DNA of 64,000 nt from Gemmatimonadetes bacterium SCN 70-22 (GCA_001724275.1 MEDZ01000010.1:62001-126000); one strand, 5' to 3'; positions 1 through 64,000 are shown, counted from the stretch's first letter. The notes: generated by a model from the sequence alone, not told the origin. Made by a program: numbers and translations.

Positions 1-350
1 TCGCGCAACCACACCGACGAGTCGATGGGCTGGCGATAGCGGGCGACGACCTCGTCCCAGTGCGGCGCAACATCGGCAGGGCTCGCGATCCCCGCCCCGA
101 GGTCGCGAAATCCGTTCCAAGAGGGGAGCAGCCCACCGTACACGTGGCGCACTTCGATCAGCTCGCCGAAGTGATACAGGAAGCGGCGCCACGCCGGCTC
201 CATGGCCCAGCAATGCGAGCAGATGGGATCGGTGGCGAACAGGATGGTCACCCTCGCCGGTTCCGCACCATGTGGAGACGTGCCGGCGGCGGCATATTGG
301 CTCGCGCTGCCGACAGGGAGGGTGAGGCGTGGTGACTGGGCAGGTGACAT
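1..350 (-). CDS. DsbA-family thiol oxidoreductase, partial (3' end outside window)
   Basis: The 116 visible N-terminal residues read well on the minus strand from an ATG at 350. A thioredoxin-like strand leads into a DPICSHCW segment, so the redox motif is CSHC, followed by an EPAWRRFLYHFGE helix and a GGLLPSWNGF stretch. This matches the DsbA/FrnE/YjbH-like group (PF01323-type fold), usually cytoplasmic thiol oxidoreductases or adaptors rather than periplasmic DsbA. No signal peptide is obvious; the first 30 residues are polar and may be an overlong start. The gene lies 43 bp downstream of the MarR gene on the same strand, and an operator-like site sits just before its start, so MarR control is likely. 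The remainder lies left of the window. Confidence 0.8.
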   Translation of the reverse strand, partial: MSPAQSPRLTLPVGSASQYAAAGTSPHGAEPARVTILFATDPICSHCWAMEPAWRRFLYHFGELIEVRHVYGGLLPSWNGFRDLGAGIASPADVAPHWDEVVARYRQPIDSSVWLR

Positions 351-359
351 GGGAATAAT

Positions 360-374
360 CTCTGTGCAAAGATA
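360..374 (-). promoter_or_regulatory. Second MarR-type operator-like site, before the DsbA-like start
   Basis: On the minus strand this reads TATCTTTGCACAGAG, which matches 13 of 15 bases of the site before marR (TATCTCTGCGCAGAG). The surrounding 16 bp, ATCTCTGTGCAAAGAT on the plus strand, form an imperfect palindrome. It sits 10 bp upstream of the DsbA-like start codon, so a bound repressor would cover the promoter or translation start region. Regulation by the adjacent MarR protein is inferred from the repeated motif. Confidence 0.5.
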
Positions 375-393
375 AATCGGGAAAAAAAACGGC

Positions 394-864
394 CTACGAG
401 GCGCGCGCGGGCGGCTCGATGGCAAGCGCCGCGGCTGCGTGCCCCAGCGTGCGAAGCAGGCGGACCGCCTCCTCCTTCTGCTCGAGTGAGAGTCCGCTGA
501 GTGCACGCGAGATCACGGCCGCGTGCGCGGGAAAGGCCGCGGCGATGAGCTGACGCCCGGCCCTGGTGAGGAGGACCAGGCGGGCACGTGCATCATCCGG
601 TACCGGACGCCGCTCGATGAGCGCGCGCCCTTCCAGCTTGTCGAGGACGAAGGAGAGGCCTCCGCTGGACTTGAGCACCCGTCGCTGTACCTCACCGATG
701 AGCATCGGTCCCTTGTGGTACAGCGCCTCGAGTACGCCGAACTCGCCCGGCGTGAACTGCCGCCGAGCGAGGTCGGCGTACGCGTGCGCCTCCACCGCCG
801 CGTGCGCGCGCACCAGCACGGTCCACAGTTTCAGGTCGAGGGCGCGATCGATAGCGTCGGGCAT
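394..864 (-). CDS. MarR-family transcriptional regulator
   Basis: A 156-residue winged-helix protein. The N-terminal helix LKLWTVLVRAHAAVE is followed by FTPGEFGVLEALYHKGP, a recognition region (IGEVQRRVLKSSGGLSFVLD) and the wing (IERRPVPDDARARLVLLT). It resembles the MhqR/OhrR-type branch, often repressors that respond to quinones, peroxides or thiol stress. A GTG at 924 would extend it, but that extension would translate through the palindromic operator, so the ATG at 864 is preferred. It precedes the DsbA-like gene by 43 bp. No cysteine sits near the N-terminus, so an OhrR-like cysteine switch is not apparent and the ligand is unknown. Confidence 0.88.
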   Translation of the reverse strand: MPDAIDRALDLKLWTVLVRAHAAVEAHAYADLARRQFTPGEFGVLEALYHKGPMLIGEVQRRVLKSSGGLSFVLDKLEGRALIERRPVPDDARARLVLLTRAGRQLIAAAFPAHAAVISRALSGLSLEQKEEAVRLLRTLGHAAAALAIEPPARAS

Positions 865-902
865 GGTGGTGTCGGCGGGTCTGGATCGCAAGCGGCCGAT
901 AG

Positions 903-917
903 CTCTGCGCAGAGATA
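903..917 (-). promoter_or_regulatory. Palindromic operator and -10-like element upstream of marR
   Basis: Positions 903-914 form a perfect 12-bp palindrome, CTCTGCGCAGAG, next to an AT-rich TATATAT stretch (915-921) that could be the -10 element of a minus-strand promoter for marR. The centre is about 45 bp upstream of the chosen ATG at 864. A near-copy precedes the DsbA-like gene at 360-374, which supports a shared regulator and autoregulation by MarR. Confidence 0.6.
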
Positions 918-979
918 TATACACTGCACCTCACCGTCGCAACCCCTTGGCCCCGCGTGCGCCAGTCGGGGCGAGCGAT

Positions 980-1888
980 TCAGGCGGCGGTATCGAGCGG
1001 TGCGCGCGCCGGCACCACCACTACGCTCATCGGCGCGTCGTGCAGCACGCCGCGCGACACCGACCCCTTCCACAGGCGGTCGAAGCCGCGGCGCTGGTTG
1101 GACCCGACGACGATGAGGTCGTGCCCCTGCGTGCGCGCCAGCTGCACCAGCGCGGCGTCGACGCGCCCGATGTTGGGCTCCAGGTGCAACTCCATCGTCG
1201 GCAGCGCGCCGTGCACCCCGGCCAGCCGCTGGAGCTCGTACCAGAGCCCCGCCCGCGTCTTCGGGAGCAGCTCGACCCCTCCCCCCTCGCCCTCGGCGCC
1301 GAAGCGCCGGTTCTCGAGCCCGGGGTGGACGACCCAGCACACCGTCAGCTGCATGTTCCCGGCGCGGGCGAAGTCGCTGGCCCAGGTGAGCGCCGCCGCC
1401 GCCGAGGGGCCGACATCGAAGGCGACCAGGACGCGCAGCGGGCGCTCGTCCGCCGCCCAGGCGCGCCAGGGCGCCTCGTCGCGAACCACGAGCACGGGCT
1501 TGGTGGACTGCATCGCCACCCGCTCCGATACGCTCCCCAGGATCAGCCGCTCGAGCCGGGAGCGCCCCACGGCGCCCAGCACCACGAGCTCGACATCGTC
1601 GCCCTCGGCCCGGCGCGCGATCGCGAAATCGGGGACGGACGGGTCGAGGTGCCCCGTGACCGAGACGCCGAGCGCACGCAGCCGGTCGACTTCCGCCTGG
1701 AGCGAGCTCGCCGTCAGCTCACCCACGGGGATGGGCTGCGGCGGAAACTCGGACTCGCCCAGTGCCGGTGCGCGCCGCCCGCTGGCGCAGATGAGCTCCA
1801 GGGAAGTCCCGTTGCGCATGGCCAGCTGGGCGGCGACGGTCGCCGCCGCCACTGCATGGGACGAAAGGTCGGTTCCGCAAACGATCAT
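980..1888 (-). CDS. Tandem-domain universal stress protein (UspA family)
   Basis: 302 residues with two Usp domains in tandem. The first begins MIVCGTDLSSHAV and carries the nucleotide-binding loop as GAVGRSRLERLILGS. The second begins RVLVAFDVGPSAAAAL and carries VVGSNQRRGFDRLWKGSVS. Both fit the G-x2-G-x9-G-S/T pattern of ATP-binding Usp proteins, so ATP binding and a role in stress resistance are expected from the family; the actual function here is unknown. A second, separate tandem Usp gene lies 63 bp upstream on the same strand, so the two may be co-transcribed. Confidence 0.9.
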   Translation of the reverse strand: MIVCGTDLSSHAVAAATVAAQLAMRNGTSLELICASGRRAPALGESEFPPQPIPVGELTASSLQAEVDRLRALGVSVTGHLDPSVPDFAIARRAEGDDVELVVLGAVGRSRLERLILGSVSERVAMQSTKPVLVVRDEAPWRAWAADERPLRVLVAFDVGPSAAAALTWASDFARAGNMQLTVCWVVHPGLENRRFGAEGEGGGVELLPKTRAGLWYELQRLAGVHGALPTMELHLEPNIGRVDAALVQLARTQGHDLIVVGSNQRRGFDRLWKGSVSRGVLHDAPMSVVVVPARAPLDTAA

Positions 1889-1951
1889 GTCGGCATTCCT
1901 CGATTAGATGTCGCGCAGGGCGCGGGTCACGAGCGCTGGCTCCAATGTGGC

Positions 1952-2899
1952 CTACGGCACGTACACGAGCACGGGGACGGCGGCTCCCCGCACGACCTTG
2001 TCGGTCACGCTCCCCAGGAGCGCCCGGCGCGCGGGGCCACGCCCGTGCGATGCCATCGCGATGAGCCGTGCGTCGATGGCATGCGCGTACTCCAGGATCC
2101 CCCCGGCGGGGCTGTCGTGCACCACCACGTGGGTCGTGACGCGCACGCCGCGCTCGCGCAGGCGCCTCGCCACTTCGTGCAAGCTCCGCGTCGCCGCGTC
2201 GCGCGTGGCGTCGAGCAGGTCGGGCGATGGCGCGTACGCCCGCGCGGCCGCCGACGCCGTCGCGACGTCGAGCGCCGAGGGGGGAGGGAGCAGATGCGCC
2301 TGCGAGACGACGGTGAGCAGGTGGTACGTGGCCTGGTCACCGGCGAGTGCCAGCGCGTCCGAGAGGATCACCTCGCTCTCGTCGAACTCCTCGTACGAGG
2401 CGATCGGGATGAGGACGTCGCCGAATAACGCCTCCTCCTCGAGCGGGGTCGCGCTCGACAGGTCGCGGAGGAGGAGGACCGGGACGGGCGACATGCGGAC
2501 CAGCCGATCGGCGACGCTCCCGAGCCACATGCGGCTCGCCCCCGAACGGCCGTGCGTCGTCATGACCACCAGTTCGTAGTCGCCCCCCTTGAGCTGTGCC
2601 GCGATGCGCTCGGCCGCGTCGCCTTCGAGCAACGTGGCCCTGGTCGGCATGCCACCCGACATCGCCGCCAGGCGTTCGCCCAGTGACTCGACCAGCGCCT
2701 TGTCCCAGGCCAGCCGGTCGTGGTCCAGGCGCGTGTCGCGCACCGGGGCACTACCGATCCGGAGCGGATCCAGCGCCGGCGCGCTGACGGTGACAGTCTC
2801 GACCCCTGCCGCACCACGCCGTCGGGCGATGGCGAAGGCGATGGGGAGCGCGGTCTCGGACAGGCTGGAGCCGTCGATCGGGACGAGGATGGTCTTCAT
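1952..2899 (-). CDS. Tandem-domain universal stress protein (UspA family)
   Basis: 315 residues. The ATG at 2899 is chosen because GAGGAG sits 5-10 bp upstream and the protein then begins MKTILVPIDGSSLSE, a classic Usp start. Both domains keep the nucleotide loop: HGRSGASRMWLGSVAD in the first and HGRGPARRALLGSVTD in the second. The two tandem-Usp genes are diverged, so this is not a recent duplication. Cytoplasmic, probably ATP-binding; the stress signal is unknown. It carries the only clear TTA leucine codon noticed in a confident gene outside the GTTAGG context (near 2423). Confidence 0.92.
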   Translation of the reverse strand: MKTILVPIDGSSLSETALPIAFAIARRRGAAGVETVTVSAPALDPLRIGSAPVRDTRLDHDRLAWDKALVESLGERLAAMSGGMPTRATLLEGDAAERIAAQLKGGDYELVVMTTHGRSGASRMWLGSVADRLVRMSPVPVLLLRDLSSATPLEEEALFGDVLIPIASYEEFDESEVILSDALALAGDQATYHLLTVVSQAHLLPPPSALDVATASAAARAYAPSPDLLDATRDAATRSLHEVARRLRERGVRVTTHVVVHDSPAGGILEYAHAIDARLIAMASHGRGPARRALLGSVTDKVVRGAAVPVLVYVP

Positions 2900-3056
2900 G
2901 CGCTCCTCATGGTGGAAGGGGTTCACTCTCTCGCCGCCGCGCCGCCCCCCACAGGTGAGCGGTGGTGCGCCAACGGCACTGTCGCCTATACAAACTGGAC
3001 CGCTGCACGCCGCGGCGCAGTCGTCCAAAGCGCTACGCGAGGGTGAGACTTCCCAC

Positions 3057-3092
3057 TCTCGTCTTCTCGTCTTCTCGTCTTCTCGTCTTCTC
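3057..3092. repeat. Octamer tandem repeat (TCTCGTCT)n after prfC
   Basis: About 4.5 copies of an 8-bp unit TCTCGTCT (GAAGACGA on the other strand) end exactly at the stop codon of prfC (3093). The same octamer array recurs at 44303-44333. It is non-coding here and its function is unknown. Confidence 0.85.
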
Positions 3093-4700
3093 CTACCTCG
3101 GTGTCTCGAAAAACGTCACCGACGACTCCCGCTCCAGCGCCCATCGCATCCCCCAGGAGTCCTCGAACAGGACGAGCGGATTGCCGGCGGCGTCGTAGAG
3201 GATCGTGCGGCCGCGCTCGCTCCCCACGCGCTGGATCGCCTCCTTGGGACCCGTCACCCAGCGCGGATATCGTCCGGCGATCTTCTCCAGCCGGCAGCGC
3301 ACGCCGTACTCGTGTTCGAGCCGGTGGAGCATGACGTCGAACTGCAGCATCCCCACTGCTCCGATCAGCGGCGTGGGGCCGGACACCTCGGTGGGGGAGG
3401 TGAAGAAGACTTGCGCCGCCCCTTCCTCCGTGAGCTGCCGCAGCCCGGCGTCGAGCTGCTTGCGCTTCATGGGGTCGATGAGGATCACGCGGGCGAAGTG
3501 CTCGGGGGGGAAGCGCGGGATGCCCTTGAACTCGAGCGTCCCTTCCTCGGCCAGCGTGTCGCCGATGCGCAGGTTCCCGCGGTCGATCACGCCGATCACG
3601 TCGCCGGGCCACGCTTCTTCCACCGCCGTGCGCTCGCGCGCCATGAACTGCTGCGGGGCCGACAGCCGCAAGCGCTTCCCGGTGCGCACGAGCCCCACCT
3701 CCATCCCGGCCGCGAAGTGTCCGGAGCAGACGCGCACGAAGGCCACGCGGTCGCGGTGCCGCGGGTCCATGTTCGCCTGGATCTTGAAGACAAAACCGGT
3801 GAAGCGCCGGTCGGTGGGCTCGATCGGGCCCTCGCTGCTCTCGCGAGGGAGCGGAGGAGGGGAGAGCTCCAAGAACTCCCGCAGGAACGGCTCCACGCCG
3901 AAGTTGGTCAGCGCGCTCCCGAAGAAGACGGGGGAGAGCTCGCCCTGCAGAATGGCGTCACGGTCGAACGGGTGGCCGGCGGCGTCCAGCAACTCGATGT
4001 CGTGCAGGAGTTGCGCGTAAGGGGTATCGCCCAACGCCTCGCGCGTCGACTCGCCATGGAGCGAGAGGACGCGTTCGACGGCACGCGTCGCCCCGTGGTG
4101 CTCGTCCTTGCCGAACAGGTGGATCCGGTCGCGACGCCGATCGTACACCCCGACGAAGGCGTTCCCGTCGAAGATCGGCCAGGTGACGGGGTGGCACCGG
4201 ATCCCGAGGTCACTCTCGACGTCGCTCACCAGCTTGAGCGAATCCTCGCCCACCCGGTCGCACTTGTTCACGAAGGTGAAGATCGGGGTCCGGCGCTTCT
4301 TGCAGACCTCGAACAGCTGGCGCGTCCGCTCTTCCACCCCCTTGCGGTTGTCGAGGAGCATGACGGCGCTGTCGGCGGCGACGAGCGTACGGAAGGTGTC
4401 CTCCGAGAAGTCCTCGTGCCCCGGCGTGTCGAGCAGGTTGACCGCGAACCCCTCGTACTCGAACTGCATCACGCTCGAGGTGACGGAGATCCCGCGCTCC
4501 TGCTCCAGCTTCATCCAGTCCGAGGTAGCGTGACGCTCGGCGCGGCGCGACTTGACCGAGCCGGCCAGGTGGATCGCCCCACCGTAGAGCAGGAGCTTCT
4601 CGGTGAGCGTCGTCTTTCCGGCGTCGGGGTGGCTGATGATGGCGAAGGTTCGCCGGCGGGCGACCTGCGCGGCGAGGTCGGCGGGAGCGACAGAGGACAT
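3093..4700 (-). CDS. prfC: Peptide chain release factor 3 (RF3)
   Basis: 535 residues, the usual RF3 length. It is a translational GTPase that recycles RF1/RF2 from the ribosome after peptide release. The G1 loop SHPDAGKTTL is at about residues 23-32, G3 is DTPGHEDF and G4 is NKCD (commonly NKLD). RF3-specific stretches include GGAIHLAGSVKSRR, the switch region QERGISVTSSVMQFEY, and a C-terminal domain with PVIFGSAL- and FPPEHFA-like blocks. The stop codon abuts the octamer repeat. Neighbouring genes are unrelated, and the long spacer on the start side suggests its own promoter. Confidence 0.97.
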   Translation of the reverse strand: MSSVAPADLAAQVARRRTFAIISHPDAGKTTLTEKLLLYGGAIHLAGSVKSRRAERHATSDWMKLEQERGISVTSSVMQFEYEGFAVNLLDTPGHEDFSEDTFRTLVAADSAVMLLDNRKGVEERTRQLFEVCKKRRTPIFTFVNKCDRVGEDSLKLVSDVESDLGIRCHPVTWPIFDGNAFVGVYDRRRDRIHLFGKDEHHGATRAVERVLSLHGESTREALGDTPYAQLLHDIELLDAAGHPFDRDAILQGELSPVFFGSALTNFGVEPFLREFLELSPPPLPRESSEGPIEPTDRRFTGFVFKIQANMDPRHRDRVAFVRVCSGHFAAGMEVGLVRTGKRLRLSAPQQFMARERTAVEEAWPGDVIGVIDRGNLRIGDTLAEEGTLEFKGIPRFPPEHFARVILIDPMKRKQLDAGLRQLTEEGAAQVFFTSPTEVSGPTPLIGAVGMLQFDVMLHRLEHEYGVRCRLEKIAGRYPRWVTGPKEAIQRVGSERGRTILYDAAGNPLVLFEDSWGMRWALERESSVTFFETPR

Positions 4701-5004
4701 CCACCAAAGTTAGTCGGTCATCGCCCCGGACCATCGCGCCTGGCGCACCTTCGCACCTCGCTCCACCCCCCTTGCGCCATCCCCGGCCCCATCTCTCGCG
4801 CCATCCCGTGTGCCACGCGTCGCGCCACCCCTCGCTTCGCCCCTCGCTCCGCCCCTCGCGCCACCCTTCGCATGACCCTTCGCCTGCGACGCAGTGCACT
4901 TCGCCGTCCTCCCGCCGCGCTTTCCCCCGCCGGCGCGTATAATCTGCCGGGTGCGCCCCCCCGAGGCGTGTCCTCTCGCCCGTCACTGCCAGACCGGAGC
5001 CACC
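4701..5004. other. Intergenic spacer with degenerate C-rich repeats
   Basis: A 304-bp spacer between divergent prfC and the S9 peptidase gene. From about 4750 to 4890 it is low-complexity, with imperfect 10-12 bp units resembling CGCCCCTCGCT and CGCGCCACCC. A -10-like TATAAT (4938-4943, in GCGTATAATCTG) sits about 60 bp before the peptidase start and is the best promoter candidate. No convincing small gene was seen. Confidence 0.5.
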
Positions 5005-7665
5005 ATGCCCCACTCGCCCGTTCGTTTCCTCCGTCGGCGCGCCGCCGCCGCACTCCTCACCCTGGCGGCGCCCCTCGCCGTCGCTGCGCAGCAGGGAGGG
5101 GACCAGTCCTGGCACCCCCGCGAGGTGCTGGCCAAGGAGACGTACGTCACCCCGCCGCCGTCGATCGCGAAGCTCGTCACCGCTCCGCGGCAGAACCAGA
5201 CGCCGCTGACCGACCTGAGCCCCGACCGGACGCACTTCATGCGCCTGGTGTCCGATGGGCTCCCCTCGGTGCAGCTGTTCGGGAAGCCGCATTACTACTT
5301 CGCCGGGTTGCAGGTGGATTACCAGGCGAACCGCGCGCGCGCCCTCACCAACCGGGGGGCGGCGGCCATCGCCGTGGTCGAGGCGGCGAGCGGGAAGACG
5401 ACGACCATCGAGGCGCCGCGCGGCGCGACGATCGCCTCGCCCGCGTGGTCGCCCGACGGGTCGCGCATCGCCTTCCTGGCCCTCTTCCCCGATGCCACGC
5501 GGCTGTACGTGGCCGACGTCGCCACGGGAAAGGCGCGGCAGCTGACGGCGGCCCCGCTGCTCGCGACGCTGGTGACCACCGTGGACTGGACCGCCAACGG
5601 GGCCAGGGTGGCCGCGGTCCTCATCCCCGACGGGCGCAAGGCGGAGCCGAAGCGCCCGCCCATCGAGACCGGCCCCCTCGTGCGCCTGACGGACGCGCAG
5701 AAGAACAAGACGCGCACCTATGCCTCGCTCCTGCGCGACCAGTTCGAGAAGGACCAGATGGAGTACTACGTCACCGGGCAGCTGGCCACGATCGACGTCA
5801 AGTCGGGAGCGGTGAACCGGCTCGGCGCGCCGGCGATGATCGCCGCCGTCGATCCGTCGGGCGACGGGAAGTACTTCCGCGTCACGAAGCTGGAGAAGCC
5901 GTTCTCGTACATCGTGCAGTACAACAACTTCGCCCAGCGCGAGGAGCTGTGGGATGCCTCGGGGGCGGTGGTGGCCACGCTCGTCACGCGCGCGCTGCGC
6001 GAGGGCGACACGCCGGTCGCCGACGGGCCGACCGCTTCCGAGGCGTCGGACACGGCGCGGCGGAACTTCGGGTGGCTGCCTAACGGCGGCGGCCTCTACT
6101 TCCTCAAGCAGGACCCGGCACCGGCGCGCACCAACGGCGCCGACACGGCCGACGCCCCCCGAGGAGGCCCGCAGGCGAACGCGCGGCGCAAGGACCGGCT
6201 CTTCGCCTGGGCCCCGCCGTTCACCGCGGGGAGCGAGAAGCTCCTCCACGAGAGCGACACGCGCATGGCCGGCGTCCTCTTCGCCGAGGACGCGAAGCTG
6301 GCCTTCATCGCCGAGAACGCCAACGGCTTCGGCCACGTGTACGCCACGTACTTCGACGAGCCCGGGAAGCGCTACACGCTCTGGCGCCTGCGCGGGCTCA
6401 CCGCGAGCGTGGGGCGCCGCGGTGGCTTCTTCGGCGGCGGGCGCGGGGGGACGGGCGCCGACTCCCTCACCTTCTACCAGAATCCCGGCGACCTCATGGT
6501 GCGTCGCGGCAAGCTGGGCGGCGACGTGGCGATGATCTCGAGCGACGGCGCATACGCCTTCTTCGAGGGAACCCGCCACTTCAAGGACTGGCAGTCGCAG
6601 GCCCCGCGTGGCTTCGTCGACAAGGTCGAGATCAGGACCGGGAACAAGACCCGCCTGTTCGAGGGGGCGGCCGACGTGTACGAGTCGGTCACCGCGTCGC
6701 TCGACGACGACTTCACCAGGGCGGTCATCACCCGCGAGTCGCCGACGATGGTCCCCAACACCTACGTGCGCGACATCGCCCGCGGCACGCTGACCCCGCT
6801 GACCCGCAATACCGACCTCACCCCGGAGTTCACCAACGCGATCCGCAAGCGCGTGCAGGTCACCCGCGCCGACGGGATCACCTTCATGGTGAACGTGACG
6901 CTGCCGCAGGATTACCGTGCCGGCACCCGGCTCCCGGCGATGCTCTGGCTGTACCCGTACGAGTTCACCGACCAGTCGGGCTACGACCGGACCCTACGCA
7001 CCGAGAACATCAATCGCTTCCCGCAGGCGGGGCCGCGGACCATCGAATACCTCGTCACCCAGGGGTACCTGGTGGCCAACTTCTCCCCGCCGGTGATCGG
7101 GAGCCAGGGGCGGATGAACGACAACTACGTCACCGACCTGCAGAAGAACCTCGCCGCCGTCATCGACGAACTCGACCGGCAGGGGTGGATCGACCGTACC
7201 AAGCTCGCCATCGGCGGCCACAGCTACGGCGCCTTCACCACGGTCAACGCGCTGGTGCACACGCCGTACTTCAAGGCGGGGATTGCCGGCGACGGGATGT
7301 ACAACCGCACGCTGACGCCGAGTGGCTTCCAGAGCGAGCGGCGCGACTTCTGGGAGGGGCAGCAGACCTACCTCGAGATGTCGCCCTTCTTCAAGGCCGA
7401 CCAGCTCACCGGCGCCCTCCTGATGTACCACAGCATCGAGGACCAGAACGTGGGGACGGCGCCGATCTCGTCGGAGCGGATGCTCCACGCCCTCGAAGGG
7501 CTGGGGAAGACGGCGTCGCTGTACATGTACCCATACGAGGACCACGGCCCGGCCACCAGGGAGACGCTCCTCGACCAGTGGGCGCGCTGGACGGCCTGGC
7601 TCGACGTGTACGTGAAGGAGGGAGAGAAGAAGCCGCTGAAGGAGCAAAAGCCGGTGTCGGAGTAG
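5005..7665 (+). CDS. Secreted S9-family (prolyl oligopeptidase) serine peptidase
   Basis: 886 residues from the ATG at 5005, chosen because it gives a signal peptide: an RRR n-region, an ALLTLAAPLAVAAQ core, and cleavage after AQQ. The middle of the protein is beta-propeller-like, with WSPDGSRIAFLA repeats. The C-terminal alpha/beta-hydrolase domain carries GGHSYGAF with nucleophile Ser about 740, acid Asp about 813 (SIEDQN) and His about 847 (YEDHGP). It probably trims peptides in the periplasm; the layout resembles the glutamyl-endopeptidase/acyl-peptide-hydrolase branch. An insertion rich in Gly/Arg (GFFGGGRGGTG) sits around residue 475. A GC-rich hairpin follows the stop, so it is likely transcribed alone. 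Confidence 0.92.
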   Translation: MPHSPVRFLRRRAAAALLTLAAPLAVAAQQGGDQSWHPREVLAKETYVTPPPSIAKLVTAPRQNQTPLTDLSPDRTHFMRLVSDGLPSVQLFGKPHYYFAGLQVDYQANRARALTNRGAAAIAVVEAASGKTTTIEAPRGATIASPAWSPDGSRIAFLALFPDATRLYVADVATGKARQLTAAPLLATLVTTVDWTANGARVAAVLIPDGRKAEPKRPPIETGPLVRLTDAQKNKTRTYASLLRDQFEKDQMEYYVTGQLATIDVKSGAVNRLGAPAMIAAVDPSGDGKYFRVTKLEKPFSYIVQYNNFAQREELWDASGAVVATLVTRALREGDTPVADGPTASEASDTARRNFGWLPNGGGLYFLKQDPAPARTNGADTADAPRGGPQANARRKDRLFAWAPPFTAGSEKLLHESDTRMAGVLFAEDAKLAFIAENANGFGHVYATYFDEPGKRYTLWRLRGLTASVGRRGGFFGGGRGGTGADSLTFYQNPGDLMVRRGKLGGDVAMISSDGAYAFFEGTRHFKDWQSQAPRGFVDKVEIRTGNKTRLFEGAADVYESVTASLDDDFTRAVITRESPTMVPNTYVRDIARGTLTPLTRNTDLTPEFTNAIRKRVQVTRADGITFMVNVTLPQDYRAGTRLPAMLWLYPYEFTDQSGYDRTLRTENINRFPQAGPRTIEYLVTQGYLVANFSPPVIGSQGRMNDNYVTDLQKNLAAVIDELDRQGWIDRTKLAIGGHSYGAFTTVNALVHTPYFKAGIAGDGMYNRTLTPSGFQSERRDFWEGQQTYLEMSPFFKADQLTGALLMYHSIEDQNVGTAPISSERMLHALEGLGKTASLYMYPYEDHGPATRETLLDQWARWTAWLDVYVKEGEKKPLKEQKPVSE

Positions 7666-7675
7666 GGACGGAACG

Positions 7676-7694
7676 TGGGAGACGGGAGATGGGA
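7676..7694. repeat. Heptamer repeat GGGAGAC/T after the peptidase gene
   Basis: Imperfect GGGAGAC-GGGAGAT-GGGAG repeat just after the stop at 7665. The same heptamer family appears at 13908-13930 and in degenerate form at 52165-52200, each time just beyond a stop codon. Confidence 0.6.
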
Positions 7695-7698
7695 GGGC

Positions 7699-7721
7699 GG
7701 GGGGCGCCGGCGGCGCCTCCC
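7699..7721 (+). terminator. GC-rich hairpin terminator candidate
   Basis: A 10-bp stem (one G-T pair) with a GGC loop, in the GGGGGCGCC/GGCGCCTCC region, followed by TTTT at 7724-7727. It is positioned 33 bp after the peptidase stop. Confidence 0.55.
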
Positions 7722-7895
7722 GCACTTTTCATCTTTGCCGCGGCTTTTCATCGGATCCGTTGTGTCCGCCTGCGCGTGCGGGCATGATGCCGAGTCGCAA
7801 CGCTCACTTTGCAGACCGCGTAGCAGGAAGGGCCCTCCAGGCCGGGACGTGCATGCGGTTGGTGGAGGAGCAGCCTTCCGATCCAACCGTACTCC

Positions 7896-9488
7896 ATGCA
7901 GCACCCCTTCCGATCTGTAGGCTCCACCAGGCGCGCCGCGCATCCGGGCGCCGTGCAGGGCAGCACCGTACGCCTCGGCGCCCCGGCACCGGGGAGATGC
8001 CGTGCGGCGCCCGCCCGTCTCGCCCTGGCAGGGATGGTGTTGCTGGGAGGATGCGCGTCGGCTCCTCCGCATTCGGTGTCCGGCGTCCCGAGTACGAGCC
8101 CTGCCCCCGGGCGCACGTGGTCGCCGCCGGCGGAGGCGGCCTCCCCCCTCACCGCCGCCGAGCGGGCGCAGGCCAGTCGCGCGGGGGGCGTCCCGTCCGA
8201 TGTGGCCCTCCGCATGCACGAGCTCACCCTGGCCGACGTCGTGGACCTTGCCCTCGGGAACTCGCCGGTCACGCGCACCAGCTGGGCGCAGGCACGTGCC
8301 GCGGCCGCCGCCTACGGTTCGGCCAGGGGGCGCTGGTTCCCGACGGTCACCGCCGACGTGAACGGAGGACCATCGCGCGCCATCTCGGCCAACCCGGCGC
8401 GACTCCCCGCCAACCGGACTACCTGGGTGCCGTCGGTCGCCCTGCAGTACCTCCTGTTCGACTTCGGGGCGCGAGGGGGGACGTCGGCGGCCGCGCGTGA
8501 AGGGCTCTTCGCGGCCGACTTCACGCACAATGCCCAGGTGCAGAACGTCATGCTCGCGACGCAGCAGGCGTACTTCACGTATCAGGCGGCGCGCGGCGGG
8601 CTCGCCGCGGCGCAGGCCAACGTCGCCACCGCTCGGCAGAACCTGGCGGCGGCCGACCGCCGCCACGAGGTGGGGCTCGCCACCATCGCCGACGTGCTGC
8701 AGGCCAGGACCGCGCTCGCACAGGCCGAGCTCGCGCTGCAGGGGGCCGACGGCGCGCTGCAGGGCGCGCGCGCCACGCTGGCGGCGTCGATGGGGTTCGA
8801 GGCCAACCGCCCGTTCGAGGTGGCGGCCGACAGCAGCCCGGTCCCGTTAGGCGCGCTGGCCGAGTCGGTCGACTCGCTCATCGCCCGCGCCGAGCGCGAA
8901 CGCCCCGACCTCGCCGCCGCGCGGGCCCTGGCACGCCAGGGCGAGGCGCAGGTGCGGGTGGCGCGTTCCGCGACGCTTCCCAGCCTCACGATGGGGAGCT
9001 CCGCCGGGCGTAGCCTCTCCAACGCTCCGGCGCTCGAGGGGCAGACGTACGCCCTCACCCTTGGCCTCTCCATCCCGCTCTTCAGCGGGCTGGCGCGGCA
9101 GTACGACGTCGTCGTCGCCCGCGAGAACGCCGCCGCCGCGCTGGCGCGCGCGGAGCAGGCGCGGTTGCAGGCGGCGGCGCAGGTGTACACCTCGTACCAC
9201 ACGCTGCGCACCGCGTCGCAGCGCGTGGCCACGGCCGCCCGCCTCCTCGCCAGCGCGACGCAGTCCGAAGAGGTGGCACGCGGTCGCTACGCCGAGGGGG
9301 TCGGGAGCATGCTCGATGTCCTCGCCGCGCAGCAGGCGCTCGCCGACGCGCGCGCGCAGGCAGTGACGGCGCGCTGGACCTGGTTCTCCGTCCTCGCGCA
9401 GCTGGCGCGCGATGCGGGCGCCCTCACTCCCGCGGGAGCGAGCTCCCTGCGCTTCTCGCCCGACTCAACCGGTGGATTGCCGCGATGA
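7896..9488 (+). CDS. TolC-family outer-membrane efflux lipoprotein
   Basis: 530 residues with the two-fold TolC repeat (OEP domains about 95-290 and 310-500). It forms the outer-membrane channel of the RND system encoded next. The signal segment LALAGMVLLGGCASAPP carries a lipobox (LGGC), so the mature protein should be lipid-anchored as in OprM/NodT. The start is uncertain: the ATG at 7896 gives an unusually long, Arg-rich 45-residue leader, and a downstream GTG could be the true start. The stop overlaps the adaptor gene by 4 bp (ATGA), so the three efflux genes are translationally coupled. No regulator lies directly beside this operon. Confidence 0.9.
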   Translation: MQHPFRSVGSTRRAAHPGAVQGSTVRLGAPAPGRCRAAPARLALAGMVLLGGCASAPPHSVSGVPSTSPAPGRTWSPPAEAASPLTAAERAQASRAGGVPSDVALRMHELTLADVVDLALGNSPVTRTSWAQARAAAAAYGSARGRWFPTVTADVNGGPSRAISANPARLPANRTTWVPSVALQYLLFDFGARGGTSAAAREGLFAADFTHNAQVQNVMLATQQAYFTYQAARGGLAAAQANVATARQNLAAADRRHEVGLATIADVLQARTALAQAELALQGADGALQGARATLAASMGFEANRPFEVAADSSPVPLGALAESVDSLIARAERERPDLAAARALARQGEAQVRVARSATLPSLTMGSSAGRSLSNAPALEGQTYALTLGLSIPLFSGLARQYDVVVARENAAAALARAEQARLQAAAQVYTSYHTLRTASQRVATAARLLASATQSEEVARGRYAEGVGSMLDVLAAQQALADARAQAVTARWTWFSVLAQLARDAGALTPAGASSLRFSPDSTGGLPR

Positions 9489-10624
9489 TGTTCCCCGCGC
9501 TCCGTGAAACGACGTTCCTGCGTCACGCCATGGCCCACGCGCTGCTGCTCGGCGCGGTGGGAGCATGCAGCAAGCCCGCGGCTCCCCCCAAACCGCCGGT
9601 GCCGGTGACCGTCGCCGCGTCGACGCGCGGCGAGGCGCCGTACCTCGTGTCGGCGAACGGGGTGGTCGAGCCGATGCAGGCGGTAGCGGTGCAGTCGCAG
9701 GTGGGCGGCGTCCTGCTGCGGGTGCACTTCCGCGAGGGCGACGAGGTGCAGGCCGGGCAGCTGCTCTTCACCATCGACCCGCGCCCGTACGAGGCGGCGT
9801 TGCGGCAGGCGGAGGCGGTGCTCGCGCGGGACGTGGCGCAGGCGGAGAACGCGCGGCGCGACTCCGCGCGCTTCGCCGCCCTCGTGCAGAAGGATTACGT
9901 CACGCGCGCCCAGGCCGACCAGGCCGCGGCGAACGCGACCGCGCTGGCCGCCGTCGTCGAGGCCGATCGCGCGGCGGTGGCCAACGCGACGTTCAACCTC
10001 GACAACGCGACGGTCCGCGCCCCCATCGCGGGCAAGACCGGCGCCCTCCTGGTGCGCGAGGGAAACCTCGTGCGCCCCGGCGCCGCGCCCCCGCTGGTGG
10101 TCATCAACCAGATCCGTCCCATTCTCGTCCGCTTCTCGGTCCCGGAGCGCGCGTTCCCGCTGGTGCAACGCTACGCCGCCAAGCGCGCGCTCCCGGTGCG
10201 CGTGCGCCATGCCCCAAACGATGCGAAGCCGGATGCCCCGGTGGAGGGATCGCTCAGCTTCCTCGACAACGAGGTGGACACCACCACGGGGACGGTCGTG
10301 CTCAAGGGGCGCCTCGCCAACGACGATCGCCGCCTGTGGCCGGGGCAGTTCGTGCAGGTCGAGCTGGAGCTGTTCCGCGAAGCGGGGGCGGTCCTCGTCC
10401 CGAGCCAGGCGGTGCAGGTCGGGCAGGACGGCGCCTTCGTGTTCGTCGTGGATGGCGAACGGAAGGCGGTGATGAAGCCGGTGACCCCCGGCCGGCAGAT
10501 CGGCGACCTCACCGTCATCGCGCAGGGGCTCGACGCCGGCGAGCGCGTCGTGACCGATGGGCAGGGGAAGCTGGCCCCGGGGGCCACGGTCGACATCAAG
10601 GGCGAAACGGGCGGGGCGTCATGA
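9485..10624 (+). CDS. RND efflux periplasmic adaptor (membrane fusion protein)
   Basis: 379 residues. A signal with a plausible lipobox (AVGAC), then a first lipoyl half (VQSQVGGVLLRVHFREGDEVQAG), an alpha-hairpin (EAALRQAEAVLARDVAQAEN), a second lipoyl half (APIAGKTGALLVREGNLV) and a beta-barrel region (FSVPERAFPLVQRYAA). This is the standard AcrA/MdtA layout. It bridges the inner-membrane pump and the TolC-like channel. Overlaps of 4 bp with both neighbours indicate one operon. Substrate range cannot be read from the sequence. Confidence 0.95.
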   Translation: MMFPALRETTFLRHAMAHALLLGAVGACSKPAAPPKPPVPVTVAASTRGEAPYLVSANGVVEPMQAVAVQSQVGGVLLRVHFREGDEVQAGQLLFTIDPRPYEAALRQAEAVLARDVAQAENARRDSARFAALVQKDYVTRAQADQAAANATALAAVVEADRAAVANATFNLDNATVRAPIAGKTGALLVREGNLVRPGAAPPLVVINQIRPILVRFSVPERAFPLVQRYAAKRALPVRVRHAPNDAKPDAPVEGSLSFLDNEVDTTTGTVVLKGRLANDDRRLWPGQFVQVELELFREAGAVLVPSQAVQVGQDGAFVFVVDGERKAVMKPVTPGRQIGDLTVIAQGLDAGERVVTDGQGKLAPGATVDIKGETGGAS

Positions 10625-13600
10625 ACTTCACGGCGCTCTTCATCCGGCGCCCGGTCATGACCACGCTGGTCATGGTCGCGATCCTCGTGTTCGGGACGAT
10701 GTCGTACCGGCAGCTGCCGGTCAGCGACCTCCCCAACGTCGACTACCCCACCATCACCGTGAGCGCGTCGCTCCCGGGGGCCAGCCCCGAGACGATGGCC
10801 TCCGCCGTGGCCACGCCGCTGGAAAAGCAGTTCACGACCATCGCCGGGATCGACAACATGGTGAGCTCGTCGTCGCTGGGCGGGACGAGCATCACCATCC
10901 AGTTCACGCTCGACCGCGACATCGACGCCGCCGCCCAGGACGTCCAGGCGGCCATCTCCAAGACGCTGCGCCAACTCCCGCCGGGAATCGTCCCTCCGTC
11001 GCTGCAGAAGACCAACCCGGCCGACCAGCCGTTCCTGTACCTCAACCTTCGCTCGAAGTCGTTGCCGCTGTCGACGCTGGACGAGTACGGGCAGACGCTG
11101 CTGGGGCAACGCATCTCGACCATCAGCGGCGTGGCGCAGGTGACGGTGTACGGGACGCAGAAGTATGCCGCCCGCATCCAGGTCGATCCTCGCGCGCTGG
11201 CGTCGCGCGGCATCGGGATCGACGAGGTGGCCAGCGCCGTCTCACAGGGGAACGTGAACCTCCCCACCGGCGTGCTCTGGGGCCCCAATCGCGCCTGGAC
11301 GGTGAAGGCCGACGGCCAGCTCGAGAACGCGGCCCAGTTCGCCAACCTCATCGTCGCGTACCGCAGCGGCAACCCCGTGCGCCTGCGCGACCTGGGGCAC
11401 GTGAAGGACGACGTCGAGAACAACCGCGTCGCCGCCTGGTTCAACGACACCCGCTCCATCACCCTTGCGGTGCAGAAGCAGCCGGGAACCAACACGGTGG
11501 CCGTGGCCGAGCGCGTCAACGCGCTCCTCCCGGCACTTCGCGCCCAGCTCCCGGCATCGGTCGAGATCGAGACGTTCTTCGATCGGTCGGCGGGGATTCG
11601 CGCCTCCGTCGCCGACGTGAAGTTCACGCTCGTCCTCACCCTCACGCTCGTCGTGATGGTGATCTTCCTCTTCCTGCGCAACCTTCCCGCGACCGTCATC
11701 CCGTCGCTGGCCCTCCCGATGTCGCTGGTGGGGACGTTCGCGGTGATGTGGAGCCTGAACTACAGTCTCGACAACCTCTCGCTCATGGCGCTCACCCTGG
11801 CCGTGGGCTTCGTGGTCGACGATGCCATCGTCATGCTGGAGAACATCGTCCGGCACATGGAGATGGGGAAGCCGCCGCTGCAAGCCGCGCTCGACGGCGC
11901 AAAGGAGATCGGCTTCACCATCCTGTCGATGACGATCTCGCTCACCGCCGTCTTCATCCCGCTCCTCTTCATGAGCGGGATCGTCGGGCGCCTGTTCCAC
12001 GAGTTCGCCGTGACGATCGCCGCCGCGATCCTCGTCTCGGGCTTCGTCTCGCTCACGCTCACCCCGATGCTGTGCGCGCGCTTCCTGAAGGGGGGGCACC
12101 ACGGCGAGCAGGAGATCCACAACCGGCTCTTCGATGCCTTCGAGCGCGGCTACCAGAAGGTCCTCGGCTTCTACGAGCGCACGCTGCGCTGGGCGATGCA
12201 CCATCGCCCCGCCGTGATGGCCTTCTCGTTCGCCACCCTGGTCGCGACCGTCGCGCTCTTCCGCATCGTCCCCAAGGGATTCATCCCCACCGAGGACACC
12301 GGGATGATTCGTGCCTCCACCGAGGCCGCGCAGGGGACCTCGTTCGCCGAGATGGTCGCGCACCAGAAGCAGGTGGCCGAGCGCGTGCGGAAGAACCCGT
12401 ACGTCGAGGCGGTCCTCTCGAACCTCGGGACCGGCTCGGGCAACACCACGGGGCTGGTGAACCAGGGGCGGCTCACCCTCCGCCTCAAGCCGCGGGACGA
12501 GCGTCCCAGCGCCGACGAACTGGTTCGCATGATCTCGAAGGAGACCGCCGACATTCCGGGCATCTCGGCCTACTGGCAGAACACGCCCATCATCCAGCTC
12601 GGCGGGCGGGCCGCCAAGTCGCTGTACCAGTACACGCTGCAGGGGGCCGACCTCGATGCGCTCTATCCCGCAGCTCAGGCGATGGAGGCGAAGATGCGCA
12701 CCCTCCCCGCCCTCACCGACATCTCCACCGATCTGCAGATCCGCAACCCGCAGGCGACCGTCGCCATCGATCGCGACCGGGCCTCGCGCCTCGGCGTCAC
12801 CGCCGAGCAGATCGAGCAGGCGCTGTACAACGCGTACGGCTCGCGGCAGGTCTCCACCATCTACACCCCGAACAACCAGTACTGGGTCATCCTCGAGCTG
12901 TTGCCCGAGTTCCAGACCGACCTGAGCGCGCTCGACCTGCTGTACGTGCGGTCGAAGAGCGGCGTCCTCGTGCCGCTGTCCACGGTGACGCGCACCGAGC
13001 GGGGCATCGGGCCGCAGCTGGTGAACCACACGGGGCAGATCCCGTCGGTCACGCTTTCGTTCAACCTCCGCGAGGGGGCGTCGTTAGGGGAGGCCGTCAG
13101 CGAGGTCGAGGCGGCCGCGCGGGAGCTCCTCCCGGAAGGGATCAGCACCGGCTTCGCCGGCGCGGCGCAGGCCTTCCAGGACACGCAGCGCGGGCTCGGG
13201 CTCCTCTTCATCGTCGCCATCTTCGTCATCTATGTCGTGCTGGGGATCCTCTACGAGTCGTTCATCCACCCCATCACGATCCTCTCCGGCATTCCGTTCG
13301 CCGCCTTCGGCGCCTTCATCGCCTTGCTCCTGACGCGCACGGAGCTGAGCATCTACGCCTGGGTCGGCGTGATCCTCCTGGTGGGCCTCGTGAAGAAGAA
13401 CGCCATCATGATGATCGACTTCGCGCAGGAGGCCGAGCACACGCGGGGGAAGAGCGCCTTCGACGCGATCTTCGAGGCGTGCATGGTGCGCTTCCGCCCC
13501 ATCAGCATGACGACCATGGCAGCGCTGGTCGGGACGCTCCCCATCGCCCTGGGGCACGGCGCCGGCGCGGAGTCGCGCCGCCCGCTGGGGATCGCGGTGG

Positions 13601-13797
13601 TGGGCGGGCTCGCCTTTTCGCAGCTGGTGACGCTGTACGTGACCCCGGTGATCTACACGTACTTCGACGACTTCGGCGGGCGCCTGCGGCGCCCGACGCG
13701 CGCCGACGAGGACGCGAGCGCGACCGAACCGGCGGTGCTGCGCGCCGCGCCGGGGACGCCCGCCGCGGCGTCCATCATTGCCACGCAAGGGGGATAG
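10621..13797 (+). CDS. RND efflux pump permease, HAE1 (AcrB/MdtB-like)
   Basis: 1058 residues, the usual length. It begins MNFTALFIRRPVMTTLVMVA, the typical RND N-terminus. Porter loops carry LPVSDLPNVDYPTI and the EKQFTTIAGIDNM block. TM4 has VGFVVDDAIVMLENIVRHME, in which the paired Asp residues form the proton relay. The second half ends with VGLVKKNAIMMIDFA and a GAESRRPLGIAVVGGL segment typical of MdtB/C-like pumps. It drives proton-coupled export through the adaptor and channel encoded upstream. The start codon overlaps the adaptor stop, and a strong hairpin follows. Confidence 0.97.
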   Translation: MNFTALFIRRPVMTTLVMVAILVFGTMSYRQLPVSDLPNVDYPTITVSASLPGASPETMASAVATPLEKQFTTIAGIDNMVSSSSLGGTSITIQFTLDRDIDAAAQDVQAAISKTLRQLPPGIVPPSLQKTNPADQPFLYLNLRSKSLPLSTLDEYGQTLLGQRISTISGVAQVTVYGTQKYAARIQVDPRALASRGIGIDEVASAVSQGNVNLPTGVLWGPNRAWTVKADGQLENAAQFANLIVAYRSGNPVRLRDLGHVKDDVENNRVAAWFNDTRSITLAVQKQPGTNTVAVAERVNALLPALRAQLPASVEIETFFDRSAGIRASVADVKFTLVLTLTLVVMVIFLFLRNLPATVIPSLALPMSLVGTFAVMWSLNYSLDNLSLMALTLAVGFVVDDAIVMLENIVRHMEMGKPPLQAALDGAKEIGFTILSMTISLTAVFIPLLFMSGIVGRLFHEFAVTIAAAILVSGFVSLTLTPMLCARFLKGGHHGEQEIHNRLFDAFERGYQKVLGFYERTLRWAMHHRPAVMAFSFATLVATVALFRIVPKGFIPTEDTGMIRASTEAAQGTSFAEMVAHQKQVAERVRKNPYVEAVLSNLGTGSGNTTGLVNQGRLTLRLKPRDERPSADELVRMISKETADIPGISAYWQNTPIIQLGGRAAKSLYQYTLQGADLDALYPAAQAMEAKMRTLPALTDISTDLQIRNPQATVAIDRDRASRLGVTAEQIEQALYNAYGSRQVSTIYTPNNQYWVILELLPEFQTDLSALDLLYVRSKSGVLVPLSTVTRTERGIGPQLVNHTGQIPSVTLSFNLREGASLGEAVSEVEAAARELLPEGISTGFAGAAQAFQDTQRGLGLLFIVAIFVIYVVLGILYESFIHPITILSGIPFAAFGAFIALLLTRTELSIYAWVGVILLVGLVKKNAIMMIDFAQEAEHTRGKSAFDAIFEACMVRFRPISMTTMAALVGTLPIALGHGAGAESRRPLGIAVVGGLAFSQLVTLYVTPVIYTYFDDFGGRLRRPTRADEDASATEPAVLRAAPGTPAAASIIATQGG

Positions 13798-13819
13798 GAA
13801 ATCGGGAGACCGGACGTGC

Positions 13820-13843
13820 GAACGGCGCCTCACGGCGCCGTTC
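13820..13843. terminator. Perfect 10-bp hairpin between convergent genes
   Basis: GAACGGCGCC, loop TCAC, GGCGCCGTTC. It lies 22 bp after the RND permease stop and before the convergent DUF5916 gene. There is no T-run, so it is a GC-rich terminator candidate that could act in both directions. Confidence 0.55.
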
Positions 13844-13907
13844 GTCTTGCCCCTGACGGCCCGGCGGCTGCCAGCCGACACGCGCGTCGCGCACCCTGGC
13901 CACCACC

Positions 13908-13930
13908 CCCGTCTCCCGTCTCCCGTCTCC
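13908..13930. repeat. Heptamer tandem repeat (CCCGTCT)3
   Basis: Three copies of CCCGTCT in the spacer directly after the DUF5916 stop codon (13935 on the minus strand). It is the reverse complement of the GGGAGAC-type unit at 7676-7694. Non-coding; function unknown. Confidence 0.75.
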
Positions 13931-13934
13931 AATC

Positions 13935-16202
13935 CTACCCCCCCGTCCCGAACTGCTTGGTGTACTTCACCACCAGCGATCGGGAGCGCGGCCGCTGCCA
14001 GCTGAAGAACGAGTCGGCCTGCTCGCCATCGTTGAACACGACGAATAGCCCGGTCCCGGCGGTGTTCAGCCAGCCGAAGCGGGCGTTGGCGGTCCAGACC
14101 TGCTGCTGGTTGTTGAACTGCGTCAGCGTCTGGATGAAGATGCGCGGCGTGAAGAAGTAGGCCGCCTTGAGCCCCACCAGCGACCGCGTGAACGCCCCCT
14201 CGTCGAGCGTCACGTCCTGGTAGTCGAGCAGCAGCGACGACGAGATCGTCGCCCCCTTGCGCGCCGTCACGGTCACCGACCCGCCGTTGCGCGTCCCGGT
14301 GTAGAACGGCCCGAAGTCACCGCGCAACACCATCGAGAGGTCCTTGCTGGGATCGGTGGACCAGTCGAGTCCCACCGACGCCCAGTCGTAGCCGCCCGGC
14401 TTGAGGATCACATTGTCGGCGATCGCGAAGTCCTGTTGCAGCCCTTCGTGGTAGACGTTGAGCTCCGGTCCGAAGCGCGCCCCCGACGAGAACTCGATCT
14501 CGCTCAGGTCGATGTGGAACTGCCCGCTCTGGTAGAAGTCGTCCATGCCGTAGTAGCCGCGATAGCTCGTGTGCGGGTTCCACTGCCGGAACCAGGCCCA
14601 CTCCGGCTTGCGCACGTAGCGCATGAAGCTGATGTCGTAGAAGCGATAGCCCGCCGGGCGGCTCATGAAGCCGACCTCGGGATTGAAGTCGCCGCCCACC
14701 TCCAGGTAGCGGAGGCTGTTGTTCCAGTCGCGCGTGGTGTACGCGGCGCGCGCGCTGTAACCCAGGTCGTTCCCGGTGCGCCCGGGCGTCTTCGTGGCCG
14801 CCCCCCACCAGTCCACGGTCCACGCGTCGCCGAGCCCCAGGCGCCCGTCCACCGCCACGGTGCGATTGTAGCTGGCGGAGCTGTCGGTGGTCATCCGCTG
14901 CACCCCCATCACCCCGACGCGCGAGCGGCGCGACACCTCGCGCACCGCGCGCAGCACGGTGTACGACTGCCCGGCCTGCGTCCCCCCCGGCGCGTCGTCG
15001 GTGAAGATCTGCATCGCCCCCACCGTCGTACTCCCCACGCGCCCCGTCAGGCGCCCGCCGCCGATGATGGGCACCGGCGTCCCGTTGTCGATCCCGATGC
15101 GCCGGCTGAAGAAGAGGTCGACCGCCTGCGGCGTCCCGGCCGAGAAGACGCCCGCGTTCTCCAGGAAGAAGGGACGCTTTTCCGGGAAGAAGATCGGGAA
15201 GCGCGTGAGGTTGGTCCGCTGCTCGTCCACCTCCACCTGCGCGAAGTCGGTGTTGTAGGTGAGGTCGAGCGTCAGGCTCGGCGTGAGGCCGTACTTGATG
15301 TCGGCCCCCCACTCGGCCGGAAACTTCGCCTCCGACTGCGTCACGAAGTCGCGCGTCGCCGATCCGAGGACGTACGGCGTGATGGTGGCGACCTTCCGCA
15401 CCGGGACGGCAATCTCCTCCAGCGTCCCCGCCATCGACATCCGGTACAGGTTGAAGTGCCGGGGGATGAACGACCAGAACGATTCCTCGTTCTTGCGGCG
15501 GATCATGCGGGCGATGTTGAGCCCCCACGATTGCACCGACGCCCCGCCGTAGCGCAGCGTCGAGAACGGGATCCGGAACTCCGCATACCACCCCGCCGAG
15601 TCGCGCGACGTCGCCACCCGCCAGCTGCCATCCCAGTTGAGGTTGAACCCGCCCATCGCGCCGGCCTGGGCCCGGTTCTGCCCCGTCTGCATCACCCCGC
15701 CCCCCTCACCCTCGCGCACGATCTGCCCGTCGTACTCGATCCCCGCCGGCGTCGTGGCGAAGAGGAAGCCGTTCTGCTTGTCCTGGTACGTGTCGAGCAT
15801 GATCGCGATGTAGTCGCTGTTGGTCAGCGTCACGTCGCGGATCTTCTCGCCGGGGACGATCCCCGACGGCTCGCGGTCGTAGAGCCAGGCGCCCACGTAC
15901 AGCGCCTCGCCATCGGTGAGGAGGCGAATCTCCGTGCGCTCGGACACCGGCGCCCCCTCGCTCTGCTCGCGTTGCACGAACCCCCGGAACGGCTCGCCGT
16001 CCCGCCATTCGGCGTCGTCCAGCCGCCCGTCGATCACCGGTGCCTTGGTGATGACGTGGGCGCGCCCCACGCGCGGGGCCACGAGCGCACGATTGGCGCG
16101 GGGAGGGGTGATCTCCTGCGCCACGAGCGGGGCGGCGACGAGCAGGCACAGCACGGCGCCCGGGGTCAGGGCGACTCCGGGAGTCGGAAAGGGCAAGCGC
16201 AT
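13935..16202 (-). CDS. DUF5916 outer-membrane protein with CBM9-like N-terminal domain
   Basis: 755 residues from the ATG at 16202; the upstream extension lacks signal-peptide character. The signal peptide (LPFPTPGVALTPGAVLCLL) ends near AQE. Residues about 45-230 are a CBM9-like sandwich (APVIDGRLDDAEWRDGEPF, then EIRLLTDGEALYVGAWLYD). The rest is a DUF5916-type region with many alternating aromatic strands, ending in barrel-like repeats. Such proteins are abundant in Gemmatimonadota and Bacteroidota, usually of unknown substrate, and sit in the outer membrane. A GFFSRR-like motif (VDLFFSRRIGI) and FFPEKRPFFLENAG are family hallmarks. It converges on the RND operon and diverges from the TonB receptor. 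Confidence 0.85.
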   Translation of the reverse strand: MRLPFPTPGVALTPGAVLCLLVAAPLVAQEITPPRANRALVAPRVGRAHVITKAPVIDGRLDDAEWRDGEPFRGFVQREQSEGAPVSERTEIRLLTDGEALYVGAWLYDREPSGIVPGEKIRDVTLTNSDYIAIMLDTYQDKQNGFLFATTPAGIEYDGQIVREGEGGGVMQTGQNRAQAGAMGGFNLNWDGSWRVATSRDSAGWYAEFRIPFSTLRYGGASVQSWGLNIARMIRRKNEESFWSFIPRHFNLYRMSMAGTLEEIAVPVRKVATITPYVLGSATRDFVTQSEAKFPAEWGADIKYGLTPSLTLDLTYNTDFAQVEVDEQRTNLTRFPIFFPEKRPFFLENAGVFSAGTPQAVDLFFSRRIGIDNGTPVPIIGGGRLTGRVGSTTVGAMQIFTDDAPGGTQAGQSYTVLRAVREVSRRSRVGVMGVQRMTTDSSASYNRTVAVDGRLGLGDAWTVDWWGAATKTPGRTGNDLGYSARAAYTTRDWNNSLRYLEVGGDFNPEVGFMSRPAGYRFYDISFMRYVRKPEWAWFRQWNPHTSYRGYYGMDDFYQSGQFHIDLSEIEFSSGARFGPELNVYHEGLQQDFAIADNVILKPGGYDWASVGLDWSTDPSKDLSMVLRGDFGPFYTGTRNGGSVTVTARKGATISSSLLLDYQDVTLDEGAFTRSLVGLKAAYFFTPRIFIQTLTQFNNQQQVWTANARFGWLNTAGTGLFVVFNDGEQADSFFSWQRPRSRSLVVKYTKQFGTGG

Positions 16203-16548
16203 TGCGGGAATCTGGGGAGATGGAGACGGCGCGTTCGCGTCCTTAACGCGCCGCCATGGCGCGGTGCTGCGACGCGGGAAGGTAACCACCCCGACGGAAG
16301 GCGGCGCGCGGTGCTGCGTGCGCTCTCCTGCGCGCGGCTGCGCGCGTGATGCGGCGCGCGTGCTGCGGCGCGGTATCGCGCGCCGCAGCGGAGGCGTCCC
16401 GAACGCAGGGCGAGACGCGGGGCGAGACGCGGGGCGAGGCGAACCTTAGCGTTTCCCAATATCCTCGAGTTCCACCGCCGCCGGTAGCATTCACGAGCGG
16501 GGGGACGGGGGAGGGGCCCCGATCCGTCAGCCACACCGTCCAGGGTCC
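16203..16548. other. Divergent promoter region with 12-bp repeats
   Basis: A 346-bp spacer between the divergent DUF5916 and TonB-receptor genes. A 12-bp unit GGGCGAGACGCG repeats 2.6 times at 16408-16443, preceded by an alternating CGCG-rich stretch (16320-16390). Just after the repeat, CTTAGCGTTTCCCAATATCC is the most AT-rich part and could hold the plus-strand promoter. No coding sequence was recognised. Confidence 0.5.
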
Positions 16549-18762
16549 ATGCCTCGTCCATTCGTCGTCTCCGCCGTTGCCATCCTCGTCCTCGCGATGC
16601 CCTGGTCGGCCCGTCGGGCACTCGCGCAGCAAGGGACGGCGATCCTCACCGTGCGCGTCACCGGCGACGGGGTCCCGCTGGAGAACGCCGTGGTGCGCGC
16701 GGGGCCGCGCGGCGCTGCGGCGCGTGGCGCGGCGACCAACCCGGCAGGGTTGGCGCGCCTCACCCTCCCCGCCGGCATGGTGACCGTTCGCGTGACGTTG
16801 CTCGGCTACCGGCCCGACTCGACGCTCCTGACGCTCGTGGCGGGACGCGACACGTCGATCTCGTTTGCCCTCGCGCCGGCCGCCGAAGAGTTGCAGGGGG
16901 TGGTCGTGACCTCGGCGCGCGGGGCCAAGCGCATCGAGCGCGAGCCGACCCGCATCGAGGTCCTGGGGGGTGACGACGTCGCCGAGAAGACCGAGATGCG
17001 CCCCAACGACCTGCGCGGCTTCCTTTCGGAGATGGCCGGGATCCGGGTGCAGCAGACGTCGGCGGGGAGCGGTGCGACGGCGGTGCGCATGCAGGGGCTG
17101 CGGCCGCGCTACACGTTGCTCCTGGCGGATGGCCTCCCCCTGTATGGCGGGACGAGCGGGGGAGGGCTGGACCTCCTGCAACTCCCCCCGGCCGACCTTC
17201 GCCAGATCGAGGTCATCAAGGGGCCGGCCTCGGCGCTGTATGGTGCGTCGGCCCTGGGGGGGACCATCAACCTCGTCTCCAAGCGTCCGGGGCACGAGGG
17301 CGACCTCCTCGTCCAGGCCACCAGCCGGGACGGGAGCAATGCGCTCGGGTGGTTCTCGCGTCGCGTGAACGATCGGTTCGGGGTGACCGCAGTGGCTGGA
17401 GCGCACACCCAGGCGCGCACCGACGTCGATGGCGACGGATGGGCCGACCTCCCGGGATATCGTCGCGTGGAAGCGCGCCCCCGCCTCTTCCGCGAAGGGA
17501 AAGATGGGAGTTCGCTCTTCGTGACGGTCGGCGCGACGGCGGAGGATCGCGAGGGAGGGTTCGTCACCGGCCAGCGCGCCCCCGACGGGACCGCGTACGG
17601 AGAGTCGGCCGACACCCGCCGAGGCGATGCCGGCGCGGTGGCGCAGCGGCTCATCGGGTCGCGCACGTTGTTGCAGCTGAGGGGGGCCGCGAATGTCGAC
17701 CGCAAGGCCCGCACGTTCGGCACGGAGCCCGAGCACGTGCTGCGCTCGACGGCCTTCGGGGAGCTGTCGCTCTCCTCGAACCTCGGGCGCCACGACGTGG
17801 TGGCGGGGGGGGCCGTGCAGCGCGACGCGGCGCAGGTCGACGAGCGCGGCTCCCTCGACTTCACCTTCGTGACCACGTCCGTGTTCGCGCAGGACACCTG
17901 GCACCTGGCGACCCCGCTGGCCCTGACGGCCAGCGCCCGCGCCGATCACCACTCGCGTTATGGGACGCAGCTCTCGCCGCGCGCGTCGCTCCTCTACTCG
18001 TTCGGCGGCAGCTGGTCGCTGCGGGCCTCCGCCACGCGAGGGTACTACGCGCCCACCCCCTTCGTGGAGGAGACCGACGCCGTCGGTGTCCGTGGCGTGC
18101 GCGGCTTCGATGCCCTGCGCGCGGAGTCGGCGACCTACGGTTCGGTGGACCTCAACGGCCGGGTGCAGGCGGTCGAGCTCAATGCCACGATCTTCGCGTC
18201 GCGCGTGCGGCACCCGGTGGTGGCGACGCCGGGAGCAGGGGCGATCGGGCTGGCGAATGCGACGGCGAACGCGACGTCGCGCGGCATCGAGACGTACGCT
18301 GTCTACGACCTGGCCCCGATCTTCCTCACGGCCCTGTATACCTACACCGACGCGCGCGAGCCGCAGCTGGCGACCGGGGCATCGCGCCGGGAGGCGCCGT
18401 ACGCGCCACGTCACACCTGGGGGGTCGACGCGACGTGGGAGGACCCGGCGCGCGGGACGTGGGTCGCGCTGGAGGGCTTCTACACGGGGCGTCAGGCGCT
18501 CGAGGACAACCCTTACCGCGCGGAGGGGCGTCCGTATGTCGCGGTCGGCTTCCTCGCCACGCAGCGTGTGGGACGCTACAAGCTCTTCTTCAACGTCGAG
18601 AACCTGACCGACCGCCGCCTGGGGAGGTGGGATCCGGTCGTCCTCCCGTCGCGTGCGGCTGACGGACGTTGGGCCGTGGCACCGTGGGCCCCGACCGAGG
18701 GGCGGATTCTCTCGGCCGGCGTCCGCATCTCCACCCGCCCCGCGGGCGACGGACGCGACTGA
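16549..18762 (+). CDS. TonB-dependent outer-membrane receptor
   Basis: 737 residues. Signal peptide (VVSAVAILVLAMPW), then a carboxypeptidase-regulatory-like domain (about 28-115), the plug (about 125-235: EVLGGDDVAEKTEMRPNDL, IEVIKGPASALYGASALGG) and a beta-barrel to the C-terminus. The ending has an ordinary barrel strand but no canonical C-terminal Phe. It imports an unidentified ligand using TonB energy. A TonB-box candidate is LQGVVVTSARG before the plug. It is followed 118 bp later by a secreted esterase-like gene, which hints that the ligand could be an ester-containing compound such as a siderophore or glycan; that link is inference. Confidence 0.92.
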   Translation: MPRPFVVSAVAILVLAMPWSARRALAQQGTAILTVRVTGDGVPLENAVVRAGPRGAAARGAATNPAGLARLTLPAGMVTVRVTLLGYRPDSTLLTLVAGRDTSISFALAPAAEELQGVVVTSARGAKRIEREPTRIEVLGGDDVAEKTEMRPNDLRGFLSEMAGIRVQQTSAGSGATAVRMQGLRPRYTLLLADGLPLYGGTSGGGLDLLQLPPADLRQIEVIKGPASALYGASALGGTINLVSKRPGHEGDLLVQATSRDGSNALGWFSRRVNDRFGVTAVAGAHTQARTDVDGDGWADLPGYRRVEARPRLFREGKDGSSLFVTVGATAEDREGGFVTGQRAPDGTAYGESADTRRGDAGAVAQRLIGSRTLLQLRGAANVDRKARTFGTEPEHVLRSTAFGELSLSSNLGRHDVVAGGAVQRDAAQVDERGSLDFTFVTTSVFAQDTWHLATPLALTASARADHHSRYGTQLSPRASLLYSFGGSWSLRASATRGYYAPTPFVEETDAVGVRGVRGFDALRAESATYGSVDLNGRVQAVELNATIFASRVRHPVVATPGAGAIGLANATANATSRGIETYAVYDLAPIFLTALYTYTDAREPQLATGASRREAPYAPRHTWGVDATWEDPARGTWVALEGFYTGRQALEDNPYRAEGRPYVAVGFLATQRVGRYKLFFNVENLTDRRLGRWDPVVLPSRAADGRWAVAPWAPTEGRILSAGVRISTRPAGDGRD

Positions 18763-18880
18763 CGGGCGGGGCGCGGATGCGCTCGCCGCCCGGTCCCGCC
18801 GCCCCGGTGGCGGGGCGATTTGACGCCCGGACGGGAGTGGTGCACGTTGCCGCGGCCCGATCTCACACCGAGGACCCGTC

Positions 18881-20719
18881 ATGCGGCTCTTTCACCCCGC
18901 GCGCGTGGGAGCGATTCCGCGCAGCATGCGCAGCGTGCGCAGCACGCGCGCCCTGCGCGCGCGCGCCATCTCCGCCACGTTCGGCCTGCTCGGCGCGCTC
19001 ACCGCGTTCCTCGCCGCCGCCGCGACGCCGGCCAGGGCGCAGCCGCTGGCGCGCCTCCGCGTCGTCGTCTCGCTCCCGGCGACGATCCCCGGCGGCATCC
19101 CCGCGGGGGCGGCCGGGCTCGACGGCCGACTGCTCGTCGTCTTCTCGGCGGATTCCAGCGCCGAGCCGCGCTTCCAGGTGGGGTACGGCGCCAATACCCA
19201 GCCGGCCTTCGCCGTCGACGTCACCGGCTGGAAGCCCGGGGAAACCCGCACCATCGACGCCGCCGCCTTCGGCTTCCCGCTCGCGTCGTTAGGCGCACTC
19301 CCGCGCGGGAGCTACCGCGTGCAGGCCATCCTCAACCGCTACGAGACGTTCAGGCGGAGCGACGGGAAGGTGGTCTCGCTCCCGCCCGACCAGGGGGAGG
19401 GACAACGCTGGAACGCCAAGCCCGGGAACCTGTTCTCGGTCCCGCGCACCGTCGCGGTCGACCCGGCGCGCGGCGAGGCGTTGCGCCTCGTGATCGACCA
19501 GGTCATCCCGCCCATCCCGCCCTTCCAGGAGACCCGGTACGTCAAGCACGTCCGCATCCGTAGCGAGCGCCTGTCGCGCTTCTGGGGGCGCGACATGTAC
19601 CTCGCCGCCTTCGTCACCCTCCCCGACGGGTTCGAGTCGCACCCCGACGCGCGCTACCCGCTGGTCATCAACCACGGACACTTCTCCACGGTCCCCGACA
19701 ACTGGCGCGAGGTCCCGCCCGACCCCAACCTCGCACCGGACTACAGCGAGCGCTTCTCGCTCGTCGGCTACAACCGCATCCAGCAGGACTACTCCTACCA
19801 GTTCTTCAAGGAGTGGACCGGCCCCGGCTTCCCCCGCGTCCTCCTGGTCCAGCTCCAGCACGCCACCCCGTTCTACGACGATTCCTACGCCGTCAACTCC
19901 GCCAACAACGGGCCCTATGGCGATGCCATCCAGTACGAGCTGATCCCCGAGATCGAACGTCGCTTCCGCGGCATCGGCCAGGGGTGGGCGCGCTTCGTCT
20001 TCGGCGGCTCGACCGGCGGCTGGGAGTCGATGGCCGTGCAGATGTTCTATCCCGACGAGTACAACGGCGCCTGGATCGCCTGCCCCGATCCCATCGACTT
20101 CCGGCACTACACCGTCGTCAACATCTACAGCGACACCAACGCCTACTACATCGGCTCGCGCTGGAAGCGCACCCCGCGCCCCGGTCACCGCAACTGGCTG
20201 GGGCACGTGGATGCGACGCTCGAGGAGATGAATCGCTACGAGTACTTGTTAGGCACCAGGGGGCGCTCGGGCGACCAGTGGGACGTGTGGGAGAGCGTCT
20301 ACTCCCCCGTGGGCGACGATGGGTACCCCCGCCGCATCTGGGATCGCCTGACGGGGAAGATCGACCCCGTGACCGCGGCGTACTGGAAGGAGCACTACGA
20401 CCTCTCGCACATCCTCCAGCGCGACTGGGCCACCCTGGGCCCCAAGCTCCGCGGCAAGCTCCGCCTGTATGTGGGCGACATGGACAACTACTACCTCAAC
20501 AACGCCGTCTACGAGGTGGAGAGCTTCCTGCGGACGAAACCGGAGGCCGAGGCGGTGGTGGACTACGGCGACCGCGACGAGCATTGCTGGAACGGGGACC
20601 ACGCGCGCGCCAACGCCTACTCGCGCCTGCGCTACCCGCAGATGGTCCTCCCGTGGGCCGTGGAACGCATGCTGCGGACGGCGCCGCCCGGCGCCGACGT
20701 GCGCAGCTGGCGGTACTAG
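18881..20719 (+). CDS. Secreted esterase-like alpha/beta-hydrolase
   Basis: 612 residues. A long Arg-rich leader (an internal ATG at 18926 could be the start) precedes a signal core (TFGLLGALTAFLAAAATPARAQ). An N-terminal beta domain (about 55-200) is followed by a hydrolase domain with FGGSTGGWES, giving nucleophile Ser about 377 in a GGSTG elbow. A DRDEHCWNGDH segment near the C-terminus probably supplies the catalytic His. It resembles Fes/esterase-D-like 'putative esterase' proteins. Substrate unknown; the preceding TonB receptor makes a periplasmic role on an imported compound plausible. It contains two of the CGTTAGGC-type motifs. Confidence 0.75.
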   Translation: MRLFHPARVGAIPRSMRSVRSTRALRARAISATFGLLGALTAFLAAAATPARAQPLARLRVVVSLPATIPGGIPAGAAGLDGRLLVVFSADSSAEPRFQVGYGANTQPAFAVDVTGWKPGETRTIDAAAFGFPLASLGALPRGSYRVQAILNRYETFRRSDGKVVSLPPDQGEGQRWNAKPGNLFSVPRTVAVDPARGEALRLVIDQVIPPIPPFQETRYVKHVRIRSERLSRFWGRDMYLAAFVTLPDGFESHPDARYPLVINHGHFSTVPDNWREVPPDPNLAPDYSERFSLVGYNRIQQDYSYQFFKEWTGPGFPRVLLVQLQHATPFYDDSYAVNSANNGPYGDAIQYELIPEIERRFRGIGQGWARFVFGGSTGGWESMAVQMFYPDEYNGAWIACPDPIDFRHYTVVNIYSDTNAYYIGSRWKRTPRPGHRNWLGHVDATLEEMNRYEYLLGTRGRSGDQWDVWESVYSPVGDDGYPRRIWDRLTGKIDPVTAAYWKEHYDLSHILQRDWATLGPKLRGKLRLYVGDMDNYYLNNAVYEVESFLRTKPEAEAVVDYGDRDEHCWNGDHARANAYSRLRYPQMVLPWAVERMLRTAPPGADVRSWRY

Positions 20720-20779
20720 TCGCCGTCACGCAAGCGGTCGATGGATGCTGGCCGGCGCCGGGGGCCGGCGCGCCATCGA

Positions 20780-21817
20780 CTACGTGTGAGATGGCGCGTG
20801 GTATCCGCGCTCCGCGCGCGCCTTGATGCCAAGCAGCATCCCCCGTTCCATGATGAAGTGCGCCGGTTCGAACAGGTAGAAGCCCAGCGGGGCGAGGGGG
20901 ATGGCCCGTACCGAAGGCATCCCCGTGCCTCGCGTGTGGACGCGGAGGCGCGACGTGGTGCTGTCGGTCGGCTCCACCACGAACACCCCCCAGTGCTCCA
21001 GCACCATCACCCGCGGCGGGTCCCAACGGGTGATGCGCCACCCCAGGTCGCGTCCGAAGCGCCCCCCCAGGAAGCCGGGCGGCGCACCGCGTACCAGGTC
21101 GCCCACCGCGCGTTCCTGCCACGCGGAGACGAGTGAGTCGGTGTCCCGCACCGGGATGCCTAACGCGCGCTCGAGCCAGCCGTAGCTGTAGAAGCCGGCG
21201 CGATCCACCCCGATCTGCGCGACCCACGGCCAGACGCGCTCCGCGGGCGCGCGCACGGTCACCGCGTGGTCGGCGCGATAGCGCATCGCTCCCGCCCCGG
21301 CGAGCCGCGTGACCGGGGACGCGCGCTCGGCCGCCGTCGTCCCCCACGCCTGGTACCACGGGCGCAGGACGATCAGCAGCGCCGTGTACCCGAGTAGCGC
21401 CCACCCCAGGCGCGTCCCCACGCGCTCGCGCAGGCTCGGCACCTCGGGAACGACCGGATGGCCGCCGGTGGTGAGCGTCGGGGTGCGGATCTCGGGGTGG
21501 GCACGGCGCGCCCACCATCGCACCAGCCCGCAGAAGGCGAGCCCGATCATGAGGCCGATGAGCGACCAGGCCGCGACTCCCGCCAGCCGCAACAACGCCG
21601 CCGAGGCGAGCGTTGCCGCCAGCGTCACCCCTTCGGCGCGTCGGCGCAGGCGCTCCATGCCGAAGATCGCGAGCGCCGCCGCCATGAAGCCCGGCATGGC
21701 CACCAGCCAGAGCGGCGTCACCAGCCACGCTGGCGCACGTCCGGCCGCCCAGATCCCCGCCCCCGCGTGGGCGAGTCCATGCAGCAGGAGGAGGAGGGCG
21801 AGGAAGAAGGGGCGCAT
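20780..21817 (-). CDS. Membrane protein with C-terminal SRPBCC (START-like) domain
   Basis: 345 residues from the ATG at 21817, chosen because GGAG lies 6 bp upstream and the protein then opens with a membrane segment (MRPFFLALLLLLHGLA); an ATG at 21901 would add 28 residues. About five transmembrane helices occupy residues 1-160. The second half (about 185-340) is a polyketide-cyclase/SRPBCC-like fold (VRAPAERVWPWVAQIGVDRAGFYSY, GWRITRWDPPRVMVLEHWG). SRPBCC domains bind hydrophobic ligands; none can be named here. It converges on the esterase gene across a 60-bp gap. Confidence 0.75.
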   Translation of the reverse strand: MRPFFLALLLLLHGLAHAGAGIWAAGRAPAWLVTPLWLVAMPGFMAAALAIFGMERLRRRAEGVTLAATLASAALLRLAGVAAWSLIGLMIGLAFCGLVRWWARRAHPEIRTPTLTTGGHPVVPEVPSLRERVGTRLGWALLGYTALLIVLRPWYQAWGTTAAERASPVTRLAGAGAMRYRADHAVTVRAPAERVWPWVAQIGVDRAGFYSYGWLERALGIPVRDTDSLVSAWQERAVGDLVRGAPPGFLGGRFGRDLGWRITRWDPPRVMVLEHWGVFVVEPTDSTTSRLRVHTRGTGMPSVRAIPLAPLGFYLFEPAHFIMERGMLLGIKARAERGYHAPSHT

Positions 21818-22023
21818 GTGACGCTCCAGCGTGGCGACCATCGCCCGCGCTGTCAATGCACCGGTGCCGAGTCGGCGCGTCGCGCGCGCCAGCCGCGTCA
21901 TCGTCCCCCGGGTGCGGCCCCTGCTTCCCTTAACATCGGGGCGGGCTCGGCATCAAACCGGGTGTGAGGGATTACAACCCGTCGGCGCAGCGGTAGGGGC
22001 GCGCGACTGTCTCAGGAGGGACC

Positions 22024-22755
22024 ATGCTTCGCACTACTCGATACCTGGCCGCCGTGTCGGCGGCGTTGACCGTTCTGGCCACGACGTCCGTCGCCGCGCA
22101 GGCCACCGACACCACGCGTCAGGACACGGCGCGCCGCCCGATGCTGCGCGACGGAGCCCGCATGAACCGTGGCGTCGCCCCGCGCCCGGGCGACCGGGCC
22201 GGCCGTTCCCCGGGGGCGATGCGCGTCCAGGGGCCAGGCCGCGGGGCGGGGCGTGGCTTTGAACAGGGGGCTCCCGGCATGAGGGCGGGAATGCGGCGCG
22301 GTGGCGCCCGCATGGCCCTCCTCCGCGGGATCACGCTCTCCCCCGATCAGGAGAAGGCACTGCGGAGCTCCCGCGCCCGTCACCTCGTCGCCGCCAAGCC
22401 CCTCATCGTCGAGATGACGTCGGCGCGCGCCGACGTGCAGCTGGCGCGCATCAACGGCGACCAGAAGGCGCTCGACGCTGCCACCGCCCGGCTGCAGGCC
22501 GCCCGCACGAGGCTGGATTCCCTGCGCTCGCAGCGCTCTCCGGTGTCGGAGCTGCGCGCCGTGCTGACGCCGGACCAGCAGAAGCTCCTCGACCGGAACG
22601 TGTCGGAGATGCGCGACGGGCGAGCGCAGCGCGGTGGCGTCGCCCCTCGTGACGGGATGGGGCCACGCGGCTTCCGTGACGACGCGCGCCCCGGCCGCCG
22701 CCCGCGCGCGCCGCTCCCCCCGCGCCCGGAGGGCGAGGAGCCGGCCGCGCGGTAA
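22024..22755 (+). CDS. Periplasmic Spy/CpxP-like protein (LTXXQ-type)
   Basis: 243 residues. A strong Shine-Dalgarno (AGGAGG) precedes the ATG. A signal peptide (LAAVSAALTVLATTSVAAQ) is followed by a low-complexity Arg/Gly/Met-rich stretch (about 35-95) and then a helical Spy-like core with LSPDQEKAL and LTPDQQKLLD. Spy/CpxP proteins are periplasmic chaperones or stress modulators. The tail is Arg/Pro-rich and unstructured. The helical core is short and the gene lies alone before a strong terminator, so a chaperone role is only suggested. Confidence 0.7.
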   Translation: MLRTTRYLAAVSAALTVLATTSVAAQATDTTRQDTARRPMLRDGARMNRGVAPRPGDRAGRSPGAMRVQGPGRGAGRGFEQGAPGMRAGMRRGGARMALLRGITLSPDQEKALRSSRARHLVAAKPLIVEMTSARADVQLARINGDQKALDAATARLQAARTRLDSLRSQRSPVSELRAVLTPDQQKLLDRNVSEMRDGRAQRGGVAPRDGMGPRGFRDDARPGRRPRAPLPPRPEGEEPAAR

Positions 22756-22793
22756 CCTCTTCGCGAACGGTTGACGCCATCGCGGCAGCGATC

Positions 22794-22825
22794 GAGGGGC
22801 CATCCGCCTGTGCGGGTGGCCCCTC
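22794..22825 (+). terminator. 14-bp hairpin terminator after the Spy-like gene
   Basis: Arms at 22794-22807 and 22812-22825 pair over 14 bp with a single T-G wobble and a CTGT loop. No T-run follows, in keeping with other hairpins in this window. Confidence 0.65.
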
Positions 22826-22855
22826 GGGCGTCTCGTCCCCCGTTATCCTTCGGCC

Positions 22856-23419
22856 ATGGAGAATCAGTACTCCGGCTGGCGCCGTTGGCTGTCGCCGTGG
22901 AACCTCGCGACGATCGCGATCCTCCTGTGGCTCGCGCCGCGCCTCCTCCCGCACCTGGGGGCGGTGGTCGGGGTCGAGTCCGGGGGAAGGCGATCGCCGT
23001 CGTACGAGGTCGCCACGCTCACCGGCGAAGCGCTGTCGCCCGCCGAGCTGCGCGGGAAGGTCGTGCTCGTCAACTTCTGGGCGACGTGGTGCGGTCCCTG
23101 CCGCATGGAAATGCCGGCGCTGCAAGCGATGTACGAGCGCCACCGCGGCGAGGGGCTCGTCCTGCTTGGGCTGAGCGTCGACCGCGGGGGCGAGCAGGTC
23201 GTGCGCGACTACGTGCGCGAGCGCGGGGTGACGTATCCGGTCGCCATCGTCGGTCCCACCGTGGAGGCGGCCTTCGGCGGGGTGCGCGGCTATCCGACGT
23301 CGTTCCTGCTGGACCGTGGCGGCGTGGTGCGCCACGAGGTCATCGGACCGCTCGCCCCCGCCACGCTCGAGCTGGCGGTGCGCCGCCTGCTGGACGAGCC
23401 GGCGCCTAACGCGCGCTGA
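22856..23419 (+). CDS. Membrane-anchored TlpA-like thiol-disulfide thioredoxin
   Basis: 187 residues. One N-terminal transmembrane helix (about 17-37) anchors a periplasmic thioredoxin domain with the active site WCGPC (78-82), followed by RMEMPALQAMYERH. The cis-Pro loop is GYPTSFLLD. TlpA/ResA-type proteins reduce disulfides during cytochrome c maturation or protect periplasmic thiols. No cytochrome-maturation genes are adjacent; the nearby DsbA-like protein and MsrA suggest a general thiol-repair setting. No clear Shine-Dalgarno was seen. Confidence 0.92.
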   Translation: MENQYSGWRRWLSPWNLATIAILLWLAPRLLPHLGAVVGVESGGRRSPSYEVATLTGEALSPAELRGKVVLVNFWATWCGPCRMEMPALQAMYERHRGEGLVLLGLSVDRGGEQVVRDYVRERGVTYPVAIVGPTVEAAFGGVRGYPTSFLLDRGGVVRHEVIGPLAPATLELAVRRLLDEPAPNAR

Positions 23420-23597
23420 CGGGGGCGACCGCGGGGAGGCGCCCGCTCGCGGTGCCGGGGCATCGCGGGGGTGATGGCGCCGGCGTGCCCGCGGCGCACC
23501 CTGGGGGGCGGTGCCGGCGGGCCCCGGCTTCCGCAACGCCGGGCGCGCCTGCACCGTATCCGAACGGTCGTCATTCTCTCCAGCCAGGGGGATCTGC

Positions 23598-25763
23598 ATG
23601 CGTCACCTCGTCCTCGCGTGCGCCATCGCTGCGCTCCCGCTCGGCGCCGCGCCGCTCGCCGCCCAGCGTCCCGCCGCTGCAGCTGGCGGCTTCACGCTCG
23701 ACCAGGTGACGAGCTACCCCTTTCCCGGCGAGCTGGGGGCCGCGGCGCAGGCCGATCGCATCGCCTGGACGCTCAACGAGTCGGGGGTGCGCAACGTGTA
23801 CGTGGCCGAGGGGCCGGCGTACACGCCGCGTCGCCTCACCAACTACACGCAGGACGACGGGCAGGAGCTGACGTCGGTCCAGCTCTCTCCCGACGGCCGG
23901 TACGTGGTGTACGTCCGCGGCGGTGACCATGGCTCCAACTTCGACGACGCCCTGCCCGTGAACCCGCTGGCGATGCCCTCGCCGGTGACCGTGCAGCTCT
24001 GGAGCATCCCGTTCGAGGGCGGGGAGCCGAAGTCGTTAGGCGAGGGGGATGCCCCCGTGGTCTCGCCCCGCTCCGACGTGGTGGCCTTCGAGCGGCAGAG
24101 CCAGCTCTGGGTGGTCCCGCTCGACGGCTCGGCGCCCGCGCGGCGCCTCTTCACGGCGCGGGGAAACAACGGCTCCCCCACCTGGTCCCCCGACGGCAGC
24201 CGGCTGGCCTTCGTCTCGGGGCGTGGCGACCACGCGTTCATCGGCATCTACAACGGTCCCGACACGCCGATCACCTACGTCGCGCCGTCGACCAACCGCG
24301 ACGGCTCGCCCCGCTGGTCGCCCGACGGGACGCGGCTGGTCTTCGTGCGGCGGCCGGGGGCCGGTGGCCCGGCGCAGAACGTCCTGGAGCAACGTCCCAC
24401 GGAGTGGGCCTTGTGGACCGCCGATGCGGGCACCGGCCAGGGGCGCGTGCTCTGGACGTCGCCGAAGACGCTGCGCGGCTCCGTCCCCAACACCCACGGT
24501 GGGGTGAACCTGCACTGGGCGGCGGGGGGGCGCATCGTCTTCGCCTCGTACATGGACGGGTGGCCGCACCTGTACTCGATCGCCGAGGGGGGCGGGGCGC
24601 CGCTGCTGCTCACCCCGGGCGACTTCATGGTCGAGCACGTCCGGCTTGCCCCTGACGGACGGACGCTGGTGTTCTCGGCCAACACCGGTCCCTCGGGCGA
24701 CGACCTGCACCGGCGGCACGTGGTCACCGTCCCCGTGGACCGGGCCGCGCCGCGCGTGCTGACCCCGGGGAGCGGGGTGGAGTGGACCCCGGTCCTGCTG
24801 CGCGACGGGGCGACGGTCGCCTTCCTCGGCGCCACCGCCCAGCGTCCCCCCATTCCGATGCTGGTGCCGCTGGGTGGCGGCCGGGCGCGCGCGCTTCCCG
24901 GCGACCGCATTCCCGCCGACTTCCCGGCGGCGCGGCTGGTGACCCCCAGGGCCGTCAGCTACAACGCCGAGGATGGCGTCGTGGTCCACGCCACCCTGTT
25001 CGACGCCGGGGGCGCGAGCGGGAAACGCCGCCCGGCCATCGTCTACGTGCACGGCGGCCCGCCGCGGCAGATGCTGCTGGGATGGCACTACTCCGACTAC
25101 TACACCAACGCCTACGCGATGAACCAGTACCTCGCCTCGCAGGGGTACGTGGTCCTCTCGATCAACTACCGGCTGGGCATCGGGTACGGCTACGAGTTCC
25201 ACCAGCCCCCCAACGCCGGGGCGCGGGGGGCCAGCGAGTACCTCGACGTGAAGGCGGCGGCGCTGTACCTGCGCACCCTCCCGCAGGTGGACCCGGCGAA
25301 GGTCGGGATCTACGGCGGCTCGTACGGCGGTTACCTGACCGCGCTCGCGTTAGGCAGGAACTCCGACCTCTTCGCGGCCGGGGTCGACATCCACGGCGTC
25401 CACAACATGGCGGCCCCGACCTCGGGGGCGGGGGCCGCGCTTGCCGCCGCGACGGCGGGGGCCACGCGCTTCGAACCCACCGATCGCGATCGGGCCGCCG
25501 AGGTGGCGTGGCAGTCCTCTCCCGTCTCGAGCGTCGGCACGTGGACCTCGCCCGTCCTCCTCATCCATGGCGACGACGACCGCAACGTCCGCTTCTCGCA
25601 GACCGTCGACCTCGTGCAGCGCCTGGCGGCGAAGGGGGTGGACTACGAGGAGATCGTGATCGTCGACGACACGCACCACTGGATGCGCCACGCCAACCAG
25701 CGGCGCGTCAACGCGGCCATCGCGTCCTACTTCGACCGCAAGCTGAAGGGGGCGGCGCCGTAG
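23598..25763 (+). CDS. Secreted S9-family peptidase (dipeptidyl-peptidase-like)
   Basis: 721 residues from the ATG at 23598, supported by AGGGGG about 7 bp upstream and a signal peptide (MRHLVLACAIAALPLGA, cut near AAQ). The N-terminal two-thirds is a TolB/DPP4-like propeller with repeated WSPDGSRLAFVSG-type motifs. The catalytic domain has GGSYGGYLT (Ser about 575), HGDDDRN (Asp about 660) and DDTHHWM (His about 694). It likely cleaves short peptides in the periplasm. It is a different branch from the S9 peptidase at 5005-7665, so the pair are not duplicates. Two CGTTAGGC motifs lie inside the gene. Confidence 0.93.
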   Translation: MRHLVLACAIAALPLGAAPLAAQRPAAAAGGFTLDQVTSYPFPGELGAAAQADRIAWTLNESGVRNVYVAEGPAYTPRRLTNYTQDDGQELTSVQLSPDGRYVVYVRGGDHGSNFDDALPVNPLAMPSPVTVQLWSIPFEGGEPKSLGEGDAPVVSPRSDVVAFERQSQLWVVPLDGSAPARRLFTARGNNGSPTWSPDGSRLAFVSGRGDHAFIGIYNGPDTPITYVAPSTNRDGSPRWSPDGTRLVFVRRPGAGGPAQNVLEQRPTEWALWTADAGTGQGRVLWTSPKTLRGSVPNTHGGVNLHWAAGGRIVFASYMDGWPHLYSIAEGGGAPLLLTPGDFMVEHVRLAPDGRTLVFSANTGPSGDDLHRRHVVTVPVDRAAPRVLTPGSGVEWTPVLLRDGATVAFLGATAQRPPIPMLVPLGGGRARALPGDRIPADFPAARLVTPRAVSYNAEDGVVVHATLFDAGGASGKRRPAIVYVHGGPPRQMLLGWHYSDYYTNAYAMNQYLASQGYVVLSINYRLGIGYGYEFHQPPNAGARGASEYLDVKAAALYLRTLPQVDPAKVGIYGGSYGGYLTALALGRNSDLFAAGVDIHGVHNMAAPTSGAGAALAAATAGATRFEPTDRDRAAEVAWQSSPVSSVGTWTSPVLLIHGDDDRNVRFSQTVDLVQRLAAKGVDYEEIVIVDDTHHWMRHANQRRVNAAIASYFDRKLKGAAP

Positions 25764-25767
25764 CGCC

Positions 25768-25793
25768 GCGCCATAGCGTCGCGCCATAGCGTC
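25768..25793. repeat. 13-bp tandem duplication in a convergent spacer
   Basis: GCGCCATAGCGTC occurs twice in direct tandem, in the 45-bp gap between the peptidase stop and the convergent DsbA-like gene. Confidence 0.7.
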
Positions 25794-25808
25794 GACGTGG
25801 CGTCGCCG

Positions 25809-26564
25809 TCAGCGCCCGCCCTTGCCGCCGTATGCCTTGAGGACGGCGTCCATCCCCTTCACGAACAGGTCGGTGGGGAGCGCTCCGGGGACCACTTCGC
25901 CGTTGATGAAGAAGGTCGGCGTCCCGCGCACGTACATCGATTGCGCGAGGGCGTTGTTGCGGCGCAGCTGCTCCTTCACGCCTGGCCCCTTCACGCACCG
26001 CTCGTAGCGCGCGGCGTCGAGCCTGATGCGGGCGGCGTACGTCGCCATCTGGCGACGTACGTCCGCAGCCTTCATCCACTCCGTGCGCTTGTCGTACAGG
26101 ATGTCGTGCATGGGGAAGAACTTCCCCTGTTCCGCCGCGCAGATCGCCGCCTCGGCCGCCTCCGTCGAGTGCGGGAAGCTCCCGATCGTGAAGGGGACGA
26201 ACTTCCAGTACACGCGCCCCCGGTCGACGTAGAGCGAGTCGAAGACCGGGAGCGTCTCGCGCCAGAACTTCTCGCAGTAGCGGCAGCCGAAGTCGGCGAA
26301 CTCGACGACCCAGACGTCGGCCGCCGGATTGCCGCGCGGATAGCCCACGCCGTCGAGGGCGACCGTCTTGTCGCCCAGCTTCACCAGCATGCGCTGGATC
26401 ATCTGCGCCCCGGCGGGGGCGGCGCTGGCCGCCAGGGCGATCAGGAGGGCGGTCGCAAGGGCGCCCAAGTGGGCGCCGAACCGCGCGCCCGCGCGGGCGT
26501 GCGGCCGGGGGAGGAGGTACCAGGCCGGCCGGCGAGCGGCCCGGCCGCGTGGGGTCGAAGTCAT
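25809..26564 (-). CDS. Periplasmic DsbA-like disulfide oxidoreductase
   Basis: 251 residues. An Arg-rich leader and hydrophobic stretch (LGALATALLIALAASAAPAGA) act as a signal or anchor. The thioredoxin fold with a helical insertion shows VVEFADFGCRYCEKFW, with redox cysteines 94 and 97, and the cis-Pro loop RGTPTFFINGE. This is the Thioredoxin_4/DsbA-like family, which oxidises or isomerises periplasmic disulfides. No DsbB partner is nearby. A further cysteine pair (AAICAAE, YERCVKG) could form a structural disulfide. Confidence 0.88.
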   Translation of the reverse strand: MTSTPRGRAARRPAWYLLPRPHARAGARFGAHLGALATALLIALAASAAPAGAQMIQRMLVKLGDKTVALDGVGYPRGNPAADVWVVEFADFGCRYCEKFWRETLPVFDSLYVDRGRVYWKFVPFTIGSFPHSTEAAEAAICAAEQGKFFPMHDILYDKRTEWMKAADVRRQMATYAARIRLDAARYERCVKGPGVKEQLRRNNALAQSMYVRGTPTFFINGEVVPGALPTDLFVKGMDAVLKAYGGKGGR

Positions 26565-26719
26565 GGCCGAAAGCTAAGGGGGGCACCCTCCCGCTCCCAT
26601 GCCTCGCGCGCCGGGCCGGGCCGTGCGACTCCCGCCCTCGTGAGGGAACCGTAATCCGGGAGCAATCGCGCGCGTTTCGGTATTCTTCCATCAGACGACC
26701 CGAGCGACGGAGGATGAGG

Positions 26720-27268
26720 GTGACGCACGCGACCCGGAAGGCGACGTTAGGCGGTGGCTGTTTCTGGTGCCTGGAGGCCGTGTACCAGGAGGTGGACGGC
26801 GTGACCGCGATCGCCCCCGGCTATGCCGGGGGGCACGTTCCCAACCCCACCTACGAGCAGGTGTGCGGCAAGGAGACCGGGCACGCCGAGGTCGTGCAGC
26901 TCACCTACGACCCCGCGCGCGTGTCGTACCGCACCCTCCTGGAGGTCTTCTTCGCCATCCACGATCCCACCACGCCCAACCGCCAGGGCGACGACATCGG
27001 ACCGCAGTACCGCTCCGTGATCTTCACGCACGACGACGAGCAGGCGGCGGTGGCGCGCGAGATCGTCCGGGAGCTGACCGACGAGCAGGTCTTCGATGCC
27101 CCGATCCTGACCGGGGTGGAGTCGCTCCCCGTGTTCTACCCGGCAGAGGACTATCACCGGAACTACTATCGGCAGCACACCACGCAGCCCTACTGCGCCT
27201 TCGTGATCGCCCCCAAGCTCGCCAAGTTCCGCAAGCACTTCGCGCCGCGGATGGCGGAGGGGGCGTGA
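26720..27268 (+). CDS. msrA: Peptide-methionine (S)-S-oxide reductase
   Basis: 182 residues. MsrA reduces methionine-S-sulfoxide in oxidised proteins. The active-site block GGGCFWCLEAVYQEV near the N-terminus holds the catalytic Cys, followed by GYAGGHVPNPTYEQVC and TGHAEVVQLTYDP, all diagnostic. Start choice: GGAGG at 26709-26713 lies 6 bp before the GTG at 26720, while the in-frame ATG at 26714 directly abuts it, so the GTG is preferred. There is no fused MsrB domain and no signal peptide, so it is cytoplasmic. A CGTTAGGC motif falls in codons 9-11. Confidence 0.96.
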   Translation: MTHATRKATLGGGCFWCLEAVYQEVDGVTAIAPGYAGGHVPNPTYEQVCGKETGHAEVVQLTYDPARVSYRTLLEVFFAIHDPTTPNRQGDDIGPQYRSVIFTHDDEQAAVAREIVRELTDEQVFDAPILTGVESLPVFYPAEDYHRNYYRQHTTQPYCAFVIAPKLAKFRKHFAPRMAEGA

Positions 27269-27528
27269 GGGTGGGTGCGCGGCGAAGCGGGTGCGCGGAT
27301 GGGCGCGTTCGGGCGCGTGGGTGCGCTTCGCGCCGCCGCGTGACGACGCCGATCCGCGGCTGAAGAAAATCTCATCCAGGTGCGCCACGCGGGGAGCCGG
27401 TGCCCGCGCGTTACGGGCGGGCTGCCGCGTGGTGCGCCCGCGCGGCGCCGAGTTGATTTTCCCCTGCGTTCGGGGCCATCTTTCGCCTCCCGCCGCCGGC
27501 GCCGTTCGTGACGCGGGCGAGGGACGAT

Positions 27529-27601
27529 TGGGGTGTAGCTTAGTTGGCAGAGCGCCTGACTGTTAATCAGGAGGTCGCTGGTTCGAATCCAGCCGCCCCA
27601 G
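27529..27601 (+). tRNA. tRNA-Asn (anticodon GTT)
   Basis: A complete cloverleaf: acceptor TGGGGTG pairs with CGCCCCA, the D-arm contains TAGTTGG, anticodon stem CCTGA/TCAGG holds loop CTGTTAA (anticodon GTT at 27562-27564), and the T-arm is GCTGG-TTCGAAT-CCAGC. The discriminator is G at 27601. CCA is not encoded directly after it. Confidence 0.96.
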
Positions 27602-27654
27602 TGCCATGGACATCGAGACGCCCGCGCGCCCATCCGGCCCGCGGGCGTTTCTCG

Positions 27655-29127
27655 TCAGCGCACCCCTCCTTGCGCCTGGCGAGGGGGGGCGGCGCCGGCC
27701 ACCGCCACCGGCCGCGCGATTTGCAGCTGCAACGACCCGCCGGCGTCGGCCCGGGCCAGCAGCGCGTCGCGCGTGGCCCGCACCCCCACGTTCTCCACCC
27801 GGTCCAGCGTCGCGGCGAGCGCCACCCCCTCCGCCAGGTCACGGTTCATCCCCTTCACGGCCAGCTGCCGCAGCCGGTCCAGCTGGCCGTGCACCGGGAA
27901 GCGCGCATTCTGTCGCAGGAGCTCCCGCAACCGGTCGTCACTCAGGAAGGCGAACCCCTTCACCAGGAGCGACGACGTGTGCAGGTCGTAGTCGAGGTCG
28001 GGGATCAGCAGCTGGTCCGCCGCGTTGTCGTAGCGCGGCGTCCCGGTGAGGTACACCAGCCCGCGCGCCGCCCCGTCGAAGCGCACGCCTAACGCGACAC
28101 GCCCGCCCCCGATCCCCGCCAGCGAGACGTCGCGGATGCGGATGGCCCGGGTGCCGCGCGCGAAGGTGCGCCCCACCAGCGCCTTGCGCAGCAGGTCGGT
28201 GGCCACGTCGTAGCCGAAGCGCGCCTCGAGCGAGACCCGCAGCCCGCGTCCCTCGAGGGGGCCGGTCACCAGCGGGGGGAGCGGCGTGAAGAGGGCGAAG
28301 TCGTTCGGACGGTTCCCCGTCACGATCCGCGGCGCCGCCTCGAGCCGCACGTGCGCCACCGCGAAGCCCGAGTCGACCGTCACCCGCCCCAATTGCACTC
28401 GGCGGGGGCGGATGGTGAGGTAGATCGAGTCGCCCAACCGGATGGGGCGCGAGATGTCGCGCCACCAGTGCTCGAATCGCGCACGCGTGTTGACCCCCGC
28501 CAGCGCCTGGTCCAGCGTCCGCACCTGGCGCTCCAGCACGTCGCGCGTGGCTCGCATCACCCGGTCGGTCACGTCGATGCGGAAGATGGTGACGGCGCAC
28601 TTGTCGCGCCCGATCGCGCTGTAGGGCTCCACCCGCGTCACCCGCGTACGTGCCTCCAGCGACCACGTCTCCAACAGGTGGATCGTCGTCTGCAGCCGCA
28701 CCCGCGCCCTCGGCTTCTCGACGTCCCCCGTCCCGCAGGCCGCGCTGACCTCGGGACCGATCGGCGGCTTGTACCACCCGCGCCCCTCGTATTCCACCAC
28801 GCTGCCGATCGTCACCCGCGACGAGTCCACCGTGATGGTGAACGGCGACCGCCGCGCGGCGTATGCCACGTGGACGCGCCGGTTGCTCGCCACGGGGAGG
28901 CGCTGCTCGATGTCGCCGAAGCTCCTCGGCACCGCACGCTCCAGTGCCGAGAGCGCCGGGGCGAGCTCGTAGCGCACTTGGGACTCCACCACCGATGCCG
29001 GCAGGGGCTGGCTCCCCTCGTCGATGTCCTCCACCACGTCCGGCGGCGGCGGCGCGATCTCCGTCCCCCGGTCGCACGCAAGCAGCGCCACGCAGAGACA
29101 TGCCATCCTGGCGCGACGCCCGCGCAC
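27655..29127 (-). CDS. DUF4403-family lipoprotein
   Basis: About 490 residues. The reading frame extends to 29505, but the GTG at 29127 gives a compact lipoprotein signal: RGRRAR, then MACLCVALLAC with a lipobox. The body shows the DUF4403 layout: an N-terminal VVESQVRYELAPALSALERAVP, paired SMP/BPI-like domains, and a C-terminal segment with AFLSDDRLRELLRQ, VKGMNRDL and ENVGVRATRDALLARADAGG. The family is of unknown function and is thought to relate to tubular lipid-binding folds, so a periplasmic lipid-handling role is possible but unproven. Its stop is 54 bp from the tRNA-Asn gene, which it converges on. Confidence 0.85.
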   Translation of the reverse strand: MRGRRARMACLCVALLACDRGTEIAPPPPDVVEDIDEGSQPLPASVVESQVRYELAPALSALERAVPRSFGDIEQRLPVASNRRVHVAYAARRSPFTITVDSSRVTIGSVVEYEGRGWYKPPIGPEVSAACGTGDVEKPRARVRLQTTIHLLETWSLEARTRVTRVEPYSAIGRDKCAVTIFRIDVTDRVMRATRDVLERQVRTLDQALAGVNTRARFEHWWRDISRPIRLGDSIYLTIRPRRVQLGRVTVDSGFAVAHVRLEAAPRIVTGNRPNDFALFTPLPPLVTGPLEGRGLRVSLEARFGYDVATDLLRKALVGRTFARGTRAIRIRDVSLAGIGGGRVALGVRFDGAARGLVYLTGTPRYDNAADQLLIPDLDYDLHTSSLLVKGFAFLSDDRLRELLRQNARFPVHGQLDRLRQLAVKGMNRDLAEGVALAATLDRVENVGVRATRDALLARADAGGSLQLQIARPVAVAGAAPPRQAQGGVR

Positions 29128-29349
29128 ACATCCGCGCGCGCCTCCGCGCACGCATTCGCGCACGGATCTTCGCGCATGGGCGAGCGCTCGGACGCGCGCA
29201 GACCAGCCGGTCACGACGTCGGCGGACTGTCTCATATGCCCTGCAGCGGAGAGTGGGGGAGGCGAAGGCTCACCCATACTACGGTACGGTCGCCGCCCGC
29301 CCTGTCGAGCCCCGCAGGAGGGGATGATTCTTCCACCCTCGCGGAGAGT

Positions 29350-29365
29350 TGAGAATCCATTATCA
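29350..29365 (+). promoter_or_regulatory. Zur/Fur-type inverted-repeat box
   Basis: TGAGAAT-CC-ATTATCA is a 7-2-7 inverted repeat with one mismatch, in an AT-rich patch (TTGAGAATCCATTATCATTA) of otherwise GC-rich DNA. It ends 9 bp before the start codon of the Fur-family gene. The shape fits Fur-family operators and suggests autorepression of the regulator-ZIP transporter operon. Confidence 0.7.
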
Positions 29366-29374
29366 TTATGGACG

Positions 29375-29752
29375 ATGGCCTCCGAACGGAACACGCGCCA
29401 GCGCGCGGCAGTGCGACGCGCCCTCGAGGCGCATGGCATGCCGATGCGCGCCCAGGAGGTCCGGGACGCCGCCGCCCGCGACGTCCCGGCGATCGGGCTC
29501 GCCACGGTCTATCGCGCCCTCCGGTCGCTGATCGAAGCGGGAGAGGTGGTCACTGTCGAGCTCCCGGGCGATACGCCGCGCTACGAGCTCGCCCACGCGC
29601 ATCACCACCATCACTTCCGCTGCCGCGTGTGTGAGCGCGTCTTCGAGGTTGAGGGGTGCCCGGGTGACCTGGCGGCGCTTGCCCCGATGGGCTTCTCGGT
29701 CGACGGGCACGAGGTGGTGCTGTACGGGCGGTGCGTGGGGTGCGTGGCATGA
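29375..29752 (+). CDS. Fur-family metalloregulator, probably Zur
   Basis: 125 residues, a short but complete Fur fold. An N-terminal winged helix (RQRAAVRRALEAHG, VPAIGLATVYRALRSL) is followed by a dimerisation domain with the AHAHHHHHFRCRVC metal-binding block (cysteines 83 and 86) and a second CxxC at 120-123, forming a structural zinc site. Which metal is sensed cannot be read directly, but coupling to a ZIP transporter (4-bp ATGA overlap) favours zinc, hence Zur. The inverted-repeat box sits just before the start, implying autoregulation. Confidence 0.85.
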   Translation: MASERNTRQRAAVRRALEAHGMPMRAQEVRDAAARDVPAIGLATVYRALRSLIEAGEVVTVELPGDTPRYELAHAHHHHHFRCRVCERVFEVEGCPGDLAALAPMGFSVDGHEVVLYGRCVGCVA

Positions 29753-30522
29753 TCGGCAGCCCCACCATCTGGCTCACCAGCCTCGTGGCCGTCGGCGTCG
29801 CCAGTGCCATCCCGCTGGCGGCCACCTGGTGGCTCGCCTCGCGCCCGGCGACGACCGCCACCTGGATTCCGCGCCTCATCTTCATCGCCGCCGGGGCGCT
29901 CCTCGGCGCGGCGCTCTTCCACCTGGTCCCCGAGGCGCTGGCGGACGACTCCCCGGTGCGGGTGGTCGCCCTGGTCGCCCTCGGCGTCGTCGCGCTCGCG
30001 CTCATGGAGCGCGCGATCCACGCCCTCGAGCGCCCGGTGGCCGGCGCCCCGCTCGACGTGCACGATCCGCACGGGCACCCGAGCCACCTGATGCCGCTCG
30101 GGATCGCCAGTGACGCGTTGCACAACACGATCGACGGGGCGCTCGTCGCCACCGCCTTCATCGCCGATCCGTCGTTAGGAGTCTTCGCCGGATTGGCGAT
30201 CGCGCTGCACGAGCTCCCGCGCGAGCTGGGCACCTTTGCCCTCTGCGTGGACGGGGGGATGTCGCCGCGCCGCGCGATCCTGGTGAACGCCGCCACCGGG
30301 GTGCTCGCCCTCCTCGGGGCGGTCTCGGCCCTCCTCATCGGGGCCGACGCCGAGCGGTTCGGGACCTTCCTGGTCCCCTTCGCGGCCGGGAACTTCCTGT
30401 ATCTTTCGGCGGCCATCCTCGTGTCCCGGCGCGGCAACGGCGCGCCGGGGCGGGGGAAGTGGAACTACGCCTTCGCGCTGGGCGGGCTGCTCCTGACGGC
30501 GCTCCTGGCCGGTGGGCATTGA
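29749..30522 (+). CDS. ZIP-family metal (zinc) transporter
   Basis: 257 residues with about eight transmembrane helices. It carries the ZIP signature in the fourth and fifth helices: HNTIDG (125-130) and HELPRE (154-159), which line the metal site. A His-rich cytoplasmic loop (HDPHGHPSH) lies between helices 3 and 4, as in other ZIPs. It takes up Zn2+ or another divalent metal. Its start overlaps the regulator stop, so the two form one operon that would be switched on at low zinc. An 86-bp gap separates it from the ChaN-like gene. Confidence 0.9.
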   Translation: MIGSPTIWLTSLVAVGVASAIPLAATWWLASRPATTATWIPRLIFIAAGALLGAALFHLVPEALADDSPVRVVALVALGVVALALMERAIHALERPVAGAPLDVHDPHGHPSHLMPLGIASDALHNTIDGALVATAFIADPSLGVFAGLAIALHELPRELGTFALCVDGGMSPRRAILVNAATGVLALLGAVSALLIGADAERFGTFLVPFAAGNFLYLSAAILVSRRGNGAPGRGKWNYAFALGGLLLTALLAGGH

Positions 30523-30608
30523 CCCGATTGACCGCGCCGGGTTGCGGCGCGAGACTGCCGTCGCGCGCCTGGCCCTGGCGTGCGTTCACTCCTTCCGACT
30601 CCTCGTCC

Positions 30609-31559
30609 ATGCCTGTTCGCGCGCCTCGCGCCGCCCTCGTGGTCGTTGCCGCCCTGGCCGGCGCCTGTGCCCGCCCGCCGGCGCCTAACGTGGCCCCTGC
30701 CCCCGTTTCCGAGAGCCGGTTCTACGCCTCGGCCGCCCGGCGCGACGTCTCGTTCGAGGCGATGCTGCGCGCGGCCGCCCGGGCCGACGTCGTCTTCTTC
30801 GGCGAGCAGCACGACGACCCGGCGACGCACCGCGCCGAGCTCGCCGTTCTCGCCGGGCTGGGGAATGGGGGGCGCCCGGTCGTGCTCTCCCTCGAGATGT
30901 TCGAGCGGGACGTCCAGGCCATCCTCGACGACTACCTGGCGGGGCGGATCTCCGAAGCGGACTTCCTGGCCCGGTCGCGCCCGTGGGAGCGGTACACGAC
31001 CGACTACCGGGCCCTCGTGGAGCTGGCGCGCGCGCGCGGGTGGCCGGTGGTGGCGTCGAACGTCCCGCGCCGCATCGCCAGTGCCGTCAGCCGCAAGGGG
31101 CTGGCCGTCCTCGACACCCTGGCCGCCGGCGAGCGCGCCTTCGCCGCGCGCGAGAACCTGTGCCCGCATGACGCGTACTACGCGCGCTTCGCCGAGACCA
31201 TGAAGGGGCACGGCGCCGGCGGTGGGCCGCCGAATGCCGCCGACTCGGCGGCGATGCACGCCATGACCGACCGCTTCTACGAGGCGCAGTGCGTGAAGGA
31301 CGAGGCGATGGCGGAGTCGATCGTGGCGGCGCGCGCGCGGCATCCGGGCGCGGTCGTCCTCCATGTCGATGGCGCCTTCCACAGCGACTTCGGTCTCGGG
31401 ACGGCGGCGCGTGTCTCCCGGCGGGATCCCGGGGCCCGGACGGTGGTGCTGACGGCGATCCCGGTCGACGACCCGGCGACGGCGTCGCCGGCCGAGCATG
31501 CCGGGCGCGCCGACTTCGTGATCGTGACGCGCAAGCCGCCGGCGGCGCCCAAGCCGTAA
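30609..31559 (+). CDS. ChaN-family lipoprotein
   Basis: 316 residues. A signal peptide with lipobox (ALAGAC) gives a membrane-anchored lipoprotein. The family motif FFGEQHDDPATHRAEL is intact, followed by LSLEMFERDVQAILDDYLAG and RPWERYTTDYRALVELAR, typical of ChaN/DUF399. In Campylobacter ChaN binds haem; the wider Tiki/EreA-like fold includes metal-dependent hydrolases, so the role may be metal-related rather than haem uptake. It sits downstream of the Zur-ZIP pair and 17 bp before sixA, placing it first in a four-gene run. Confidence 0.85.
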   Translation: MPVRAPRAALVVVAALAGACARPPAPNVAPAPVSESRFYASAARRDVSFEAMLRAAARADVVFFGEQHDDPATHRAELAVLAGLGNGGRPVVLSLEMFERDVQAILDDYLAGRISEADFLARSRPWERYTTDYRALVELARARGWPVVASNVPRRIASAVSRKGLAVLDTLAAGERAFAARENLCPHDAYYARFAETMKGHGAGGGPPNAADSAAMHAMTDRFYEAQCVKDEAMAESIVAARARHPGAVVLHVDGAFHSDFGLGTAARVSRRDPGARTVVLTAIPVDDPATASPAEHAGRADFVIVTRKPPAAPKP

Positions 31560-31576
31560 CGCAACGGAGAGCGACC

Positions 31577-32083
31577 ATGCAACTGCTCGTCATCCGACAC
31601 GCCATCGCCGAGGAGCGCGAGGCGCACGCGGCCGCCGGTGGCCACGACGACGACCGCCCGCTGACGCCGTTCGGGAAGCGGCGCATGCGGCGCAACGCCA
31701 AGGGGCTGCGCCACGCGGCCACGCACATCGAGGTCCTGGCCTCGAGCCCGCTGGTGCGCGCGCAGCAGACGGCGCGCATCGTGGCCGACGAGTATCGCAT
31801 TCCCGACGTGGAGGTGGTCGAGGCGCTGCGCCCCGACCACCACCCGCGCGAGCTGCTCGCCTGGCTGTCCAGGCAGCCGGCAGATGCAACGGTCGCCGTG
31901 GTCGGGCACGACCCGCACGTGTCGTCGCTGGTGCTGTGGTCCCTTGCCGGGAGCGACGAGCCGGTGGTGGTCTTCAAGAAGGGCGGGGTGGCGCTCCTCG
32001 AGTTCGATCGCAAGCCGGCGGCGGGGAAGGCGAGGCTGCACTGGCTCCTGACCCCGGCGCAGCTGCGCGACCTGGCAGGGTAG
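31577..32083 (+). CDS. sixA: SixA-like phosphohistidine phosphatase
   Basis: 168 residues of the histidine-phosphatase superfamily. The catalytic motif VIRHAIAEER starts the protein and the second catalytic His is in VVGHDPHVS. SixA-type enzymes dephosphorylate histidine phosphotransfer proteins. A GGAG Shine-Dalgarno lies upstream. It is placed 17 bp after the ChaN gene and 5 bp before the CHAD-CYTH gene. No histidine-kinase partner is nearby, so its target could be a phosphotransferase protein elsewhere or a product linked to the CHAD protein. Confidence 0.88.
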   Translation: MQLLVIRHAIAEEREAHAAAGGHDDDRPLTPFGKRRMRRNAKGLRHAATHIEVLASSPLVRAQQTARIVADEYRIPDVEVVEALRPDHHPRELLAWLSRQPADATVAVVGHDPHVSSLVLWSLAGSDEPVVVFKKGGVALLEFDRKPAAGKARLHWLLTPAQLRDLAG

Positions 32084-32088
32084 CCGCG

Positions 32089-33549
32089 GTGGCGTCCTTT
32101 CCCGACGAGCTGCTGGACGAGCACGAGGGGCGGGCGGTGCGCCTGGTGGCGCTGGCCCTCCTCGACGATGCAGCGGCGCAGCGCGAGCGCCTCTCGCCGC
32201 CCGACGACCCCGAGGCCCTGCACGACTTCCGGGTGGCGATCCGGCGCCTGCGCAGCTGGCTGCGCACCCAGGGCGACGTCCTCGGTGATTCGTCCCCTCG
32301 ACGGGCGCAGAAGTGGTTGCGCCGGCTGGCGCGCGCCACCAACGAGAGCCGCGACGCCGAGGTGCTGGCCGGGTGGCTGGAGGGGGAGCGGACCAAGCTG
32401 ACGTCGCGCCAGCGGGTGGGGGCGGTCTGGCTCCTGCAGCGCCTGGCGCAGCGGAAGGCGGCGGCCGATGTCGAGGTCCTGGCCGAGGTGTCGCGCGACT
32501 TCGAGCGGGCCCGCGAGCTGCTCGAGGCGCGGCTTCCGCGCTACCGCCTGCGCATGCACGTGCACGACGGGGCGCAGGTGACCCGCTTCGCCGGGTCCAT
32601 GGCGGCGACGCTGCGCGCGCAGCTGTCGACGCTGCGGCGCCGGCTCGAGCTCGTGCGGGCCCCGCACGACGTGGAGGCCGCCCACCGGGCGCGCATCGCC
32701 GGGAAGCGGCTCCGGTACCAGCTGGAGCCGATCGTCCCGCACGTGGAGGGGGGGAAGGAGACCCTCGAGCGCCTCAAGGCGCTGCAGGACGCGTTAGGCG
32801 ACTTCCACGATGCGCACGCCTGGCAGCAGGTGATGGCCAGCGCCCTGGAGCGGGCCGCGCGCGAGGAGACGGCGGCGCTCGTGGCGCCGCCGCCCGCCGT
32901 GGCGGGCTCGCCGGTGGTTCCTCCGCGCAAGCGGAGCCCGCGTCCCGGCGTCGTTGCGATGATCGGCCACGTGCAGGAGCGTGCCCTCGAGGCCTTCCGG
33001 GTGGTGGAGCGCGACTTTGCCGGCGCGGCGCTGGATCCGCTGGTCGCGGGGGTGGAAGCAATCGCCGACGCCCTCGACGCCCGCGCGAGGAGCGGTGTGG
33101 AGATCGAGCGGAAGTACCTGCTGGACGCCCTCCCCGAAGTCCTCCCCGGGGCGCGGGTCAAGGAGATCGCGCAGGGATACCTGCCGGGCACCCGGCTGGT
33201 GGAGCGGGTCCGCCGCGTGCGCGACGAGGGAGAGGAGCGCTACTTCCGCACGATCAAGGTGGGGAGCGGCGTGGCCCGCACCGAGGTCGAGGAGGAGTGC
33301 GGGGCCCTGACCTTCGAGGCGCTCTGGCCGCTGACCGAGGGGCGGCGCGTGACCAAGCGCCGCCACGTGGTGAGCGACGGCGCGCTGCAGTGGGAGATCG
33401 ACGAGTTCACCGACCGCGACCTGGTGCTGGCCGAGGTCGAGTTGCCGTCGGCCGAGGTGGTCCCCGACCTCCCCTCGTGGCTGGCGCCCGCGGTGGTGCG
33501 GGAGGTGACGGGGGAGGCGGCGTACGTCAACGCGAACCTCGCCGGCTGA
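32089..33549 (+). CDS. CHAD-CYTH fusion protein (polyphosphate/triphosphate-linked)
   Basis: 486 residues from a GTG at 32089 located 5 bp after sixA. The N-terminal half (about 10-245) is a CHAD domain with its conserved blocks (LHDFRVAIRRLRSWL, RRLARATNESRDAEVL, HRARIAGKRLRYQLE, LKALQDALGDFHDAH). A Pro/Ala linker follows, then a compact CYTH domain from about 336 with EIERK (338-342), YFRTIKVG and the acidic strand WEIDEF. CHAD domains bind polyphosphate; CYTH domains hydrolyse triphosphates such as PPPi or thiamine triphosphate. The usual order in known fusions such as E. coli YgiF is CYTH then CHAD, so this order is reversed. Cytoplasmic. Confidence 0.9.
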   Translation: MASFPDELLDEHEGRAVRLVALALLDDAAAQRERLSPPDDPEALHDFRVAIRRLRSWLRTQGDVLGDSSPRRAQKWLRRLARATNESRDAEVLAGWLEGERTKLTSRQRVGAVWLLQRLAQRKAAADVEVLAEVSRDFERARELLEARLPRYRLRMHVHDGAQVTRFAGSMAATLRAQLSTLRRRLELVRAPHDVEAAHRARIAGKRLRYQLEPIVPHVEGGKETLERLKALQDALGDFHDAHAWQQVMASALERAAREETAALVAPPPAVAGSPVVPPRKRSPRPGVVAMIGHVQERALEAFRVVERDFAGAALDPLVAGVEAIADALDARARSGVEIERKYLLDALPEVLPGARVKEIAQGYLPGTRLVERVRRVRDEGEERYFRTIKVGSGVARTEVEEECGALTFEALWPLTEGRRVTKRRHVVSDGALQWEIDEFTDRDLVLAEVELPSAEVVPDLPSWLAPAVVREVTGEAAYVNANLAG

Positions 33550-33556
33550 CGCGCGC

Positions 33557-34678
33557 GTGAAGGTCTTCGTCGTCACCAACGACTTTCCCCCGCGCATCGG
33601 GGGGATCAACGACTACGTCGCGCAGCTCGTCCGCCGCCTTCCCCCGGGCGACGTGACGGTCCTGGCGTCGACGTACCGCGGGGCGGCCGGGCACGACCGG
33701 GACTTCCCGCAGGAGGTGGTCCGGCTGCCGACGGAGATGATGCTCCCCACGCCGGGCGTTCGCCGCCAGCTGCATGCGCTGCTGCGCGCGCGGCGTCCCG
33801 ACGTCGTGCTGTTCGGCGCGGTGTGGCCGCTCGGGCACATGGGGCCCGCCGTCAGGCGCAAGCTCGACATTCCCTACGGCGGCTTTGCCCACGGGCTCGA
33901 GCTCACCGGGGCGCTCGTCCCCGGGGTGCTGCGCCACATCGGGCACCGGGCCTCGCTCCTGACCGCGGTCAGCGACTGGGCCCGGCACCGGCTCGAGCGG
34001 GCCTTCGGCTGGACGGGGCGCATGGGGCTCCTCCCCTCGGGCATCGATACCGCGGCGTTCCACCCGGGGGTCGGCGACGCCGCCGTCCGCGCCCGTCACT
34101 CGTTAGGCGACACCCCCGTCGTCTGCTGCGTCTCGCGCCTGGTGCCCCGCAAGGGACAGGACATGCTCATCCGGGCGATGCCCCGGCTGGCGCGCGCCGT
34201 CCCCGGGGTGCGCCTGCTCATCGTCGGGAGCGGCCCCTACGACCGGTCGCTGCGCGCGCTGGCGCGCGCGACGGGCGTGGAGGGGGCGGTGACCTTCGCC
34301 GGCGCCGTCCCGTACGCCGAGCTTCCGGCCTACTTCCGCGCCGGCAACGTCTTCGCCATGCCCTGCCGCGCGCGGCGGATGGGGCTCGACATCGAGGCGC
34401 TGGGAGCGGTCTTCCTGCAGGGGCAGGCGGTGGGGCGCCCGGTCGTCGTCGGCGACTCCGGGGGCGCCCCCGAGGCGGTCCGGGACGGCGAGACCGGCGT
34501 CGTGGTGGACCCCGAGTCGCCAGATGCAATCGCGGAGGCCATCGCCCCGCTCCTCATCGACCAGGGGCGCGCCGAGTCCATGGGGCGCCGCGGCGCCCAG
34601 TGGGTGCACGACGCCTGGACCTGGGACGTCATGACCGAGCGACTGCAGACGATGCTCGCCGCCGCCGTCGGTCGCTGA
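33557..34678 (+). CDS. GT4 glycosyltransferase, PimB-like
   Basis: 373 residues, a two-domain GT-B enzyme. The N-terminal domain opens VTNDFPPRIGGINDYV; the acceptor-side YGGFAHGLELTG and the C-terminal SRLVPRKGQDMLIRA, GSGPYDRSL and the E-x7-E-type motif region (RRMGLDIEALGAVFLQGQAVGRPVV) are present. It resembles mycobacterial PimB-type alpha-mannosyltransferases that add a second sugar to phosphatidylinositol mannoside. Cytoplasmic, membrane-associated. It converges on a PimA-like gene across a 50-bp gap and follows the CHAD gene by 7 bp. The sugar and lipid acceptor are not known. Confidence 0.85.
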   Translation: MKVFVVTNDFPPRIGGINDYVAQLVRRLPPGDVTVLASTYRGAAGHDRDFPQEVVRLPTEMMLPTPGVRRQLHALLRARRPDVVLFGAVWPLGHMGPAVRRKLDIPYGGFAHGLELTGALVPGVLRHIGHRASLLTAVSDWARHRLERAFGWTGRMGLLPSGIDTAAFHPGVGDAAVRARHSLGDTPVVCCVSRLVPRKGQDMLIRAMPRLARAVPGVRLLIVGSGPYDRSLRALARATGVEGAVTFAGAVPYAELPAYFRAGNVFAMPCRARRMGLDIEALGAVFLQGQAVGRPVVVGDSGGAPEAVRDGETGVVVDPESPDAIAEAIAPLLIDQGRAESMGRRGAQWVHDAWTWDVMTERLQTMLAAAVGR

Positions 34679-34698
34679 GTTCGCGCGGCCGTCGTCGC

Positions 34699-34734
34699 GG
34701 CGCCTGCCGCCCAGACGGCGCCTGCCGCCTAGAC
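34699..34734. repeat. 18-bp tandem duplication at a convergent gene junction
   Basis: GGCGCCTGCCGCCCAGAC is followed directly by the same 18-mer with one change. The second copy contains the stop codon of the PimA-like gene (34729-34731). Confidence 0.75.
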
Positions 34735-35868
34735 GGCGACCGGGAGCGCCTCGCGCCGTGGCACTCCCGCCAGCGACTCGTACACCCCCTCCAGGCGACC
34801 GATGATCTGGTCCCAGCCGTAATCCAGCGCCCGCAGGGCCCCGCTGGCTCCCAGCCTCGCCGCCTCGGCGGGGTGGTCGAGGAGGTGCGCGATCCCCTCG
34901 GCGAGGGCGTCGGCGTCGGACGGCTTCACGAGGAGCGACTCGCGCCCATCGCGCGCCACCTCGCGGTAGCCGGGAATGTTGCTCGCCACCACCGGGAGCC
35001 CGGCGGCCATCGCCTCCACCAGCACGATCCCGAACGACTCGGCGCCGGTGGCCGGGGAGATGAACACGTCGGCGGCGCGGTGGTAGGTCGGGAGCGCTTC
35101 GTACGAGACCTTTCCCTTGAGGTGCACCCGCCGGCGCACGTCCGGCGGCAGCTGGTTGATGGCGTCGCGCTCCGGTCCGTCGCCCACCACGATGAGGCTG
35201 AGGTCGGGATAGCGGCTGGCCAGCTGGGCGAAGGCGCGCATGGCGAAGGGGAGCCCCTTGCGCGGCTCGAGGCGGCCGACGAAGAGGAGCTTGCGGCCGG
35301 CGGGGACGTCGTGCGCCGGGGTGGCCTGCGCGAAGCGCTCGACCTCCACGCCGTTAGGCAGGATCGTGACGTCGCCCTTGCCGAGCCGCCCCTTGGCGGA
35401 GTGGCGCGCGGCCTGGCTCACGGCAATGCGCCGGTCGACGCGCCGCCAGACCGGGCGCAGGAGGGGGGCGATCGCGGTGTAGACCCGCCCCTCCAGCGTC
35501 TCGCGCGCGAAGTACGAATGGAAGGTCCCCACCACCGGCGCCGGTGATGCCATCACCGCCTTGAGGCCGATGGCTGGGGCGAAGGGCTCGTGGACGTGCA
35601 CCACGTGCGGGGCGAAGTCGCGCATGGCGCGCGACAGCCGCGCGAGTGTGCGCGGGGCGAGGGAGATCTTGGCGAGTGACCCGTTCGACCAGACGGTGAA
35701 CGTCCCACCGACGATCAGGGTGTCACCCCGATGTCCGGGGACGTCGCCCGGCGCCAGCACGAGGACCTCGTGCCCGCGCTCCTGGAGGTGCCGGGTCAGC
35801 TGGCGGATGTGGATCTGCACGCCCCCGGGGGCATCCCAGCTGTAGGGTGAGACCTGGATGATCCGCAT
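34729..35868 (-). CDS. GT4 glycosyltransferase, PimA-like
   Basis: 379 residues. The N-terminus MRIIQVSPYSWDAPGGVQIH, with HIRQLTRHLQERGHEVLVLAP, closely follows the pattern of phosphatidylinositol mannosyltransferase PimA. GTFHSYFARETLEGR, NGVEVERF, GRLEPRKGLPF and ESFGIVLVEAMAAG (E-x7-E) complete a GT4 enzyme. PimA transfers mannose to inositol of phosphatidylinositol. The gene lies 51 bp after an MFS transporter and downstream of a PatA-like acyltransferase on the same strand, the same set of functions as in actinobacterial PIM clusters. A CGTTAGGC motif lies at 35353. Substrate is inferred from family resemblance only. Confidence 0.87.
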   Translation of the reverse strand: MRIIQVSPYSWDAPGGVQIHIRQLTRHLQERGHEVLVLAPGDVPGHRGDTLIVGGTFTVWSNGSLAKISLAPRTLARLSRAMRDFAPHVVHVHEPFAPAIGLKAVMASPAPVVGTFHSYFARETLEGRVYTAIAPLLRPVWRRVDRRIAVSQAARHSAKGRLGKGDVTILPNGVEVERFAQATPAHDVPAGRKLLFVGRLEPRKGLPFAMRAFAQLASRYPDLSLIVVGDGPERDAINQLPPDVRRRVHLKGKVSYEALPTYHRAADVFISPATGAESFGIVLVEAMAAGLPVVASNIPGYREVARDGRESLLVKPSDADALAEGIAHLLDHPAEAARLGASGALRALDYGWDQIIGRLEGVYESLAGVPRREALPVAV

Positions 35869-35919
35869 GCGGTCAGGAGGATAGGGGGGACGCGTCGAAT
35901 GCGCGAGTCGTTGCCGAGC

Positions 35920-37323
35920 TCAGCCGCTGCGGGCGCCACGCTTTTCGGCGACCAGCGAGAGCGTCCCGGCGACGCCGGTGACGAGGATCGCCAGCCCAAC
36001 CGCGGACAGCGACAGGCGATACGGTTCGTCGACGCCGAGGCGGCCGAGCACGTAGATCGTCCCGCCAACCGCGAGCGCCGAGAGCATGAATGCCCCTCCC
36101 AGGATGAGGTCCTTGGTGGAGAAGATGAGCGCCCGTGCAGCTGGCGGCGCCCCCTCGTGCAACAGCGTGTCCTGCGAGACCATCACGGGCGCCAGGAGGG
36201 CCCCGCCGACGAACGCGACCGGCACGAACATCGCGAACGAGAAGAAAACCCCGCCGAGGATCATCAGGAAGCCGATGACCGCGCTCCCCACCATGATCGT
36301 CTGGCGCTTGTCCCACCGGCTCCCGATCGTCCCCACCAGGAGCGAGCCCACGATCATCCCCGCGCCCAGCGTCCCCCCAAGGTAGCCGACCCCCTTCGTC
36401 CCGCGTCCGAGGACGGTCTGGACCGAATAGGTCATCGCGACGTAGACGGTGCTCGCGAACAGGGCCAGGGAGGCCAGCGAGGTGAACGTGAAGCGCATGG
36501 TACGGTCGCGCCACACCACGCCCAGCGTCCGCCCCACGTCCCCTACGATGGTCGAAAGCCCCCGTTTCACGACGAGATCAGGGGGGACGGGGATCGCGGC
36601 AGGGCGGTCGGCGACGCCGCGACCCTGAAGGACGATGGCGAGCAGCGTCAGGACCGACACCAGGTACGACGCGCCATCGAGGTAGAAGCCGGCCGCGAAG
36701 TCGCTCCACCCGAAGCGGCCCCAGAAGGCGAGCCCGATGATGACCCCCCCGCCCACGATCCCCAGCACCGTCGCGAAACGTCCCACGAAGGTGAGCGCCG
36801 CATTGGCGGCGAGGAGTTGCTCGCGCGGGACCAGCTCGGGGATGAGCGCCATCTTGGCCGCGTTGAAGAAGACGCCGAGCAGGAAGACGACGAACGCGAC
36901 CGCATACACCGGCCAGAGGCTCCCGGTTGCCGCGAAGAGCCATGGGATGATCGTCACCAGAAGCGCGCGCAACGCGTCACAGGCGATCATCGTGGCGCGC
37001 TTGCTCCACCGGTCGACCAGGGCCCCCGCGATGGGGCCGAAGAGGATCACCGGTGCCGTGAACACGACCGAGAGCGCCGCGAGGTCGAGCCCCCCGCGGT
37101 TTCCCGTGGCGCTGGCGCCGACCAGGGCGATCAGCGCCATGTGATGCAGCTTGTCACCCAGCTGCGACACGGTCTGACCGGCCACCAGGAAGCCAAACCG
37201 CGGCTTGCGCAGCACCGTGTGGAGCGACGGCGACTCGGCGGAGGATGGCACCGGCGCCGGGCGCGCAGGGGACGCATCGCGCGGCAACGCCGCGACGATG
37301 TCAGCGTCAGGCGAGGGCGTCAC
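35920..37323 (-). CDS. MFS transporter
   Basis: 467 residues with about 10-12 transmembrane helices. The GTG at 37323 is chosen because it overlaps the upstream acyltransferase by 17 bp, a coupled arrangement; no closer ATG gives a full first helix. The loop between TM2 and TM3 has the MFS-type DRWSKRATMI, and the C-terminal half has VGTIGSRWDKRQTIM. It resembles the MFS_3/EntS-like group, sometimes lipid or siderophore exporters. Placement between an acyltransferase and a glycosyltransferase suggests it might flip or export a lipid product, which is speculation. Confidence 0.82.
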   Translation of the reverse strand: MTPSPDADIVAALPRDASPARPAPVPSSAESPSLHTVLRKPRFGFLVAGQTVSQLGDKLHHMALIALVGASATGNRGGLDLAALSVVFTAPVILFGPIAGALVDRWSKRATMIACDALRALLVTIIPWLFAATGSLWPVYAVAFVVFLLGVFFNAAKMALIPELVPREQLLAANAALTFVGRFATVLGIVGGGVIIGLAFWGRFGWSDFAAGFYLDGASYLVSVLTLLAIVLQGRGVADRPAAIPVPPDLVVKRGLSTIVGDVGRTLGVVWRDRTMRFTFTSLASLALFASTVYVAMTYSVQTVLGRGTKGVGYLGGTLGAGMIVGSLLVGTIGSRWDKRQTIMVGSAVIGFLMILGGVFFSFAMFVPVAFVGGALLAPVMVSQDTLLHEGAPPAARALIFSTKDLILGGAFMLSALAVGGTIYVLGRLGVDEPYRLSLSAVGLAILVTGVAGTLSLVAEKRGARSG

Positions 37324-38191
37324 GCGGCAGCCACTTGGGTTGGAAGACGTACCATTGATCCGGGTGTGCGAGCACGGCCGCCGCCAGCCGCTCGGCCACG
37401 CGTCGTGTGAGCGCCTCGCGGTCGCGCGACGCGTGGCCCGTGCCTTCGGCGATGATCGGGGGTTCCAGCTGGACAAGGTAGCGGGCCTTCCCCGATGTGG
37501 CCCGTGCAATGTGCCCGACCACGATCGGGGCGCCGGTGGCCAGCGCGAGCGTGGCGGGGCCCGTCGGGACCGCCCGCACCCCGTCGCCAAGAAAGACAGG
37601 CACTCCCTCGCCTCCCTCCCCCACCACCCGGTCGGCGACGAGGAGGACCAGCTGGCCCTCGTGCAACAGCCGCAACGCGCCGCGCACCCCGCGGCTGCGG
37701 GAGATGAGCTTCATCCCCGTCGCCTCGCGGTAGAGGGCGAGCGCGGCATTCGTCTCGGGATCGATCTCCTCGACCATGGCATGCACGGGATACCCCATCA
37801 CCGCCAGCCAGGCTCCCCCCAGCTCGTACGGCCCGAGGTGGGGGGTGACCACCACCACACCCTTGCCGCGGGCACGGGCGGCGTCGAGGTGCTCGCGCCC
37901 GCTCACCGCCACGAGCGCCGCGAGCTCGCCGGGACGCATGGAGGGGACGCGGAACAGGTCCACCGCCGCGTCGAGGAGGTTCATCAACGTGCGCCGCGCC
38001 AGGCGCCGCCGCGCGGCCGGGGACACGTTAGGCGAGAGGTGGGCCTGGTTCTCGAGCAGCGTCGCGCGCCGCCCCCGCGCCACGGTGAACGCCACCGCTC
38101 CCGCCGCGCGCGCCACCCATCGCACCGGGGCGATGGGGACGACGCGGAGGAGCCGGACGGCGAAGCGCACGACGCGGGGGGCGGGGATCAT
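37307..38191 (-). CDS. LpxL/HtrB-type lipid acyltransferase, PatA-like
   Basis: 294 residues of the LPLAT superfamily. The catalytic HX4E motif is TPHLGPYELGG (His 118, Glu 123), followed by LLVADRVVGEGGEGVPVFLGD and the C-terminal HPDQWYVFQPKW, a block seen in actinobacterial PatA (phosphatidylinositol-mannoside acyltransferase) and in lauroyltransferases. A hydrophobic N-terminal segment suggests a membrane anchor. As the first gene of a set with MFS and PimA-like genes, it probably acylates a glycolipid. LpxL-type lipid A acylation is the main alternative, but no other lipid A gene is present. Confidence 0.85.
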   Translation of the reverse strand: MIPAPRVVRFAVRLLRVVPIAPVRWVARAAGAVAFTVARGRRATLLENQAHLSPNVSPAARRRLARRTLMNLLDAAVDLFRVPSMRPGELAALVAVSGREHLDAARARGKGVVVVTPHLGPYELGGAWLAVMGYPVHAMVEEIDPETNAALALYREATGMKLISRSRGVRGALRLLHEGQLVLLVADRVVGEGGEGVPVFLGDGVRAVPTGPATLALATGAPIVVGHIARATSGKARYLVQLEPPIIAEGTGHASRDREALTRRVAERLAAAVLAHPDQWYVFQPKWLPRDALA

Positions 38192-38258
38192 GGGACCAAA
38201 GATGACTTGCACCGATGGGCGGTGGCACTCCCGGGACGCCGCGTGGGGGGCGCGACTC

Positions 38259-38277
38259 GCGGGGCGTGACGCCCCGC
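38259..38277 (-). terminator. Short GC hairpin after the TonB receptor
   Basis: GCGGGGC, loop GTGAC, GCCCCGC. It lies 62 bp beyond the minus-strand TonB-receptor stop and has no T-run. Confidence 0.35.
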
Positions 38278-38339
38278 CGCGCCGCGCTCCCCGCCGGCCG
38301 CCCCCCGTCACCGGGGTGCAGGGGAGCGGCGGGATCCCG

Positions 38340-40655
38340 TCAGAAGCTGCGCACCAGCCGCACGTACACGTTGCGCCCGGGACGCACAAGGAGTTGCGGG
38401 TCGACGTGGGCGCGGTAGGCACGGTCCAGCACATTCTCCACGCCCGCCACGACGCCGACCGACGCCACCTCGAAGCCGCCGCGCACGTTCACGACGCCGT
38501 ACCCCGGCGCCACCTTCTCGCCGGCCTCCCGTGCGATGCGCTCCTGCCGGCCGGCGGCGCGCCCCTCCAGCTCCACCCAGCGCCTGGACACGCCGGGGAC
38601 GAAGCGGACGGCGAGCGTCCCCTCGAGCGGCGGGGTGGCCGCCAGGGGGGTCGAGGTCACGCGGTTCTCGCCGCGCACCCACGTCATCGCCCCTCGCACC
38701 CGCACCCCGGCACCGACGCCGAGGTCGCTCGCCGCGGTGAGGCCCTGCAACCGGGCCTCGCTGATGTTGGCGTACTCGCGCACCGGCTTGCCGCTGACGG
38801 AATCGCCGGCGGCCAGCCTGGGGGCGATGAGGTCATGGAGGTCGTTGCGGAAGGCGGTGACGGAGGCCGAGAAGCCCTCCAGCAGGCGCGGGGCGCGGTA
38901 GCCGAGCGTTGCCTCGAGGTTGCGGTTCGTTTCCGGGGCGAGCGTGGGAGTGCCACGATAGACGAACCCGTCGGGACGGAGGGCGATCCCATAGAGCTCG
39001 GTGGGATCGGCGACGCGGTAGCCCCACCCCAACGAGGTGCGGGCGTCGAATCCCCCGCCCAGGTCGAGGCGCGCTCCCAGGTTGCCGGTGGTGATCCAGT
39101 CGCGCGCGGAACGCTCCCCATCGGCCTGGCGCGACGCGCGGTCGACGCGCACGCCCGCGCTCGCGATGAGGGCGCGCGAGAGGGAGTACTCTCCCTGGCC
39201 GAACGCCCCGGCGTCCACGACCCGGACTCCGGGCCAGGTGCGGAAGACGAAGGACGTGGGCGTCCCGATCGTCCCGCCTGACGAGTTCACCCGGCGCGAC
39301 TCGTTCCAGCGCGTCGCCTCGGCGTCCCACTGCGTCACGTCGACGCCGAGATCCACGCGGCTGCGCGCGAGGGGGACGAGTCGGAGCTGCGCGCGGGCAC
39401 CGGACGTGACGGAGTGCGAACGGGCATCCGTCTGCGACCGCATCGAGGTGGGCATCCCGTTGGGCATCGTCATCGGCATCGTCATGTCGATGGTCATGTG
39501 GTGGTCGAGGCGCTGCAGGTAGGCGCGCGCCGACACGGCGTCGAGGCGGCGGCGCCCCGCCTGCCACCCGTAATCGAGGGCCACGGAGTGTCTCCCCTCG
39601 CTGGGGATCGTCGTCCCCGCCATCGCCGGCCAGCCGATGTCGCGCCCCTGGTACGACGATGCCGCCAGCGCGAGGCGCTGCGCCGCGGTGGGCGCGACGC
39701 CGACGGTGAGCGCCGCCGTCCCGTCGCGATAGGCCGAGCCGTCCACGCGCCCCTCGGGCGAGCGATAGTCGGCGTAGTCGGCCACGTCGAGCGACAGGGT
39801 GGCGTCGAGGCGTGCCTGGCGCAGGGCGACGGTGGAGCCTAACGAGGCCCCTGGCGCCGCCGATGCCCCGCCGGCGCGGAATTCCCCCGACCACCCGTCG
39901 CCGCGCGCGGGGCGGCGCGTGACGACGTTGATCACCCCGCCGATGTTCCCCGATCCGTACAGCGTGGAGCCCGGGCCGGCCAGGACCTCCACGCGATCGA
40001 CGGTCGACGGGTCGATGGTCGCGAGCCCCTGGTCCATCCCGAAGGTGCAGGCGCGATTCACGCGGGCCCCGTCGACCATCACCGTCACCCGCTCGCCCCC
40101 GAGTCCGCGCAGCAGGGCGCGCGACCCCCATTCCCCCATCCGCTGCAGGGAGAGCCCCTCCACCCCCTCCAGGCGCTCGGCGAGCGACGAGCCGCCCCGC
40201 TCGCCCACCGCCGCGCGCCGGATGAGCGCCGTGCCTAACGCCGATCCCTCGCCCAGGTCGTGGGGCGAGGCCGCGGCGACGGTGATGACATCGAGCATGG
40301 TCGGGCGCGGCGACAGCGTCACGACCGGCGGCAGGGCGTGCGCCGCCACCGACAGGGTGCGGTAGCCGAGCCGCTGGAAGGTGACCAGGGCGGTGTCGTC
40401 GGCGACGCGAACGGCGAAGCGGCCGGCGGAATCGGAGTAGACGTGGAATCCCCCGCTTCCCACCAGGACGCCGGCGAGCGGGAGGCGGGAATCGGCCGCG
40501 ACGACGGTGCCCGACCGGCGTTCGAGCGGCTGCGCCCCGAGCGGGACGAGCGCGGGCGCAATGGAGAGGGTGGCGAGGGCGAGGAAAGCGGCAGGAATGC
40601 GGGAGCACACGCCCCCACGCGCGGGGGCGAGCCCGCGAGGAATCAGCGGCAACAT
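38340..40655 (-). CDS. TonB-dependent receptor with Met/His-rich segment (possible copper receptor)
   Basis: 771 residues. A signal peptide ends near LGAQ. It is followed by a short CarboxypepD_reg-like domain (SGTVVAADSRLPLAGVLVG), a plug (GLGGERVTVMVDGARVN, VEVLAGPGSTLYGSGNIGGV) and a barrel ending in YVRLVRSF with the C-terminal Phe. At about residues 380-412 a segment runs DHHMTIDMTMPMTM, NGMPTSM and beyond, rich in Met and His, as expected of a surface metal-binding loop. This recalls OprC/NosA-type copper receptors. The His-repeat protein encoded just upstream (50 bp) supports a metal role. Copper is a guess from the Met richness. Confidence 0.85.
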   Translation of the reverse strand: MLPLIPRGLAPARGGVCSRIPAAFLALATLSIAPALVPLGAQPLERRSGTVVAADSRLPLAGVLVGSGGFHVYSDSAGRFAVRVADDTALVTFQRLGYRTLSVAAHALPPVVTLSPRPTMLDVITVAAASPHDLGEGSALGTALIRRAAVGERGGSSLAERLEGVEGLSLQRMGEWGSRALLRGLGGERVTVMVDGARVNRACTFGMDQGLATIDPSTVDRVEVLAGPGSTLYGSGNIGGVINVVTRRPARGDGWSGEFRAGGASAAPGASLGSTVALRQARLDATLSLDVADYADYRSPEGRVDGSAYRDGTAALTVGVAPTAAQRLALAASSYQGRDIGWPAMAGTTIPSEGRHSVALDYGWQAGRRRLDAVSARAYLQRLDHHMTIDMTMPMTMPNGMPTSMRSQTDARSHSVTSGARAQLRLVPLARSRVDLGVDVTQWDAEATRWNESRRVNSSGGTIGTPTSFVFRTWPGVRVVDAGAFGQGEYSLSRALIASAGVRVDRASRQADGERSARDWITTGNLGARLDLGGGFDARTSLGWGYRVADPTELYGIALRPDGFVYRGTPTLAPETNRNLEATLGYRAPRLLEGFSASVTAFRNDLHDLIAPRLAAGDSVSGKPVREYANISEARLQGLTAASDLGVGAGVRVRGAMTWVRGENRVTSTPLAATPPLEGTLAVRFVPGVSRRWVELEGRAAGRQERIAREAGEKVAPGYGVVNVRGGFEVASVGVVAGVENVLDRAYRAHVDPQLLVRPGRNVYVRLVRSF

Positions 40656-40705
40656 GAAGTCTCCTGGAAGGCACGGGAGACGCCGGCCCCATGCCGGCGT
40701 CGTCG

Positions 40706-41173
40706 TCAGGCGGCGGCCAGGAGGATGGGTGGTGCGGTGGCGGGAGGGAGGCGCCAGGTGATGCGCGTCGCCGGGACCACGACCTCGACCGGCCGCGACG
40801 CCGTCTCGTGCACGGGATCCGCCGTCCATGCTTCGCGCGGGACGAAGGCGGCGACGGCGAGCGGGGTGCACAGGCAGGCACCGGGGCACTGGCACCCCGG
40901 CATCGGGTTGCCCTCGTGCTCGTCCGTGTCGGTGGCGTGTGCGGCCGATGCGCCGTGGTGCCCCCTCTCGGCGTGGTTCGCCCCGGCGTGGTTCGCCTCG
41001 GCGTGGTTCGCCTCGGCGTGCGATGGAGCGGCGCTCGCACCGCGCGACGCATCATGCGCGGCGGCGGCGACGTGCGGGCACGACATCCCCGACAACCCGT
41101 GGAGGGTTGCCAGCATCGCGAGCGCGGCCACCAGCGGCCGCAACACGCGCCGTCGGAGGTCGCGCGGCGTCAT
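40706..41173 (-). CDS. Small secreted His-repeat, Cys-rich protein
   Basis: 155 residues from the ATG at 41173, which gives a basic n-region (TPRDLRRRVLRP) and core (LVAALAMLATLHGLSG). The mature part holds tandem 5-residue repeats NHAEA (15-bp DNA unit, 40968-41012), a GHHG patch, and a GCQCPGACLC cysteine cluster. Many His and Cys residues suggest metal binding (copper or zinc) in the periplasm or membrane face. It resembles small DUF2946-type proteins in length and composition but the match is uncertain. It precedes the Met-rich TonB receptor by 50 bp, so the two are probably one transcript. Confidence 0.65.
   Translation of the reverse strand: MTPRDLRRRVLRPLVAALAMLATLHGLSGMSCPHVAAAAHDASRGASAAPSHAEANHAEANHAGANHAERGHHGASAAHATDTDEHEGNPMPGCQCPGACLCTPLAVAAFVPREAWTADPVHETASRPVEVVVPATRITWRLPPATAPPILLAAA
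40968..41012. repeat. 15-bp coding tandem repeat (NHAEA units)
   Basis: Three consecutive 15-bp units, TCGGCGTGGTTCGCC with one base change in the middle copy, within the His-repeat gene. Further degenerate copies follow. Confidence 0.75.
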
Positions 41174-41294
41174 GGCGGCATCATGCACGCGGCAGAGGGG
41201 CGCCCACAAGTCGGGAGAAGCGAGCCAGCGACGTCAGGTGAATCCTGCACCGCGGGGACCGCGATCGCGCAGGCGCAACGCGCGGACCCGGGCG

Positions 41295-44195
41295 TCAGCT
41301 ACGCGTGGGGTCGGTGTTCAGGCGCGACAGGGCGCGCCGGGCCTCCTCGACGTACGGCTGCAACAGCGGGTCGGCGTTCCGCCACGCGTTCGCCACGTAG
41401 AGGTAGGCATCGATGGCCTTGGGCCGCACGCCCAGCCGTTCGTTCACGCGCCCGCGCTCCAGCATCCACATCACCCGGAGCGAGGGCCAGGCCAGGAAGT
41501 CCTGGTCGAGGACCGCGGCCGCTTCCCGGTCGCGCCGCGTGCTCGAGAGGAGCATCGCGAGGGGGAGGCGCGCCTGCCAGCACCACGAGGTGCAGCTGGA
41601 ATCCGGGAGCGTGAGCGCGGCGATGGCGGCGGCGGTGTCGCCGCGGGCGAGGGCCTGCCACCCCGGGACGAGCGCCGCGGGGACGCCGGGGAGCCGGTTG
41701 CTGGCCGCCAGCTGCACCGCGCGGCGGAAGCGTGCGCTGTCGCCCCCCAGCGACCAGTACACCGCGCCGGCCGCGACGCGGCGCGCCGCCAGGGAATCGG
41801 CGAACCAGCGATCGAAGATGCGCCCCGCGCTGTCGGGGGGGATGACGCGCAGGAAGGCGGCTTCGAGGAACGGGATCGACTCGCCGCTGTCCGCCAGCGC
41901 CAGCGCGCCCGCCACGTGCCCGCGCAGCAGGAGCGCCCTGACGTAGGTCGCCGAGATGCCGCGGGCGAGCTCCTGGGGAATCCGGCCGGCGCGCACCGAC
42001 GCCACGAGGGCGCGCGCCATCGCCACCTGGGTCTCGGCCGAGTCCATCACCGGGACCACGATGCTGAAGGCGGCCTGCAGCACCTCCGGCGAGGCCCTGG
42101 CCACCAGCGAGTCGGCCTCGTCGCCCGAGGGGCGATCGGGGGCGAGGAGGCGTTGCATCAGGCGGACCCCTTGCCCCTGCACGTCGTGCGGGTCGAGGGC
42201 GAGGTAGGCGGCGGCCGACGCGCGCACGGCGGCCAGGTCCTGGTCGTTGGCCGCCAGCTCGAGCTGGTGGATGTAGGCGGGGGCGAAGGCGGAGTCGAGG
42301 GCGATGGCTCGCTCGAATGCCTCACGCGCCGTGCGCATGGAGCTGCGCGACGGGAAGGTGAAGCGTGCGAAGTGATGGTGCACGTCGCCGAACTTGAACC
42401 ACATCTCCGGGTCGTCGGGAAAGCGGCGGACCCCCTCGTCGAGCAGCGCCGTCACGCGCCTGACGAGACGCGTCCGGGTCGGCAGCGGGTCGCCCGGCTT
42501 CCACAGCATCAGGGCGGCGAAGATCGAGTCGGCGGCGACGAGGACGCTCTCGCGCGGGGCGAGCCCGTGGTTGAGCGCCCCGGCACGCAGAGCGTACTGG
42601 TACCCCTCGTGCGACACCTCCACTCCCGGCGTCAGCTTCCAGCTGAGCGCATTGCTGAGGTGGCGCAGGGCCGGGGCGAAGGTCGAGTCGAGGGCGACGG
42701 CGCGCTGGTAGTGGAAGGCGGCGGAGTCCCAGTCGCTGCGCCGATAGAACTGCTCGCCCTGCAGGTAGGCCTTGAGGGCGGGGAGGGAGGACGAGCCGAG
42801 CGAGGCGAGGCGGGTCGCGCCGATGGCGCGCGTGCTCCCCAGCTCGCGGAGGATGGCGACGGAGAGCGAATCGGCCAGGCGATCCATGCGCGAGGCCTCG
42901 TCGCGCAGCTGCACGTCGGTCGATCGGCCGGTGGTGGTCTCGAGGATGGTCGCGGTGACGCGCACCGAGTCCTTCCCCGAGGCGATGAGGCTCCCATAGA
43001 CGACGATGCCGGCGTGCGTCCGCTCGGCGAGGAGGCGGGCGCCGCTGCGGTCCGTGCGCGCGGGGGCCCGGCGCATGACGACCGACGGGGCGACCGCCCG
43101 CAGGGGGCCCGCGCCGTCGAGGTTGGTGGAGATCAGGTCGACCAGCCCTTCGCGCCAGACCTCGAGTTCGGGGCCGATGGCCTCGAACGGGGCGACGGCG
43201 ACGAGGTTGGGAAAGCGTTCGAGCCGCTCGTGGCGGCGGAAGGCGAGCCAGGTTCCTCCCGCCAGGAGCAACGCCGCGCCGGCCGCGATCGCGCCCCACC
43301 GGCGCCGCGCGCGTGGCGGCGCCACCGCGGCCCCCGAGGTGGTCCCCCCCAGCGCGGCGCGGAATTCGTCTGCCGACTGGAAGCGGTGGGCGGGGTCCTT
43401 GCGCAGCGCCCTGCCTAACGCGGCGGCCAGCGGCGGCGGCGTGTCGGGACGCAGCGCCTCGACCGCCTTCGGCGTGGCGTTCAGGTGGGCGCTCATGACC
43501 GCCAGCGCGGAGTCGCCCACGAAGGGGGGGGTGCCGGCCAGCATCTCGTAGCCGATCACGGCCAGCGAGTACAGGTCCGAACGCCCATCGATCTGCGAGT
43601 CGCCCGCCGCCTGTTCGGGCGACATGTAGCCCGGCGTCCCCACCGCCATCCCGAGTTCGGTGAGGCGCACCCCCTCGCCGCCGGGCGGGGGGGTACGCGG
43701 GCCGCTCAGGACCGACGAGATCCCGAAGTCGGCCAGGATGGCGTGACCGTTGGAGAGGAGGACGTTCTCCGGCTTGAGGTCGCGGTGGACGATCCCCTTC
43801 TCGTGGGCGAACGCGAGGGCGCTGGCGAGCTCGGAGAGGATGCGCACGACCTCCTCGATCGGGAGCTTCCCCTCGCGCTGCATCCGGAGGCGCAGCGACT
43901 CCCCCTCGATGTACGGGGTGGTGTAGTAGAGGAGCCCCTGGTTCGTCCCGGTGGAGAGGACGGGGAGGATGTGCGGGTGCTGTCCGAGGACGGCCGTGAC
44001 CTGGAACTCCCGGCGGAACCGGGCGGCCATCACCTCGTTGATCAGCTCCGGGGCGAGAACCTTGATGACGACCGAGCGGTCGAGGGCCACCTCGGTGGCG
44101 AGGAAGACACGGCTCATCCCGCCGCCTCCCAGCTCGCGCTCGATGCGGTACCCGCTTCCGACAGCTGCCTGAACGCGTTCTCTCAGTTGGTTCAC
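41295..44195 (-). CDS. Ser/Thr protein kinase with transmembrane segment and TPR-like tail
   Basis: 966 residues from the GTG at 44195. The frame extends further, but this start gives MNQLRERVQAAVGSGYRIER, a common opening for this kinase type. The kinase domain (about 18-280) has the glycine loop GGGGMS, Lys in VVIKVL, HRDLKPEN, DFG and GTPGYMSPEQA, so it should be active. A transmembrane helix (GAIAAGAALLLAGGTWLAF) is followed by a long extracytoplasmic region with TPR-like helical repeats (AFHYQRAVALDSTFAPALRHL). This is a typical Gemmatimonadota and Acidobacteriota architecture. It probably senses and signals through phosphorylation. It diverges from the DUF3052 gene. Confidence 0.92.
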   Translation of the reverse strand: MNQLRERVQAAVGSGYRIERELGGGGMSRVFLATEVALDRSVVIKVLAPELINEVMAARFRREFQVTAVLGQHPHILPVLSTGTNQGLLYYTTPYIEGESLRLRMQREGKLPIEEVVRILSELASALAFAHEKGIVHRDLKPENVLLSNGHAILADFGISSVLSGPRTPPPGGEGVRLTELGMAVGTPGYMSPEQAAGDSQIDGRSDLYSLAVIGYEMLAGTPPFVGDSALAVMSAHLNATPKAVEALRPDTPPPLAAALGRALRKDPAHRFQSADEFRAALGGTTSGAAVAPPRARRRWGAIAAGAALLLAGGTWLAFRRHERLERFPNLVAVAPFEAIGPELEVWREGLVDLISTNLDGAGPLRAVAPSVVMRRAPARTDRSGARLLAERTHAGIVVYGSLIASGKDSVRVTATILETTTGRSTDVQLRDEASRMDRLADSLSVAILRELGSTRAIGATRLASLGSSSLPALKAYLQGEQFYRRSDWDSAAFHYQRAVALDSTFAPALRHLSNALSWKLTPGVEVSHEGYQYALRAGALNHGLAPRESVLVAADSIFAALMLWKPGDPLPTRTRLVRRVTALLDEGVRRFPDDPEMWFKFGDVHHHFARFTFPSRSSMRTAREAFERAIALDSAFAPAYIHQLELAANDQDLAAVRASAAAYLALDPHDVQGQGVRLMQRLLAPDRPSGDEADSLVARASPEVLQAAFSIVVPVMDSAETQVAMARALVASVRAGRIPQELARGISATYVRALLLRGHVAGALALADSGESIPFLEAAFLRVIPPDSAGRIFDRWFADSLAARRVAAGAVYWSLGGDSARFRRAVQLAASNRLPGVPAALVPGWQALARGDTAAAIAALTLPDSSCTSWCWQARLPLAMLLSSTRRDREAAAVLDQDFLAWPSLRVMWMLERGRVNERLGVRPKAIDAYLYVANAWRNADPLLQPYVEEARRALSRLNTDPTRS

Positions 44196-44302
44196 GAGGG
44201 GGAGGCCGAAGTCCCGGAAGCTAACGCGACTCGTCGAGCGTGCTATGCCACTGCCGCGAGGAGGTTCCGAACCGCCCGCGCCCGCCCCATGATTCCCCGC
44301 GT

Positions 44303-44333
44303 TCTCGTCTTCTCGTCTTCTCGTCTTCTCGAC
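44303..44333. repeat. Octamer tandem repeat (TCTCGTCT)n before DUF3052 gene
   Basis: About four copies of the same 8-bp unit found at 3057-3092, ending 3 bp before the ATG at 44337. The spacer (44196-44336) divides the divergent kinase and DUF3052 genes, so the array sits where the ribosome binding site should be. Confidence 0.85.
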
Positions 44334-44336
44334 ATC

Positions 44337-44951
44337 ATGGGTCTCGAGACCAACTGCACCCTCGAGCGCGATCGCCGGAAGGTCGCGGGCAAGGCCCTGC
44401 TCGAGACCGACCATATCGCCTTTCGCGGCCGGACGCAGCGAATCACGCTCGCCCTGACCGAGGTGTTGCGCGTGGAGGTGCAGGGGGATGCGCTCGTGCT
44501 CGAATACGAGGCAGGGCCGGTGCGCCTGCACCTGGCCACCGGGATGGCGATGACCTGGCTCGCCCGGATCCGCAACCCGCGGTCGCTCATGGACAAGCTC
44601 GGGGTGAAGGAGGGGATGACGGTCGTGGTCCTCGGCGTCACCGATGGAGACTTTCTCCAGCAGCTGGAGCGGCGTGTGGGGCGCTACGCGACGCAGCCGG
44701 CGACGCCGTCCGACGTCATCCTGCTGGGGGCCGAGTCGACGGACGAGCTGGCTCGCCTGGCGGCGCTTCGTGCGGTGCTGGTGCCCAATGGGGCCATCTG
44801 GGTGGTGCACCGAAAGGGGAAGGAGGCGACGTTGCGGGACGTCGACGTCTTTGCTGCCGGGCGCCGGGCCGGGTTGGTGGACAACAAGGTGGTGGCGTTT
44901 TCGGCGACTCATACGGCGGAGCGGTTGGTGATCCCACGCAGCGAGCGATGA
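44337..44951 (+). CDS. DUF3052-family protein
   Basis: 204 residues with no signal peptide or membrane segment. The N-terminal half (LLETDHIAFRGRTQRITLAL) is followed by a central LGVKEGMTVVVLGVTD stretch with a Rossmann-like feel and a C-terminal region (DVILLGAESTDELARLAAL, AIWVVHRKGKEATLRDVDV). This matches the DUF3052 family, which is of unknown function. It is divergent to the Ser/Thr kinase. The octamer repeat ends at its start codon and no normal Shine-Dalgarno is visible, so translation may be unusual or leader-dependent. Confidence 0.8.
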   Translation: MGLETNCTLERDRRKVAGKALLETDHIAFRGRTQRITLALTEVLRVEVQGDALVLEYEAGPVRLHLATGMAMTWLARIRNPRSLMDKLGVKEGMTVVVLGVTDGDFLQQLERRVGRYATQPATPSDVILLGAESTDELARLAALRAVLVPNGAIWVVHRKGKEATLRDVDVFAAGRRAGLVDNKVVAFSATHTAERLVIPRSER

Positions 44952-45140
44952 TCCCGGCGCGGGCGCCGTGCGGACGCCGAGCGAGCGCCATGCGGGCGCC
45001 GCCCTTGAGCCGGCAGTAGTGCGACGCCGCGGCATCACTGGTCGAAGTTCAAGCAGGCGTTAGTTGCGCGCAAGTAATTGTGCGTCTTGCAGTTGTGCTA
45101 TTTCGACAAACGGATGTATACGCTGTCGCCATCCGTGATC

Positions 45141-45220
45141 GCACCGCGTCGCACCGCGTCGCACCGCGTCGCACCGCGTCGCACCGCGTCGCACCGCGTC
45201 GCATCGCGTCGCATCGCGTC
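45141..45220. repeat. 10-bp tandem repeat array, eight copies
   Basis: Six perfect copies of GCACCGCGTC (45141-45200) and two of GCATCGCGTC (45201-45220), then a degenerate unit. The 10-bp period is close to one helical turn. There are no spacers, so this is not a CRISPR array. It lies 255 bp upstream of the TetR gene. Confidence 0.9.
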
Positions 45221-45423
45221 CCACCGCGCGCCTACCCCGCGCCCCCAGCGCGCCCACCGCGCTCCCGGACCCCCCCCGATCCTGCCCCGGCGCGCCGGCG
45301 CCTCGGGAGTCGCGCGCCGTATGGGTCATTCGACCGATACGCCCGGCGGTGAATCGCCGCAGACTCGTGCGAGCCAGCCGCGTCGGAAACTTCCGAAACT
45401 ACCGCATCCCGCGATCCGTTACA

Positions 45424-45441
45424 TGCAAGTGCTTGCTTGCA
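45424..45441 (+). promoter_or_regulatory. TetR-type operator candidate
   Basis: TGCAAG-TGCTTG-CTTGCA forms an inverted repeat with 6-bp arms, containing the tighter GCAAG-TG-CTTGC. It lies 33 bp upstream of the TetR start, where an autoregulated TetR operator would be expected. Confidence 0.5.
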
Positions 45442-45474
45442 CATCCGGTTAGCGCCGACTAATTCTCGCCGATT

Positions 45475-46107
45475 ATGCCGATGGATAACCGAGAAAAGCT
45501 CCTCCAGGCCGCGAGTCGGGTCTACGCCGAACTTGGCTTCCGGGGAGCAACGACCCGACGAATTGCCGACGAGGCGGGAGTCAATGAAGTGACGCTCTTT
45601 CGCCTCTTCGGCTCCAAGGCGCAGCTGATCGCGGAAGCGGTCACCTGCCAGGATCCGATGGGGCACGTCACTCTCCCCGAGGAGCCCGGCGATGTGGAGC
45701 ACGAACTCACGGCGTGGTGCCAGGCGCACCTGCACGCCCTGCGACAGCATCGATCGATGATCCGCCAGACGATGGCGGATCTCGACGAGCACCCCGAGAT
45801 GGGGCCGCACCTCTGTCGCGGGCAGACGCCCCACTTCAACGAGCTGGTGCAGTACGCCACCCGGCTCGTCGAGCGCCACCCCGAGGGCGAGGGGGGCGAC
45901 GTGGTGGCGGCGTGCTCCTTCCTGTTCAATGCGTTGTTCTCCGATGCCATGGGGCGCGAGATCGTCCCGGGTGTCTTTCCCCAGCCCGAGCACGAGGCGC
46001 CGGTGCGCTACGTCCGCACCTTCGTGCGTGCCCTCGGTGTTCCGATGCCGTCGCCCCTCGCGTCCGTCCGCGCCACCGGCGCGCCCTCGGCCGGCGAGGC
46101 GGCGTGA
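45475..46107 (+). CDS. TetR-family transcriptional regulator of the efflux operon
   Basis: 210 residues. The N-terminal helix-turn-helix is clear: NREKLLQAASRVYAELGFRG followed by TTRRIADEAGVNEVTLFRLF. The C-terminal ligand domain is less conserved (TMADLDEHPEMGPHL). It lies 1 bp before the TolC gene, so it is the first gene of a TetR-TolC-adaptor-RND operon and likely represses it. The inducer is unknown. It ends in an Ala/Pro-rich tail. Confidence 0.93.
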   Translation: MPMDNREKLLQAASRVYAELGFRGATTRRIADEAGVNEVTLFRLFGSKAQLIAEAVTCQDPMGHVTLPEEPGDVEHELTAWCQAHLHALRQHRSMIRQTMADLDEHPEMGPHLCRGQTPHFNELVQYATRLVERHPEGEGGDVVAACSFLFNALFSDAMGREIVPGVFPQPEHEAPVRYVRTFVRALGVPMPSPLASVRATGAPSAGEAA

Positions 46108-46108
46108 G

Positions 46109-47806
46109 ATGCGACTCGACTCCATCCTTCCCGATTCCATGAAGTCCTTGCACCTGGGCGTTGCCCTGGCGGCGGCGCTGATGGCGGTGTCCGGCCGCGC
46201 CGCGGGCCAGGCGGCTCGCCCCCTGTCGCTCGAAGACGCGTTGCGGCTGTCACAGGCGCAAAGCGAGGCGCTGCGCATCGCCGGGGCCGGCGTGATGCGC
46301 GCCCGCGGCCAGCAGCTGCAAGCGCGCGCCCAGTACCTCCCGCAGGTCAACGGCTCGATTGGCTACACGCGGACCCTCGCCACGCAGTTCTCGGCGCTCT
46401 CCGATGGCAGCTCGCCCGCGCCGCCCCCCACCGTGCCCCCCGTCCCCCCGCACGACACGGTGACGTACTTCCAGCCCTGCTCGCGCTACCTCGCCCCTGC
46501 GGGGGCGGCGGATGCCGCGCGCATCGCCGGGCTCGAGCTCTTCTCGCGCTGCTCGTCGAGCGGGGGGATCGACTTCTCCAAGGTCGGCTTCGGCGCCCAG
46601 AACCAGTACCAGCTGGCAGCCACCGGCTCCATGACGCTCTGGTCCGGCGGGCGCGTGCAGGCGCAGAACCGCGCCGCGAGCGCGGGGCGCCGCTCGGCGG
46701 AGATCGAGCTCACCTCGCAGAAGGCGCAGCTGGCCCTCGACGTCACGCAGGCGTACTACGACGCGGTCCTGGCCGAGCGGCTGGTGGCGATCGCCGAGTC
46801 GTCGCTGGTGTGGACCGAGGGGACGCTGCGGCAGACCACGCTGGCCCGGCAGGTGGGGAACCAGTCGGAGTTCGAGCTGCTGCGGGCGCGGGTGACGCGC
46901 GACAACCAGGTCCCGGTGGTGCTGCAGCGCCGCACCGACCGCGACCTCGCGTACCTGCGCCTCAAGCAGCTCCTCAACCTGCCGCAGGGCGAGCGGCTGC
47001 AGCTGACGAGCGGGATCGACGAGCCGGCCGAGCCGGCCACGCTGCGCTCGGCCGCCAACGTGGCGCCGTCGGCGCTGGCGGGCGAGGCCGACACCAGCGT
47101 CTCCAGCCGCGCCGCGGTGCGCCAGCTCGACCAGGCGCTGCTGGCGCAGGAGGCGCAGCTGACCATCGCCAGCCGCGAGTGGGTGCCGAGCATCAGCGTC
47201 TCGTCGGCGTACAGCCGGGTGGCGTTCGGGCGCGGCGCCCCGCCGGCGTGGGGCAACTGGCTCAACAACTGGACCGTCTCGTTAGGCGCGAGCTTCCCGC
47301 TGTTCGCCGGCGGGCGCATCCGCGGCGGCGAGCTGGTGGCGCGGGCCGGCGTCGAGGAATCGCGCGCCCGCCTGGACCAGGCGCGCGAGCTGGCGGCGCT
47401 CGACGCGCAGCAGACCCTCGCCCAGTTGCAGCAGGCGGAGGCCGCGCTGGCGGCCAGCGCGGGGACGGTCGAGCAGGCCGCCCGCGCCTACACCATCGCC
47501 GACGTCCGCTACCGCGAGGGGATCTCGACGCAGATCGAGCTTTCCGAGTCGCGGCTCAACCTCGAGCAGGCCCGCATCAACCGGGCGCAGGCCGCGCGCA
47601 ACCTGCAGGTGGCGCGCATGCGGCTGGCGTTGCTCCAGGACCTCCCGTTAGGCGGCGGCGGCGCGCTCGGCGGTGCCGCCACGGGAGGCGGCTTCGCCGC
47701 CCCGGGCGTCACCGGCGGCGGGCTGGGCGGCGGCATGGGCGGCAGCGCACCGCAGGGCACGCGCATCACCACGCAGCAGGCATCGACTTCCCAGGTCCCT
47801 CAATAA
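46109..47806 (+). CDS. TolC-family outer-membrane efflux channel
   Basis: 565 residues. A signal peptide is present; the ATG at 46139 gives a tighter one (MKSLHLGVALAAALMAVSG), but the ATG at 46109 follows the TetR stop by 1 bp. The two OEP repeats run about 35-280 and 310-520. A loop with PPPTVPPVPPH and a CSRYLAPAGAADAARI region lies early in the protein. The C-terminus is a Gly-rich low-complexity tail (GGGFAAPGVTGGGLGGGMGG). It is the outer-membrane partner of the second RND system. Unlike the first TolC gene it has no lipobox. Confidence 0.92.
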   Translation: MRLDSILPDSMKSLHLGVALAAALMAVSGRAAGQAARPLSLEDALRLSQAQSEALRIAGAGVMRARGQQLQARAQYLPQVNGSIGYTRTLATQFSALSDGSSPAPPPTVPPVPPHDTVTYFQPCSRYLAPAGAADAARIAGLELFSRCSSSGGIDFSKVGFGAQNQYQLAATGSMTLWSGGRVQAQNRAASAGRRSAEIELTSQKAQLALDVTQAYYDAVLAERLVAIAESSLVWTEGTLRQTTLARQVGNQSEFELLRARVTRDNQVPVVLQRRTDRDLAYLRLKQLLNLPQGERLQLTSGIDEPAEPATLRSAANVAPSALAGEADTSVSSRAAVRQLDQALLAQEAQLTIASREWVPSISVSSAYSRVAFGRGAPPAWGNWLNNWTVSLGASFPLFAGGRIRGGELVARAGVEESRARLDQARELAALDAQQTLAQLQQAEAALAASAGTVEQAARAYTIADVRYREGISTQIELSESRLNLEQARINRAQAARNLQVARMRLALLQDLPLGGGGALGGAATGGGFAAPGVTGGGLGGGMGGSAPQGTRITTQQASTSQVPQ

Positions 47807-47827
47807 ATCGCGGAGCCAATTCCTCCC

Positions 47828-48967
47828 ATGTCAGTCATATCGAAGCAGTTCACGCAGCGTGTGCCCGCGATCGGGGCGCTTCTCCTCGCCGCCGCGTGCG
47901 GGGGAAGCGAGGCGGACGCCAGGGCCAAGAGCGAGGCGGCCGCCCCGGCGGCCACCACCGTCAGCGCGGAGAACGTCGCCGTGGTCGCCGTCGAACGCAT
48001 CGCCACCGGCCCCGCCATCTCCGGGGCGCTGGCGGCCGAGCGCGAGGCCACGGTGCGTGCGCAGGTGTCGGGCTCCGTCCTCTCCACGCACGCCGACCAG
48101 GGGAGCCGGGTGGGCGCGGGAACCCTCCTCGCGCGCATCGACGACCGCACCCTGCGCGACCAGTTCCTCGGGGCGCGCTCCGGGGTCACGACGGCGCAGA
48201 CCGCCGCCGACATCGCGGCCCGCGAGCTGGGGCGCGCCGAGAAGCTGGCCGAGGCCGGCGCCATCGCCGATCGCGACCTCGAGGGGGCGCGGCGCGCCAA
48301 TGCGGCCGCGCAGGCGCAACTCGACGACGCCAAGGCGCGCCTCACGCTGGCGCAGAAGCAGCTCGACGACGCGCAGGTCCGCGCCCCGTTCGCCGGGGTG
48401 GTGAGCGTGCGCTCCGTCTCGGCGGGCGACGTGGTGCAGCCGGGGACGGCGCTCTACACCGTCATCGACCCGCGCAGCATGCGGCTCGAGGCCAGCGTCC
48501 CCGCCGCGCAGCTGGCGAGCGTGAAGATCGGGGCGCCGGCCACCTTCACGGTCACGGGCTACCCCGGCAAGACATTCGCGGGCAGGGTCTCGAGGATCAA
48601 TCCGGCGGCTGACCCGACCACGGGACAGGTCCGCATCGTGGTCTCGATCCCTAACGAGCGAAGCGCCCTGGTGGCCGGGCTCTTCGCCGAAGGGCGCACG
48701 CAGGCCGAGTCGCACGACGCGCCGGTGGTGGCGGCGAGCGCGGTCGACGTCCGCGGGGTGCGCCCCTGGGTGCTCCGCCTCAAGGGCGGCGTGGCCGAGA
48801 AGGTCGAGATCGAGCTGGGCCTCAAGGACGAGGCCAGCGAGAAGTACGAAGTGCTGAAGGGGGTCGCCGCCGGAGACACGCTCCTCGTCGGCGCCGCGCA
48901 GGGGATCACCCCGGGGACGCCGGTGCGCGTGGGCGCACCGAACGACTCGGCGAAGACCAGCAACTAG
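47828..48967 (+). CDS. RND efflux periplasmic adaptor (second system)
   Basis: 379 residues. The signal carries a lipobox (LLAAACGG), so it is a lipoprotein. Lipoyl halves (VRAQVSGSVLSTHADQGSRV, VRAPFAGVVSVRSVSAGDVV), an alpha-hairpin and a barrel (LEASVPAAQLASVKIGAPA) are intact. It lies between the TolC and pump genes with gaps of 21 and 12 bp, consistent with one operon under the TetR gene. Compared with the first adaptor it is strongly diverged. Confidence 0.95.
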   Translation: MSVISKQFTQRVPAIGALLLAAACGGSEADARAKSEAAAPAATTVSAENVAVVAVERIATGPAISGALAAEREATVRAQVSGSVLSTHADQGSRVGAGTLLARIDDRTLRDQFLGARSGVTTAQTAADIAARELGRAEKLAEAGAIADRDLEGARRANAAAQAQLDDAKARLTLAQKQLDDAQVRAPFAGVVSVRSVSAGDVVQPGTALYTVIDPRSMRLEASVPAAQLASVKIGAPATFTVTGYPGKTFAGRVSRINPAADPTTGQVRIVVSIPNERSALVAGLFAEGRTQAESHDAPVVAASAVDVRGVRPWVLRLKGGVAEKVEIELGLKDEASEKYEVLKGVAAGDTLLVGAAQGITPGTPVRVGAPNDSAKTSN

Positions 48968-48979
48968 GCGACACCACCC

Positions 48980-51900
48980 ATGTTCATCTCGGATTTCGCG
49001 ATCAAGCGGCCGATGATCACCGTCGTGGCGATGGTGACGCTGGTCGCGTTCGGGCTGGTCGCCCTCTTCAAGCTGCAGACCGACGAGTTCCCCGACGTCG
49101 CCCCCCCCGTGGTGACGGTGGGGCTCGTGTATCCCGGGGCGTCGCCCGATGGCGTCGAGAGCGAGATTCTCGACCCCATCGAGGAGGCGATCTCGGCGAT
49201 TGCCGGCGTCAAGCACGTGAACGGGCGTGCCGAGGACGGCTTCGGCTTCATCATGGTGGAGTTCAACTTCGACAAGCCGTTGACGGAGGCGACGCAGGAC
49301 ATTCGCGACGCCATCTCGGGGATCCGCCAGGACCTCCCGACGGAGCTCGAGGAGCCGATCATCAAGAAGTTCAACGACACCGACCTCCCCATCGTGGTCC
49401 TGTCGCTCAACTCGTCGACGCTGTCGCCGGCGGAGCTGACGCGCCTGGCCGACCCCGGGATCACGCGCGAGCTGCGGTCGATTGCCGGGGTGGCGGAGGT
49501 GACGGTCCCGGGCAAGCTGGAGCGCGAGCTGACGGTCGAGCTCCGGCCCGAGGCGTTGCAGGCGGCGGGGGTGGGGGTGTCGCAGGTGGTGCAGGCGCTG
49601 CAGCTGCAAAACCTGGCGGCGCCGGTGGGGAGCGTGAAGGGGGCGCTGGATGAGCGCTCCATCCGCCTCAAGGGACGCCTCCAGTCGCCGCAGGAGTTCG
49701 AGAACATCGTGGTCGCCGAGCGCAACGGGCAGCTCATCCGCCTGGGGCAGGTGGCCTCGGTGAAGGACGGGACCGAGGAGCAGCGCACGCTGGCGCTCTA
49801 TGCCGACAGCACCGGGCGCATCCGCGAGTCGGTCGGGATCAACGTCAAGAAGTCGAAGGGGTACAGCACCACCGACGTGGCGTCGCAGATCCTGGCCCGC
49901 GTGGAGCAGATCGAGAAGACGCTCCCCGCCGGGACGACGATCGACGTCATCAAGAACTCCGGCCACAACGTCACCAACTCGGTGCGCAACGTGCAGGAGA
50001 CCCTCGTCGAGGGAGCGCTCCTCACGGTGCTCGTCGTCTTCCTCTTCCTGAACTCCTGGCGGTCGACCGTCATCACGGGACTCGCCCTCCCGGTGTCGGT
50101 GCTGGCGTCGTTCATCGCGGTGTGGGCCCTCGGCTTCAAGCTCGAGACCATGTCGCTCCTCGGGCTCTCGCTGGCCATCGGCATCCTGATCGACGACGCG
50201 ATCGTGGTGCGCGAGAACATCGTGCGGCACGTGGAGATGGGGAAGGATCACTACACCGCCGCGCGCGAGGGGACCGACGAGATCGGGCTCGCGGTGGCGG
50301 CGACGACCTTCTCGATCCTCGCCGTCTTCGTCCCCATCGCCTTCATGCCGGGAGTGGGCGGGCAGTGGTTCCAGCCGTTCGCCCTCACCATCGCCTGCTC
50401 GGTGCTCGTCTCGCTCTTCGTCTCGTTCTCGCTCGACCCGATGCTGTCGGCCTACTGGCCCGACCCGCACCTGGAGGAGCACCAGAAGAGCGTGATCACG
50501 AAGGCGCTGGACCGGTTCAACGACTGGTTCAACGCGCTGTCGGGGCGCTACCGGCAGGTCATCGCCTGGGCGCTCGACCACCGCAAGTCGATGGTGGCCA
50601 TCTCGCTCGGGACGTTCGTCTTCGCGCTGGCCATGCCGGCCATCAAGATCGGGAACCGGACGCTGGTGGGAGTGGCCTTCTTCCCCTCCGACGACAACGC
50701 CGAGTTCAACGTCAAGGTCGAGACCCCGCCGGGATCGAACCTCGACTACACGCGGCTCAAGGCGGAGGAGGTCATCCGCATCATCGCGCGCCACAAGGAA
50801 CTGGTGCGCTACTCGATGTCGTCGCTCGGCGCCGACGGCAGCTCGGCGGTCGACGTGGCGAGCATCTACGTGAAGATGGTGCCCAAGGACGAGCGCACGC
50901 AGAGCGTGGACGCCTTCACGACGATGCTCCGCGAGGAGCTCACGCAGGTGGGCGGGGCGACGATCGCCGTCTTCCCGACCGACTGGGGTGGAGGGCGCAA
51001 GCAGGTGGCCATCGAGATGCGCTCCAACGATGCGCAGAAGCTGGCCGAGGCGTCGGAGCGGGCGCTGGCGGCGGTGCGCCAGGTGCCGAACGCGGTGGAC
51101 GTGGGGCTCTCGTCCAAGGGACAGAAGCCCGAGCTCAACGTCGAGCTGGACCGCGGACTGGCGGGGTCGCTGGGGATCACCGTGGGACAGGTGGCGCAGG
51201 CGCTGCGCCCGGCGTTTGCCGGGATCGACGCCGGCGACTGGGAGGACCCGAGCGGCGAGATGCGCGACGTGGTGGTGCGACTCGCCCCCGAGGCGCGGCG
51301 CCGTGCCCAGGACCTGCGCCAGCTCCCGCTGGTGGTGCAGGGGCGCAACGGCGTCCCCAGCACCCTCCCGCTCGGGCAGGTGGCGCGGATCGAGAGCGGT
51401 GTGGGGCCGGCGGTCATCAACCACCTGGACCGCGACCGCGTGGTGAACGTGGAGTTCAACGTCGCCGGGCGCTCGCAGGGCGAGGTGACCAACGACGCGC
51501 AGCGGGCCATCGCGGCGTTGCGGTTGGATCCATCCGTCCGCATCACCCTCGGGGCCGAGGCGCAGCAGCAGAACGAGGTCTTCGGGCAGATCTTCCTCGC
51601 CCTCGGGACCGCCCTCCTGCTGATGTACCTCATCCTCGTGATGCAGTTCGGGTCGTTCCTCGACCCGCTGGCCATCATGATGTCGCTCCCGCTGTCGATG
51701 ATCGGGGTGATGCTGGGGCTGGCGATCACCGGGAACACCATCAACCTGATGTCGCTCATCGGCGTCATCCTGCTGATGGGGATCGTGGCCAAGAACGCGA
51801 TCCTCCTGATCGACTTCGCCAAGTGGGCGCGCGAGCGGCGCGGGATGCGGTTGCGCGAGGCGCTCATCGAGGCGGGGGCCATCCGGTTGCGTCCCATCCT

Positions 51901-52165
51901 GATGACGACGTTCGCCCTCATTGCCGGCATGCTCCCGGTCGCGCTCGGGCGGGGGGAGGGGTCGCAGTTCCGGGCCCCGCTGGGGATCGCGGTGATCGGC
52001 GGCGTGATCACCTCGACGATGCTCACGCTCGTCGCCATCCCGACCTTCTACGAGATCCTGGACCAGATGCGGACCGCGCTGGCGCGCCGCTTCGGCTTCG
52101 GGGTGTCGCAGAAGACGGCGGAGCACCCGGTGCCGGAGGGGGTGGCGACGGCGGCCGGGGATTGA
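48980..52165 (+). CDS. RND efflux pump permease (second system)
   Basis: 1061 residues. It opens MFISDFAIKRPMITVVAMVT, the RND N-terminus. The periplasmic porter loops and TM4 (LAIGILIDDAIVVRENIVRH with the Asp pair) are intact. Late motifs VAKNAILLIDFAKWAR and GSQFRAPLGIAVIGGVI match MdtB/AcrB-like HAE1 pumps. It exports unknown, probably hydrophobic, compounds with proton antiport. The sequence differs greatly from the pump at 10621-13797, so the two systems are not recent copies. A strong hairpin terminates the operon. Confidence 0.97.
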   Translation: MFISDFAIKRPMITVVAMVTLVAFGLVALFKLQTDEFPDVAPPVVTVGLVYPGASPDGVESEILDPIEEAISAIAGVKHVNGRAEDGFGFIMVEFNFDKPLTEATQDIRDAISGIRQDLPTELEEPIIKKFNDTDLPIVVLSLNSSTLSPAELTRLADPGITRELRSIAGVAEVTVPGKLERELTVELRPEALQAAGVGVSQVVQALQLQNLAAPVGSVKGALDERSIRLKGRLQSPQEFENIVVAERNGQLIRLGQVASVKDGTEEQRTLALYADSTGRIRESVGINVKKSKGYSTTDVASQILARVEQIEKTLPAGTTIDVIKNSGHNVTNSVRNVQETLVEGALLTVLVVFLFLNSWRSTVITGLALPVSVLASFIAVWALGFKLETMSLLGLSLAIGILIDDAIVVRENIVRHVEMGKDHYTAAREGTDEIGLAVAATTFSILAVFVPIAFMPGVGGQWFQPFALTIACSVLVSLFVSFSLDPMLSAYWPDPHLEEHQKSVITKALDRFNDWFNALSGRYRQVIAWALDHRKSMVAISLGTFVFALAMPAIKIGNRTLVGVAFFPSDDNAEFNVKVETPPGSNLDYTRLKAEEVIRIIARHKELVRYSMSSLGADGSSAVDVASIYVKMVPKDERTQSVDAFTTMLREELTQVGGATIAVFPTDWGGGRKQVAIEMRSNDAQKLAEASERALAAVRQVPNAVDVGLSSKGQKPELNVELDRGLAGSLGITVGQVAQALRPAFAGIDAGDWEDPSGEMRDVVVRLAPEARRRAQDLRQLPLVVQGRNGVPSTLPLGQVARIESGVGPAVINHLDRDRVVNVEFNVAGRSQGEVTNDAQRAIAALRLDPSVRITLGAEAQQQNEVFGQIFLALGTALLLMYLILVMQFGSFLDPLAIMMSLPLSMIGVMLGLAITGNTINLMSLIGVILLMGIVAKNAILLIDFAKWARERRGMRLREALIEAGAIRLRPILMTTFALIAGMLPVALGRGEGSQFRAPLGIAVIGGVITSTMLTLVAIPTFYEILDQMRTALARRFGFGVSQKTAEHPVPEGVATAAGD

Positions 52166-52201
52166 GGCGAGAGACGGGGGACGGGAGAGGGGAGACGGGG
52201 G

Positions 52202-52232
52202 TGCCCCCGGCCGCGCGGTGCGGCCGGGGGCA
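52202..52232 (+). terminator. 13-bp perfect hairpin terminator after the RND operon
   Basis: Arms at 52202-52214 and 52220-52232 pair perfectly (TGCCCCCGGCCGC and its complement) around a 5-nt loop, followed by TTT. It is 36 bp after the pump stop, preceded by degenerate GGGAGAC-type repeats. Confidence 0.75.
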
Positions 52233-52422
52233 TTTCCTTCCCCGGGCGGGGCAACCGGAGGGGGGCGCGTCGCGTTATCCTTCCCGGACCCCAAACCGGT
52301 CCTGGGGCGTCACGCCCTGAATGGAACGGTTGGGCCAACGCGTCGCATTCACCCTTCCGGCGTCATGACGCCGGCCTCCTGATCTTGATCGCGCCCGCCC
52401 ATGGCGTCGGCGTCGCCCAACC

Positions 52423-53064
52423 ATGCACCCGTCGCCCTTCGCCCTCGTCGCTTCGCTCTCGCTCGAGACCATGGGCGAGGGGTGGGCGTATCTCACGCTC
52501 GGGATCTCGTCGATCCTGACCGAGGAGCTGGCGCCGCTGCTGGGGGGGTTCGCGGCGGAACAGGGGCATGTGCAGCTGGCGGGGGTCGTGCTGGCGTGCG
52601 CGACCGGCGTCTTCTTCCTCTCGGCGGTGCTGTACTTCGTGGGGCGATGGCGCGCGGCGTGGGTGCGGCTCAAGCTGCGGAACTCGCCCCCGCTGGTGCG
52701 CAAGGTGCTGAGCGCGATGCGGTGGAATCCGTGGCGCAGCACCTTCATCGCCCGCTTCGTCTTCGGCGGGCGCATCGCCCTCCCGCTGGCTTGCGGAGCG
52801 GCCCACGTCCCGCCGTGGATCTTCCTCACCGGGACGGCGATCGCCTCGGTGGTGTGGGCGGCGCTGCTGGCCGGGCTGGGGTGGGCTTTCGGTGAGGCGG
52901 CGGTGCTGGTGGTGGGCGAGGTGCGAAGGTTCGAGGCACCGATCGCGGTGGTGCTGGTGGCGTTAGGCGCGGGGGGGTGGTGGTGGCTGCGGCGGAGACA
53001 GGGGCGGTCGTCGCCGGATGCCCGAGGCGACGTGCCGTCTCGGGATGTCGACGCGCCGAGGTAG
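52423..53064 (+). CDS. DedA-family membrane protein
   Basis: 213 residues with about five membrane segments. Motifs ILTEELAPLLGGFAAEQGHV, FFLSAVLYFVGRWRAAWVR and FIARFVFGGRIALPLACGAAHV match the SNARE-associated/DedA pattern, including the FxGxR-like turn. DedA proteins recycle or flip lipid carriers such as undecaprenyl phosphate and phosphatidylethanolamine. The C-terminus is Arg-rich and cytoplasmic. It stands alone, preceded by a strong hairpin and followed by a region of atypical composition. Confidence 0.85.
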   Translation: MHPSPFALVASLSLETMGEGWAYLTLGISSILTEELAPLLGGFAAEQGHVQLAGVVLACATGVFFLSAVLYFVGRWRAAWVRLKLRNSPPLVRKVLSAMRWNPWRSTFIARFVFGGRIALPLACGAAHVPPWIFLTGTAIASVVWAALLAGLGWAFGEAAVLVVGEVRRFEAPIAVVLVALGAGGWWWLRRRQGRSSPDARGDVPSRDVDAPR

Positions 53065-53464
53065 ACACGCCGACATCACTGGGCGTTGGGGCCGAGACGT
53101 ACGCATTCCACGCCGAAGGACATCGAAATGCTTATGCGGCATGCAAGGCAGAGGACGGCAGCGTTACCGGTCGACTGTGCCGCAGCCATCATCGGAATCA
53201 CTCCGAACGAAAGAGCGAAGACGGCAAAGCGAAGATGGAGTGTGCGAATGCCAGCGATATGTCGCTACTTCGGCAGCACCAAGTGTTCGAACTGCGAGCG
53301 ACTCGTGCCTGGGTGGCGACGTGCCGACGATGCCGAGCGGTGCTTCCATGGTCGCAGCGCTCACGCGGCGCCCGAGATCGTCGTGGACAACAAGCACTCT
53401 GAGGTCCGACGTGGGATCCGAGAGCGTCTGCAGCGATCCGTGGTCGAGTCTCTGCGCCGATAGA
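53065..53464. other. Atypical-composition spacer, no confident gene
   Basis: 400 bp with lower GC (58% in the one 60-base line counted at 53161-53220) than the roughly 70% around it. Open frames exist on both strands (for example 53086-53463 plus, with CRYFGSTKCSNCERLV; 53164-53508 minus), but none has a recognisable domain, clear Shine-Dalgarno or the usual GC-rich third positions. It may be a decayed gene or acquired DNA. Confidence 0.45.
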
Positions 53465-53818
53465 CTACGAAGGGTGCGTGCTGCAACAGTGTGCGCGTCG
53501 AAAGACACACTGGTATCGGATATCGAAGGGGTGACCTACGACAACGCCAGTTGACCCACTGTCACGCCACGCAAATGGATGGACAGGCGCCGTGATCGTC
53601 AGGCCGCGCCGGCCTACGGTCCAGTGGAGGTCCTGGCGAGTCGGGACGGTCGCCATGCCGACGAGCGTGCCGCCCACGACCGGCATATCGGAAGGGACGA
53701 CCTCGGCGAAGACTTCCGATGATTGCAGCTGCCATCGCTCTAACGACGAGGAGTCGCCGACGCAACCAGTGCACGCTGAGAGCAGAAACTGACACACGCG
53801 CCGCGACAGATCATGCAT
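53465..53818 (-). CDS. Hypothetical small protein in the atypical region
   Basis: 117 residues from an ATG at 53818. The N-terminus is short and Cys-rich (MHDLSRRVCQFLLSACTGC) and could be a weak lipoprotein signal. The middle, VVPSDMPVVGGTLVGMATVP followed by DLHWTVGRRGLTITAPVHPF, looks protein-like with beta-strand alternation and reasonable third-position GC. No family was recognised. Overlapping frames on the plus strand make it uncertain, so treat it as a tentative gene. Confidence 0.35.
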   Translation of the reverse strand: MHDLSRRVCQFLLSACTGCVGDSSSLERWQLQSSEVFAEVVPSDMPVVGGTLVGMATVPTRQDLHWTVGRRGLTITAPVHPFAWRDSGSTGVVVGHPFDIRYQCVFRRAHCCSTHPS

Positions 53819-54141
53819 TCTGCACGCCTCAGTCAGAAGTGCGAGTCGACGGATGCGCGCGGGGCAAGCGGTGATGCCACAAGGCCTCTCTTGACCGCCG
53901 TTCCAAGGTGGCGGTATAACTCCCTGACGCGTCGAGATCCGCGACGCCGAGGTGTTGGTACTCGCCGAAAGTCGTCCGAGTAAGGTCCTGTTCGGCTCGC
54001 TTCGGATACGCGCTGACGTGAAGGGGCTCGGTTGGACTGGCATCGCAGAACACCGCGGTACGTAACGCCCCGTTTGGGCATGCGCGGTTCGTCGCACGTC
54101 ATCCCGTGGATGATCCGAGTCGGGCAGTCGAGTGTGTGCGC
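53819..54141. other. Atypical-composition spacer upstream of the plug-domain gene
   Basis: 323 bp with lower GC. Minus-strand open frames continue through it (53829-54053), but no start, Shine-Dalgarno or family signal is convincing. No clear promoter was recognised for the plug-domain gene. Confidence 0.4.
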
Positions 54142-54954
54142 ATGATGAAGATTCCGAGCACCCGCACCCTCCTGCTTCCTTGGCTCCTCGCGGCGACGCC
54201 GACCGCATACCTCGAGGCGCAAGGCGTCTTGCGAGGGACGGTCACGGATGGCACGCGCCCGCTCCCCGGCGTTGAGTTGCGCCTCGTGCGCGAGGACGAT
54301 GCGACGGAAGGCAGGCTGCCACGCATCGCCACCACCGGCGACTCGGGCCACTTCCGATTCGAGTCGCTGGTTCCCGGGACCTATTCGATCGCCGCGCGTC
54401 GAATCGGATTCCAGCTTCAATCGCGTCGCCTGACGCTGAATCTCGGCCAGCAACTCGACCTGAGCATGGTATTGTCGCCCGTTGCACAGTCGCTCGACAC
54501 GGTCGCCATCAACGCCGAGGCCGACATCACTCGGCGCTATGGCGGCTCGTCGAGGATGGCGGAGTTCCATGCGCGCCGCGCCCGCGGCGTCGGGCAGTTC
54601 GTCACCCGCGAGGAGCTGCTACGGAATACCACGAAAGGAATGGAGGACATCCTCCGGCGCGTGCGCGGGCTCCGCATCCGCCGCCTGGCCGACGGTTCCC
54701 TCGAGGTCGTGTCGGCTCGCTGCCAGGGCAACTCGATCCGCCCGTCGCGACCGGGAGAGGTGTCATTCACCGGCACGCAAGTATATGTGAACGGCACGCG
54801 CCTCGATTGGCGCACGGCCGGCGAAGTCCTGGCGTCGTTCCACGCCGACGACATCGAAGGTATCGAGGTCTACCGCGGTCCGAGTGAGCTCCCGGCGGAT
54901 GCCGTCGGCGACGCGTGTGCGGCGATCTTCATCTGGACGCGCGTGGGCTCGTGA
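54142..54954 (+). CDS. Plug-only TonB-type protein (CarboxypepD_reg-like plus plug)
   Basis: 270 residues. A signal peptide (PSTRTLLLPWLLAATPTAYL) ends near EAQ. Residues about 28-115 form a carboxypeptidase-regulatory-like domain (LRGTVTDGTRPLPGVELRLV, GHFRFESLVPGTYSI). The rest is a plug-like domain (NTTKGMEDILRRVRGLRI, YVNGTRLDWRTAGEVLASF, DIEGIEVYRGPSELPA). It stops where a barrel should begin. Plug domains without barrels are seen in some Bacteroidota and Gemmatimonadota, where they may be secreted partners or remnants. The gene follows the atypical spacer, so truncation of a larger receptor is possible. Confidence 0.78.
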   Translation: MMKIPSTRTLLLPWLLAATPTAYLEAQGVLRGTVTDGTRPLPGVELRLVREDDATEGRLPRIATTGDSGHFRFESLVPGTYSIAARRIGFQLQSRRLTLNLGQQLDLSMVLSPVAQSLDTVAINAEADITRRYGGSSRMAEFHARRARGVGQFVTREELLRNTTKGMEDILRRVRGLRIRRLADGSLEVVSARCQGNSIRPSRPGEVSFTGTQVYVNGTRLDWRTAGEVLASFHADDIEGIEVYRGPSELPADAVGDACAAIFIWTRVGS

Positions 54955-54987
54955 CGTTGCCCCTCGGCGTCCAAGCCGGCCGGGTCC

Positions 54988-55365
54988 CTACCTCCCCGCG
55001 AGGTTGAGCGCCGTCGCCACCGCGTCCCACAGCTCGTCCGGGGAGAAGGGCTTGGGGAGCACGACCGTGGCCCCAAGGTCGCCCGCCGAGTCGAGGGCGA
55101 TGAACGAGGAGCGCGAGTCGCCCCCCGACGTCGCGACGATGGGGAGCCCGGGCTGCTGCGCGCGCAAGGCCATGATCGTCTCGATCCCGTCCACGTTAGG
55201 CATGTACAGGTCGGTGACCACGAGGTCGGCACGCGCCCGCCCGAACTCGGCCAGCCCCTCGTGCCCATCGCGCGCCGCGACCACGTCGTACCCCTTCATG
55301 CGCAGCGCGCGCGACATCAGGTCGCGCATCGCCTCGTCGTCGTCGATGACCAGGATCCGCATCAT
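54988..55365 (-). CDS. Single-domain response regulator (REC)
   Basis: 125 residues with only a receiver domain. The acidic pocket is at Asp 8-10, the phosphoacceptor Asp is 52 (VVTDLYMPNVDG), Thr/Ser about 79-80 (ATSGG) and Lys 105 (LPKPF). There is no output domain, so it acts by protein-protein contact, as in CheY-type or phosphorelay proteins. GGGGAG before ATG-ATG is a strong ribosome site; either ATG could start. No histidine kinase is adjacent; the SixA-like phosphatase lies 23 kb away. Confidence 0.92.
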   Translation of the reverse strand: MMRILVIDDDEAMRDLMSRALRMKGYDVVAARDGHEGLAEFGRARADLVVTDLYMPNVDGIETIMALRAQQPGLPIVATSGGDSRSSFIALDSAGDLGATVVLPKPFSPDELWDAVATALNLAGR

Positions 55366-55492
55366 GCACTCCCCCCAAGTGTCCACACGTACCCCACGGC
55401 GCCGGTGGCGCCCTGTCCCGCCGATGCGGAAATCTACCGCCGCGATTGGGCGCGCGGCCCCCCGCGCATCACACAAAATGATGAAATGCCTC

Positions 55493-56446
55493 TCATGCCG
55501 AATCGGTTGCCGCCACCGGGAACTCGTCGGTCTTGAGCGCGGCGCGCCCCGGTGGACCCGACGCGCCGAAGGTGACGATGAGGGCGACCGCCCCGACGAT
55601 CACGGCCGACGCCAGCAGCATGCGCGGCGTGAGCGACTCGCCGGCCAGCGCCCAGCCGAGGAACACGGCCACGACGGGGTTCACGTAGGCGTACGTCGAG
55701 ACGCGGGTGGCGCTGGTCACCGTCAGCAGGTACATGTACGCCGAGAAGGCGATCAGCGAGCCGAAGGTGAGGAGGTAGAGGAACGACCACCATGCGATGG
55801 GCGGCGTCTCGGCGATCGAGAAGCCGCGCCACTGCCCGGTGGCGGCGGAGAGAACGGAGAGGATGGCGCCGCCGCACAGCATCTGCATCCCGCTGAGGAG
55901 CTGCGGCGAGGCCGGGCGGGGCGCGTGCCGCGCGTAAAGCGACCCCGCCGCCCAGCAGGCGGTCCCCACCACCAGCACCAGGGCCCCGCCGCGGTGCACC
56001 CCCTCGCCGCCTAACAAGTTTCCGGGGCCGATGAGGATCGCCACCCCCAGCAACCCGGCCACCAGCCCCACCACCACCCCCCGGTGCGGGCGCCGGTCAC
56101 GGTGCGCCCCCCACTCGAAGAGGACCATCCAGCACGGCGTCACCGCCACCAGGAGCGACGCCACCCCCGAGGGGACGAATCGCTCGGACCAGGCGACGCC
56201 GGCATTCGAGATCATCAGCAGCGCCCCGGCGATCGTCGCCGACCGCCAGTGAATGCCCCGCGGCCGCTCTGCGCCGCGCCACCTCCCGTAGAGGTAGAGG
56301 ATCAGCCCCGCCAGGAAGAAGCGCGCCCCCGCCATCCCCAGCGGCGGGATGTGGGCCACGGTGTACTTGATGAAGAGGTAGGTCGAACCCCAGAGGATGT
56401 ACACCGCGAGGAAGGCGGCGACGACCGTGGATCGCGCCGCGCGCAT
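55493..56446 (-). CDS. EamA/DMT-superfamily transporter
   Basis: 317 residues with ten transmembrane helices and two EamA repeats (VVAAFLAVYILWGSTYLFIK; FGSLIAFSAYMYLLTVTSAT, VNPVVAVFLGWALAGESLTP). EamA proteins export metabolites such as amino acids or drugs. The start overlaps the ABC permease stop by one base (TGATG), so it is the third gene of the ABC operon. Specific substrate unknown. Confidence 0.9.
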   Translation of the reverse strand: MRAARSTVVAAFLAVYILWGSTYLFIKYTVAHIPPLGMAGARFFLAGLILYLYGRWRGAERPRGIHWRSATIAGALLMISNAGVAWSERFVPSGVASLLVAVTPCWMVLFEWGAHRDRRPHRGVVVGLVAGLLGVAILIGPGNLLGGEGVHRGGALVLVVGTACWAAGSLYARHAPRPASPQLLSGMQMLCGGAILSVLSAATGQWRGFSIAETPPIAWWSFLYLLTFGSLIAFSAYMYLLTVTSATRVSTYAYVNPVVAVFLGWALAGESLTPRMLLASAVIVGAVALIVTFGASGPPGRAALKTDEFPVAATDSA

Positions 56447-57606
56447 CAACGCCACCGGAAGAGGCGAAGGGCAAGGGTGAAGCAGAGCGCCAGCCACCCC
56501 AGCATGATCGCCATCTCGCCGCCGACGGCGGCGATGCCGCCCCCCTGCAGCATGGTGGCACGCATCGCGTCGACGAGCGCGGTGAGCGGGAGCGCCTGGA
56601 TGACCGGTTGCACGGCGTCGGGAAAGTTGGTGGCCGAGAAGAACACCCCCGACCCGACCCACATCGGGAGCATCACGACGTTCATCAATCCCGACGCCCC
56701 CTCGATGGTTCGCGCCCGCGACGCGATGAGGAGCCCGATGGCGCCGAACATCAGCGTGCCAGCCACGCAGATCGCGATGAAGGCGCCCACCGAGCCGCGC
56801 AGCGGGACGCCGAAGACGGCCATGCCGAAGGCCACGACGACGGCGACCTCCACCACCATCATGGCCAGGCGCATGAAGAGGAACGACAGGAGGTAGTGGG
56901 CGCGCGACATCGGCGTGGCGGTGAGGCGCTTGAGGAGCTTCTTGCGCCGGGCGTCCACGATCCCGAAGCCGATTCCCCAGATCCCGCCGCCCATGAGGTT
57001 CATGGCCAACAGCCCGGGGAGGACGAAGTCGATGTAGCGGGAGCCGGGCTCGCTGACCAGGGCGTCGCGCACGGCGAGCGGGTCGGTGCGCCCCGCCGCC
57101 AGCTGCAGCGCGCGCTCGGCCACCAACCGGGCGGTTCGGGCCTCGGGGCGCGCGGCATCGTAGCGGAACTCGAGCTCGGCGCCCCCCGCGGGAACGACGA
57201 GGAGGGCGATACGCCCCGTGCGCAGCGCCGAGGCGGCGGCCGTGTCGTCGTACGCCTCCACCGCCAGCGACGAGTCGCGGGCGAGCGCCGCGCGCACGGT
57301 ATCGGCCCCCGGGGCCGATGCGAGGACGCCGATGCGCGCCACCTCGGCCGGGCGCGACCGGAAGGCGATCCCGAGCCCGGCCGCGAGGAGGATGGGGAAG
57401 ACGAAGGTCCAGAAGACCGCCTCGGGTTCGCGGTAGAACTCGCGAAAGCGGGCCAGCGTCAGCTGCAGCAACGGCCCGGAGGGGGCGGTGCGGCCCTGCG
57501 GCACCGGCGCCCGCCGCGGCGCGACCGCCGGCGTGCTGGCCGGCGTGCTGGCCGGCGTGCTAGCCGGCGTGCTGGCCGGCGTGCGTGGCGGAGTGGCCTC
57601 AGGCAT
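56446..57606 (-). CDS. ABC-2-type exporter permease
   Basis: 386 residues. The N-terminus (about 10-26) is a tandem repeat of Ser-Thr-Pro-Ala units. A first membrane helix (VFWTFVFPILLAAGLGIAF), a periplasmic domain (about 75-180) and five C-terminal helices follow, with LPGLLAMNLMGGGIWGIGFG and RRKKLLKRLTATPMSR marking ABC-2/YhgE-like exporters. It overlaps the ATPase gene by 8 bp and the EamA gene by 1 bp. It probably exports a lipid or small toxic compound in ABC-2 fashion. Confidence 0.9.
   Translation of the reverse strand: MPEATPPRTPASTPASTPASTPASTPAVAPRRAPVPQGRTAPSGPLLQLTLARFREFYREPEAVFWTFVFPILLAAGLGIAFRSRPAEVARIGVLASAPGADTVRAALARDSSLAVEAYDDTAAASALRTGRIALLVVPAGGAELEFRYDAARPEARTARLVAERALQLAAGRTDPLAVRDALVSEPGSRYIDFVLPGLLAMNLMGGGIWGIGFGIVDARRKKLLKRLTATPMSRAHYLLSFLFMRLAMMVVEVAVVVAFGMAVFGVPLRGSVGAFIAICVAGTLMFGAIGLLIASRARTIEGASGLMNVVMLPMWVGSGVFFSATNFPDAVQPVIQALPLTALVDAMRATMLQGGGIAAVGGEMAIMLGWLALCFTLALRLFRWR
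57527..57586. repeat. 12-bp coding tandem repeat encoding STPA units
   Basis: Five 12-bp units (GCCGGCGTGCTG, two with changes), giving Ser-Thr-Pro-Ala repeats at the N-terminus of the ABC-2 permease. Repeat number could vary between strains. Confidence 0.8.
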
Positions 57607-58537
57607 CGCGCAGGTGGCGCCCGGTGAGCGAGACGAAGACGTCCTCGAGCGTCGGCGAGTGCGTCCGCAGCTCGGTGAGCCGCACCCCATGCTGCGACGC
57701 GAGGGCGAGGAGGGCGGGGATGGTCTCGTGCGCCGCCGTGACCTGCAACGTGTGCACCGGGCCGTCGCTCCGCACGCGCAGCACCCCCGGGAGCGCCGCC
57801 AGCTCGTCGGTCACCAGCGCCCCGCCGTCGCCCAGCGCGCACTCCACGACCTGCTCCGCGCCTAACGACCGAATCAGCTCGCGCGGGGTCCCGAGCGCGA
57901 TCACCTGGCCGCGGTCGACGATGGCGATGCGGTCGGCGAGGCGTTCCGCTTCGTCCATGTAGTGCGTCGTGAGGACGATCGTCGCCCCGGCGGCGCGCAG
58001 CCGCTCGACCAGCTCCCACAGCTGGCGCCGCGACTGCGGATCGAGCCCGGTGGTGGGCTCGTCGAGGAAGAGGAGCTCCGGGGCGCCGGCCAGGGCGCAG
58101 GCGATGGACAGGCGCTGCTTCTGCCCCCCGGACAGCGCGTTCACCCGGGCGCCGCGCTTCTCCTCCAGCTGCACCTGCGCCAGCAGCTCGGGCACCGTCG
58201 CCCCGCGCGCGTAGAACGAGCGGAAGAGGCGGACCGTCTCCTCGACCGTGAGCTTCTCGGAGAACTGCGCTTCTTGCAGCTGTACGCCGAGCCGCTGGCG
58301 CAGGGCGTCGGCGTCCCGCTCCCACCGCTGCCCCAGGACCACCACCTCGCCGCGATCGGGGGCGAGGAGCCCCTCACAGATCTCGATGGTGGTCGTCTTC
58401 CCGGCGCCGTTGGGCCCCAGGAGCCCGAAGCACTCGCCGACGCCGACCTGCAGGTCGAGCCCGTCGACCGCCACGACATCGCCGTAGCGTTTGTGGAGGG
58501 CGCGAACGTCGAGCGCGAGGGGGGCGTGCTTCGGCAC
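57599..58537 (-). CDS. ABC transporter ATP-binding protein
   Basis: 312 residues, DrrA/CcmA-like ABC-2 partner. Walker A is GPNGAGKTTT (41-50), the signature is NALSGGQKQR (about 137), and Walker B is LLFLDEPTTGLD (about 158), followed by the switch His in LTTHYMDEAERLADRI. A C-terminal DUF4162-like domain (TLEDVFVSLTGRHL) is present. It energises the permease encoded next. It overlaps the permease start by 8 bp. Confidence 0.95.
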   Translation of the reverse strand: MPKHAPLALDVRALHKRYGDVVAVDGLDLQVGVGECFGLLGPNGAGKTTTIEICEGLLAPDRGEVVVLGQRWERDADALRQRLGVQLQEAQFSEKLTVEETVRLFRSFYARGATVPELLAQVQLEEKRGARVNALSGGQKQRLSIACALAGAPELLFLDEPTTGLDPQSRRQLWELVERLRAAGATIVLTTHYMDEAERLADRIAIVDRGQVIALGTPRELIRSLGAEQVVECALGDGGALVTDELAALPGVLRVRSDGPVHTLQVTAAHETIPALLALASQHGVRLTELRTHSPTLEDVFVSLTGRHLRDA

Positions 58538-58716
58538 CCCCGCAGTCTAGCGGACTCCCCTCGATGGCGCGAAGGGGGTGGGCACGGGATGCCCCGCGCA
58601 GGGTCACCCACGACACGGCCCCCCGGGGCACGGCACGGTTCCCCCGGCGCCCGGGCGGCAACAACTTGTCTGCACGGCTGGTCTTGCGTCCCGCCACCTC
58701 CCGCCGATTCCTCCCG

Positions 58717-60117
58717 ATGCCCCAGCGCCCTCCGTCCGACGCCGCCCCTCAGCCGGAAGCCCCCCCTCGGGAGCTGCTGGATCGCGGCGTGCACGAGGGG
58801 ATCATCACCGAGGCGCAGCGCGACAGGCTCCTGGCGCTCGCGGTCACCGCCGGCGCCCTCCCGCCCGCCCCGTCCCCGATACCACGTCCCGTCGAACGCC
58901 CGGCCGGCTTCAACGCCGTGACCGTGGCGTACGGCATCGGGGCGATGCTGGTCCTCTTCGCCTGCGGGTGGTTCCTGGTGGACCGTTGGGCGAAGCTGGG
59001 GGCCGGCGGCGTGCTCGCCGTGGTGGCGGCGTATGCCCTCGTCCTCACCGCCGCGGCCCGGTGGCTCCTGGCGCACCGCTTCCGCCTGGCGGCCGACATC
59101 TCGACGATGCTCGCCGTCTCGCTCGCCCCGCTCGTGGGGTGGGCGATCCTGTCGATGACCGGGCGATGGCCATCGCTCCCCGCGCCGCACGACCCGCTCC
59201 TGCACCACCAGGTCTGGATGGCGTGGCAATGGCTCATCCTCGACCTCGTGCTCCTCCTCGCCGCCCTCGTCGTCCTGCGCAAGCGGCGCATCGTGACCCT
59301 CACCTGGCCCATGGCGGTCGCGCTGTGGGCCACCTGGCTCCACGTGGGGCAGATCCTCCGTGGCGAGGACGGCCCCCTCGGCTTCGATCGCTGGCTGATG
59401 CTCGCCAACGGGGTGGCGCTCCTCCTCGTGGCCGAGCGCGTCGAGCGTTGGCAGCGGCGCGAGGGGAAGGACGGCGTTGCTGCTGGCGGAACCAACGTCC
59501 CGCAGCCGGTCGCGGGCGACTTCGCCAACGCCTTCTGGGTCACGGGGCTCCTCGCCACCGCCGTCGCCTACATGGCCCTCTGGCTCCGCGCCGACCATCA
59601 GGCGTGGCGGCACCTCCTTCCGCTCTTCTCGCTGGGGCTGGTCGCGCTCTCGCTCTTCCTGGGACGGCGCGTCGTCCTCCTCTTCGGCGTCGCCGGGCTC
59701 CTCGGCTACCTCGCCTTCCTGGCCGAGGACGTCTTCAAGGACTACGTCTCGTTCCCGATCCTCCTGGCCGGCTTCGGGATCCTCCTCATCCTCGCCACGG
59801 TCTGGACGCAGACGCGATTCCCGGCCCTGGTGGAGCGGATCGACGCGGGGCGGCGCAGCGATGAGCGCCCCCTCCCGTGGAGTCCCTTCATGGCGGTGCT
59901 CCCGGTCGTCTTCTCCCTTGCCATGGCTTCGCTTGCCTGGGTGGACGCGGCGGCGGAGCGCGAGCAGCGCGCATTCCAGGAACGATTGCATCTGCTGCGC
60001 CTGCACAGCGGATCGATGAACGCCATGCGGCCGCCGCGGGGAGCTCCCCCGCGCCGGCCACGGTCCGGGACACCCGCCCCGCGCTCCACCGGAAACATTC
60101 CGCAGGACTCCTCGTAG
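58717..60117 (+). CDS. DUF2157-like polytopic membrane protein
   Basis: 466 residues from the ATG at 58717; the frame is open further upstream but that part is low-quality Arg-rich. The N-terminal cytoplasmic part (ELLDRGVHEGIITEAQRDRL) is typical of DUF2157. About ten hydrophobic helices follow (VTVAYGIGAMLVLFACGWFL onward). The C-terminal tail is Pro/Arg-rich and probably cytoplasmic. Function unknown; no motif suggests transport or catalysis. It ends 37 bp before the outer-membrane barrel gene. Confidence 0.75.
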   Translation: MPQRPPSDAAPQPEAPPRELLDRGVHEGIITEAQRDRLLALAVTAGALPPAPSPIPRPVERPAGFNAVTVAYGIGAMLVLFACGWFLVDRWAKLGAGGVLAVVAAYALVLTAAARWLLAHRFRLAADISTMLAVSLAPLVGWAILSMTGRWPSLPAPHDPLLHHQVWMAWQWLILDLVLLLAALVVLRKRRIVTLTWPMAVALWATWLHVGQILRGEDGPLGFDRWLMLANGVALLLVAERVERWQRREGKDGVAAGGTNVPQPVAGDFANAFWVTGLLATAVAYMALWLRADHQAWRHLLPLFSLGLVALSLFLGRRVVLLFGVAGLLGYLAFLAEDVFKDYVSFPILLAGFGILLILATVWTQTRFPALVERIDAGRRSDERPLPWSPFMAVLPVVFSLAMASLAWVDAAAEREQRAFQERLHLLRLHSGSMNAMRPPRGAPPRRPRSGTPAPRSTGNIPQDSS

Positions 60118-60154
60118 ATCCCGGGGTCGATATCGCCCTGCCGGAGTCCGTCAC

Positions 60155-62635
60155 ATGCTCGTCGCCCTCACCCTCGTCTTCGCCCTCCAGCAAGTCTCCG
60201 TTCACGCCGGGTCCCACGGCGAACAGGCGCAGGGGGACAGTGCCAGGCGAAGGGCACGGCGCGACTCGATCCGGTACGAGGCGATCCTGCGGCAAGGGGG
60301 GCGCGAGACACGCGCGCCGCGCCGCATTCCACTCACCCCCGAGCTGGAGCGGAGCGCATTCCTGGACACGGCGGCGCGCACCCTCCTGCTGCGGGCCCGG
60401 GATGCGCGCATGCGGCAGGACTCGGCGCTGCTCAACTACGACGCGAGCGCGTACCAGCGCCTGTCGGTGGGGATGGGATTCCGCGCCATCGGGCGCGACC
60501 GGCTCTTCTTCCGCACCGAGAACGCATCGCGCGTCCGCTGGTCGCGCGGCGGCGGCGTGCACATCGACCTCAAGGGAGCCCGCTCGGTCTTCCCGATGGT
60601 GAAGGACAGCGAAGTGGAGATGGACGACACCTCGCCCATTCCCTACTACCCCGGGCGCGAGGAGCTCTGGATCGGCTCGGGGCGCGCGCGCGCGGAAGTG
60701 GACGAGCGCGAACTGGTCCATCCCATCGCCATTGGCGCCGAGGCCTACTACCGCTACGCCACGGGCGATTCGCTGACCATCACCCTCCCCGACGGCCGGG
60801 CGATCCGGCTGCGGGAGCTGCGCATCGAGCCGCGGCGCCCGGAGTGGAAGCTCTCGGTGGGGTCGTTCTGGTTCGACGTCGATCGCGGGCAGCTGGTGCG
60901 GGCGGCGTATCGCCTGGCGGCCCCGCTCGACATCTGGGGGATCGTGGACGAAGAGACGAAGCGCGAGGCCGAGGAGGCGCGTGCGCGGGGCGGGAAGCCG
61001 AACCCGGATGACGACGTCCCGCCGTGGGTGAAGGGGATGCTCTCGCCCATGCAGGCGCAGCTCGAGGCGGTGACGATCGAGTACGGGTTGTACGGTGGGC
61101 GCTTCTGGCTCCCGCGCGCGCAGTACGCCGAGGGGTGGGCGAGGGCGTCGTTCATGCGCATCCCGTTCAAGATGGAGGAGGCGTTCAAGTACGCGAGCGT
61201 GAACGGGACCGACACGCTGCCGGCCGTTCCGGCCATCGCCACGCTGCGCCAGCTGCGCGATTCGCTCTTTGCGGGCGACTCGACGCCGTGGAGCCAGCTC
61301 ACGCGCGAGCAGCGTGGCGAGCGGATGCATCAGCTGGCGCAGGCCGACTCGTCGCGTCGCGCGGCGCTGGCGTCGCTGCGGACCGATGAATGCGCGAGCG
61401 GCGGGTTCTACACGCGCGTGGAGTCGCGCGGCGATGGGGCGGTGACCGCGGTGACGCGCGTTCCGTGCGACAGCACGGTCCTCGCGAGGTCGCCGGAGCT
61501 CCCGCCCTCGATCTACGACGAGGGGGAGGCGCTGTTCGGGATCAGCGAGCGCAACGAGCTCATCAAGGCGCTCGGCTTCTCGTTGCAGCCGGTGTGGGCG
61601 CCGATGCCGGTGAGGTTGTCGTACGGCCTGGGCCTCATGCGCTACAACCGTGTCGAGGGGTTCTCGGCGGGGGTCGGGGCCACGCAGGTGCTGGGGCGCG
61701 GCTACGCATGGGACGCGACGGCCCGGCTGGGCACGGGGGACTGGGTCCCCAATGTCGAGCTGGGGGTGTCGCGCACCAACGGGCGGTCGACGTGGCGCCT
61801 GGCGGGGTACCATCGCCTGGCCGTGGCCAACGACGACTGGGGGGCGCCGCTCTCGTTCGGCGCCTCGTTAGGTGCGTTCCTGTACGGCCGCGACGAGGGG
61901 TACTACTACCGGTCCACCGGCGTGCAGCTGACGAATGGGCTCGAGCGCGGCGGGGGCCTCTCGACGCGGTTCTTCGCCGAGCGCCAGCGCGACGCCGAGG
62001 CCGACACGCGCTTCAACCTGTCGCGGGCGCTGGGGGGCGGGAGCGAGTTCGTGCCCAACATCCGCGCCAGCGAGGCCACGGTGGCCGGGGTGGCGCTGCG
62101 CGACCAGCGCTCGGCGGGGCTCGATCCGCAGGGATGGCGCCTCCTCACCGACCTGCGGCTCGAGGGCGGGTGGGCGTCGATCGACAGCGCCGATGCGTCC
62201 CTCGCGCGCGGCTACGGCCGCGCGGCCGGCGAGCTGACGGTGAGCCGCGGGCTGGGGAGCCGCATGGCGGCCTCGCTGACCGCCGGCGCCGGCGTCAGCG
62301 GCAACGCGCCGCTCCCGCAGCGTGGATTCTACATCGGCGGGGCGCAGACGGTGCGCGGGCAGCTCCTCGGTGCAGCTGGCGGTGTCATGGGGGGCGAGGC
62401 GTTCTGGCTCGGGCGCGCCGAGCTGGCGATGGCGGGCGGCGTGGTGCGCCCGGTCCTGTTCGGCGACGTGGGGTGGGCCGGGCGCCGCGCCGACTGGCAG
62501 CATCCCGGGCGCCCCGTCAGCGGGGCCGGCATCGGCGCGTCGGTGCTCGACGGGCTCATCCGGCTGGACCTCGCCCGCGGCATCTATCCACGCGAGAAAA
62601 TGCGGCTCGACCTGTACGTCGAGGCGCGCTTCTAG
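60155..62635 (+). CDS. Large outer-membrane barrel protein with N-terminal domain
   Basis: 826 residues. A signal peptide is near MLVALTLVFALQQVSVHA. The first 430 residues form a soluble beta-rich domain (LIPR-like repeats, GSFWFDVDRGQLVRAAYRL, and acidic EEARARGGKPNPDDDV). The second half is a barrel with alternating strands. GGAQTVRGQLLGAAGGV and GAGIGASVLDGLIRLDLARG match the Omp85/DUF5686-like barrel signatures, and the protein ends EARF with the C-terminal Phe. It is probably an outer-membrane assembly or transport protein. Unlike BamA there are no clear POTRA repeats. Confidence 0.75.
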   Translation: MLVALTLVFALQQVSVHAGSHGEQAQGDSARRRARRDSIRYEAILRQGGRETRAPRRIPLTPELERSAFLDTAARTLLLRARDARMRQDSALLNYDASAYQRLSVGMGFRAIGRDRLFFRTENASRVRWSRGGGVHIDLKGARSVFPMVKDSEVEMDDTSPIPYYPGREELWIGSGRARAEVDERELVHPIAIGAEAYYRYATGDSLTITLPDGRAIRLRELRIEPRRPEWKLSVGSFWFDVDRGQLVRAAYRLAAPLDIWGIVDEETKREAEEARARGGKPNPDDDVPPWVKGMLSPMQAQLEAVTIEYGLYGGRFWLPRAQYAEGWARASFMRIPFKMEEAFKYASVNGTDTLPAVPAIATLRQLRDSLFAGDSTPWSQLTREQRGERMHQLAQADSSRRAALASLRTDECASGGFYTRVESRGDGAVTAVTRVPCDSTVLARSPELPPSIYDEGEALFGISERNELIKALGFSLQPVWAPMPVRLSYGLGLMRYNRVEGFSAGVGATQVLGRGYAWDATARLGTGDWVPNVELGVSRTNGRSTWRLAGYHRLAVANDDWGAPLSFGASLGAFLYGRDEGYYYRSTGVQLTNGLERGGGLSTRFFAERQRDAEADTRFNLSRALGGGSEFVPNIRASEATVAGVALRDQRSAGLDPQGWRLLTDLRLEGGWASIDSADASLARGYGRAAGELTVSRGLGSRMAASLTAGAGVSGNAPLPQRGFYIGGAQTVRGQLLGAAGGVMGGEAFWLGRAELAMAGGVVRPVLFGDVGWAGRRADWQHPGRPVSGAGIGASVLDGLIRLDLARGIYPREKMRLDLYVEARF

Positions 62636-62738
62636 CCTTCTCGCACCTTCTTGCAGCCGCAGAATGCCCGTCGCACATTCCGCCAGCGCATGCGTTCCCT
62701 TTGCGCGACGGCGACCCTTGCGGCGGAGGATCCGATTC

Positions 62739-63122
62739 ATGTGGGAAGACTTCAAGAAGTTCCTCGAGAAGGCGAACGTCGTCGGCCTGGCGCTGGCGGT
62801 CATCGTCGGCGGGGCGGCCGGCGCGCTCGTGAAGGCGATGAGCGACGACTTCCTCATGCCGATCATTGGCGCCCTCCTTCCCGAGGGGGAGTGGCGCACC
62901 TGGACCCTGGACGTTGGCTCGATCAAGTTCGGCGTCGGCGACTTCCTCGGCGTCTTCCTCAACTTCGCCATCATCTCGTTCGTCGCCTGGCAGATCGGGA
63001 AGCTGTTCATGAAGCCGGAGCTGCCGGCACCGCCGCCGCCGCCCACCAAGTCGTGCCAGTTCTGCCTGAGCACGATACCCCAGGCGGCCACCCGCTGCGC
63101 GCACTGCACGTCGCAGCTCTAG
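62739..63122 (+). CDS. mscL: Large-conductance mechanosensitive channel with C-terminal zinc ribbon
   Basis: 127 residues. The N-terminal helix MWEDFKKFLEKANVVGLALA is followed by TM1 with the VIVGGAAGALVKAMSDDFLM pore, a periplasmic loop (EWRTWTLDVGSIKFG) and TM2 (FLGVFLNFAIISFVAWQIG). MscL opens under membrane tension to release solutes. After a polyproline linker (about 97-103) the tail holds CQFC (106-109) and CAHC (120-123), a zinc-ribbon-like pair replacing the usual helical bundle. GGAGGA lies upstream as a ribosome site. It converges on the PhzF-type gene across a strong hairpin. Confidence 0.95.
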   Translation: MWEDFKKFLEKANVVGLALAVIVGGAAGALVKAMSDDFLMPIIGALLPEGEWRTWTLDVGSIKFGVGDFLGVFLNFAIISFVAWQIGKLFMKPELPAPPPPPTKSCQFCLSTIPQAATRCAHCTSQL

Positions 63123-63135
63123 CCGCGCCCGCCTG

Positions 63136-63180
63136 AACGCACGCGGGGGCCGGCCATGGTGGCCGGCCCCCGCGTGCGTT
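63136..63180. terminator. 20-bp perfect hairpin between convergent mscL and PhzF genes
   Basis: Arms 63136-63155 and 63161-63180 are perfectly complementary over 20 bp with an ATGGT loop. It lies 13 bp after the mscL stop and 14 bp from the other gene's stop, so it probably terminates both. Confidence 0.85.
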
Positions 63181-63194
63181 CCGGGCGAGGCGCG

Positions 63195-64000
63195 CTACAG
63201 CCGGATGGTCCCCGAGCAGACGAGCACCGAGGCGCCGCCGACCCGGATCCCGGTGATCGCCCCGGCCGCCTTGTCGCACGAGACGTGGAGGAGGCTGGGG
63301 CGCCCCATCTCGTACCCCTGCTCCACCGTCCACCGCATCGTCCCATCGGTGGTGGCGTCGCGCATTCCGAGGTAGCCGCCTAACGCCGCGCACGCCGAGC
63401 CGGTGGCCGGGTCCTCGGGGACCGACTCGCCGGGGGCGAACATGCGCGCCCGCACCTGGTGGGCCGGGTCCTCCGCGTCCAGGGCGAAGACCATCACCAT
63501 GTGCGCGGCGATGCCGGCCAGCGCCGACTCCCACAGGTCGAGCTTGAGCCGGGCGCGGCGCACCGCATCGCGCGTGCGGACCGGGACGAAGGTGAAGGGG
63601 AGCCCGCACGAGACGGCCTGCGGGTGGAACACCCCGCCCACCAGGTCGTCGACCCCCAACGAGAGCATGGGCGCCAGGACCTCGGCCGGCGGCGATGGCG
63701 GGGCGAGCTCGGGGAGCCTCGCCACCGAGAGCTCGCAGTACGTGGGCACGCCGTCCGCCGCGCGGATCGTGACGGGGACGGGGCCCACCCCCTCCTCGAA
63801 CGTGACCTTCGTCTCGGCGCCGGTGATGGCGACGTCGCCGAGGGAGGCCAGCACGAAGGCCGTCCCGACCGTGGGGTGCCCCGCGAACGGCACCTCGCCC
63901 CCCGGCGTGAAGATCCGCACACGTCGCGTGTGCCGCGCGTCGTCGGGCGGGAGGACGAAGGTCGACTCGGAATAGTTGAACTCCCGAGTGATGGCGTGCA
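63195..64000 (-). CDS. PhzF-family isomerase-like protein, partial (5' end outside window)
   Basis: The minus-strand frame continues past 63920 to the right edge, giving about 268 visible residues. The PhzF/DapF-like fold shows REFNYSESTFVLPP near the start, with the family's catalytic Glu, then FTPGGEVPFAGHPTVGTAFV and GESVPEDPATGSACAALGGY. PhzF isomerases act in phenazine synthesis, but most family members are of unknown substrate, and no phenazine genes are present. The gene runs off the edge after about 26 more codons. It contains one CGTTAGGC motif. Confidence 0.9.
   Translation of the reverse strand, partial: HAITREFNYSESTFVLPPDDARHTRRVRIFTPGGEVPFAGHPTVGTAFVLASLGDVAITGAETKVTFEEGVGPVPVTIRAADGVPTYCELSVARLPELAPPSPPAEVLAPMLSLGVDDLVGGVFHPQAVSCGLPFTFVPVRTRDAVRRARLKLDLWESALAGIAAHMVMVFALDAEDPAHQVRARMFAPGESVPEDPATGSACAALGGYLGMRDATTDGTMRWTVEQGYEMGRPSLLHVSCDKAAGAITGIRVGGASVLVCSGTIRL

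Follow-up and report, generated by a model that had tools for sequence, protein, structure and literature searches.

Phosphatidylinositol mannosides (PIMs) and their LM/LAM descendants are regarded as actinobacterial lipids and as a hallmark of the Actinobacteria. The enzymes of the PIM pathway in Mycobacterium and Corynebacterium are PIPS/PgsA, PatA, PimA and PimB', and the same set is matched, by best match, in the bacterium analysed here. In a 2011 review (PMC3229680), the flippase that takes PIMs across the membrane of mycobacteria is given as not yet identified. According to the available sections of a more general account, bacterial inositol lipids are comparatively rare and occur mainly in Actinobacteria, Treponema and Bacteroidetes; the same sections describe inositol phospho- and sphingolipids in Bacteroides thetaiotaomicron and do not mention their mannosylation (PMC9246714).

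We analysed a window of 64,000 nucleotides from Gemmatimonadetes bacterium SCN 70-22 (MEDZ01000010.1:62001-126000), in which a sequence-only reading had suggested a PIM-related mannosyl-glycolipid pathway. That interpretation is largely supported by sequence comparison: the gene set, the grouping of PimB and PatA and the supply of phosphatidylinositol (PI) all speak for it, and the product lipid is a prediction. With a probability of about three in four, the four genes form a PIM module placed over a family-wide inositol-lipid pathway and make an Ac1PIM2-like lipid.

Organization of the locus and its host

Four intact genes occupy positions 33557 to 38191, in the places and in the arrangement first read from the sequence. 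Three are on the minus strand, in the order PatA-like acyltransferase (37307-38191, 294 aa), MFS transporter (approximately 35920-37287, the start codon being uncertain, 37287 or 37323) and PimA-like GT4 (34729-35868, 379 aa), and they converge on a PimB-like GT4 on the plus strand (33557-34678, 373 aa). A CHAD-domain protein with an end that looks CYTH-like by eye is encoded at 31936-33549 (plus strand). Because this gene is on the same strand and ends 7 bases ahead of the PimB start codon, the two may be co-transcribed. A large reading frame for a serine/threonine protein kinase lies at 41295-45038 (minus strand; 1247 aa as called) and has a long C-terminal extension.

The module is inside a 138 kb contig, flanked by gemmatimonad genes, and the genome has 4.70 Mb and is 99.98% complete. 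The closest named genomes with module genes are Gemmatimonadetes/Gemmatimonadaceae MAGs. Regarding the cell type, the window contains a TonB receptor (38340-40895) and an RND pump (45929-52165), and MsbA and an LpxL-like gene are found elsewhere in the same genome. The Gram-negative setting noted earlier is therefore confirmed, and by such markers the host is an LPS-type diderm.

Affiliation of the three enzymes

The best PDB chains for the PimB-like GT4 are those of Corynebacterium glutamicum PimB' (3oka/3okc), matched over the full length with an E value of 1.9e-78, while the next family reaches 7e-23. Among the positions that are invariant in actinobacterial PimB', 81% are kept in the PimB-like protein versus 54% in other GT4s. 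In a tree built without MgtA, the PimBs of the modules fall into a single clade with actinobacterial PimB' (support 100/99) against the other gemmatimonad GT4s. The 3oka match and this clade identify the protein as a full-length PimB' orthologue, distinct from the other GT4s of that tree, in agreement with the resemblance proposed from the sequence.

The acyltransferase has M. smegmatis PatA as its best PDB match (E 2.9e-22, compared with 5.5e-8 for LpxM), and in a Foldseek search with its AF2 model (pLDDT 83) the best 12 matches are PatA chains, followed by LpxM. A careful tree places the module acyltransferases with 15 actinobacterial PatAs (100/100), and separates them from both E. coli LpxL/LpxM and the family-wide LpxL-like gene, including the second copy in this genome. 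PatA-like proteins and LpxL/LpxM (HtrB/MsbB) have a Pfam family (Lip_A_acyltrans) and a fold in common, and in both the catalytic pair is a His and an acidic block-3 residue (PMC4792965). Here the catalytic His is kept and the block-3 acid is Asp, as is usual, instead of Glu, among the actinobacterial PatAs (14 of 15). The differences from LpxL are in block 3, which is Asp-Arg as in PatA and not Asp-His/Gln, and in the C-terminal tail, where Trp/Gln/Trp is on the PatA side; the tail HPDQWYVFQPKW, which had been singled out beforehand, is present and is thus a real PatA-side feature. Best match, tree and residues all agree with the initial assignment to PatA rather than LpxL. The NCBIfam PIM acyltransferase model (NF005919) scores 138 bits and the lipid A models at most 64 bits; since the equivalog cut-off of 209 is missed, we use the name PatA-like.

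These results bear on a second reading, in which the locus encodes ordinary LPS or capsule glycosyltransferases with an LpxL-type lipid A acyltransferase. The diderm host with its MsbA and the fold common to PatA and LpxL would fit such a reading, but the native LpxL-like gene lies outside the module, as a copy of its own close to MsbA, and most family genomes have an LpxL-like gene without having the module. Together with the strength of the PimB' match, the phylogenies of the PimB and the acyltransferase, which fall with PimB' and PatA and not with the other GT4s or LpxL, and the diagnostic residues largely refute this alternative, and we consider it very improbable. The native LpxL-like gene (locus L010, G000:C12:98000-113000) has MsbA, another GT4 and a PorX-type regulator (NF052313, 532 bits) in its neighbourhood. 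The name PorX refers to the type 9 secretion system.

The third enzyme, the PimA-like GT4, has M. smegmatis PimA (4n9w) as its best PDB match, full length and with an E value of 4.5e-65, and its GT-B catalytic residues are those of PimA: in M. smegmatis numbering, D12, Q18, H118, R196, E199, K202 and E274 are all kept. D12, E199, K202 and E274 are retained across module and actinobacterial PimA with the exception of one E199D, and are missing from a common gemmatimonad GT4 group that resembles PimA; Q18 is present in every module PimA row but one. A quick tree unites the module PimA with actinobacterial PimA (support 93). The careful tree instead puts the long-branched gemmatimonad GT4 group beside actinobacterial PimA (86/66; this result carries a long-branch warning), and a single clade of module and actinobacterial PimA is not rejected (AU p 0.345). 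The earlier PimA-like assignment consequently stands in part: by best match and catalytic residues the protein is PimA-type, and it is a candidate PimA orthologue, which the careful tree does not join to actinobacterial PimA. In the PimA-resembling GT4 group that is common in the family (L084-L102, e.g. L090), the catalytic Lys is replaced by Asn and the donor-site Glu is lost.

Inositol-lipid supply, predicted pathway and transporter

The sequence-only reading had also pointed to an inositol-phosphate or PI synthase as a gene to be sought in the genome, and the search found inositol-1-phosphate synthase (MIPS; PF07994/PF01658) directly adjoining PIP synthase (PIPS), the two genes overlapping on contig C26. 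The best PDB match of the MIPS is that of B. thetaiotaomicron (7nwr, E 1.8e-167), and the best matches of the PIPS are from Renibacterium and mycobacteria. The PIPS has the CDP-alcohol phosphotransferase signature and scores 152 bits with the NCBIfam PIPS model, just under the cut-off of 170. Two arginines are absolutely conserved in PIP synthases (PMC4634129), and both phosphate-binding arginines (R153 and R191 of RsPIPS) are found in this protein and in every aligned family sequence (29, including that of the window's genome). MIPS is present in 155 of 179 family genomes, and PIPS is adjacent in 29 of the 30 loci examined; the MIPS-PIPS pair is near-universal in the Gemmatimonadaceae. The genome also has a ManC-type GDP-mannose synthase (TIGR01479, 243 bits over the guanylyltransferase portion; the cut-off of this two-domain model is higher), and therefore both needs of a PIM pathway, inositol-1-phosphate synthase and GDP-mannose supply, are covered. 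Two small proteins are encoded on the 3' side of PIPS-MIPS (L009, G000:C26:8000-27000, 7382-8140, minus strand), one of 147 aa, whose N-terminus is lipoprotein-like, and one of 103 aa. Both lack a Pfam match above cut-off, and both are conserved on that side in almost every one of the 30 MIPS loci examined in the family.

Substrates, order of steps, product and transporter role are predicted here, the order after the mycobacterial scheme (PMC3229680). MIPS would convert glucose-6-phosphate to inositol-1-phosphate, which PIPS would join to CDP-diacylglycerol to give PI-phosphate, and a putative phosphatase would release PI. PimA would then transfer one mannose from GDP-mannose onto PI, PatA would acylate the mannose added by PimA, and PimB would attach a second mannose, giving an acylated phosphatidylinositol dimannoside (Ac1PIM2-like). 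Finally, the MFS protein would move this lipid to the periplasmic leaflet.

A different lipid anchor, such as phosphatidylglycerol, diacylglycerol or glucuronosyl-diacylglycerol (the last as for MgtA), could also be mannosylated by the module and receive its acyl chain from the PatA-like protein. The acceptor of a GT4 enzyme is not easily predicted from its sequence, and the actinobacterial MgtA (Rv0557) was itself initially misassigned as PimB (PMC3229680). Some positions in the acceptor-side surroundings of the PimA-like protein are unlike M. smegmatis PimA, and a glycosyl-phosphatidylglycerol synthase model also matches it, with 92 bits (cut-off 480). However, the PimB-like protein is nearest to PimB', beyond the generic GT4s in the tree without MgtA, the known role of PatA requires a PIM-like acceptor, and PI is supplied in the same genome, with MIPS present in all module-carrying genomes. 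Another anchor is thus an unlikely, though the most serious, alternative to PI.

Returning to the predicted PIM module, the gene between patA and pimA has a Pfam MFS_1 match. Its product is kept at 52-83% identity in each gemmatimonad module examined and no MFS gene occurs in 15 actinobacterial pgsA-patA-pimA operons examined, indicating that the MFS is an added part. A PDB sequence search gave no match for this protein. With an AF2 model (pLDDT 78), the best fold matches are SPNS2 lipid transporters, closely followed by drug and amine MFS carriers; the fold search thus favours lipid transporters weakly, and because the non-lipid carriers come so close a flippase role is put forward as a proposal. 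For moving PIM to the periplasmic leaflet, the best candidate is the MFS protein, which, if this is true, would be the first PIM flippase to be identified. With its fixed place between patA and pimA, the transporter gene offers a directly testable candidate flippase family. It is a tentative suggestion that an LPS-bearing diderm acquired the complete acyl-PIM2 pathway on top of its native inositol-lipid pathway, with its own dedicated MFS PIM translocase, by which PIMs would arrive in the periplasmic leaflet or the outer membrane.

Distribution, origin and comparison with known systems

The distribution of the module is patchy. PimA, PatA or both were found in 12 of 179 family genomes, belonging to six genera, and the two co-occur (Fisher p 1.3e-12, kinship ignored) with three exceptions, all of them assemblies of at least 500 contigs. 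PimB orthologues were identified in seven of 200 genomes of the phylum, this one included, all from Gemmatimonadaceae and at 68-78% identity, with no match between 39% and 68% identity in that search; three further PimBs were found in neighbouring loci. Eight family genomes, this one among them, have PatA-MFS-PimA converging on PimB, and in genome G101 PimB is on a separate contig. Outside the phylum, PimB (57%) and PimA (46%) are convergent in an Acidobacteriota MAG (L137), where PatA is approximately 7 kb away and pieces of MIPS are at contig ends; no matching MFS gene was found at this locus.

Such a spread could be taken as a sign of horizontally acquired genes that have decayed or are not functional. 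All four frames are open, though, and the catalytic residues are kept over several genera at 50-80% divergence, which argues for long purifying selection and makes decay highly unlikely. The carriers are mostly metagenome-assembled genomes, which would allow contamination of the assembly from an actinobacterium; this is effectively excluded by the gemmatimonad genes around the module on its 138 kb contig, by the recurrence of the same order in several genera, and by the separate clade and approximately 50% identity to Actinobacteria.

In order to trace PimB, the 30 best PimB matches from a search of approximately 300 Actinomycetota genomes were added to the tree. The gemmatimonad and acidobacterial PimBs nest within Actinomycetota (98/91), and the AU test does not reject Actinomycetota as a single clade (p 0.077). 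From these sequences an older transfer of PimB from deep Actinomycetota is favoured, not proven. A recent transfer from a known actinomycete is unsupported because identity is approximately 50% and the PimBs of the modules have a clade to themselves. No PimA, PatA or MFS gene was found near PimB in the neighbourhoods of the deep-branching actinobacterial PimBs (L281-L290, several on short contigs). Within the family, the module closest to that of the window, its own genus apart, is in a genome of genus g21 (G144), with PimA at 72%, PatA at 63% and MIPS at 80%, whereas genomes of genus g10 have MIPS at 85-89% but PimA at 63-65%; these hosts are nearer by MIPS and their modules farther. Other g21 genomes lack the module. 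The module is therefore out of step with its hosts, which suggests transfer as a unit, and the four genes are probably a horizontally mobile PIM module.

A literature search returned no report of PIMs in Gemmatimonadota, which is weak evidence as subscription papers are mostly outside its coverage. The polar lipids described for marine gemmatimonads of another order are PE, PG, DPG and an aminolipid (PMC11651109). The PIPS-MIPS pair of the Gemmatimonadaceae and a mobile PIM module would widen the known range of inositol lipids and PIMs, and PI and PIM should be sought whenever the polar lipids of gemmatimonads are analysed.

Comparison with B. thetaiotaomicron, whose inositol-lipid cluster (BT_1522/23/25/26) is described in the available sections of PMC9246714, shows MIPS and PIPS together in a Gram-negative bacterium, as here, and its MIPS is the closest in the PDB to the gemmatimonad MIPS. 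The gemmatimonad PIPS fits the actinobacterial-type model (152 bits) better than the BT1523-type model (103 bits). With the actinobacterial PIM pathway, the module host has in common the tree grouping of PimB and PatA and the diagnostic residues of PIPS and PimA. The gene order differs: the actinobacterial operons are pgsA-patA-pimA, whereas in the gemmatimonads PIPS is elsewhere with MIPS, the MFS gene splits patA from pimA, and pimB converges on pimA. The host also differs, since the PIM genes are here carried by an LPS-type diderm from a phylum other than Actinobacteria.
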